Notes: a model not told the origin generated them from the letters alone. A stretch of DNA of 33,763 nucleotides from Methanomassiliicoccales archaeon (GCA_028682895.1 JAJRAK010000056.1:1-33763); one strand, 5' to 3'; positions 1 to 33,763 are shown, numbered from the stretch's first letter. Made by a program: numbers and translations.

Positions 1-1
1 A

Positions 2-916
2 CTGGTCGTCGCCATCATAATTATTGCTGCGTCGGCCTTATCGTACTCGATATACCAGACGATAGAGGACAACCGGGTGGCGTACATCACGGTCAAGGTT
101 GACAAGGAGAGCTTCTCGGCCGGCGAGAACGTGACCTTCCGCCTGGAGGCTGTGTCCAAGGATGTGGAGTTCAACGTCTCCGACCCTGGTGCCTTGTATG
201 GCGGCAGTTATGGAGGGGTCAATATCTATCGCATCCCGGACGTCGTCGATCCAGACGACCTGTTCGATGGTACCCTCAGCATACACCAGTTGAACTTCGA
301 TTCTTTCTATGGTGACTCACCGACCAGGGTCCATTACGATTACTTCGATAGTGATGAGGGCCCGCTGGAGATGTCATGGAACGGCTCGATGCTGGTCCAT
401 GATCGCATCTTCGCTGGGGCCTCATACCAACCGGCCACCAGCGGTTATTACCTGATCGTCCCGGACCTGGAGATGGCGTACGATGACCATGTCGTCTGCA
501 TCCTGGACGAGAGCGCCGTCTTCTATTATGATTCGTTCGACCTGAAGCTTGACATCGTCAACAACCCGGACACCAACATCACCGTGACCATGTCCATGCA
601 GGCATCGCCGGGGACAGTGGGCGAGATGGCCTGTGACCTTTACACCGAAATGTACTATCATTATTATGAGGAGGGCGTGGACCTGGACCCCAATCATCCG
701 CATAACGAGACTGGATTCGTCATCACCGCGGATTCGTGGACGAACCTAACGTTCACCTTCGATGTCGCAGTTCCGGACCATGGATATCCAGAGGATGGTG
801 GTGCGTCCTTTACAGATGTGCAGTTCTACGGAACGCTGGTCACCCCCCTGGGCAACTACACGTTCTATTTCTCAGCGTTCTGGAACGGGGGGTGGGAAGA
901 TGTCTCCCAGTACTGA
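2..916 (+). CDS. Membrane-anchored extracytoplasmic protein, 5'-truncated by window edge
   Basis: The reading frame is open to the first base of the window, so the true start lies upstream; a GTG at 77 is an internal codon, not a convincing start. The first residues visible are a run of Leu, Val, Ile and Ala that forms the end of a transmembrane helix or signal anchor. About 285 residues of acidic, Tyr- and Asp-rich beta-type sequence follow, with several N-x-S/T sites, consistent with an extracytoplasmic domain of Ig/macroglobulin-like type. I do not recognise the family. The 3' end overlaps the start of the ABC ATPase gene by 17 bases, and a permease follows, so it is probably an accessory or substrate-contact protein of that transporter. 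This role is inferred from context only. Confidence 0.75.
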   Translation: MVVAIIIIAASALSYSIYQTIEDNRVAYITVKVDKESFSAGENVTFRLEAVSKDVEFNVSDPGALYGGSYGGVNIYRIPDVVDPDDLFDGTLSIHQLNFDSFYGDSPTRVHYDYFDSDEGPLEMSWNGSMLVHDRIFAGASYQPATSGYYLIVPDLEMAYDDHVVCILDESAVFYYDSFDLKLDIVNNPDTNITVTMSMQASPGTVGEMACDLYTEMYYHYYEEGVDLDPNHPHNETGFVITADSWTNLTFTFDVAVPDHGYPEDGGASFTDVQFYGTLVTPLGNYTFYFSAFWNGGWEDVSQY

Positions 917-1826
917 GGGCGAGATATTGACCGTTCGGGGACTGTCCAAGGAGTACGGCAACCGCTTCACCACCGGTAACGTCAGGGCGCTCGATGACGT
1001 TTCATTCGGGCTCAAGCGCGGAGAGATATGCGGCCTCGTCGGACCGAATGGTGCCGGCAAGAGCACGTTGATCAAACTGATACTCGGAATCGAGCCAAGG
1101 AACGGAGGGGAGATAGAGATCGATGAGGGAGGAGGAAGTGCCGTCATCGGCTACGTGCCGGAAAGGCCGACATACTTCGAGGACCTGAGCGCGTTCTACA
1201 ACCTGCTCTACGTGGCGCGACTCCTGGACGTTCCGGACGCGGAGGCGGCAAGCAGTAAGATGCTGGAGGACTTCGGCCTCAAGGACCGTGGCGACGATAT
1301 CGTGCGCACGTTCTCGAAGGGCATGAAGCAGCGGCTGGCCATCGCCAGGGCATTGATACATTCCCCCAAGCTGCTTGTGATGGACGAACCGTTCTCCGGC
1401 CTGGACCCCACGGTGATGATGGAACTGAGGGGGTACCTGAAAGGATTGAAGGGGACGGGGATCGCCGTCATAGTCTCCTCTCATGAGCTGAACGAGATCG
1501 ACCAGATATGTGATTCCATCCTCTTCATCAAGTCCGGGAAGATCATCAAGAAGGAGGACTTCGAGCGCGAGGGCGGAGTGGTCAGCCTGCAATTGACGAT
1601 CGATAATCCCGGGAAGGCGATCATGGGCGCTCTGGCCGGACACAGGATAGTATCGGTGTCACCGGACGGAGGTACGATCGTGATCGAGACGCCCAGGGAA
1701 GATGTTCCATCCATCCTCACGGCCGTCGTTGGCGCCGGCGGGCAGGTCATGGAGAGCAAGATACTGCAGCGCCGGGCGGAGGACATGTACGCAGATGTCT
1801 TCATGAAGAAGGAGGGGAAAGTATGA
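900..1826 (+). CDS. ABC transporter ATP-binding protein (ABC-2 type exporter, CcmA/NatA-like)
   Basis: Cytoplasmic ATPase that would drive the permease encoded directly downstream. A 308-residue protein with Walker A GPNGAGKS, an ABC signature in the form FSKGMKQR, Walker B LLVMDEPFSGLD and the switch histidine in SSHEL. The C-terminal ~90 residues form the accessory domain usual in NatA/CcmA-like proteins. The frame is open further upstream, but the ATG at 900 is chosen because it follows a G-rich GGGGGGTGGGA stretch and the product then begins just before the ABC domain; longer versions would only translate the preceding gene out of frame. The stop overlaps the next start as ATGA, so the ATPase and permease are translationally coupled. 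The substrate is not evident. Confidence 0.9.
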   Translation: MSPSTEGEILTVRGLSKEYGNRFTTGNVRALDDVSFGLKRGEICGLVGPNGAGKSTLIKLILGIEPRNGGEIEIDEGGGSAVIGYVPERPTYFEDLSAFYNLLYVARLLDVPDAEAASSKMLEDFGLKDRGDDIVRTFSKGMKQRLAIARALIHSPKLLVMDEPFSGLDPTVMMELRGYLKGLKGTGIAVIVSSHELNEIDQICDSILFIKSGKIIKKEDFEREGGVVSLQLTIDNPGKAIMGALAGHRIVSVSPDGGTIVIETPREDVPSILTAVVGAGGQVMESKILQRRAEDMYADVFMKKEGKV

Positions 1827-2731
1827 ACGAGCTCGTGGTGCACCTTAAAAAGGACCTGAAGATGATCTCGTCGGATTCCATCTTCCTAATTTCCATGCTG
1901 GTGCTTGTGGTCATGGCGTTCATCATGGCCTTCGAGTCCTCCTGGAGCTATGTCGACGGCTCGTTCGGCTACTATTCGACGCTCACCACCAGGTACATCA
2001 TCGAGAGAAAGCAGGTCAGCACCCTGGATGAATATTGGATCGGCCTGTGCAATCTTTACACCATATTGCTGACCATGATATCGTCCATGCTGCTGACCTC
2101 TGAGAAGGAGAGCGGCATGATGAGCTACATACTGACCCTCAGGACCCACAAGTGGCGGTTCTTCCTGAGCAAGTTCGCGATAGTGCTGGGAGTATCGACG
2201 CTCATCGCGGTCGTGTCAATGCTGGCATACCTTATTGTCTTCTCGGCGATGGACGTACCGTTCCTTGGTGTGAACGACGTGCTCGCGTCCATGCTGTTGC
2301 CATTTTTGACCATACTGATCTTCAGCGCCATCGGACTGGCGGTCTCAGCATTGGTGAGGAAGAAGGGCGCGGCCATCGCCTTATCGGTCGTCGTCTGGCT
2401 GGTCATCAGTTTAGGTTACGCAACCTTGACCAGCATGGGGGAGTCCGCCGCCTTTGACGATCCGGACTATGACTACGGGACGGACGAATGGATAGACTTC
2501 GTGCCCTTGGGATACAAGCTGCTGATCTACGCCAACCCGATGGTGCTGGTCAACGGTCAGGGGGACTACCTGGACATGACAGGCGGTGCCATCCTGGGAG
2601 TTTGCATGGTGATCGCGTACATGGGTTTGGGATTGGCGCTCTTTGCTCGGGAGCGCACCGAGCAGGGCGTGATCAAGGACCTGCTGAAGAAGGTCAAGGG
2701 AATGTCCCATAAGGACGGTGAGCAGAGGTGA
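1823..2731 (+). CDS. ABC-2 type transporter permease
   Basis: Integral membrane subunit partnering the preceding ATPase. The 302-residue protein has a first hydrophobic helix near residues 18-35, a long extracytoplasmic loop, then about five more helices, the last near residues 250-270. The motif SEKESGMMSYILTL after the second helix is typical of ABC-2/NosY-like permeases (the 'exE/DxxxG' stretch before the coupling region). It begins in an ATGA overlap with the ATPase gene. It is followed by a short hairpin and then a convergent gene cluster, so it is the last gene of this operon. Candidate substrates (drug, lipid, peptide, or a protein-maturation role with the membrane-anchored neighbour) cannot be separated from sequence. 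Confidence 0.85.
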   Translation: MNELVVHLKKDLKMISSDSIFLISMLVLVVMAFIMAFESSWSYVDGSFGYYSTLTTRYIIERKQVSTLDEYWIGLCNLYTILLTMISSMLLTSEKESGMMSYILTLRTHKWRFFLSKFAIVLGVSTLIAVVSMLAYLIVFSAMDVPFLGVNDVLASMLLPFLTILIFSAIGLAVSALVRKKGAAIALSVVVWLVISLGYATLTSMGESAAFDDPDYDYGTDEWIDFVPLGYKLLIYANPMVLVNGQGDYLDMTGGAILGVCMVIAYMGLGLALFARERTEQGVIKDLLKKVKGMSHKDGEQR

Positions 2732-2740
2732 TCATCGATG

Positions 2741-2761
2741 ATCGTCCTGGAATAGGACGAT
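2741..2761 (+). terminator. Perfect 8-bp hairpin after the ABC permease
   Basis: ATCGTCCT and AGGACGAT flank a five-base loop, beginning 10 bases after the permease stop codon. No oligo-T run follows, so it is not a classical intrinsic terminator. It may mark the mRNA 3' end or be incidental. The rest of the 198-base gap up to 2929 holds no convincing gene. Confidence 0.35.
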
Positions 2762-2929
2762 ATCCTGATGAGCGGCATCGAGCCCGAAGGACCTGCCGAG
2801 TAACGGCCGGTGCAGAGAATGGTGCGCCGGGGACGGCCCAGGAAGATCAGTGATGATAAGTAAAAGATGGCCGGCGGTCGAAGGACCCCGGCGGAAAAGG
2901 TTCGAAAAAGGTTTGACGGGCAGTGCCGC

Positions 2930-4774
2930 TCAATCGCACCCTTCGAACTGGCTGTTGTACAGGTTGCTGTAGAAGCCGCCCTGCTTCAGCAGCTCGTCGT
3001 GCGTGCCGCTCTCCACGATGCTCCCGTCCCTCATCACTAATATCACGTCCGAGTCCTTGATCGTGGACAGCCTGTGGGCGATGATGAACGAGGTGCGTCC
3101 GACCGTCAGGTCCTCCATGGCCCCCTGGATGATCTTCTCGGTCCTGGTGTCCACGGAACTGGTCGCCTCGTCCAAGATCAGCAGGGGCGCGTTCTGCACC
3201 ACCGCGCGGGCGATGGTCATCTGCTGCCTCTGCCCCATGGACATCTTCGACTCGTCGTCCAGGACGGTCTTGTAACCGTCCGGAAGAGTGCTGATGAAGT
3301 GGTGTATGCCCACCGCCTTGCAGGCGGCCTCTATCTGCTCGTCCGTGACGCCCTCCTTGCAGTAGGCGATGTTCTCCCTGATGGTGCCCTCGAAGAGCCA
3401 GGTGTCCTGGAGAACCATGCAGAACATATCGTGCACGTTCTTCCTGGTGAGGTCCTTCGTCGATACTCCGTCTATGAGTATCTCCCCTGAGTTCACCTCG
3501 TAGAAGCGCATCAGCAGATTGACTATCGTCGTCTTTCCGGCCCCGGTAGGACCGACTATCGCCACCTTCTGGCCTGCCTTCACCTTGACGGAGAAGTCGT
3601 GGATGACCTCCCTTTCCGGGGTGTATCCGAAGGACACGTTCCTGAATTCGACGTCTCCTTTCACGTCGCCGTGGACCAGCGTCTTAGCGTCCTCGTTCTC
3701 CAGCTCCGGTTCGTCGAGGAACTCGAACACTCGTTCGGACGCTGCGGCCACGGACTGCAAGCTCGTCATCGCCTGCCCCAGCTGCGATAGCGGTTGGGTG
3801 AACAGGCGCACGTATATCATGAAGGCCACGATCACACCGATGGATATCGAACCGTTCAGCACCTGGACCGCGCCGACTATGCACACGACCACGTACCCGA
3901 AGTTGCCGATGAACATCATTATGGGCATCATCAGTCCGGAGAGGAACAGCGATTTGAACGCGCTGTCGAACAGCTCGTCGTTGATGGAATCGAACTTCTT
4001 CTGTGAGTCTGCCTCGCCATTGTACGCCTTGACTATGATGTGCCCGGTGTACATCTCCTCGACGTGACCGTTCAGCTTGCCAAGATGGACCTGCTGGCGT
4101 GAGAAGTGCTTCTGCGACTTCATCATGATGATGGCCATCAGCACGAAGCCCCCCAGCGCCGAGAGCACGGCGGCCGCGGTCATGACCATGTCAGTGAGCA
4201 TCATCATCACCAGCGCGCCGATGAGCAGCGCCGCGGCGCTCATCAGCGTGCCGACGCTCTGGTTCATCGACTGGCCGATGGTGTCCACATCGTTGGTGGC
4301 GCGGCTGAGCACGTCGCCGTAGCTCGTGCGGTCGAAATACCTCAGCGGCAGGCGGTTGATCTTCTCCGAGATGTCGGTGCGGAGGCGCTTCGACAACTTC
4401 TGGACGACGGTGGCGATGATGTACCCTTGGCCGTACGTCAGCACTGCCGACAGGAGGTAGATTATCACCAGGAACGTCCCTATCTCCGCCACGGCCGTAA
4501 GGTCGACCGACCCGGACAGCATCCCATCGGCGACGATATCGGTCATGTCGCTGAGCTTGTCCGGCCCGATGACGGTGAACACCGTGCCGATGATCACAAG
4601 GACCGAGGCCACTATGACGGCCGGTATGTAAGGCCGCATGTATGCCAGCATCCTTCGCCACGCTTCCTTGAAGCTCTTGGGCTTTCCCGCGGACATCCCA
4701 AGCCCGTGCCCTCCGGGGGGACCGAACCCTGCGGGCCCTCTGGACCCTTTCTGCTGCTCTCCAGGGGGGCTCAT
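2930..4774 (-). CDS. ABC exporter half-transporter with degenerate signature motif (type IV, multidrug/lipid-like)
   Basis: A 614-residue fusion of an exporter-type membrane domain (six helices, about residues 45-330) and a nucleotide-binding domain (about 370-610). It opens with a Pro/Gly-rich cytoplasmic tail. The NBD has Walker A GPTGAGKTT, Q-loop, Walker B LLILDEATSSVD with the catalytic Glu, and switch His in IIAHRLS. The ABC signature is not LSGGQ but MSMGQ (Ser512-Gln515). It starts in an ATGA overlap with the upstream exporter gene, so the two are made as a pair. In heterodimeric exporters such as TM287/288 and BmrCD (family knowledge) one ATP site is degenerate, and this subunit supplies the degenerate signature to that site. 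Substrate unknown. Confidence 0.9.
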   Translation of the reverse strand: MSPPGEQQKGSRGPAGFGPPGGHGLGMSAGKPKSFKEAWRRMLAYMRPYIPAVIVASVLVIIGTVFTVIGPDKLSDMTDIVADGMLSGSVDLTAVAEIGTFLVIIYLLSAVLTYGQGYIIATVVQKLSKRLRTDISEKINRLPLRYFDRTSYGDVLSRATNDVDTIGQSMNQSVGTLMSAAALLIGALVMMMLTDMVMTAAAVLSALGGFVLMAIIMMKSQKHFSRQQVHLGKLNGHVEEMYTGHIIVKAYNGEADSQKKFDSINDELFDSAFKSLFLSGLMMPIMMFIGNFGYVVVCIVGAVQVLNGSISIGVIVAFMIYVRLFTQPLSQLGQAMTSLQSVAAASERVFEFLDEPELENEDAKTLVHGDVKGDVEFRNVSFGYTPEREVIHDFSVKVKAGQKVAIVGPTGAGKTTIVNLLMRFYEVNSGEILIDGVSTKDLTRKNVHDMFCMVLQDTWLFEGTIRENIAYCKEGVTDEQIEAACKAVGIHHFISTLPDGYKTVLDDESKMSMGQRQQMTIARAVVQNAPLLILDEATSSVDTRTEKIIQGAMEDLTVGRTSFIIAHRLSTIKDSDVILVMRDGSIVESGTHDELLKQGGFYSNLYNSQFEGCD

Positions 4775-6522
4775 TTGCTCAGGTCCTCCTCTGACAGCTG
4801 TGAATAGACTATCTCTTTGTACACAGGACAGGTCTCCAGGAGCTCGCGGTGCTTTCCCGTTCCTACGACCATCCCGTTGTCCAGGACGACTATCTTGTCG
4901 GCGTCCATTATCGTGCCCACCCTCTGTGCGACTATTATGCTCGTCACGTCCGCGGTCTCCTTCTTGAGCGCGCTCCTGAGGAGCCGGTCCGTCCTGTAGT
5001 CCAGGGCGGAGAACGAATCATCGAATATGTAGATCTCAGGTTTCCTGCACACGGCCCTGGCTATCGAAAGCCGCTGCTTCTGGCCGCCCGAGACGTTCGT
5101 ACCGCCCTGGGCGATCGCCGCATCGTAACCGCCGTCCATAGCTTCGACGAAGTCTGTGCTTTGGGCGATGGCCACGGCCCTCTTCACGTCCTCATCCGTG
5201 CGTTCGGAGGACGCGTCCCCGTACATGACATTTGATGAGATGGTGCCGGAGAACAGGTTGGCCTTCTGCGGCACGTATCCTATCTTGCGGTGCAACGCCT
5301 GCTGCGTGTAGTCGCGGACGTCCACGCCGTCCACGGTGATCTTCCCTTCGGTGACATCGTACGAACGCAGTAGCAGGTTGACGACCGTGCTCTTCCCGCT
5401 CCCGGTGGAACCGATGAAGGCGACCGTCTCGCCCTTCTCGGCCTTGAAGCTGACGTTCTTCAGCACGTAATCGGACGCGCCGGGATATTTGAACCCGACA
5501 TCGCTGAAGACGATCTCGCCGTTGGCCGGTCCGGGGGATGCTGTGACGTTGCCGTCCTTTATAGACGGTTCCGTATCGAATATCTCCTCGATACGTCTGG
5601 CGGCGACCATGGCCCTAGGCAGTATGAAGAACACGATCACCAGCATGATGAACCCCATGACCACCTGCATGGCATAGGCGAGGAAGGTTATCATGTCCGA
5701 GAACAGCAGCATCTGCGAGCCTATTCCGACGGTGCCTTCGATCAGGATCGCCCCTATCCAGTATATGGAAAGGGACAGTATGCTCATCACCGCTGACATA
5801 AGAGGCATCATCAATGCCATCGCTCGTCCGGTGAACAGGTTGTTGGAAGTCAGTTCCTCATTGGCCTTCTCGAACTTCTCCTCCTGATAGCCCTCGGCGT
5901 TGTAGGCGCGGATGACCCTTATGCCCTTGAGGTTCTCCCTCATGTGTCGGTTGACGTCGTCCGTGAGCCATTGTATCTTCTTGAAGCGCGGGATGACGAA
6001 TATCATCAGCAGCGCGATGACAGCGATCAGCACGATGATGGCGATGGCGGTGGCAGTGGTCCATTGCCAGCTCTTCCCTGATATCTTGATTATCGCCCAT
6101 CCGGCCAGGATCGGCGCCTTGATCACGACCTGCAGGCCCATGGCCACGGCCATCTGCACCTGCGTGACATCGTTGGTGGCGCGGGTGATCAGACTGGCGG
6201 TGGAGAACTTGTTGATCTCGTTCGCGGAGAACGCCTGCACCTTGCTGAACTGCATGGTGCGGAGGCGCTTTGACAGCGATGTCGCAACGTAGGATGCCAG
6301 ATATCCGACTATCAACGCCGTGAGAAGACTTCCCAGCGCGCATCCGAGCATCGGCCATCCTTCGTTCATCACCTGTTCGACCGAGCCGCCGGTCTGGATC
6401 AGGTTGGTGATGGAGTACATATAGTCCGGGATCTCCAGGTCCAACCACACCTGGAAAACGATGAGCGCCGTGCAAACGCCGACAAGCGCCCATTCCTTGG
6501 CCTTGAGGTATTTCAGTATCAT
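4771..6522 (-). CDS. ABC exporter half-transporter with non-catalytic Walker B (type IV)
   Basis: A 583-residue partner of the preceding entry: six membrane helices in the first ~320 residues, then an NBD with Walker A GSTGSGKST and canonical signature VSGGQKQR. Walker B is IYIFDDSFSALD, so the catalytic Glu is replaced by Asp (Asp502), and the switch region reads IVAQR with Gln in place of His. These are hallmarks of the subunit with the inactive ATPase site in heterodimeric exporters. The ATG is preceded by GGGAGATGAT, a usable ribosome-binding site. It lies 52 bases downstream of padR on the same strand, so padR and both exporter genes form one probable operon controlled by PadR. Confidence 0.9.
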   Translation of the reverse strand: MILKYLKAKEWALVGVCTALIVFQVWLDLEIPDYMYSITNLIQTGGSVEQVMNEGWPMLGCALGSLLTALIVGYLASYVATSLSKRLRTMQFSKVQAFSANEINKFSTASLITRATNDVTQVQMAVAMGLQVVIKAPILAGWAIIKISGKSWQWTTATAIAIIVLIAVIALLMIFVIPRFKKIQWLTDDVNRHMRENLKGIRVIRAYNAEGYQEEKFEKANEELTSNNLFTGRAMALMMPLMSAVMSILSLSIYWIGAILIEGTVGIGSQMLLFSDMITFLAYAMQVVMGFIMLVIVFFILPRAMVAARRIEEIFDTEPSIKDGNVTASPGPANGEIVFSDVGFKYPGASDYVLKNVSFKAEKGETVAFIGSTGSGKSTVVNLLLRSYDVTEGKITVDGVDVRDYTQQALHRKIGYVPQKANLFSGTISSNVMYGDASSERTDEDVKRAVAIAQSTDFVEAMDGGYDAAIAQGGTNVSGGQKQRLSIARAVCRKPEIYIFDDSFSALDYRTDRLLRSALKKETADVTSIIVAQRVGTIMDADKIVVLDNGMVVGTGKHRELLETCPVYKEIVYSQLSEEDLSK

Positions 6523-6574
6523 TTTCCATCATCTCCCTTTGTGAGGTCATCGCCCTGTGCCTTGGCGAGCGCCC

Positions 6575-7096
6575 TCATTTCTGCCCCTCCTTCTCGAGCT
6601 CGGCAATGTGAACGTCCAAGATGCGCAGGTTCTTCTGCATCATCTCGCGAAGATGGTACATATGCTTGAGCTGGTCATCGGGGGACTGCATGTCCATGGG
6701 AACGAACCCCTCGTCCGTGGCAGACCTTCGTATCGCCACCTCGCCCAGCACCTCCAGCGTCCGCATCATGAATATTGCGCCGGACGGCAGTTCCATCAGT
6801 TCCTGCTTTATCCACTGGATGCCTTCATCGCTGACGTGGTAGTAGTCCTTGCCATCGACGTTCTCCACCGTCAGGAGGCCGTGGTCCTGCAGCTTCCTGA
6901 GCGCAGGGTACACCGCCCCCGTCTGAGGTACCCATATACCATCGTACCTCTCGCGCAGCTCCTTGACCACCTCATAACCGTACATGGGCCTGTGCATTAT
7001 CAGGACCAGCATGGTCATTTGGGAGGGGCTTATCCTGTTCCCATTGTACATCATTATCTTGCCGAACATTCGCTTCGACCATCCGGGCAGGGCCAT
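6575..7096 (-). CDS. PadR-family transcriptional regulator
   Basis: A 173-residue protein with the PadR winged-helix domain at about residues 25-105. The signature stretches MYGYEVVKEL and GAVYPALRKLQDHGLL (recognition helix and wing) are visible. The remaining C-terminal part is helical with a coiled-coil character (residues ~130-170), as expected for the PadR dimerisation arm. It heads an operon with a heterodimeric ABC exporter, the common arrangement in which PadR represses the exporter and itself and is released by a toxic ligand. Its own upstream region carries overlapping AGTAG/CTACT half-sites between a TATA-like element and the start codon, a good place for autorepression. Confidence 0.9.
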   Translation of the reverse strand: MALPGWSKRMFGKIMMYNGNRISPSQMTMLVLIMHRPMYGYEVVKELRERYDGIWVPQTGAVYPALRKLQDHGLLTVENVDGKDYYHVSDEGIQWIKQELMELPSGAIFMMRTLEVLGEVAIRRSATDEGFVPMDMQSPDDQLKHMYHLREMMQKNLRILDVHIAELEKEGQK

Positions 7097-7100
7097 TTTA

Positions 7101-7129
7101 AGTAGCCCTCTACTAAGTAGTGCGGTACT
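7101..7129 (-). promoter_or_regulatory. Candidate PadR operator in the padR promoter
   Basis: Reading the plus strand, AGTAG (7101-7105), CTACT (7110-7114), AGTAG (7116-7120) and GTACT (7125-7129) form overlapping dyads, including the near-perfect palindrome CTACTAAGTAG. A TATA-like TTATAC lies just beyond at 7130-7135 on the minus strand. The half-sites therefore sit between the TATA element and the padR start codon (7096), where a bound repressor would block transcription. That PadR binds here is inference. Confidence 0.5.
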
Positions 7130-7170
7130 GTATAATGACTATATGAAAATATCCGCAGGACTGGCAGATA

Positions 7171-7178
7171 CTATAAAT
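7171..7178 (+). promoter_or_regulatory. TATA box of the gene at 7202
   Basis: CTATAAAT is centred about 27 bases before the ATG at 7202, implying that transcription begins at or next to the start codon (leaderless mRNA). This is one of the clearest archaeal promoters in the window. Confidence 0.7.
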
Positions 7179-7201
7179 CAGGGAAGCTTTTTTGATGGGG
7201 C

Positions 7202-7972
7202 ATGGAAGTTAGCTTCGACGAGATACCCGATGACCTTTGGGACGATTGGGTCTGGCTGGTCACTCCCGCCGGTCTGATGAGGGCCGTCGAGGAGGAGGGG
7301 CAGTCCATCCTCAGCAGCCCTTACCGGGTGACGTCGACCTATACCGTCAACTTGCCAAAGATGGTCATGTTCGACCTGATGTGGTCATCCCGTCTCGACA
7401 TGAACGCCGATGACCTTGTGGACGTGAAGGACCTCTGCCGCCCTGTGTCCCGGGACCCGCGCAACGTCTTGAACAGCTTGGCGTTCCTTCTGAGCAACTA
7501 TCCGCTCATCCTTCGCTGGAAGGTGCCGCAGGAGAAGCTCTGCGATCTCGCGTCGAACAACTGGGACGATGTGTTCGAGCCGCCGGAACTGCAATGGTAC
7601 GTGCCGCCGGAGCTTGAAGGCGTCCAGCTGGACATTGAAAATATCGCCATCGATTTCTTCAATCCTTTCGTGCCGGCGCTGCGAAAGCTCGGAGTGCACC
7701 GCTCCGTGATCGGGGTCATCTCCCCCGTGAGGAACCTGAACCAGGTGTATGCCGCCCTGAACGGGGAGGACGGCACGCTGCTCGAGGCAGTGAACACCGC
7801 AATGCTGGAACTGGAACAGCGCGGACTGGTGGAGATGGAGGGCGGACATGTGCGGAAGATGACGGCCAGGGGAGCGCGCATGGCGCAGACCGAGCCTTTG
7901 ACCGACTGCGTCAACTGCCGTTGCCGCGTGGATGAGATGATGGAGTACGAGCTGGGCGGGGACGAGGACTGA
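7202..7972 (+). CDS. Hypothetical protein with possible C-terminal winged helix and Cys cluster
   Basis: A 256-residue soluble protein that I do not recognise. Residues ~185-230 (from ISPVRNLNQVY to the Arg-rich KMTARGARM) look like a winged-helix fold, with the helix LELEQRGLVEMEGG typical of 'read-head plus wing' segments. The C-terminus carries CVNCRC, a possible half of a metal site, and an acidic tail. The first half is rich in Trp and Pro and has a segment resembling a second small helical DNA-binding unit (about 70-105). The start is fixed by a TATA box 27 bases upstream. It is transcribed divergently from padR, but no functional link can be shown. A transcription regulator is the best guess, with low confidence. 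Confidence 0.6.
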   Translation: MEVSFDEIPDDLWDDWVWLVTPAGLMRAVEEEGQSILSSPYRVTSTYTVNLPKMVMFDLMWSSRLDMNADDLVDVKDLCRPVSRDPRNVLNSLAFLLSNYPLILRWKVPQEKLCDLASNNWDDVFEPPELQWYVPPELEGVQLDIENIAIDFFNPFVPALRKLGVHRSVIGVISPVRNLNQVYAALNGEDGTLLEAVNTAMLELEQRGLVEMEGGHVRKMTARGARMAQTEPLTDCVNCRCRVDEMMEYELGGDED

Positions 7973-8063
7973 TTTCCCTCCGTTCTGGTGCCGATATCGT
8001 TATGGTCTTGTCAAGCGAACTGCTTTATGCGTAGACATGCTAGCAATATTCGCAGAAATTCAC

Positions 8064-8109
8064 AGGAATAATCTGATTCCTTAGAAGATTCGCATGATAA
8101 TCTTTATCA
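8064..8109 (+). promoter_or_regulatory. Two dyads upstream of the ACT/biotin-carboxyltransferase operon
   Basis: AGGAAT-N6-ATTCCT (8064-8081) and TGATAA-tct-TTATCA (8095-8109) are both perfect inverted repeats in an AT-rich stretch just before the first gene of the operon. The second overlaps or abuts candidate TATA elements (CTTTAT around 8102-8107 and GAATATTT at 8117-8124). They are plausible operator sites. The rest of the 7973-8141 gap shows no gene. Confidence 0.45.
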
Positions 8110-8141
8110 GTGAATAGAATATTTGGCGATTGGGTCCTCAG

Positions 8142-9062
8142 ATGAAACTATGGGATTTCGGTAGGGTCAAGGACGGAAAGGTAAGGATAGGAGATTCGAT
8201 CCGCCAGCGCTTGGGCCTGGAAGACGGTAGCCAGGTCTATTCCACGCTCTTCAGGTACGAGCAGAACGGTTCCCGCGGGCACGAGATGGTCCTCTCCACC
8301 TTCGGACCGGAGAACTACCGCGAGCTCTGCAACCTGACGTTCCACATGATAGACGCCCCCGGCGCCTGCGCCCAGGCCTCCAAGTTCCTAGCTGACCGCA
8401 ACGTGGACATCCTGAACTCGGTATCGCTCAGCATGACCTGCGGCATTTCCATGATGTGGAAGATGCTGGTGGACCTATCGTACTACGGCGATTCTACCCA
8501 GCTCATCGAGGATTTCAACGCCCTGAGGCGGACCTCGCCTGCGGCGCTATCCAAGGTCGAGGGACTGGAGCTCAGCACCTCGCACATCAGCGACCGCTAT
8601 ACGAAGGGGCTTACGGCACCGCAGTCCAAGATCAAGGTCAAGACCCTGAAGAAGGTCTCTCGCAGCCCGTCGGCCATCAAGGACGACAGCTTCGCCATCC
8701 CCAAGGACTACCTGGACCAGCTCGACTCCGTGAAGGAGGGTACGCCGGTCATGATGGTCGGGGACGTGGACTCTTGGGTGTTGTCCATGTCGTTCCTGCC
8801 CCAGGACTGTAAGCTGGTGGAGATGTCGTTCGAGATACCGGACAGGCCCGGGGCCATATTCAAGGCCACCGAGGCCTTGGCAAATCAGAACGCCAACCTG
8901 CTCGCCGTCCAGTCCCGTGTATTGGTATACGGGCAGAAGATGGTGCTGGACCTGGTAGCGGACCTCAGCCACAGCGAGGACCTGGACAAGGTCGCGGAGA
9001 AGGCCCTGGCCGCTTTGGGCGGGGACTTCAAGCTCCGCAGCAAGGGCCCCGTGTCCTTTTGA
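8142..9062 (+). CDS. Duplicated ACT-domain protein, possible AbrB-like/ACT regulator
   Basis: A 306-residue protein built as a tandem repeat. Each half has a short beta segment resembling an AbrB-type swapped hairpin (residues ~8-38, with KVRIGDSIRQRLGLEDG; and ~183-215, with FAIPKDYLDQL) followed by an ACT domain (about 63-130, LTFHMIDAPGACAQASKFL; and 226-290, MSFEIPDRPGAIFKATEAL). ACT domains bind small ligands, often amino acids. If the hairpins bind DNA, this would be a ligand-responsive regulator; that part is inference. It is the first gene of the biotin-carboxyltransferase operon, and its stop precedes the biotin ligase start by 8 bases. ATG 8142 is preferred over a TTG at 8130, which is in frame but has no better signal. 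Confidence 0.75.
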   Translation: MKLWDFGRVKDGKVRIGDSIRQRLGLEDGSQVYSTLFRYEQNGSRGHEMVLSTFGPENYRELCNLTFHMIDAPGACAQASKFLADRNVDILNSVSLSMTCGISMMWKMLVDLSYYGDSTQLIEDFNALRRTSPAALSKVEGLELSTSHISDRYTKGLTAPQSKIKVKTLKKVSRSPSAIKDDSFAIPKDYLDQLDSVKEGTPVMMVGDVDSWVLSMSFLPQDCKLVEMSFEIPDRPGAIFKATEALANQNANLLAVQSRVLVYGQKMVLDLVADLSHSEDLDKVAEKALAALGGDFKLRSKGPVSF

Positions 9063-9070
9063 GGCCTGAC

Positions 9071-9844
9071 ATGCTCATAGGCCGCAAGGTCCTGGTCAAG
9101 GAGGAGGTCGTGTCCACCAACGATGCGGCCAAGGCCCTGGCCATCGATGGCGAGGTGGAGGGCACCGTCGTCACCGCCTTGCGCCAGACCGGCGGTAAAG
9201 GTCGTACCGGAAGAAGCTGGGAGTCGCCTCCCGGCGGACTTTATCTTTCCATCATATTGCGGCCGGAGCTGAAGGCCCAGGACCTGACGCTCCTGACCGT
9301 GATGTCATGCCTGCCAGTGGCCCAGGCCATCGAAGAAGCGTGCCACGCCGTCCCGCGAATAAAATGGCCGAACGACGTGAAGCTGAACGGCAGGAAGGTG
9401 GCCGGTATACTCGTCGAGGCTTGCTACCGGGGCGGGGAACCGCGCTTCCTTGTTATGGGCATAGGCATCAACCTGAACACCGACCCGTCAGCGCTCACGA
9501 CGCCGGAGGCGGGAAGCCTGAAGGACATGTGCGGCAAGGAGCTGGACCAGGAGCACTTCATGAACGTGCTGCTGTTCAAGCTGGACGATTTCTACGCCAA
9601 GTTCAAGCGCGGCGAGCGCGACCTGGACGAGTACGCCAGGTACTCCGAGTCCATCGGTCAGGACGTAGAGGTGCGTTTAGGGGACCAGAAGGTGAAAGGG
9701 AAGGGGATGCACCTGGAGGAGGACGGCTCCCTGGTCATGAGGTCCGAGGACGGCATGATATATCGCGCCACCTCGGTGCACGACGTCGTACCGTTGGACA
9801 AGGGTCAGGTACGATTCGAAACTGACAACGTTCATAAGCAATGA
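9071..9844 (+). CDS. birA: Biotin--[acetyl-CoA carboxylase] ligase, catalytic-only type
   Basis: Activates biotin to biotinyl-5'-AMP and transfers it to the Lys of a carrier protein, here almost certainly the one encoded three genes downstream. The 257-residue protein starts straight at the catalytic domain (STNDAAKAL), with the biotinyl-AMP loop GKGRTGRSW, the KWPNDV motif, the GILVE strand and GIGINLN. The SH3-like C-terminal domain is at about 205-255. No N-terminal helix-turn-helix is present, so unlike E. coli BirA it cannot itself repress transcription. GAGG lies just before ATG 9071, which is chosen over an in-frame TTG at 9059. The stop overlaps a possible ATG of the next gene as ATGA. 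Confidence 0.93.
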   Translation: MLIGRKVLVKEEVVSTNDAAKALAIDGEVEGTVVTALRQTGGKGRTGRSWESPPGGLYLSIILRPELKAQDLTLLTVMSCLPVAQAIEEACHAVPRIKWPNDVKLNGRKVAGILVEACYRGGEPRFLVMGIGINLNTDPSALTTPEAGSLKDMCGKELDQEHFMNVLLFKLDDFYAKFKRGERDLDEYARYSESIGQDVEVRLGDQKVKGKGMHLEEDGSLVMRSEDGMIYRATSVHDVVPLDKGQVRFETDNVHKQ

Positions 9845-9867
9845 GCACGAATATTGGAGGGGTCAAA

Positions 9868-11415
9868 ATGGGCGAGGACAAGGTCAAGGAACTTCGGGAC
9901 ATGAAGAAGCGGTCGAGGGCCGGCGGCGGAGCGGAACGGGTAGAGGCGCACCGCATGCAGGGCAAGATGACCGCCCGCGAACGTGTGGATGCATTGCTGG
10001 ACCCCGGCTCGTTCACTGAATTTGACACGTTCGTCTCGCATCAGGCCTACCACTTCGGCATGGAGAAGCAGAAGCTTCCCGGGGACGGGGTCGTCACCGG
10101 GAAGGGGACGATCGAGGGAAGGCAGGTGTTCGTCTACGCCCAGGACTTCACCGTCTTCGCCGGTTCCGTCGGCCGCATGCACGCCAAGAAGATATGCAAG
10201 GTCATCGACCTGGCGGTGAAGACCGGCTGCCCGGTCATCGCCTTGTTCGATTCTGGCGGCGCCCGACTGCAGGAAGGGGTCGAGTCCCTGGCAGGTTACG
10301 GCGAGGTCATGCTCCGCCATTCCCTGGCGTCGGGCGTCATACCGCAGATAGCCATGGTCATGGGACCGTGCGCGGGCAGCGGTGCCTACGCGCCGATGCT
10401 CTGCGACTTCGTCTACATGGTCAAGGACAAGTCGTTCATGTTCATGGTCGGGCCGGACGTGATAAAGGCCGTGCAGAACGAGACGGTCAATTTCGAGGAC
10501 CTTGGCGGAGCTAGCGTTCACGCCTCGCACTCGGGCTCCGCCCACTTCGTTGCCCAGGACGACATGGAATGCGTCAAGCACGTCAGGAAGCTGATGTCGT
10601 ACCTGCCGAGCAACAACATGGAGCAGCCCCCGGAGAAGAACACGGGGGACGACCCGGAACGCCGCGACGATTCGCTGGACACCATCATCCCCGAGGACCC
10701 GGCCAAGCCGTACGATATGAAGGACGTCATACGCAAGATAGTGGACAAGGGCGAGTTCCTGGAAGTGCAGGAGCTGTTCGCCAAGAACATCATCATAGGC
10801 TTCGCCCACATGGATGGCGGCCCCGTCGGGATCGTCGCCAACCAGCCGATGGTGCTGGCAGGTACGCTCGATGCCGCATCCTCGATGAAGGCGGCACGCT
10901 TCGTGCGGTTCTGCGATGCCTTCAACATCCCGATCGTGACATTAGTGGACGTACCGGGCTACATGCCCAGCGTGGAGCAGGAGAACTCCTCGCTGCTCAG
11001 GGACGCCACCAAGCTCCTGTACGCGTACGCCGAGGCCAGCACCCCCAAGGTCACGTTGGTCACCAGGAAGGCCATCGGCGGTGCCTATTGCGTGATGGCA
11101 TCGAAGCACCTGCGCTGCGATGTGAACCTGGCCTGGCCGACGGCCGAGATCGCCATCGTCGGGCCGGAGGGCGCCATCAACGTCGTCTTCAAGCAGGAGC
11201 TCATCATGGCCGACGACCCGCAGGAGAAGAGGGACACGCTCATCTCGGAGTACCGCAAGCTGTACGCCTCCGCCTTCTTCTCTGCCGAGCGCGGTTACCT
11301 GGACGATATCATCGAGCCGAGCAACAGCCGCATGAGATTGATAGAAGCGCTGAACATGCTGGACCGCAAGCGCGAGGCCCGGCCGGCGAAGAAGCACGGG
11401 AACATGCCGCTATGA
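9868..11415 (+). CDS. mmdA: Acyl-CoA carboxyltransferase, transcarboxylase 12S / MmdA / PccB type
   Basis: Carboxyltransferase that moves carboxyl between biotin and an acyl-CoA, probably methylmalonyl-CoA/propionyl-CoA. The 515-residue protein has the two crotonase-fold halves of the family. The N-half oxyanion Gly pair is intact in DSGGARLQEGV and the C-half one in GGAY. Two deviations stand out. The usual GGIIRHGAK-type stretch reads SSLLRDATK (from Ser374). The residue that tunes acyl-CoA chain length in actinobacterial PccB/AccB (Asp or Ile after GGAY) is Cys408. ATG 9868 is preceded by GGAGGGG at good spacing, so it is preferred to ATG 9841, which overlaps birA. It sits between the biotin ligase and the 5S-type subunit. 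Which acyl-CoA it uses cannot be settled from sequence. Confidence 0.88.
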   Translation: MGEDKVKELRDMKKRSRAGGGAERVEAHRMQGKMTARERVDALLDPGSFTEFDTFVSHQAYHFGMEKQKLPGDGVVTGKGTIEGRQVFVYAQDFTVFAGSVGRMHAKKICKVIDLAVKTGCPVIALFDSGGARLQEGVESLAGYGEVMLRHSLASGVIPQIAMVMGPCAGSGAYAPMLCDFVYMVKDKSFMFMVGPDVIKAVQNETVNFEDLGGASVHASHSGSAHFVAQDDMECVKHVRKLMSYLPSNNMEQPPEKNTGDDPERRDDSLDTIIPEDPAKPYDMKDVIRKIVDKGEFLEVQELFAKNIIIGFAHMDGGPVGIVANQPMVLAGTLDAASSMKAARFVRFCDAFNIPIVTLVDVPGYMPSVEQENSSLLRDATKLLYAYAEASTPKVTLVTRKAIGGAYCVMASKHLRCDVNLAWPTAEIAIVGPEGAINVVFKQELIMADDPQEKRDTLISEYRKLYASAFFSAERGYLDDIIEPSNSRMRLIEALNMLDRKREARPAKKHGNMPL

Positions 11416-11425
11416 GGTGCCAAGC

Positions 11426-12931
11426 ATGAAGATCAAGATCACCGACACGGTCCTCAGGGACGCCCACCAATCGTTGCTGGCGACCAGGATGAGGACGGAG
11501 GACATGCTTCCGGCGGCCGCTATGCTCGACGAGATCGGCTACTGGTCCGTGGAGATGTGGGGAGGCGCCACCTTCGATACCTGTCTGCGTTACCTGCGCG
11601 AGGACCCCTGGGAGCGGATAAGCAAGCTCAAGAAGGAGATGCCGAACACGCCGTTCCAGATGCTCCTGCGCGGTCAGAACATCGTCGGCTACCGGCATTA
11701 TTCCGATGACATACTGGACAAGTTCATCAAGAACGCCAAGAGGCGCGGCATCGACGTGTTCCGCATCTTCGACGCATTGAACGACCACCGCAACATGCAG
11801 ATGGCCATGCGCAGCGTGAAGAAGTACGGCGGAGTGGTCGAGGCCAGCATATCCTATACCATATCGCCTGTGCATTCCATCGAAGGCTTCGTGAAGTTCG
11901 CCCGCAAACTGCAGGAGATGGGGGCGGACACCATCTGCATCAAGGACATGGCAGGACTGCTGGCGCCCATGGACGCCTACGAACTGGTCAAACAGTTGCG
12001 CGAGGACATCGGGCTCCCGGTGCACGTTCACTGCCACGCCACCTCCGGGATGGTCACGGCCACCTACATGAAGGCGGTGGAGGCCGGAGCGGAGATAATA
12101 GACACGGCCATATCCAGCATGTCATTGGCCACATCACAGCCGCCGACCGAGGCCATCGTGGCCATGCTGCGTGGCACGGAGTACGACAGCGGGCTGGACC
12201 TGAAGAAGTTGTCCGAGATAGCCGAGTACTTCAAGACGGTCCGTGAAAAATATCATGCCTTCGAGAGCGGGTTCAGCGGCATCGACACCAACGTCCTGGT
12301 CTACCAGATCCCGGGCGGCATGATCAGCAACCTGATCTCCCAATTGCGGGAGGCGAAGAAGGAGGACCGCCTGGCCGACGTGTACGACGAGGTACCGCGG
12401 GTAAAGGCGGACCTTGGTCACGTTCCATTGGTCACGCCCACCTCGCAGATAGTCGGCACGCAGGCCGTGCTCAACGTCATCACCGGTGAAAGGTACAAGA
12501 TGGTGACGAACGAGACCAAGAACCTGGTGCGAGGCCTGTACGGGAAGACGCCGAGGGAGATCGACCCGGCCATCAGGCGCAAGATCATCGGCGACGAAAA
12601 ACCGATAACCGTTAGGCCGGCCGACCTGCTGGAGCCGGAGTTCGAAAAGCTCTGCAAGCAGATAGAGGAGTACGCCTGCAAGGAGCACATGGCATGCTCG
12701 GAGGAGGACGTCCTCTCTTACGCGCTGTTCCCACAGGTGGCGCTGGACTACTTCAAGCACCGCCAGATGATGGAGAAGGGAGTCAACCTGAAGGACCTGG
12801 CCGCGGTGGCGGTCTTGTATATGCGCTCCACGGAGAAGCACGCGGCCAGCAAGGCGCCGACCACGGGGCTGGACGGCTGGAAGTACGCTGCCCGCAGAGA
12901 GGCCGTCGGGAACGGGGGGTGGCCGCTCTGA
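11426..12931 (+). CDS. pycB: Biotin-dependent carboxyltransferase, transcarboxylase 5S / PycB / OadA type
   Basis: Transfers carboxyl between carboxybiotin and pyruvate/oxaloacetate. The 501-residue protein is an HMGL-like TIM barrel with metal and catalytic elements DTVLRDAHQS (Asp12), FDALND, the Lys173 of CIKDMAG that is carbamylated in this family, and HVHCHATSGM (residues 200-209). A PycB/OadA C-terminal conserved domain follows to about residue 470. It ends without a biotinyl domain, unlike methanogen PycB or full OadA, so it needs the separate carrier encoded next. A GAGG lies ahead of ATG 11426; GTG 11417 is an alternative start. SQPPTEA near residue 235 resembles the pyruvate carboxylase branch. 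With the 12S-type neighbour it completes a transcarboxylase core. Confidence 0.9.
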   Translation: MKIKITDTVLRDAHQSLLATRMRTEDMLPAAAMLDEIGYWSVEMWGGATFDTCLRYLREDPWERISKLKKEMPNTPFQMLLRGQNIVGYRHYSDDILDKFIKNAKRRGIDVFRIFDALNDHRNMQMAMRSVKKYGGVVEASISYTISPVHSIEGFVKFARKLQEMGADTICIKDMAGLLAPMDAYELVKQLREDIGLPVHVHCHATSGMVTATYMKAVEAGAEIIDTAISSMSLATSQPPTEAIVAMLRGTEYDSGLDLKKLSEIAEYFKTVREKYHAFESGFSGIDTNVLVYQIPGGMISNLISQLREAKKEDRLADVYDEVPRVKADLGHVPLVTPTSQIVGTQAVLNVITGERYKMVTNETKNLVRGLYGKTPREIDPAIRRKIIGDEKPITVRPADLLEPEFEKLCKQIEEYACKEHMACSEEDVLSYALFPQVALDYFKHRQMMEKGVNLKDLAAVAVLYMRSTEKHAASKAPTTGLDGWKYAARREAVGNGGWPL

Positions 12932-13428
12932 AGCTGCGCATCATCGTCAACGGTCAGGAATATGAAGTGAACGTGGAGAAGAACGCCGGCGATTATCGTG
13001 TCGACATCGACGACAACATCTTCAAGTGCATCGTGAAGGAGGACAAGGTCGTGGTGAACGGTGAGGCGACGTCCGTCGTCATCGAGGGCGACCTGGAGGT
13101 CGGGGCCAAGGTCACCTCCGAGGACCGCACCATGGACCTGAAGCTGCAGCAGGTGCGCGAGATAGAGCGCATCGAGGTGGATACGGAGGAGGGCGGGAAG
13201 ACCGATGGCCCGTCCGGTTCCGTCCTGGCGCCGATGCCCGGCAAGATCATGTCCGTCAAGGTCAAGGTCGGCGACACCGTCAACGCCAACCAGGTGGTCG
13301 TCGTCCTGGAGGCGATGAAGATGGAGAACGAGGTCCAGACCGAGGTGGCCGGCAAGGTCAAAGAGGTCAAGGTGCGGCCGGGCGAGACGGTCGAGGGCGG
13401 ACAGTCCCTGCTCGTGGTGGAACCTTAG
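12919..13428 (+). CDS. Biotin carboxyl carrier protein (1.3S-like)
   Basis: A small biotin carrier of about 169 residues. The C-terminal 75 residues form the biotinyl domain with the motif EAMKMENEV; the biotinylated Lys is residue 134 counted from the GTG. The N-terminal ~80 residues hold a beta-rich segment like that found before the biotinyl domain in PccA or OadA, then a short acidic/Gly linker. The start is uncertain: GTG 12919 follows a G-rich stretch and overlaps the 5S gene by 13 bases, and CTG 12928 would be an unusual alternative. It would shuttle carboxyl between the two carboxyltransferases upstream. The stop shares bases with the stop of the convergent M16 peptidase gene. Confidence 0.88.
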   Translation: MAALKLRIIVNGQEYEVNVEKNAGDYRVDIDDNIFKCIVKEDKVVVNGEATSVVIEGDLEVGAKVTSEDRTMDLKLQQVREIERIEVDTEEGGKTDGPSGSVLAPMPGKIMSVKVKVGDTVNANQVVVVLEAMKMENEVQTEVAGKVKEVKVRPGETVEGGQSLLVVEP

Positions 13429-14732
13429 AAGTCCAGTGAGTCCGCCGCCTCCACCGTCTCCGCCCTCATCTCCTCACCGGCGCAGATGGTGGTGCACACC
13501 TTTTCCCTTTTCAGAACGACATCCACAACCTTCATCACCTGTTCGACAGTGACCGCGTTCAGGTCATGGAGCTGCTCCTCGATGCTCTGCACCCGTCCCA
13601 TCTCCAGATATTCGTACAGGTGGGAGCTCATGTTCTGGTCCGGACGGCAGGCATTGCGGAGCAACGAACCTTTCAGCACGTTCCTGGCCTTGTCCAGCTC
13701 CACTTCCTCCAGCCCCTCCTTCTTCAGCCGGGCCATCTCCTGCCCGTAGGAATCGAAGAGCCGTGGCACCTGCTCCATGGAGGTGGAGCAGTACATCATC
13801 ATGGAGCCGCAGTCCTTGAAGGTGAGCGGGTACATGGAGATGGAGTAGACCAGCCCCTCGACCTCGCGTATCCTGTGGCTCAGCCTCGAGGACGTACCGC
13901 CGCACAATATGGTGGAGAGCACGGACTGTGCCGTGGCCAGCTCGTACGCGGCGGAGAACGCCGGCGTGCCCAGACCGATGTACGCCCGGTCCGAGCCCTT
14001 CACGAAGAAGTGCGTCCCGGTGTTATGCTTCGGTACTTTCCTCCTCAGAGGCGCCGCCTCCCCGCTGACGTGATCGAAACGCCCGGCCCATTCGAGCACC
14101 CTCTGCGGGTCCACGTTCCCGACGGCGCACACCACGACGTGGGGAGGATGGTAATGCGAGCGGTGGAAGTTCGATAGGAAATCAGAATCGAAGGCGTCCA
14201 GGCTGGACGGCGTTCCCAATATAGACCGGGCCAGCGGGTTGCCCTTGAACATCACCTCCATCATCTTGGTGCGCAGGTGCGATGACGGCTCGTTCATGCG
14301 CATGCCGATCTCCTGCTTGACGATGTTGCGCTCCAGGTCGACCAGTGACTGGTCCATCCGCGGGTTCAGGAACAGGTCCGATAGAAGGTCCTCGCCTACG
14401 TTGAGGGACTCGTCGATGGTGAAGGTGTAGAAGCAGGTGAACTCATTTGTAGTGTATGCGTTAAGATAGCCGCCGGAGGTCTCGATCATCTCGTTGACCT
14501 GACGGAAGTCCCTGGTCTTCGTCCCGCGGAAGAGCATATGCTCCAGGAAATGGGAGATGCCGCTCTCCTCCTTCCTTTCGTCCCTGGACCCGACCTCGGC
14601 GGTGACCGATAGGGCCACCGTATGAACGTGGGGCACGTTCTCCACGATTACCTTTATCCCGCCCTCGGTCGTCCCGATGCTTATGCTCTGGTCGACCTTC
14701 CGACCCTTCCTCTTCGGGCTTACCTGTGTCAT
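13425..14732 (-). CDS. M16-family zinc metallopeptidase (pitrilysin/MPP-like)
   Basis: A 435-residue peptidase of the inverted zinc-motif type: HFLEH at residues 61-65, with the distal Glu in the DLERNIVKQEI stretch about 75 residues later. The length matches the single-chain, two-domain M16B proteins related to processing peptidases and PqqF/YmxG. No signal peptide is seen, so it is likely cytoplasmic. ATG 14732 is chosen because the frame upstream codes for implausible Cys/His-rich sequence, and a TATA-like CTTTAAG lies on the minus strand about 33 bases before it. It converges on the biotin carrier gene with a 4-base stop overlap. Substrate unknown. Confidence 0.9.
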   Translation of the reverse strand: MTQVSPKRKGRKVDQSISIGTTEGGIKVIVENVPHVHTVALSVTAEVGSRDERKEESGISHFLEHMLFRGTKTRDFRQVNEMIETSGGYLNAYTTNEFTCFYTFTIDESLNVGEDLLSDLFLNPRMDQSLVDLERNIVKQEIGMRMNEPSSHLRTKMMEVMFKGNPLARSILGTPSSLDAFDSDFLSNFHRSHYHPPHVVVCAVGNVDPQRVLEWAGRFDHVSGEAAPLRRKVPKHNTGTHFFVKGSDRAYIGLGTPAFSAAYELATAQSVLSTILCGGTSSRLSHRIREVEGLVYSISMYPLTFKDCGSMMMYCSTSMEQVPRLFDSYGQEMARLKKEGLEEVELDKARNVLKGSLLRNACRPDQNMSSHLYEYLEMGRVQSIEEQLHDLNAVTVEQVMKVVDVVLKREKVCTTICAGEEMRAETVEAADSLDF

Positions 14733-14759
14733 TTGCTCGACATGATATGAGCACCATTG

Positions 14760-14766
14760 ACTTAAA
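14760..14766 (-). promoter_or_regulatory. TATA-like element of the M16 peptidase gene
   Basis: CTTTAAG on the minus strand lies about 31-33 bases before the ATG at 14732. It is a fair but not perfect archaeal TATA element and supports the shorter start. Confidence 0.4.
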
Positions 14767-14867
14767 GTCCGCCATGATGCGGGAGAGGCATCCTCCTTGT
14801 TCATCATTAGGACGAAATGCCGCCGGTCAAAAAAATTGATATTTCCTCCCTGGCATCCATTGATATC

Positions 14868-15482
14868 ATGGAGTTCATCAACAAGAGATGGGCAGGGTCC
14901 TTGCTGGCGCTGGGAGCGGCACAGTTCATGGTGGCGATGATGCTCGGGGAGTCCATCGCCCCTGGTTACAGCATGCATGAGAACGCCATCAGCGACCTAG
15001 GGACCATCGCGGAGACGGCTATGCTGTTCAACGTGTCGCTCATCCTCATCGGTCTGCTCAACCTTGCCGCCGGGTACGTGCTCTATAAGGTGATGGACGA
15101 CAAGAAGATACTGATCATCTTCGTCCTAGGCGGTATCGGAGGCATGGGGGCGGGCGCCATCCCGCTGGACAACCCAACCGGCCTGCACGGCATATTCGCC
15201 CTGCTTGCGTTCCTGTTCATGAACATCGAGGCCATCGTGGTCGGGAGGATGGCGGTGTCCCCTCTGGACAAGGCATCGATATTGATGGGCGTGCTGGGGC
15301 TGATGTTCATGCCCATCATGGTGATGGTGGACGGCGGCTCCCTGGACGTCTCCGGTAGCATAGGCCATGGCGGCGTCGAGAGGATGATAGCTTATCCTGC
15401 CCTGATCTGGATGATGGCCTTCGGCGGATACCTGATGGCCTCCCCGGAACTGAACGGTGAACAAAGGACCCGGGCCGCCTGA
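14868..15482 (+). CDS. DUF998-like multi-spanning membrane protein
   Basis: A 204-residue integral membrane protein with about six hydrophobic helices. After the first helix it carries YSMHENAISDLG, the hallmark of DUF998 proteins, followed by a polar loop with DNPTGLHGI near residue 105 and HGG near residue 165. No biochemical function is established for the family that I can state. ATG 14868 is preferred: a TATA-like TGATATTT (14837-14844) lies 27 bases ahead, and the product starts directly before the first helix. ATG 14817, in frame, would add 17 unremarkable residues. It is divergent from the M16 peptidase gene and convergent with the PRC-barrel gene. Confidence 0.8.
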   Translation: MEFINKRWAGSLLALGAAQFMVAMMLGESIAPGYSMHENAISDLGTIAETAMLFNVSLILIGLLNLAAGYVLYKVMDDKKILIIFVLGGIGGMGAGAIPLDNPTGLHGIFALLAFLFMNIEAIVVGRMAVSPLDKASILMGVLGLMFMPIMVMVDGGSLDVSGSIGHGGVERMIAYPALIWMMAFGGYLMASPELNGEQRTRAA

Positions 15483-15502
15483 GGGGGCGGCCTGCAAAGA
15501 CC

Positions 15503-16072
15503 TTACTTCTTGGACACCGGTTTCCTGGCCAGATAGTCCTTCAGCCCGTCCATGTCCAATCGGAGCATCACCATGTCCCCGATGGTCTTGACGTCCTTCA
15601 CCAGTATGGTGACGGACGAGCCCTTCTTTTGGTCAAGGGGTTCCTTGGCCGCCTTGTCCATCTTGATGCTGATCTGGGTGATCTCCCAGGTCTTTCCACC
15701 ATCGAACGAGATGTCGTCCAGGACGCCCACCTGCTTGCCGTCGGTGGTCACGACCTTCTTCTTGAGCAGATCGTCGTGGGTGACCGGCACCTTCTTGTTG
15801 TCCACCAGCACCTCCTTGACCTGGTCCATCTTCACCGCCAAGGTGACCGTGTCCGTGACGGAGGACACCTGCGTCGTGGCGATGTAGACCTTCTGCGTGC
15901 CTATGGCCTTCTTCTTGAGCCCCAACGCCTCTTCGTTCCCCTTCTTAACGATTAATTGGACCGCGGGTACCTTCCAGTTGTCGGAATCGACAGCGATGCC
16001 CCCTACGGTCCCAATGATCTTCGCGTCCGCGCTGATGACCTCTTTCGTCAATATCTTATCGAGTCCCGACAT
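15503..16072 (-). CDS. Tandem PRC-barrel domain protein
   Basis: A 189-residue soluble protein made of two PRC-barrel-like halves. The first is at about residues 3-80 (KEVISADAKIIGTVGGIAVD) and the second at about 98-180 (KKKVVTTDGKQVGVLDDISFD). PRC-barrels occur in photosynthetic reaction-centre H subunits, RimM and many short archaeal proteins thought to act as adaptors; its partner is unknown here. GGGAGA lies seven bases before ATG 16072, which fixes the start over an upstream in-frame ATG at 16090. Convergent with the DUF998 gene, with only 20 bases between the two stops. Confidence 0.85.
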   Translation of the reverse strand: MSGLDKILTKEVISADAKIIGTVGGIAVDSDNWKVPAVQLIVKKGNEEALGLKKKAIGTQKVYIATTQVSSVTDTVTLAVKMDQVKEVLVDNKKVPVTHDDLLKKKVVTTDGKQVGVLDDISFDGGKTWEITQISIKMDKAAKEPLDQKKGSSVTILVKDVKTIGDMVMLRLDMDGLKDYLARKPVSKK

Positions 16073-16091
16073 GTGATCTCCCTTGGGCAAT

Positions 16092-16108
16092 TACCGGCGG
16101 AATCGGTA
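16092..16108 (-). promoter_or_regulatory. Dyad over the PRC-barrel gene promoter
   Basis: TACCG-N7-CGGTA forms a 17-base inverted repeat. The minus strand reads into a TATA-like TTAATACC at the far edge of it, about 36 bases before ATG 16072. It may be an operator for the PRC-barrel gene. The evidence is symmetry and position only. Confidence 0.3.
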
Positions 16109-16159
16109 TTAATCCTATCGCTGGAAGCGCGTCCCCGTGGAGAATCAGAGGCACACATT

Positions 16160-16167
16160 TGATATAT
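16160..16167 (+). promoter_or_regulatory. TATA box of the receiver-domain gene
   Basis: TGATATAT is centred 26 bases before ATG 16190, as expected for a leaderless archaeal transcript. It favours this ATG over the in-frame ATG at 16202. Confidence 0.6.
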
Positions 16168-16189
16168 CCGCCCACCACTGCTTCATTGG

Positions 16190-16708
16190 ATGGGAGCAAC
16201 CATGTCTATGACATCGGGGGCAGGGAAGATAAGAGTGCTCATCTTGGACGATGATGAGGGCTTTTTAAGACTGTGCAGGGAATATTTCCAGAGAGAGAAC
16301 CTACTGGACGCTGACTACGTATCGTCTCCGACAGAGGCGCTGGAGATGGTGTCCAGAGGCAATTACCAGATAGTGGTCTCCGACCACACGCTGCCGGGAA
16401 TGGACGGCATGCAGTTCCTGAGCGCGCTGCGCTCGATGCATCACGACCTTCCGTTCATAATGATCACTGGAAACGGCCGCGAGGGATTGGCCATCGAGGC
16501 GGTCCAGAACGGCGCGGACGTATACATGGAGAAGGCCGGGACCCCGTCGTCCATGTTCGGCCAGCTCATCGAGATCATCAAGTCGCTAGGCAATGTCAGC
16601 TCGCTGATCGAGAACCTGCCGGAGACATTCCATGTATTCAGCCAGGGCGGTGTCCTGTTCATAAACAACCGCGGCGAGAGGGTGCTGGCGGCACAATCGC
16701 GCGCCTGA
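16190..16708 (+). CDS. Response-regulator receiver protein with a truncated PAS-like tail
   Basis: A 172-residue protein with a CheY-like receiver domain at residues 13-130. The acidic pocket is in LILDDDEGF, the phospho-acceptor is Asp65 in VSDHTLPGMDG, the conserved Thr is in IMITGNG and the Lys is in VYMEKAG. The last ~40 residues (LIENLPETFHVFSQGGVLFINNRGERVL) resemble the first strands of a PAS domain, but the protein stops there, about 70 residues short. Archaeal receiver-PAS-kinase proteins are common (family knowledge), so this may be a shortened derivative or a stand-alone output partner. No kinase lies nearby. I see no frameshifted continuation before the acsB promoter. Confidence 0.85.
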   Translation: MGATMSMTSGAGKIRVLILDDDEGFLRLCREYFQRENLLDADYVSSPTEALEMVSRGNYQIVVSDHTLPGMDGMQFLSALRSMHHDLPFIMITGNGREGLAIEAVQNGADVYMEKAGTPSSMFGQLIEIIKSLGNVSSLIENLPETFHVFSQGGVLFINNRGERVLAAQSRA

Positions 16709-16734
16709 ACCGATGCTTTTTCCCTGAAACTCCT

Positions 16735-16757
16735 TTCGTTCCCATTTTTACGAACGA
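16735..16757 (+). terminator. Hairpin and T-rich tract after the receiver gene
   Basis: TCGTTC and GAACGA enclose an 11-base loop that itself contains five T residues; another run of five T occurs at about 16716. Archaeal termination often uses oligo-T alone, so this 110-base gap probably holds the end of the receiver transcript before the acsB promoter. Confidence 0.4.
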
Positions 16758-16787
16758 TCTTGACCTGTCGAAGAGGGATGACGCAAA

Positions 16788-16795
16788 TTTATATC
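16788..16795 (+). promoter_or_regulatory. TATA box of the acsBDC operon
   Basis: TTTATATC with A-rich sequence upstream is centred about 28 bases before TTG 16819. This places the transcription start at the TTG itself and argues that acsB uses a leaderless TTG start. Confidence 0.65.
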
Positions 16796-16818
16796 GGCGC
16801 TAACCCGTTGGGTCCCTG

Positions 16819-19800
16819 TTGGAACCGGAGAGCATTTTCTTGCCCGAAGACCTCGCGATACTGGGACACTTGAAGACCGGCGATGCCCTGCAAAAGATAA
16901 GGGAGAAGCGGCAACGCTACCTCGCGTCCCTGCAGGCCGCCCAGGGGAGCGATGACGAGAGGCGGATCATCGCCTCCGTCACCGACATCCTGCGCGCCGA
17001 CGACCTGTGGAAGGTGGACCTGGGCAGATGCCTGGACCTGATAGACAGGGACCTGGCCAGGGCGGCCGGGGTCGGTCCGATGTCGTTGAAGGAGAGGAAG
17101 GTGTGGGAGAGCATCGGACTGCTCGCACCCCTGGAGAGCGTCCCGAATGGCGGGGCCTATGATGTCCTGCTCTGTCTGAGAGAATCACTCTCATGCACCA
17201 TGCTGGCCTGGTGTCGTGACGTTCTGGAGGAACGCCGGGGCGTGGAGGCGCCCGAAGGGCTCGTACTTGGACTTCGCGAGGGAATGGTCCGGGGACTGGT
17301 CCTGGAGGACGATGGCGGTAGGGCGGCCCTTAGGGACGTGGAAGGCAAGGTCGTGATGGAAGGAGGACGCTCCTCCATGTGGCTGACGTTCGAGACGCTG
17401 CGGCGCGAACTGGCCAAGGACCTGGCCGTAGGACAAGGGCAGCTGCCTTTGGGATGCAGGACCACCGATGTCTCGATGGCCTTCGCCAGGGCCATGTCTG
17501 GATGTCCGGTGCTCTATACCGGTCCTGGGCTGGACGCGATCCTGAGCGAGTTCATGCACAGCACCTGCCGCGATCTGTTCGGTGGCTCGCTGATGGACAG
17601 TCAGGAGGACATGGCCAGAGAGATGGAGAGAAGGAGATGGATGAGCGGCCTCCCCCACCGTTACGGTCCGCCCCCGCCCGCGCAGGCGAGCAACGCCCAG
17701 GTCATCGCCCGGGGGTTCCTGGGGGCGGAGATCGCCCTGGCCCTGGCCCATGTGGCACTTCTATCGCTCATCAAGCGCAGGGGCGACGTTCCCGTGGAAT
17801 ATCCGGAGACGGCGTACGCCTTGCCCTGCATATTAGGTTGGGACGGAGCGGAGGTGACCAAGGCGAGCGAGCTGCTGGAGATCGTGGTCAAGTATTCCGC
17901 CCTACCGTCGGAAAGAGGGTTGGGAGACGCCCTGGCCGCCGGACGATCGGCACTAGTGGCCGCGGAAGCGTTGGAAGCGCTCCGCTATCTGGATGGGGAC
18001 CCGCACGCCGGTTCCGTCTGCGTCGGCTTCATCCCGGACAAGGTGCTGCGCGAGCTCGGCCTCGCTCTCGTCGACGACACCATCCCCGGGGCGGCGGTGC
18101 TCATGGGAATGCCCCATGACCGGAAGCAGCTGGTATCTACCGTAAGAGAGCTGCAGGCGCGCGGGATGCTCATCATGGCCGCGGACGAGGTGGTGCGGGT
18201 GCTGCAGGAGAACGAGGTGCAGATGGGGCTAGGCATGATGCTCTACCCGCTTGGCAACTTCACACAGTTGGTCCACGCCCTGGACTTCGTCACCCGCGCC
18301 GCGCTCTCGTTCGGCGGTGTGGAGAAGGGAGATACAGAGCGATTGTCGGCCTATCTGGCCAAGAGACCGAAGGCGTTCGTGCTCCATTACGGACCGTTGG
18401 ACGGTTGCCGGGCGGCCATGGCATTGGCCGCGCTCGGGCATCATGTCCCGATAGTCACGGACCAGCTGGTGGAGGGAGTACCGGACCTTCTGTTCCACAA
18501 GGAGCCGCAGGACATGCTCCAGGGGGGATTGGAATCCAGGGACATACGAACGGTCGTGACCGTGGTCGACATCCCCGTTCCCTTCGGACCTGCGTTCGAA
18601 GGTGAGACCGTACGGCGCCCCGATACCCATATGGAGGCCGGGGGCGGACGGACGCCTTCCTTCGAACTGTTGCGGATGAGGGACGAGGACCAAGTGCGGG
18701 ACGGCGTCATAACGGTCATCGGTCCGGACGTGGACCATATGGCCGAGGGATCGCAATCGCCCATGGCCATATTGGTGGACGTGTTCGGGAAGCGCATGCA
18801 GGAGGACTTCGAGTCCGTTATGGAACGGCGCATCCATCTTTACCTGAACTTTGCCGAAGGACTGTGGCACACCGGACAGAGGAACATGAACTGGGTACGT
18901 CTTAGCAAGAAGGCGTTCAAGGCCGGGTTCCGCCTGGAGCATGTCGGGCGCATACTGATCACCAAGCTCAAGGAGGAGTTTGGTAACATCGTATCGCGTG
19001 TGCAGGTCACCATCGTCACCGATGAGACGGAATTGCGGTCGCACATTCCAGAGGCGTTGAGAGCGTATCAGTCCAGAGAGGAGCGAATGGCCGGCCTTAC
19101 CGATGAGAGCGTGGACACCTTCTACTCGTGCCTGATGTGCCAGTCGTTCGCTCCCGATCACGTGTGCATCGTCACCCCGGAGCGCATGGGACTGTGCGGG
19201 GCCATAAACTGGCTGGATGCCAAGACCGGCAAGGAGATCGTCCCGTCCGGACCGAACCAACCGATAGCGAAGGGCGAGTGCGAGGACCCTGTGAAAGGTT
19301 CCTGGAAAGGGGTCAACGAGGCGGTGCAGGCGCTCACCCGGGGCAAGCTGTCACGCTTCTGCGCCTACAGCCTGATGGAGGACCCGATGACATCCTGCGG
19401 CTGTTTCGAATGCATAGTGGCCATGAGCCCTGACATGCAATCGGTCATCGTCGTCAACCGCGAGTTCCCGGACATGACCCCGGTGGGGATGAAGTTCTCC
19501 ACGCTGGCGGGGAGCATCGGCGGCGGAAAGCAGACGCCCGGGTTCATCGGCGTCGGACGGCGCTACCTGGTCAGCAAGAAGTTCATCAGCGGGGACGGCG
19601 GGCTTCCCCGCATTGCCTGGATGCCCTCGATGCTCAAGGAAGCGCTGAGGGAAGAGCTTATTAATAGAGCAAAGGAATTGGGAATGCCAGACTTCCTGGA
19701 CAAGGTGGCGGACGAGACCGTCGTCACCGACGCGGAAGGACTGATGGAGTGGATGATCAAGGTGGACCACCCTGCCTTGAGAATGCCCTCGTTGCTTTGA
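16819..19800 (+). CDS. acsB: Acetyl-CoA synthase (CODH/ACS beta subunit), bacterial-type, with ~270-residue N-terminal extension
   Basis: Makes acetyl-CoA from CO, CoA and a methyl group delivered by the corrinoid iron-sulfur protein. From about residue 295 it follows the Moorella AcsB fold over its full length, including the A1 domain that archaeal CdhC lacks. The A-cluster ligands are all present: Cys771, Cys774, Cys783 and Cys793 for the [4Fe-4S] cube, and Cys860-Gly861-Cys862 for the distal nickel. These are exactly 265 above the Moorella numbers (506, 509, 518, 528, 595-597) as I recall them. The 993-residue length exceeds the usual ~730 because of an N-terminal region that I do not recognise: mainly helical to about 135, then mixed, with a Pro-rich linker near 280-290. 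Starts at TTG, supported by a TATA box 28 bases ahead. Heads an operon with acsD and acsC. Confidence 0.95.
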   Translation: MEPESIFLPEDLAILGHLKTGDALQKIREKRQRYLASLQAAQGSDDERRIIASVTDILRADDLWKVDLGRCLDLIDRDLARAAGVGPMSLKERKVWESIGLLAPLESVPNGGAYDVLLCLRESLSCTMLAWCRDVLEERRGVEAPEGLVLGLREGMVRGLVLEDDGGRAALRDVEGKVVMEGGRSSMWLTFETLRRELAKDLAVGQGQLPLGCRTTDVSMAFARAMSGCPVLYTGPGLDAILSEFMHSTCRDLFGGSLMDSQEDMAREMERRRWMSGLPHRYGPPPPAQASNAQVIARGFLGAEIALALAHVALLSLIKRRGDVPVEYPETAYALPCILGWDGAEVTKASELLEIVVKYSALPSERGLGDALAAGRSALVAAEALEALRYLDGDPHAGSVCVGFIPDKVLRELGLALVDDTIPGAAVLMGMPHDRKQLVSTVRELQARGMLIMAADEVVRVLQENEVQMGLGMMLYPLGNFTQLVHALDFVTRAALSFGGVEKGDTERLSAYLAKRPKAFVLHYGPLDGCRAAMALAALGHHVPIVTDQLVEGVPDLLFHKEPQDMLQGGLESRDIRTVVTVVDIPVPFGPAFEGETVRRPDTHMEAGGGRTPSFELLRMRDEDQVRDGVITVIGPDVDHMAEGSQSPMAILVDVFGKRMQEDFESVMERRIHLYLNFAEGLWHTGQRNMNWVRLSKKAFKAGFRLEHVGRILITKLKEEFGNIVSRVQVTIVTDETELRSHIPEALRAYQSREERMAGLTDESVDTFYSCLMCQSFAPDHVCIVTPERMGLCGAINWLDAKTGKEIVPSGPNQPIAKGECEDPVKGSWKGVNEAVQALTRGKLSRFCAYSLMEDPMTSCGCFECIVAMSPDMQSVIVVNREFPDMTPVGMKFSTLAGSIGGGKQTPGFIGVGRRYLVSKKFISGDGGLPRIAWMPSMLKEALREELINRAKELGMPDFLDKVADETVVTDAEGLMEWMIKVDHPALRMPSLL

Positions 19801-19811
19801 GGTGTTCGCAT

Positions 19812-20762
19812 ATGGCAGAGGTACCGGTGCCTAAGGAGAAGTGGACAGGTTCGATCGGCGAGATGGAGCTGGGATGCACTGAGGCCGGAGGAGGTTCTCG
19901 GGCGACCGTCACGGTCGGCGGCAACAAAGGGCTGCCCTTCCTCTCTTTCGAGGACGGTCCCCGCCGCAAGATCGCCCTGGCCGGTTCCGTCTCGGACTCG
20001 CTGGAGGACGTGCCCCAGGCGATACGCGCCGTTTTCGGGGAAGATGTGAACGACGCCGTGAGCTGGGCCAAGGCCTGGAAGGCCAAAGGCGCTGACATGA
20101 TATGCCTGCACCTGACGTCCACCAACCCCGAGGAGCGGAACGCCTCAACGGAGAGCGCCGCTGACACCGTGGCCGCGGTCATGAAGGCCGTGGACCTTCC
20201 GTTGATCGTCTACGGCAGCGGGCATGAGGAGAAGGACGCCAAGGTGATGGAGAAGGTCGGCGAGAGGGCCAAGGGCGAGCGCCTGCTCCTGGGAAAGGCG
20301 GAGGAGGGCGGATACAAGTCCGTGGCCGCCGCGGGCATGGCCAACGGTCATGCCGTCATCGGATTTTCGAACTTGGACATAAACCTGGCCAAGCAGATCG
20401 TGATACTTCTCACGGATTACGGGGTGGGCAAGAAGGACGTGGTCATCGACCCGCTCATGGCCGCCCTGGGCATGGGGCTGGAATATTCCTATTCCGTCAA
20501 CGAGCGCATACGGATAGCGGCGCTGGCCGGCGATGCCATGCTGCAAGTGCCGATGATATGCGATTGCACCCCGGCCTGGAAGGCGCGCGAGGTGACGGAC
20601 GAGGTCCCGAACGCCGGCGAGACCGCCGAGCGGGCGATATGGTGGGAGGGGACGACCGCCCTGGCGGCGTTGCTCTCCGGTGCGGACATCTTGGTGCTGG
20701 GACATCCGGACGCCATGACGCTGGCGCGGAAGGCCATCTCGGGACTGGGGGGTGAGGACTGA
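19812..20762 (+). CDS. acsD: Corrinoid iron-sulfur protein small subunit (CdhD/AcsD)
   Basis: Small subunit of the corrinoid iron-sulfur protein, which carries the methyl group between the methyltransferase and acetyl-CoA synthase. The 316-residue protein is a TIM barrel. Visible family features include the N-terminal KWTGSIGEMELG, DMICLHLTSTNPEE and the C-terminal half that helps bind cobalamin at the subunit interface (VVIDPLMAALGMGLEYSYS). ATG 19812 follows a GAGGTG sequence 6-7 bases upstream, 11 bases after the acsB stop. The stop shares one base with the acsC start, consistent with equimolar production of the two subunits. Confidence 0.93.
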   Translation: MAEVPVPKEKWTGSIGEMELGCTEAGGGSRATVTVGGNKGLPFLSFEDGPRRKIALAGSVSDSLEDVPQAIRAVFGEDVNDAVSWAKAWKAKGADMICLHLTSTNPEERNASTESAADTVAAVMKAVDLPLIVYGSGHEEKDAKVMEKVGERAKGERLLLGKAEEGGYKSVAAAGMANGHAVIGFSNLDINLAKQIVILLTDYGVGKKDVVIDPLMAALGMGLEYSYSVNERIRIAALAGDAMLQVPMICDCTPAWKAREVTDEVPNAGETAERAIWWEGTTALAALLSGADILVLGHPDAMTLARKAISGLGGED

Positions 20763-22090
20763 TGCCCACGGCCATCGAGATATTCAAGCACCTTCCGAAG
20801 AAGAACTGCGGCGAGTGCAAGAACCCGACCTGCCTGGCGTTCGCCATGCAGCTGGCCAACAACAAGGCGAAGCTGGACGACTGCCCGTACCTGAGCGATG
20901 CCGGACGGAACGCACTGGCCAGCTCGTCCGCTCCGCCGATACGCCTGGTGCGCGTCGGCTCCGGGAAGAACGTGGTGGACATGGGAGATGAGACGGAACT
21001 GTACCGTCACGACAAGCGCTTCTTCCATCCGACCGCCCTCGCCCTTCGCGTGAACGATATGATGAGCGCCGATGAGCTGGGTAAGAAGCTCGGCCACGCC
21101 CGTTCGCTGCGCTTCGAGCGCGTCGGCCAGGTGCTGAAGCTCGATATGATCGAGGCGGAATGCCGCTCCGGCGACGCTACCAAGTTCGCGTCCTTCGTCC
21201 AGAGCGTTGCTTCTATGACAGACTGGCCCCTGGTATTGCGCTGCAAGGATGCCTCCATCATGAATGCCGCAGTGGCGGTCGTCAAGGACCGCCGGCCCCT
21301 GCTGCACGGTGCCGATGAGAGCAACGTGAAGGAGATGGCCGCCGTGGCCAAGGGCGCCTCCTGCCCGCTGGTGCTATGCTCGGCCGACCTGGGCAGGTTG
21401 GCCGACCTGGTCGAGATGGCACGCAAGGAAGGGGTGGAGGACCTGGTGCTCGATCCCATGCCGGCGACGATGAAGGAATCGCTGGAAAGGTGCACCGTCA
21501 TCAGGCGCAGCGCCATACGCAAGACGTTCCGCGGACTTGGGTTCCCGATCTACCTCAGCACCCCTGCCACGCAGGAAGGCACGCTGATGGCCTTGACCGC
21601 GGTCATGAAGTACGGCAGCCTGCTCTCTTTTGACGAACTGCCCTCGGCCCAGGCGCTGCCGCTGATGGTGCTGAGGCAGAACATCTACACCGACCCGCAG
21701 GTGCCGATACAGGTCAAGGCGGACCTGTACCCGGTCAACAACCCCGGTCCCGACGCACCCATATTGTTCACCACCAACTTCTCCCTGACCTACTTCACCG
21801 TGCTCTCGGACATCGAGAAGAGCAAGGTGCCGGTGTGGCTGCAGGTCATCGATACTGAGGGGTTATCGGTGCTGACGTCGTATTCCGCCGGCAAGCTGAC
21901 CGCCGAAGCGGTGCAGAAGGCGCTGCTGGCCAGCAATGCCAAGGAGAGAACGACCAAGGGCGTTCTGATCATCCCGGGGATGGTGGCGAGGATGAGCGTG
22001 AAGCTGAACGAGGCCACCGGACTGAAGATCGTTGTCGGTCCCAAGGAATCGTCCGGCATCCCCAAGTTCCTGAGATCGATGAACGGATGA
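20762..22090 (+). CDS. acsC: Corrinoid iron-sulfur protein large subunit (CdhE/AcsC)
   Basis: Large subunit of the methyl-carrying corrinoid iron-sulfur protein. The 442-residue protein starts with the [4Fe-4S] domain: Cys16, Cys19, Cys24 and Cys41 in the spacing CX2CX4CX16C. This low-potential cluster passes electrons to cobalt during reductive activation. A TIM barrel (about 95-320) follows, with the cobalamin-binding Rossmann domain at the C-terminus (about 325-440, including LSVLTSYSAGKLTAEAV). It begins in a TGATG overlap with acsD and ends in an ATGA overlap with the FN3 protein gene. Its cobalt would be methylated by AcsE at 30635 and reactivated by the RACo at 27795, both in this window. 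Confidence 0.94.
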   Translation: MPTAIEIFKHLPKKNCGECKNPTCLAFAMQLANNKAKLDDCPYLSDAGRNALASSSAPPIRLVRVGSGKNVVDMGDETELYRHDKRFFHPTALALRVNDMMSADELGKKLGHARSLRFERVGQVLKLDMIEAECRSGDATKFASFVQSVASMTDWPLVLRCKDASIMNAAVAVVKDRRPLLHGADESNVKEMAAVAKGASCPLVLCSADLGRLADLVEMARKEGVEDLVLDPMPATMKESLERCTVIRRSAIRKTFRGLGFPIYLSTPATQEGTLMALTAVMKYGSLLSFDELPSAQALPLMVLRQNIYTDPQVPIQVKADLYPVNNPGPDAPILFTTNFSLTYFTVLSDIEKSKVPVWLQVIDTEGLSVLTSYSAGKLTAEAVQKALLASNAKERTTKGVLIIPGMVARMSVKLNEATGLKIVVGPKESSGIPKFLRSMNG

Positions 22091-22590
22091 TGCCACGGTC
22101 GCTATCGTTCACAAAACATATAGTCTGCCATGCCGCATTCCCTCTCGTGCTCAGAGCGGTGGCGGGGACCTTCATAGCGATATTGTTCCTTTCGATGATG
22201 GCGCCAGCGGCCGTGGCCGATGTCGCCGGTGCCCCCATGGACTTTTCGGCCGAACGGGACGGCTCCCGCATCTTCCTATCCTGGGGGCCGCCGGAGAATG
22301 TCACTGTTCTCCTTTATAACGTCTACAGGGGCACGGACCGGGGCAACATGACGCTCTATGATACGGTGGACGCCAACTTCACCGCCGGCTACGATACCGA
22401 GGTCGTCACCGGCTGGACCTACTATTACGCGGTCAGCGCCAACACCACCGATGGGGAAGGTACGCTCAGCGAGGTGGCAGAGGTGCCGCCTGCGTCCACG
22501 GACAGTTCTGCGCTCATAATGACCGTCATACTGACAGCGGTCGTCGTCACCCTGCTCTTCGCCTACTGGAAGGGAAGAGGCTCGGGATGA
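22087..22590 (+). CDS. Secreted, membrane-anchored fibronectin type III domain protein
   Basis: A 167-residue protein with an N-terminal hydrophobic helix (about residues 18-42, ending in APAAVADVAG, a possible signal-peptide cleavage site), one FN3-like domain (about 47-130; ISWGPP-type strand B, YNVYRGT and YYYAVSANTTDGEG), and a C-terminal transmembrane helix near 142-160. The domain should face outside the cell. Its start overlaps the acsC stop as ATGA, so it is translated from the acs operon, yet no link between an external FN3 domain and acetyl-CoA synthesis is known to me. Its last 44 bases overlap the 3' end of cooC on the other strand. Two start codons (22087, 22090) lie in tandem. 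Confidence 0.82.
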   Translation: MMPRSLSFTKHIVCHAAFPLVLRAVAGTFIAILFLSMMAPAAVADVAGAPMDFSAERDGSRIFLSWGPPENVTVLLYNVYRGTDRGNMTLYDTVDANFTAGYDTEVVTGWTYYYAVSANTTDGEGTLSEVAEVPPASTDSSALIMTVILTAVVVTLLFAYWKGRGSG

Positions 22591-23305
22591 TGTCGTCGAG
22601 CTCATTCGCCAAAGGCTCGTCGCCTTTCAGCGGCGTGCCGGAGAAGGAAGCTTTTCGTACGATGTCGTCATCGTGAAGTAAGTGGAAGGGCAGGCCGGAC
22701 GTTTCGGCCAAGGCCGATGCCCTGTCCTCGTCCCCGGGCCTGACGCCGTTGATGAGCAGCAGCTTCCGCCCGACCTTGAGGTCCAGCTCATCAGCGAGGT
22801 CGGAGAGCCTTACCGCTGTGCCTACGCCCACCTGGGTCGGGTCCGATACAAGCACCAGGAGGTCCATGCTCTTGGACGTCCTTCGGGAAAGGTGCTCCAT
22901 CCCCGCCTCGTTGTCGATGACCACGTGATCGTACGAATCCATGAGCTGGTCGACGAAGACGCGCAGCAGGTTGTTGACGTAGCAATAGCAGCCGGGGCCC
23001 TCGGGCCGCCCCATTGTCAGAAGGTCGAACGTGTCACCTTCGGCCAGTATCTGCTTCAATTTGATCTTCAGGTATTCCTGCTTGCTCATGTCCCGCGGCA
23101 GCTGCCCCTGCTTGCTGAGAAGACCCTCGCGTACCCCGCCTATGGTGCCAGGCACGTCCGTCCCCAATTTCTGTCCAAGGTTGCTGTTGGGGTCGGCGTC
23201 CACCGCCAACATCGTGCCCTTGTGAGAAAGGGATCGGACCAGAAGGGCGGAGACGGTGCTCTTGCCCACGCCGCCTTTTCCCGCCACCGCGATCAGAAAG
23301 GTCAT
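22547..23305 (-). CDS. cooC: CooC/AcsF-type nickel-insertion ATPase
   Basis: MinD-like P-loop ATPase that loads nickel into carbon monoxide dehydrogenase or acetyl-CoA synthase. The 252-residue protein has the deviant Walker A GKGGVGKS (residues 9-16), DADPNSNLG (switch I region), the CXC nickel motif at Cys106 and Cys108 (GPGCYCYVNN), and VIDNEAGMEH (Walker B region), all diagnostic for CooC/AcsF. The frame runs far upstream, but ATG 23305 is used because the P-loop follows at once and it overlaps the stop of the MetE-like gene as ATGA. Its 3' end overlaps the FN3 gene by 44 bases, tail to tail. AcsB is the only nickel enzyme in the window, making it the obvious client; a CODH elsewhere is another. 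Confidence 0.93.
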   Translation of the reverse strand: MTFLIAVAGKGGVGKSTVSALLVRSLSHKGTMLAVDADPNSNLGQKLGTDVPGTIGGVREGLLSKQGQLPRDMSKQEYLKIKLKQILAEGDTFDLLTMGRPEGPGCYCYVNNLLRVFVDQLMDSYDHVVIDNEAGMEHLSRRTSKSMDLLVLVSDPTQVGVGTAVRLSDLADELDLKVGRKLLLINGVRPGDEDRASALAETSGLPFHLLHDDDIVRKASFSGTPLKGDEPLANELDDIIPSLFPSSRRRAG

Positions 23306-24342
23306 ACCATATCGCCCAGGCCGTAACGCTGCCGGACGGCCTCCACCGTGCCGTTGAGCAGCTGGAGCACACGTTCCGCCTTGCCCTCGTCCAATCCGCC
23401 CAGCCCGCACTGCGGTGTGATGAGCGAACGTTCCAAAAGAAGGTCCACGTTGATGCCTTTCCTGGCCAGCATGTCGATGTAGCTCTCGAAGCGCTGCAGC
23501 AACGATCCTACGGATTCCTTGGCTATCTGGTCCTCCATGTTCGGTATGAGGCCCCAGGCGATGGACCCTCCCCGCTCTAAAAACGCCGTGACCTCGTTGG
23601 GGAACAGAGCAACTGTATGCGCGTAATTGTAAGCGTCGAAGCTGAGCATGTCTATGGATGTGGAAAGTACCAGCGGCCAATCGGTGTTGCCGCAGCAGTG
23701 CAGCCCTTTTATGGCCTCCACACCGTCCAGCACCTCGTCCACCCATTCCACCACCTGGCGCTGCGACACGGAGGCGAAGGGCGTCCCGATGAGCGTCAGG
23801 GACGGCTCGTCCAGGAACATCATCGGACGGTCGGAGACCTCCCTCAGCCTCTTGGCCTGCCACCTGGCCTGCATGTTGAGGTTCCGCCGTATGATCTCGC
23901 CGTACGCCTCGTCATAGATGGCCGGCTTCCCGTTCTGGTCCAGTACCTGCAGGCCGGTGCTGACCGGACCGGTGACCTGCCCCTTTACTGCCTTCAGCTT
24001 CCTGCCCTTGAACTGGTCCAACATGGCGTAGAGACCGTGGAAGCTGTTCTTGTCATGGGCGAAATGCTCCACGTCATCGGACACCACAGCGGTGTAGAAC
24101 TCCTCAGGATCGTAATCGTTCAGATCGACCGTTATCTTCTTCCTGTGAACGTCGACCTTGACGCCTGGCAACCTGGTGCAGTACTGGGCGTACATGTTCT
24201 CCTGGAACCCCAATGCGGGCAGCTGCGGCCAATAGGGCACCTCACGCATGCTGGACATCATTAGATGGACCGCTTTGTCCGGGTCTATGTGCGGGAACGA
24301 CCCAATTCCGGTGGCGGCGCAGTTCCAGGCCATAACTACCAT
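23302..24342 (-). CDS. Core MetE-like cobalamin-independent methionine synthase family protein
   Basis: Zinc-dependent methyltransferase of the MetE C-terminal domain/UroD superfamily. The 346-residue TIM barrel begins with TGIGSFPH and carries probable zinc ligands His215 and Cys217 (LHCCGNTD) and Cys312 (ITPQCGLGG, like the VNPDCGL of MetE). It lacks the N-terminal half of true MetE. Such short proteins in anaerobes take methyl groups from a corrinoid protein instead of folate (family knowledge: core MetE/Mes families). Translational coupling to cooC and the nearby acsCD genes suggest methyl-CFeSP as donor and homocysteine as acceptor, which is inference. A second ATG at 24333 has a TATA-like TTTATCT about 25 bases upstream and may be the real start. 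Confidence 0.82.
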   Translation of the reverse strand: MVVMAWNCAATGIGSFPHIDPDKAVHLMMSSMREVPYWPQLPALGFQENMYAQYCTRLPGVKVDVHRKKITVDLNDYDPEEFYTAVVSDDVEHFAHDKNSFHGLYAMLDQFKGRKLKAVKGQVTGPVSTGLQVLDQNGKPAIYDEAYGEIIRRNLNMQARWQAKRLREVSDRPMMFLDEPSLTLIGTPFASVSQRQVVEWVDEVLDGVEAIKGLHCCGNTDWPLVLSTSIDMLSFDAYNYAHTVALFPNEVTAFLERGGSIAWGLIPNMEDQIAKESVGSLLQRFESYIDMLARKGINVDLLLERSLITPQCGLGGLDEGKAERVLQLLNGTVEAVRQRYGLGDMV

Positions 24343-24364
24343 GTTATCTGATGCGGTAGATAAA

Positions 24365-25120
24365 TCATTTGGTGGCCTTTATTGAGATGAAGTAGTGGTC
24401 GATGTAGGTGACACCTTCCACCATCTCGATCCCCATGAGCTGTTTCAGTTCGATCGGTAGGTTCGCCACCAAGTTCTCGATCCGAGCGGCGTCGTCCTTG
24501 TCGGCGTTGGATGTCAATGATGACAGGGGAAGGTGCCTGCTGTACTCCTGCTTCTCCCGAACGTTCAGACCCGCCCTTGATAGCGCCCCTCTCCATTCCC
24601 GGGCATTGTACTCCCTCACGTGCGAACGGTCGTGAAGTCCGTCAAGCAGGTTCATGGTCCAGTCCACGCCCTCGTGGTCGGGCACGCTGCGGTCGTCGAT
24701 GACCATTACGCCCCCGGCCTTCAGCACCCGGGCCATCTCCCTGAGCGCCCTATCCAGGTCTGGAAAATGATGCGGCGCCCTTCGGGAGCAGACGACATCG
24801 AACGAAGCGTCCGGGAACGGCAGTGCATTGACGTCGCCCCTGACCCATTCCGTGTTCTCGATGCCCTTCTCCTCGGACGCGTTCTGCGCCAACCTCAGCA
24901 TCTGCGGAGTGAGGTCCAGACCGATGACCTTCCCAGCGTACGGGGCCAGGAACAGGGCGGTATGACCGGTGCCGGTGGCCACGTCCAGTACCTTTCTTCC
25001 ATCGAGCTCACCGCACAGACCGCGCACGCGGGCAAGTACCTCCTGGTCGGTGTGCGAGGCGCTGTTCACATACGTGGCCGCCCTTTCCCCGAATACCTGC
25101 TGGACCTTGTCCGAGTTCAC
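24365..25120 (-). CDS. Class I SAM-dependent methyltransferase (UbiE/COQ5-like)
   Basis: A 251-residue Rossmann-fold methyltransferase: motif I VLDVATGTGHTAL (about residues 44-56), acidic end of strand 2 in VIGLDLTPQML, motif II region VRGDVNALPFPDASFDVV and post-motif VLKAGGVMVIDD. It resembles the UbiE/MenG-like group, but the substrate is not defined by sequence. The start is GTG 25120; an in-frame stop seven bases upstream excludes a longer protein. It is the first gene of a minus-strand set leading to the MetE-like and cooC genes (22-base gap to the former). It is divergent from a radical SAM gene, sharing a 77-base AT-rich promoter region. Confidence 0.88.
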   Translation of the reverse strand: MNSDKVQQVFGERAATYVNSASHTDQEVLARVRGLCGELDGRKVLDVATGTGHTALFLAPYAGKVIGLDLTPQMLRLAQNASEEKGIENTEWVRGDVNALPFPDASFDVVCSRRAPHHFPDLDRALREMARVLKAGGVMVIDDRSVPDHEGVDWTMNLLDGLHDRSHVREYNAREWRGALSRAGLNVREKQEYSRHLPLSSLTSNADKDDAARIENLVANLPIELKQLMGIEMVEGVTYIDHYFISIKATK

Positions 25121-25157
25121 GGACCGTCAGCCTTCTTGGAGGATATCAATCCTTTTC

Positions 25158-25172
25158 AGCAATAAAATATAT
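25158..25172. promoter_or_regulatory. Shared divergent TATA region between methyltransferase and radical SAM genes
   Basis: The stretch from 25158 to 25172 (AATAAAATATATAC core) reads as TATA on both strands. It is centred about 29 bases before ATG 25198 on the plus strand, giving a leaderless radical SAM mRNA. It lies about 45 bases before GTG 25120 on the minus strand. A second AT-rich block at 25182-25192 may contribute. Confidence 0.5.
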
Positions 25173-25197
25173 ACGTGGTCCAAATAATATTATCCTC

Positions 25198-25890
25198 ATG
25201 CGGCTGATAACGTTGAACCGGACGAAGCCCAACGCCTCCATCGAGTTCTATGGATGCCCGATGCAGTGCAAGTACTGCTCGCACACCGCGGCCGCCTTTA
25301 AGGATTACACACTGGACACGGTCATTAACGTACTATCGGACAACGGCATAAGGAGCGTCTTCGTGGGCGGTGCCGAGCCGGCCTTGCACAGCAAGGAAGC
25401 CTCGGTGCTGGTCCGCACCCTGCACAGCCGGGGCAAGGAGATCGTCCTGAAGACGACAGGCTGGGACCCCGATTTCATCATCGCCACCAAAGGGTCCGTG
25501 AACCGCTATGTGCTCGAGGTCAAGACACCGCTGGACGATGCCAAGGGATATTCCGCCCTGACCTCGCTGGACGAGGCCAAGGCCCGGGAGCAGCTGGACA
25601 AGGTAAAAAGGACCATGGAGCTGCTGAAGGGGCAGAAGGTGCGGGCCACGCTGCGCATCATCCCCGGATTTTATGATGCGGAAAAGGTGGAGCGCATCGC
25701 CAAGGACCTGGAAGGGTACGTGGACGAGCTGCATCTTACCCAGTTCATGTCCACCCCGAACGATATCGCCTATTCGGGCATACTCAGTCCTGCCCCGGAG
25801 CAGGATGTCATGATGGAGCTGGCCAAGGCGGCCCGCAAGCACTTGCCCCGGGTCAAGATAAAGGGCATCGGCTTCGACGAGACCGTCTGA
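25198..25890 (+). CDS. Small radical SAM protein (activating-enzyme-like)
   Basis: A 230-residue radical SAM protein with the cluster motif CPMQCKYC (Cys20, Cys24, Cys27; CX3CX2C). The GGAEP motif at about residues 58-62 contacts SAM, and the short barrel is of the size of pyruvate formate-lyase or anaerobic ribonucleotide reductase activases. There is no extra ferredoxin insert and no partner glycyl-radical enzyme in the window. Its stop codon abuts the stop of the corrinoid activator gene on the opposite strand with no base between. Possible roles are glycyl-radical activation or a modification linked to the corrinoid/acetyl-CoA pathway; neither can be shown here. Confidence 0.85.
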   Translation: MRLITLNRTKPNASIEFYGCPMQCKYCSHTAAAFKDYTLDTVINVLSDNGIRSVFVGGAEPALHSKEASVLVRTLHSRGKEIVLKTTGWDPDFIIATKGSVNRYVLEVKTPLDDAKGYSALTSLDEAKAREQLDKVKRTMELLKGQKVRATLRIIPGFYDAEKVERIAKDLEGYVDELHLTQFMSTPNDIAYSGILSPAPEQDVMMELAKAARKHLPRVKIKGIGFDETV

Positions 25891-27795
25891 TCACTTCAGC
25901 GATGGGGACCGCCCCAGGTCGGTGTGCGGCAGGAACGAGGCCGAGGAGAAGCGGTCGAAGAAGCGTTGGTCCGTGGACAGCTCCACATATGTCATGGAAC
26001 GATGTACCTTCATGGCCTCGTCCCTCTTCGACTCGGACAGTAGGCACTGCCTCGCCCCTTCCAACGAACCGTTGCCGATGAACGTGAACCTCTCCCGCGG
26101 CAGATCGGGGAGCAGCCCGATGGCCACGGCATTGTCCAGGTCGATGTGGTGACCGAAGCCTCCGGCTATGAAGACCCGGTCCACGTCCTCGTACGTCATG
26201 TCCGCCGTGTCCAGCAGCACCTCGGCCGCGGCGAAGAGCGCCGCCTTGGTGCGAATGATGTTGGTGATGTCCGTCTCGGTGACGGTTATGTCCCTCTGCC
26301 GCTCCACCTTGTCCATGGGGCAGCAGGTCATGCCAGTGGCCCGCAGGTCGTATCCATCCTTCTCGGCGTCCTTCGAGTACACTAGGACGTACTCGCGCCC
26401 TCCCTCCCCGTCGCGTACGCGGTCCAAGGCCTGCAGATGGCCTTTCTTGTCCAGGACGCCGGTGAGGAACAGCTGGGCCAGCAGGTCGATCAGTCCGGAG
26501 CCGCATATGCCCTTCGGCCGTACGTTACCGATGGTCTGGTATTCCACACCGTTGCGGAGCGAAACCTTCTCGATGGCGCCGTCCCCGGCGCGCATGCCAT
26601 GACGTACTTCGCCGCCCTCGAAGGCCGGTCCGGCCGAGGCGGAGCAGGCCAATAGCCAGTCCTTGTTGCCCAGCACCACCTCGCCGTTCGTGCCGACATC
26701 TATCAGAAGGCTGGTCCCTTCCCTTTTGGCGAGTCCGCTGGCGACGATGTCGGCCACCACGTCCCCGCCCACCCAGCTGGCCCTCCCTGGCACGAGATAG
26801 ACGGGTGCTCTGGGATTGACCTTGAGGCCGACCGCCCTGGCGGCGGTCAGCGGCGGCAGGTTGGTGACGGCGATGTACGGGCTGTAACGGATGCGCGTGG
26901 GGTCCAGTCCCAGGAACATGTGCGCCATGACCGTGTTGCAGCCGATGCTGACGGCGGATATCTCACATGCGCATATCCTGCGCGGCTTCGCCATACAATC
27001 GTCGCCGAGGACGGATACCCTGGCTAGCATGTGATTGATCGTATCGACTATGAGATGCGTCAGCCCGCTCAGGCCGTGGTCCTCAGCGTGCATTATCCTT
27101 GAGAGTACGTCCTCCCCGTGCATCAGCTGCTTGTTGTAATCGGAAACATGTGCGACCGTCTCACCCGTTCTAAGGTCGACGATCTCCATCGCCACAGTGG
27201 TAGTGCCTATATCGATGGCGGCACCGTAGCAATGCGAGGAGTCTCCCGGACGGATGTCGATGATACGCCTGTCCGCGAGGAGGACCATCACGTCGTCCCT
27301 CTTCTCCTTGATCATCGTGGACAGCTTGCGCAATACCGGTAACGGGCATTCTAGTTCGCCCGGTTCGAACCCGAGCTGCTTCACCAACCGTTCCAGGTCC
27401 CCGTCGTTATCCTGCAAGGACGGTGCCCTCAGTAAGACGTTCTTGGCCTGGACCAGGGGAGACAGGCCCCTTATCGTCTCGTTGACCTTTCCCCCGACTA
27501 TCTGCATCGGCTGCAACTGGCTCTCCGCAGGGACGAAAACGGTGCAGTCAGCGGTCGTCACCTTGGAATGACATGCCAGACGATATCCTGTGTCCCATTC
27601 CTCCTTGGTGACCTTGTCCGTTCGAACGGAATCCACCGGCCCCTCCACCACCACACGGCACCGGCCGCAGACGCCTCGTCCGGCGCAGGCGCTGTTCACC
27701 TCCACGCCGGCCAATATGGCCGCCTCCAGGAGGTTGGTACCTTCCGGAACGTCGACAGCGCGTCCTTTGGGGTGGAAAATTACCTGGGGGCACAT
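25891..27795 (-). CDS. acsV: Reductive activator of corrinoid protein (RACo/AcsV type, 2Fe-2S + ASKHA ATPase)
   Basis: ATP-driven activator that reduces accidental Co(II) in corrinoid proteins back to Co(I). The 634-residue protein starts with a [2Fe-2S] ferredoxin domain (Cys37, Cys43, Cys46, Cys75). A linker and middle domain follow, then a large DUF4445/ASKHA ATPase part from about residue 195 (AIDIGTTTVAMEI phosphate-1 loop; IDVGTNGEVVLG phosphate-2 loop; VFIAGGFGHHIDL adenosine loop). N-terminal 2Fe-2S architecture matches RACo of acetogens, not methanogen RamA, which has C-terminal 4Fe-4S clusters. ATG 27795 has a TATA-like element 27 bases ahead. With acsCD in the same window, the corrinoid iron-sulfur protein is the likely target; the UroD-type methyltransferase partner could be another. 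Confidence 0.92.
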   Translation of the reverse strand: MCPQVIFHPKGRAVDVPEGTNLLEAAILAGVEVNSACAGRGVCGRCRVVVEGPVDSVRTDKVTKEEWDTGYRLACHSKVTTADCTVFVPAESQLQPMQIVGGKVNETIRGLSPLVQAKNVLLRAPSLQDNDGDLERLVKQLGFEPGELECPLPVLRKLSTMIKEKRDDVMVLLADRRIIDIRPGDSSHCYGAAIDIGTTTVAMEIVDLRTGETVAHVSDYNKQLMHGEDVLSRIMHAEDHGLSGLTHLIVDTINHMLARVSVLGDDCMAKPRRICACEISAVSIGCNTVMAHMFLGLDPTRIRYSPYIAVTNLPPLTAARAVGLKVNPRAPVYLVPGRASWVGGDVVADIVASGLAKREGTSLLIDVGTNGEVVLGNKDWLLACSASAGPAFEGGEVRHGMRAGDGAIEKVSLRNGVEYQTIGNVRPKGICGSGLIDLLAQLFLTGVLDKKGHLQALDRVRDGEGGREYVLVYSKDAEKDGYDLRATGMTCCPMDKVERQRDITVTETDITNIIRTKAALFAAAEVLLDTADMTYEDVDRVFIAGGFGHHIDLDNAVAIGLLPDLPRERFTFIGNGSLEGARQCLLSESKRDEAMKVHRSMTYVELSTDQRFFDRFSSASFLPHTDLGRSPSLK

Positions 27796-27817
27796 CTGAA
27801 GCGAATCCGTTCAGGCG

Positions 27818-27826
27818 TTATTAAAT
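27818..27826. promoter_or_regulatory. TATA element between the RACo and cation efflux genes
   Basis: TTATTAAAT on the plus strand (ATTTAATAA on the minus) is centred 27 bases before the RACo ATG at 27795, indicating a leaderless minus-strand transcript. It may also serve the cation efflux gene, with a leader of about 40 bases. Confidence 0.55.
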
Positions 27827-27885
27827 CCTCTTGACCGAAGATGAGGTCAATACCATGAAATCCAATGAGCTGCGTCCGGGGAATC

Positions 27886-28824
27886 ATGAGCGATCATCAA
27901 CATGACCACCGTCGTAGTTCGATGAAGGCGCTCAAGTTCGCACTGATAATCACCGCCGGTTTCGCATTGGTCGAGGTGATCGGAGGTATTATGAGCGGCA
28001 GCTTGGCCCTCCTAGGTGACGCTGGGCACATGTTCACCGACGTCCTCGCCCTGGGAATGAGCCTGGGCGCGGCCATGATCGCCGGGAGGGCGGCCACCGA
28101 CAAGCACACCTTCGGCCTGCTCCGGGCGGAGATACTTGTGGCATTGGTGAACGGCATCGCACTGGTCGGTGTCTCGCTTCTCGTCATACGTGAAGCGATC
28201 ACGCGCTTCTACGACCCGATGGAGATCGACTCCACGGTGATGCTCATCGTAGCCATCGTAGGGTTGGGGGCGAACCTGGTAGGCATCAAGGTGCTGGAAC
28301 ACGGTTCCAAGGACAACCTGAACGTCCGGGGCGCCTTCCTGCACATGATGGGTGATATGCTCTCATCCGTGGGCGTCATCATCGCCGCCCTGCTCATATA
28401 TTTATTCGACTGGCAGGCCGCCGACCCGGTGATAAGCATCGGCATAGCGATTGTCATCATGGTGGGCGCCTACCGTCTGATAGCGCAGTCCGTCTCCATA
28501 CTGCTGGAGGCGGTCCCGTCCCATATCGATCTCAAGGAGGTGGAGAAGGCGATGATGGGCGTTGAGGATGTGGTAAGTGTGCACGACCTGCACGTATGGA
28601 CCCTTACGTCCGGAGTGTACTCGTTGAGCGGACATGTGATCGTCAACGACCGCGATGTGAGCTCGTGCTCCCCGGTCCTGAGAGAGCTGGAGGAGGTGCT
28701 CGAGGAACGCTTTCACATCGATCACACCACGATACAGCTGGAGACGGAGGCGTGCCCCTTGAACGGATGCAGACTGAACGGACGGGACAAGGACCATCAT
28801 GATCATTGTGATCATGACCACTAG
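27886..28824 (+). CDS. Cation diffusion facilitator (zinc/divalent metal efflux), ZnT/CzcD-like
   Basis: Proton-coupled divalent metal exporter of the CDF family. The 312-residue protein has six predicted helices in residues ~14-205. The transport-site motifs are HMFTD in helix 2 (residues 48-52, after DAGH) and HMMGD in helix 5, the HxxxD pair usual for zinc-type members. A cytoplasmic ferredoxin-like domain follows (about 210-285, VHDLHVWTL). Both termini are His-rich, the C-terminus ending in a string of His and Asp. ATG 27886 follows GGGG at suitable spacing and gives the typical short His-containing N-terminus; ATG 27865 is an alternative. Next to nickel- and zinc-dependent methyl enzymes it may help metal balance, but that is speculation. 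Confidence 0.92.
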   Translation: MSDHQHDHRRSSMKALKFALIITAGFALVEVIGGIMSGSLALLGDAGHMFTDVLALGMSLGAAMIAGRAATDKHTFGLLRAEILVALVNGIALVGVSLLVIREAITRFYDPMEIDSTVMLIVAIVGLGANLVGIKVLEHGSKDNLNVRGAFLHMMGDMLSSVGVIIAALLIYLFDWQAADPVISIGIAIVIMVGAYRLIAQSVSILLEAVPSHIDLKEVEKAMMGVEDVVSVHDLHVWTLTSGVYSLSGHVIVNDRDVSSCSPVLRELEEVLEERFHIDHTTIQLETEACPLNGCRLNGRDKDHHDHCDHDH

Positions 28825-28868
28825 TATCGAATGTAAATGCGCTCGAAAAGGTTATGACGGGATCCAGT

Positions 28869-30422
28869 TCAGTGCCTGAATATCCTCACTCCGGTGAATA
28901 CCATGGCCATGCCGTACTCGTTGGCGGCGTCGATTACTTCTTGGTCCCGGATGGAGCCGCCCGGTTGGATGACGGCGGTGACGCCGGCCCTGGCCGCTTC
29001 CTCTATCCCGTCTCGGAATGGGAAGAAGGCGTCCGAGGACATGACGCTGCCCTTTGCCTTTTCCCCAGCCTTGTGACATGCGATCATCGATGAGTCGACG
29101 CGGGACATCTGGCCGGCGCCGATGCCGACCACGGTCTCGCCCTTCACGAGGATGATGGAGTTGGACCACACGTGCTTGCAGACCTTGTTGGCGAAGAGCA
29201 TGGCTTGGACCTCCTCGTCCGTAGGCGCCCTCTTGGTGACGACCTTCAACGAGTCTGGAGTGATCTCCACGCTGGTGTTGGTCTGGACCAGCAGTCCGCC
29301 CTTTATGCGCTTCATCTTCCATTCAGGGGACTCGTCCAGCTTTATGGGTGCGTTCGTCCGCAACAAACGGATGTTCTTTTTCTTTTCCAACAGTTCCAAC
29401 GCATCCCCGTGGAAGTCCGGTGCGATGACGCAGTCGACGAAGTGGCTGGCGATCTCCGTGGCCGTCTCCATGTCCACGTCCCGGTTCAGACCGATGACGC
29501 AGCCGTAGGCCGCCAACGGGTCCACGTTATAAGCGTTCACGAAGGCCGTGCTGATCTTGTCCGCTGACGCCACCCCGCAGGGGTTGGTGTGCTTTATGAC
29601 GATGGCCGTCGGCCGGTCGAACTCACGAACAAGCTCCAGCGCGGACTCCAGGTCCAGGATGTTGTTGTACGAGAGCTCCTTTCCGTGCAGCTGCTGAGAA
29701 CGGGAGACGCATACGCCCTTGGCGAACGGGTCCACATAGAACGCCGCCGTCTGGTGCGGGTTCTCGCCGTAGCGCAGGTCCTGCCTCTTCTCCATGCCCA
29801 TGCTATATGTTCCGGGGAAGGAGCCGTCCTCGAAGACGCTCCCCAGGTGGGCAGCTATCAAGGAATCGTAATAGGCGGTGGAACGGAAGGCCTCCAGCAT
29901 CAGCGAGCGGAGCGTCGATCGACCGAGCTCGCCCTTGTTCTCCTTCATCTCCTGCAAAAGTGCGGCGTACTTAGCCGGGTCGGTGACGACCGCAACGGAA
30001 TCGGAGTTCTTGGCCGCGGCGCGTATCATCGACGGACCGCCGATGTCGATGTTCTCGATGACCTCGTCCAGGTCGGCGCCGTTCCTGAGGACCGTCTCCT
30101 TGAAGGGATAGAGGTTGACGACCACCATGTCGATGCGCTTCAGCCCTGCTTCCTTCAATTGCCGCATGTGCTCGGGAGAGTCCCTCCTGGCCAGCAGACC
30201 GGCGAATACGGCAGGGTGCAATGTCTTAACGCGCCCGTCCATCATTTCAGGGGAACCGGTGTAGTCGGATATGCCGATCACCTTCAGACCGTTGCTCTTG
30301 AGGAGATTGGCCGTGCCCCCGGTGGATATTATCTCCACGCCCATTTCGCTCAGGCCCTTGCAGAAATCGACTATGCCTTCCTTGTCCGAGACGCTGACGA
30401 CCGCTCTCTCGATCTTGACCAT
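28869..30422 (-). CDS. purH: Bifunctional AICAR transformylase / IMP cyclohydrolase
   Basis: Catalyses the last two steps of IMP synthesis: formylation of AICAR with 10-formyl-tetrahydrofolate and ring closure. The 517-residue protein has the N-terminal MGS-like cyclohydrolase domain (about 1-195, [21 protein letters not shown]) and the AICAR transformylase domain with the catalytic Lys-His of KHTNPCG (Lys277-His278). Many methanogen-type archaea lack this enzyme and use folate-independent PurP/PurO (established), so its presence supports folate one-carbon chemistry here. ATG 30422 is the canonical start; a TTG at 30482 extends the frame with unrelated sequence. It is divergent from acsE, with a shared TATA-like element between the two. 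Confidence 0.95.
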
Positions 30423-30470
30423 ATGGATGCCTTCATTGGGATAGGCAGACCAAAAGTAGGCTTGCCACCG

Positions 30471-30554
30471 GTATATTGCCAATCAGGACATAAAGGTAAC
30501 CTTCCCGTTCCAACCCGATAGGTTGGCGACCAGCATCTCCTTTGTCTGGAACGG
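30471..30554. promoter_or_regulatory. Divergent purH/acsE promoter and structured acsE leader
   Basis: GTATATT at 30471-30477 can act as TATA on either strand. On the plus strand it predicts a start near 30501. The RNA that follows can form CCAACC/GGTTGG (30510-30515 with 30521-30526) or, exclusively, CCGTTCCA/TGGAACGG (30505-30512 with 30547-30554). The implied acsE leader is about 130 bases, long for this mostly leaderless genome. The remaining sequence to 30634 holds no gene. Confidence 0.4.
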
Positions 30555-30634
30555 TTCAACGATGACGATTGTGAATCACGGCCATCGAGGAAAAGTACAT
30601 CTAGCACTGGTCCATGATATTCCGAGGCGTGCCA

Positions 30635-31411
30635 ATGCTAGTCATCAGCGAGAGGATAAACGGCCTGTTCGTGCAAGTGGGGAAAGCTATAGATGACAGG
30701 GACCCCAGGTTCATCCAGGAACATGCGTTAAAGCAGGTCGCCTGCGGCGCTCACGCCCTTGATATCAACGTCGGACCTGGCCGGGATGACGGGCCGGCGG
30801 CGATGGAATGGCTGGTGAATACTGTGCAAGAGGTGACGAGCGTGCCGCTGTGCATAGACTCGCCGGGCATCAAGACCATGACCGCCGGCGTGAAGGCCTG
30901 CCGCAACAAGGTGATCATCAACTCCACCACGGCGGAGATGAAGAAGATGCAGGCGATCTTTCCCTTGGCCAAGGAGCATGACGCTGACATCATCTGCCTG
31001 ACCATGGACGAGCGCGGCATCCCCAACGATGCGGAGTCGCGCGCCGAGATGGCCATGCTGATGATGACCACGGCCATGGAGCATGACATAATGCCTGACA
31101 GATTGTTCCTGGACCCGCTGGTCATGCCCATAAAGGCCGCCCAGGACCAGGCTATGAAGGTCATAAGGGCGATGCACCTGTTCCAGACGCTCAACGACCC
31201 GGCGCCGCGCACCGTCGTCGGCCTATCGAACGTTTCTAACGGCGCCAAAGAGCGCAGCATCATCAACCGTACGTACCTGGGAATGCTCATGGGCGCCGGG
31301 CTCGGCGCGGCCATCGTCGACGTGCAGGACGAGCTGTTGATGGAAGCGATCAAGGCCGGTGAGCTGCTCCGGGCGGAGAAGCTGTACTGTGACGACTTCC
31401 TAAGAGCCTGA
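30635..31411 (+). CDS. acsE: Methyltetrahydrofolate:corrinoid iron-sulfur protein methyltransferase (MeTr)
   Basis: Transfers the methyl group from 5-methyl-tetrahydrofolate to Co(I) of the corrinoid iron-sulfur protein, joining the methyl branch to acetyl-CoA synthase. The 258-residue pterin-binding TIM barrel aligns along its whole length with Moorella AcsE. The pterin-site residues Asp75, Asn96, Asp160 and catalytic Asn199 (GLSNVS) fall at the same numbers. This separates it from MtrH (methanopterin) and from methyltransferases of methanol or methylamine systems. ATG 30635 is chosen because it has GAGG seven bases upstream and gives MLVISERING, matching the family N-terminus; ATG 30614 would add seven residues. 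Its end overlaps the convergent zinc-ribbon gene by 12 bases. It is about 8.5 kb from acsC rather than in the acs operon. Confidence 0.95.
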   Translation: MLVISERINGLFVQVGKAIDDRDPRFIQEHALKQVACGAHALDINVGPGRDDGPAAMEWLVNTVQEVTSVPLCIDSPGIKTMTAGVKACRNKVIINSTTAEMKKMQAIFPLAKEHDADIICLTMDERGIPNDAESRAEMAMLMMTTAMEHDIMPDRLFLDPLVMPIKAAQDQAMKVIRAMHLFQTLNDPAPRTVVGLSNVSNGAKERSIINRTYLGMLMGAGLGAAIVDVQDELLMEAIKAGELLRAEKLYCDDFLRA

Positions 31412-32308
31412 TGGATTATCGTCCTTTGGCGGCCACAACACCCATAGATATATCGCCGTTACCGGAAGAGTGAGAATAGCCCAGATAAAGACGGCCATAA
31501 TGATCGTACCGTTGTTGGACGATGATGTTAGTGCCAGGAACACAAAGACAAGATAGCAGATCGACAGCGTCAACGCCCCTACCCATGTGTACAATCCCTT
31601 TTCCGTGACGGCCGTGGTCTCCTGTCCTAATGTAAGGCACTGGCGCGTGGTTAGGAAGTTCTCCGGGTCGTCATAATCGACCGTATAGGTAGTGAACCCG
31701 ATGGTGAACTCCTTCATACGGTGCGGCACCGCCTCTTCACCCTTATAGCTCGATCGGGCGATGGGATAGTGTTCAACTTTACGAGGTTCTGCCGGCCTGC
31801 GCACGATCCGGAACCCCTCACCGACCTCCCGGCCGCAATGTGGGCATGCCTTTAGGCCGTACCTGACATCGCCGCCGCAGTCCGGGCAGAGCAGACGGAC
31901 CTCCGTCCCAATATCAGTAGGGACGGAAGACGTACTTTCTTCAACGACCTTCCCCTCCTCGGGCGGGGTCATTTTCTCCACCAGTACGAATGCTTCCTTC
32001 TCCCTCCCCATCAAGTACAGGACCTCGGCCTTGTCCATGAGGAGCAGGTCGTTCCATCCTTCTATCCCCTGTCCGAGGCCTTCCTCCACCACTTCCAATG
32101 CCGAACTATAATCCTCGATCTTGACCAGCGCGGTGGTCAGACGATGGTAGAGATCACACTTCAATGAACGGTCCCCTTCGATGGCCAGCTTCATCCTGAG
32201 CTCGGATATGGTCGTCGGCCAGTAGCTCCGTTCCTTCTCCGTCGGCCTGGACTCGCGCTCGGCGTTCCATTGGGCGATCAGACTTTCCTTCCATTCAGAC
32301 CTTGCCAT
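31400..32308 (-). CDS. Zinc-ribbon membrane protein with TPR-like N-terminus
   Basis: A 302-residue protein of unknown role. Residues ~30-110 are helical with a TPR-like repeat (HRLTTALVKIEDYSSALEVVE and the following helix). A zinc ribbon is at about 140-160 (CPDCGG...CPHCGR, two CX2C knuckles), followed by a basic/Tyr-rich linker and two C-terminal transmembrane helices (about 243-262 and 268-290) with a short cytoplasmic tail. Such 'zinc ribbon plus membrane anchor' proteins are frequent in archaea and mostly uncharacterised. ATG 32308 is followed by normal coding sequence. It shares 12 bases with the acsE 3' end, tail to tail. Confidence 0.8.
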   Translation of the reverse strand: MARSEWKESLIAQWNAERESRPTEKERSYWPTTISELRMKLAIEGDRSLKCDLYHRLTTALVKIEDYSSALEVVEEGLGQGIEGWNDLLLMDKAEVLYLMGREKEAFVLVEKMTPPEEGKVVEESTSSVPTDIGTEVRLLCPDCGGDVRYGLKACPHCGREVGEGFRIVRRPAEPRKVEHYPIARSSYKGEEAVPHRMKEFTIGFTTYTVDYDDPENFLTTRQCLTLGQETTAVTEKGLYTWVGALTLSICYLVFVFLALTSSSNNGTIIMAVFIWAILTLPVTAIYLWVLWPPKDDNPSGS

Positions 32309-32361
32309 TCCCCGACCCGAGACGCATTTGCGCGTCCGGAATAATAAAACGTTGCCTTCCT

Positions 32362-33483
32362 TTACCAGGTCCCGTACGTCCCGAAGTCCCTAGCGGCCTT
32401 CACCAGGGCGTTCATGTTGACCGGCGGGGTGTACGGCGGCACCTCGCATGCCGTCCCGAGGATGAAGCCGGAGGAACAGCCCCTTCCCTTCAGAAGCTGG
32501 TCCCGCGCCTGTTCGTAGACCTGCTTCGGCGTACCGTGCAACATCACCTTCGTGTCCACCGTGCCCATGCAGGTGGCGTAGCCGCCGAACTCCTGCACCA
32601 GCAGGTCGGACGGGAAGACCTCGCGGCCCATGTAGCCGATGTGCATGACGGTCATGGGGGACCATATCATCTGGTCCTTCAGCACCTTGTAGTCCGTCTC
32701 GTGATTGCCGCAGAGATGGTAGAACACCTGCGGACCGGCGCCCTTCTCGAAGCACTTGGTGACGAACTCGTTCAGATACTTCCCGGAGAAGTCGCGGACC
32801 ATGTCATCAGAGAAAATATCGTTGTTCCCGAGCACGGAGCCGGTGGTCACCATGGCGTTGCCGTAGCGGGCGGCTATCGCCTCCGCCCCGGAAGCGGCCG
32901 TCTCCATGTACGTACGGACGAGATGGTGGGCCAGGTCAGGTTCGCTCATGGTCCACATGATGAAGTTCTCCACGCCCACCAGCTGGGCGGCGCTCCCGGT
33001 GAGGTCGGAGGCGATGGCCAATGGCAGGAAGAACTGGGGGAGGTGCTTCTCGATGTAATCGTTCTCCTTGAAAAGCTGGTGAAGCGTCCATCCCTTGGCC
33101 AGGTCCTCGGCGCTCGGAACATGGATGTCCTCAACCTGGGAGGGGTCGAAGACGATCGGGGCCTTGGGCACCGGGGGCATGAGGTCCATGTACTGCACCT
33201 CCATGCCCAGCTCGGTCAGCCAGGGCAATGAGAAGTACCAGTGCGTGACCGGCAGAAGATCGTAAAGCTCCTGGGCGGCGGCGACGCAATACGCGCCCAG
33301 CTCCGGGTTCTCGTAGAACTCCCGGATGGTGTGACCACTGACGATCGCTGCGTGCGAGAGCATCATCGGGTCGACTGGTATGTGCCCGTGGTTGGTGCCC
33401 ATGAATGGTGAGGCGAAACGCTGCCGGGCCTCCTTGTGCCACTTCTCATCCACAGGAGCGAACATCTCATGCGCGGCGGTCAT
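32362..33483 (-). CDS. UroD/MtaA-family corrinoid-linked methyltransferase
   Basis: A 373-residue TIM-barrel protein of the uroporphyrinogen decarboxylase superfamily in its zinc methyltransferase branch. The zinc ligands are His256 and Cys258 (FYHLCGNHE) and Cys346 (LGTACEVPPYTPP), the His-X-Cys...Cys pattern of MtaA, MtbA and CmuA. True uroporphyrinogen decarboxylases lack this triad. MtaA/MtbA move methyl from a corrinoid protein to coenzyme M; relatives in acetogens and other anaerobes use other acceptors. No dedicated small corrinoid protein is in the window, so the donor could be the CFeSP or a protein elsewhere. A TATA-like element (minus strand, 33506-33511) lies 26 bases before ATG 33483. 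Substrate unresolved. Confidence 0.85.
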   Translation of the reverse strand: MTAAHEMFAPVDEKWHKEARQRFASPFMGTNHGHIPVDPMMLSHAAIVSGHTIREFYENPELGAYCVAAAQELYDLLPVTHWYFSLPWLTELGMEVQYMDLMPPVPKAPIVFDPSQVEDIHVPSAEDLAKGWTLHQLFKENDYIEKHLPQFFLPLAIASDLTGSAAQLVGVENFIMWTMSEPDLAHHLVRTYMETAASGAEAIAARYGNAMVTTGSVLGNNDIFSDDMVRDFSGKYLNEFVTKCFEKGAGPQVFYHLCGNHETDYKVLKDQMIWSPMTVMHIGYMGREVFPSDLLVQEFGGYATCMGTVDTKVMLHGTPKQVYEQARDQLLKGRGCSSGFILGTACEVPPYTPPVNMNALVKAARDFGTYGTW

Positions 33484-33560
33484 GGACCTGAAAGTGGAGC
33501 ATGGGGTATTTGCATTCTGCGATTGGGAAGTAACATTATCCCGAAGAATGATGAACGTCC

Positions 33561-33763
33561 ATGGTCGGGAATTTTCACAAGATCGTCGCGACGAACATGC
33601 GATGGGAACAGGTCCATTGGGGGCAACGGTCTCATCAGCTCACCGCCGGAGAGGTAACTTATGCCACGTTGGAATGGCCGCAGCTCTTTCGTACCATCGG
33701 ACTTGCATCCTCATCAGAAGGGGAATATTCGTTCAAACGCGGGGGTTTCCTTCATCCGTACAT
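33561..33763 (+). CDS. Hypothetical protein, 3'-truncated by window edge
   Basis: An open frame from ATG 33561 to the last base, coding for 67 residues. The visible part (RWEQVHWGQRSHQLTAGEV, then ATLEWPQLF and a GEYSFKRGGFLHP stretch) resembles small uncharacterised beta-rich proteins with repeated 'ATLxW...F' and 'W/YxFKRxGFxxP' elements. I recall that pattern from proteins without known function in several phyla, so it is family memory rather than a search result. A TATA-like CATTATCC (33534-33541) is centred about 24 bases before the ATG, supporting this start; ATG 33597 is a less likely alternative. It is divergent from the UroD-type methyltransferase gene. Confidence 0.6.
   Translation, partial: MVGNFHKIVATNMRWEQVHWGQRSHQLTAGEVTYATLEWPQLFRTIGLASSSEGEYSFKRGGFLHPY

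Follow-up and report, generated by a model that had tools for sequence, protein, structure and literature searches.

A putative remnant of a fused CODH at the N-terminus of acetyl-CoA synthase in a Methanomassiliicoccales archaeon

CODH and acetyl-CoA synthase (ACS) are usually treated as an inseparable complex in which CO is channelled between the two. In the classical complexes, as established for Moorella, CODH sits next to domain A1 of ACS. The closest described systems are AcsB of Moorella thermoacetica (1oao_C; NF040764) for the synthase, the Ni-CODHs AcsA/CooS (TIGR01702; CODH-II) for the dehydrogenase, and the incomplete Wood-Ljungdahl pathway of Dehalococcoides mccartyi (PMC6113397; MesB, PMC7857596) for the set of genes. 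According to PMC6113397 (citing Zhuang 2014), D. mccartyi has no CODH, and CO accumulates from acetyl-CoA cleavage. 'Fused' Ni-CODHs have been classified by Inoue 2019 (PMC6344411), in the supplement of that paper; no description of a CODH-ACS fusion in Methanomassiliicoccales, or of its erosion, was found in the searchable literature, and a prior mention elsewhere is possible.

The window analysed here is the whole stretch of 33,763 nucleotides from a Methanomassiliicoccales archaeon (genome G000). Its ACS resembles Moorella AcsB in having complete A1-A2-A3 domains and all A-cluster ligands, whereas ~290 residues of a putative pseudo-CODH lie ahead of them in the chain and no CODH partner was found in the genome. 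The C-terminal half of this extension matches the C-terminal Rossmann fold and the terminal region of Ni-CODHs; unlike them, the extension has neither D-, B- and C-cluster ligands nor a middle domain, and the window protein gives no match to TIGR01702. The single-chain CODH-ACS of other Methanomassiliicoccales (G001 and G126) shares with the window the gene order, the junction and an orthologous ACS, but its CODH half is complete and ligand-intact where that of the window protein is eroded. With D. mccartyi, the window shares ACS, CFeSP, AcsE, a MesB-like protein and the lack of a CODH; in contrast, its host is an archaeal methanogen (the genome encodes McrA), its ACS carries the pseudo-CODH, and CO release or cleavage is a prediction from gene content. 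The best explanation, to which we assign a probability of about 0.8, is that the enzyme descends from a single-chain CODH-ACS, the extension being what erosion has left of the N-terminal half, and that the ACS is now CODH-independent.

The ACS frame, its core and its start

The features of the gene are as follows.

16785..16796, + strand: TATA-box-like AAATTTATATCG, ~25 nt upstream of the TTG start
16819..19800, + strand: ACS gene with N-terminal putative pseudo-CODH extension, 993 aa
16876..17268, + strand: N-terminal helical half of the extension, residues 20-150
17296..17673, + strand: C-terminal half of the extension, residues 160-285, very probably a degenerate CODH C-terminal Rossmann domain
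17656..17712, + strand: linker HRYGPPPPAQASNAQ..., junction of the CODH remnant and ACS
17713..18561, + strand: ACS A1 domain, residues 299-581 (Pfam CODH_A_N at 323-391; 1oao_C alignment)
18562..19797, + strand: ACS A2-A3 domains with all A-cluster ligands (PF03598, PF19436)

The frame at 16819-19800 (+) is open throughout its 993 codons. The encoded protein scores 894.5 bits against NF040764 over residues 302-992 (curated cut-off 800), and its ACS core aligns with Moorella ACS (1oao_C) from residue ~299 (E 2e-220), close to residue 295, where the original prediction had let A1 begin. The offset between the two proteins is constant at 265 (query 702-804 corresponding to 1oao_C 437-539), exactly as had been read from the A-cluster: Moorella Cys506, 509, 518, 528, 595 and 597 each have a window counterpart at +265, and the ligand set C771, C774, C783, C793, C860, G861 and C862 is complete. 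Judged from its sequence, the stretch of residues 299-993 is a complete bacterial-type ACS with predicted activity.

Two related loci deviate in their ACS. The congener G139 (L065/L113) reads Phe at the equivalent of Cys509 (window 774), which would disable the cubane ligand unless it is a sequencing error. In G015 (L073), the parts of the ACS gene lie in several frames and are interrupted by in-frame stops, apparently because of a pseudogene or an assembly problem.

The extension was found in frame with ACS and free of stops in all eight testable congener genomes, at 43-47% identity; the ninth congener (G138) was left out of this count because its ACS gene is truncated at a contig end. Conservation in related genomes, which had been set as a check, is therefore borne out, as is the description of an extra domain of ~270 residues, mainly helical and then mixed, in frame before a complete bacterial-type ACS. 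The TTG at the beginning of the ORF might be taken as the sign of a mis-called start, or the ORF as two genes joined by an error of sequencing or assembly. Since the same in-frame architecture recurs in eight other assemblies, the upstream TATA box is conserved and the extension is under purifying selection, we regard such an artefact as scarcely conceivable, in agreement with the original prediction.

The TATA-box-like element stands at the same place in most congeners, so that a start near 16819 is plausible. Of the leaderless TTG backed by a TATA box that had been proposed, the TATA box thus holds, whereas the TTG as the actual start is plausible only, the homology among the extensions beginning at ~residue 16-22. 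Most congeners also have a GATGG motif ~16 nt past the TATA-box centre, usually out of the ACS frame, and the window has GTTGG at this position (16800-16812). The motif may be a promoter/initiator element or a short upstream reading frame.

CODH ancestry of the extension

Residues 1-294 match no family in Pfam or NCBIfam, and CODH was not found when the PDB was searched with a sequence profile of the extension. When profiles were compared by hhalign, the extension (ACS columns removed) matched the fused CODH profile over its C-terminal ~100 positions with P 8e-11, and residues ~192-285 matched a deeper CODH profile with P 9e-12 and a score of 93.8, the maximum among 20 column-shuffled control profiles being 22.9. 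The alignment between the extension and CODH profiles ends at a common ERRRW motif. With the AF2 model of the extension (pLDDT 82, pTM 0.81) as the Foldseek query, CODHs fill essentially all of the top 50 places in the PDB, mostly at rmsd 2.2-2.8 Å over ~110 residues and with a best TMq of 0.50 to 6t7j_D; the E-values are only ~1e-3, and the rmsd is large for alignments reaching beyond the C-terminal domain. A full-length AF2 model (six sequences) has a pLDDT of 50 and gives no usable domain placement. We conclude that residues 160-285 very probably derive from a fused CODH.

On this point the original prediction was mistaken. It had stated that the extension matches no CODH/ACS subunit, while the C-terminal half seems to be a degenerate Ni-CODH domain from a CODH-ACS fusion, and a Foldseek search and a profile-profile comparison, of the kind recommended for recognising it, pointed to CODHs. 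The idea of a new domain unrelated to CODH/ACS subunits draws on the missing Pfam and NCBIfam matches and on the missing PDB sequence-profile match, but for residues 160-285 it is contradicted by profile-profile, structural, intermediate-sequence and synteny evidence, and we consider it highly improbable.

The genus alignment of the extension contains no CxxC-type Cys cluster as a B- or D-cluster motif, and one Cys column only is common to the genus. None of the C-cluster ligands His261, Cys295, 333, 446, 476 and 526 is present in the window extension, the respective regions being deleted or substituted, and the window's frame holds no complete CODH ahead of ACS, only the ~270-residue remnant. 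From these residues, the extension is almost certainly a non-catalytic, dead CODH. A RanBP-type zinc finger in residues 222-263 (E 0.5) was dismissed as a chance match.

The junction between the CODH remnant and ACS is collinear with the junction of the fused proteins. The linker noted by the original prediction is seen there, with low pLDDT from residue 289; its Pro-rich character is not strictly conserved, and its PHRY is invariant within the genus.

In the alignment of the eight genus sequences, the extension has >50 invariant positions. The dN/dS values (NG86, four closest congener pairs) are 0.18-0.29 for the extension, 0.08-0.12 for A1 and 0.06-0.11 for A2-A3, implying together with the invariant positions that the remnant is constrained, though less than ACS; in reading these ratios, it should be considered that stops are barred anyway, ACS being downstream in the same chain. 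Alternatively, the extension could be a neutral dying remnant, functionless and heading for complete loss. Its dN is several times that of A2-A3, and the extension is wholly lost in the relatives G136, G130 and G134 and in family f5, as this alternative would have it. However, the dN/dS below neutrality, the invariant residues and the good predicted fold all argue for retention, so that we hold neutrality to be rather unlikely.

Intact fusions, eroded intermediates and the ACS tree

Of the 147 genomes of the order, 74 contain ACS, and in several relatives the ACS frame is ~1,370 aa long. One frame each in G001 and G126 matches both TIGR01702 (703 and 670 bits; cut-off 478) and NF040764 (965 and 950 bits). 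The CODH half of G001 aligns with Carboxydothermus hydrogenoformans CODH-II with E 8e-210, and CODH-II is the closest PDB relative of the fused CODH halves (E 1e-209 or better). The D-, B- and C-cluster ligands are complete in all seven fused proteins audited. Frames of the same length (~1,370 residues), identified by frame length alone, also occur in families f8 and f20 of the class, suggesting that the fusion is probably older than the order.

Intact single-chain CODH-ACS of ~1,370 aa was observed in several Methanomassiliicoccales families (loci L049, L051, L054, L042, L047, L052 and L053).

Eroded forms were found as well. In genus g3 of the same family, G127 and G129 have a full-length CODH half in which nearly all D- and B-cluster Cys are lost and the C-cluster His and the Cys295 region are also gone (the G129 contig stops short of ACS). 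The third member, G128, is stripped of ligands in the same way and has no middle domain either, both ends being kept; Cys446, 476 and 526 are retained in all three. Other extensions of ~300 residues, with a weaker yet significant CODH signal, are carried by family f4 (G008; P 2.5e-7 and 1e-5) and by genus g26 of family f6 (P 1e-5 to 8e-5). Related loci were not found by a scan with a single extension sequence, and an alignment-based scan matched six named contigs. G011 has a frame of 973 aa, which was not accepted as extended, since its first ATG falls at residue 259 and it shows no CODH signal.

The N-terminal half of the extension is helical in the AF2 model (residues 20-39, 45-58, 68-83, 90-98 and 111-137), and residues 20-150 are probably what is left of the helical domain at the N-terminus of a CODH. 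One may suppose instead that only residues ~160-285 are CODH-derived, and that an unrelated helical domain has replaced the lost CODH parts. Indeed, residues 1-150 give no significant hhalign match to CODH with the fused, pseudo or deep profiles (P 0.07-0.5), and this half has a genus-specific conserved motif of its own (DLWxxDLG...RDLAKxAGxEP...RErRxWE). However, CODH too starts with a helical domain at this position, the stretch of G008 matching the N-terminal half is collinear with CODH (P 4e-5 to 1e-5), and G128 exemplifies the loss of the middle domain between two kept ends. We find the replacement unlikely, and a derivation of the whole extension from the fused CODH likely.

The neighbouring genes of the window are listed below.

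19749..20762, + strand: CdhD, corrinoid Fe-S protein subunit (NCBIfam CdhD, 325 bits; conserved order)
20762..22090, + strand: CdhE, corrinoid Fe-S protein subunit (NCBIfam PRK04165, 530 bits)
22547..23320, - strand: CooC/AcsF-like putative Ni-insertion ATPase, so named from its CbiA/ParA-type NTPase character and its conserved position
23302..24342, - strand: MesB-like core methionine synthase candidate (weak NCBIfam methionine synthase match, E 1.6e-5)
25891..27795, - strand: AcsV/RACo corrinoid reductive activator (NF040756, 549 bits, under the cut-off of 800; RACo domains)
30614..31411, + strand: AcsE-like methyl-THF:CFeSP methyltransferase (PRK07535, 286 bits, above cut-off; Moorella-type MeTr 2e7f, E 5e-76)

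The CdhD frame begins before the ACS gene has ended. Intact fusions and eroded genes share the order of insulinase-like gene, ACS with or without its CODH half, CdhD and CdhE, and the CooC-like, MesB-like and AcsV genes beyond CdhE are also in order as far as the stretches reach. Therefore, the extension occupies exactly the place of the CODH half.

In the ACS tree, every extension-bearing lineage falls into one clade (100/97). The window's genus (g1) is sister to the extension-less G130/G136, and the g3 pseudo-CODHs are nested among intact fusions, so that a single decay event common to g1 and g3 is disfavoured; the tree is a gene tree, rooted only by divergent f6 members, and a few of its long branches are uncertain. 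Read parsimoniously, these sequences would go back to a single ancestral fusion whose CODH half was eroded several times independently and, in other lineages, lost altogether.

An ACS with no detectable CODH partner

A stand-alone CooS above the family cut-off was found in all nine other genomes of the genus and not in G000, and CdhA above cut-off in no genome of the order. Many genomes, G000 among them, give weak TIGR01702 matches that were not accepted as CODH; the one in G000 resembles a hybrid-cluster-type protein of 431 aa. Between metG and the RLI/ABCE1 ATPase gene, G143 has cooS and a cooC-like ATPase gene (L142). In G000, the metG and RLI/ABCE1 genes are neighbours on one contig, only 144 bp apart (L147, G000:C50:90800-91600), implying that the loss of cooS-cooC is real at that locus. 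The window's organism has apparently lost every working CODH, as in Dehalococcoides-like organisms, although the absence is not absolute, since the assembly is 91% complete and a CODH that has moved to another place might have escaped notice. The original suggestion of a different CODH partner thus finds no support in this organism, with no CODH detectable and the G143-type cooS-cooC locus empty. In G136 (L043), a single contig of 99% completeness, ACS lacks the extension and nothing scores above cut-off for CODH, suggesting that members of this group can live with an ACS and no CODH.

It is conceivable that the extension serves as a docking module that recruits stand-alone CooS as the CO source of ACS, in view of the CooS kept throughout the rest of the genus and of the natural contact between CODH and A1, established for Moorella. 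However, G000 keeps the extension with cooS-cooC gone from the G143-type locus, and in G126 and G135, where CODH is fused to ACS, a separate CooS is likewise encoded, with no such module. If CooS has indeed been lost in this species, the pseudo-CODH cannot depend on it there. Docking therefore seems improbable to us.

Returning to an eroded half of an ancestral fusion as the preferred reading, we propose that the ancestral protein would have been a single chain of ~1,370 residues in which a complete Ni-CODH preceded ACS. Its CODH half would have shrunk to ~270 residues in the window's genus by loss of the Cys-rich N-terminus and of most of the catalytic middle, with every metal ligand lost and the C-terminal Rossmann remnant left. 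The resulting pseudo-CODH domain would no longer make CO, and might have been kept beside A1 as a module that aids folding or oligomerisation or covers a surface; we regard this structural role as possible, with the odds slightly against it. The ACS would swap methyl groups between CFeSP and acetyl-CoA, as has been proposed for Dehalococcoides, with CO released by acetyl-CoA cleavage or with external CO used, and the methyl groups would be fed to methyl-THF/methionine. By analogy, and from gene content only, we are mildly inclined to expect such methyl/acetyl exchange without CODH in this species. Methanomassiliicoccales have been reported with MesB only (PMC7857596). More tentatively, the CODH half of an ancient fusion may have become, independently in several archaeal lineages, a non-catalytic domain retained by selection for a new task, namely to stabilise or oligomerise a CODH-free ACS or to gate CO there.

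If this is true, methanogens would have a class of pseudoenzyme-ACS that exchanges CO openly or cleaves acetyl-CoA. The order offers a graded natural series that runs from the intact fusion through a full-length but dead CODH, a CODH without its middle domain and a vestige of ~270 residues to an ACS with no CODH half. With this series, it becomes testable how an ACS lives without a CO source, which parts of CODH are structurally needed by ACS, and whether some methanogens run ACS for methyl/methionine supply instead of carbon fixation. The single-chain CODH-ACS would itself be of use in structural work and in biotechnology.

Two further observations were made in the window. Beside the ACS locus, at 9059-13428, the ORF translations show biotin ligase, carboxyltransferase, PycB-like and biotin-carrier genes, whose sequences suggest a biotin-dependent carboxylase tied to acetyl-CoA/pyruvate anaplerosis. 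Near AcsE, at 32362-33483, lies a gene resembling those of URO-D/MtaA-type corrinoid:CoM methyltransferases.
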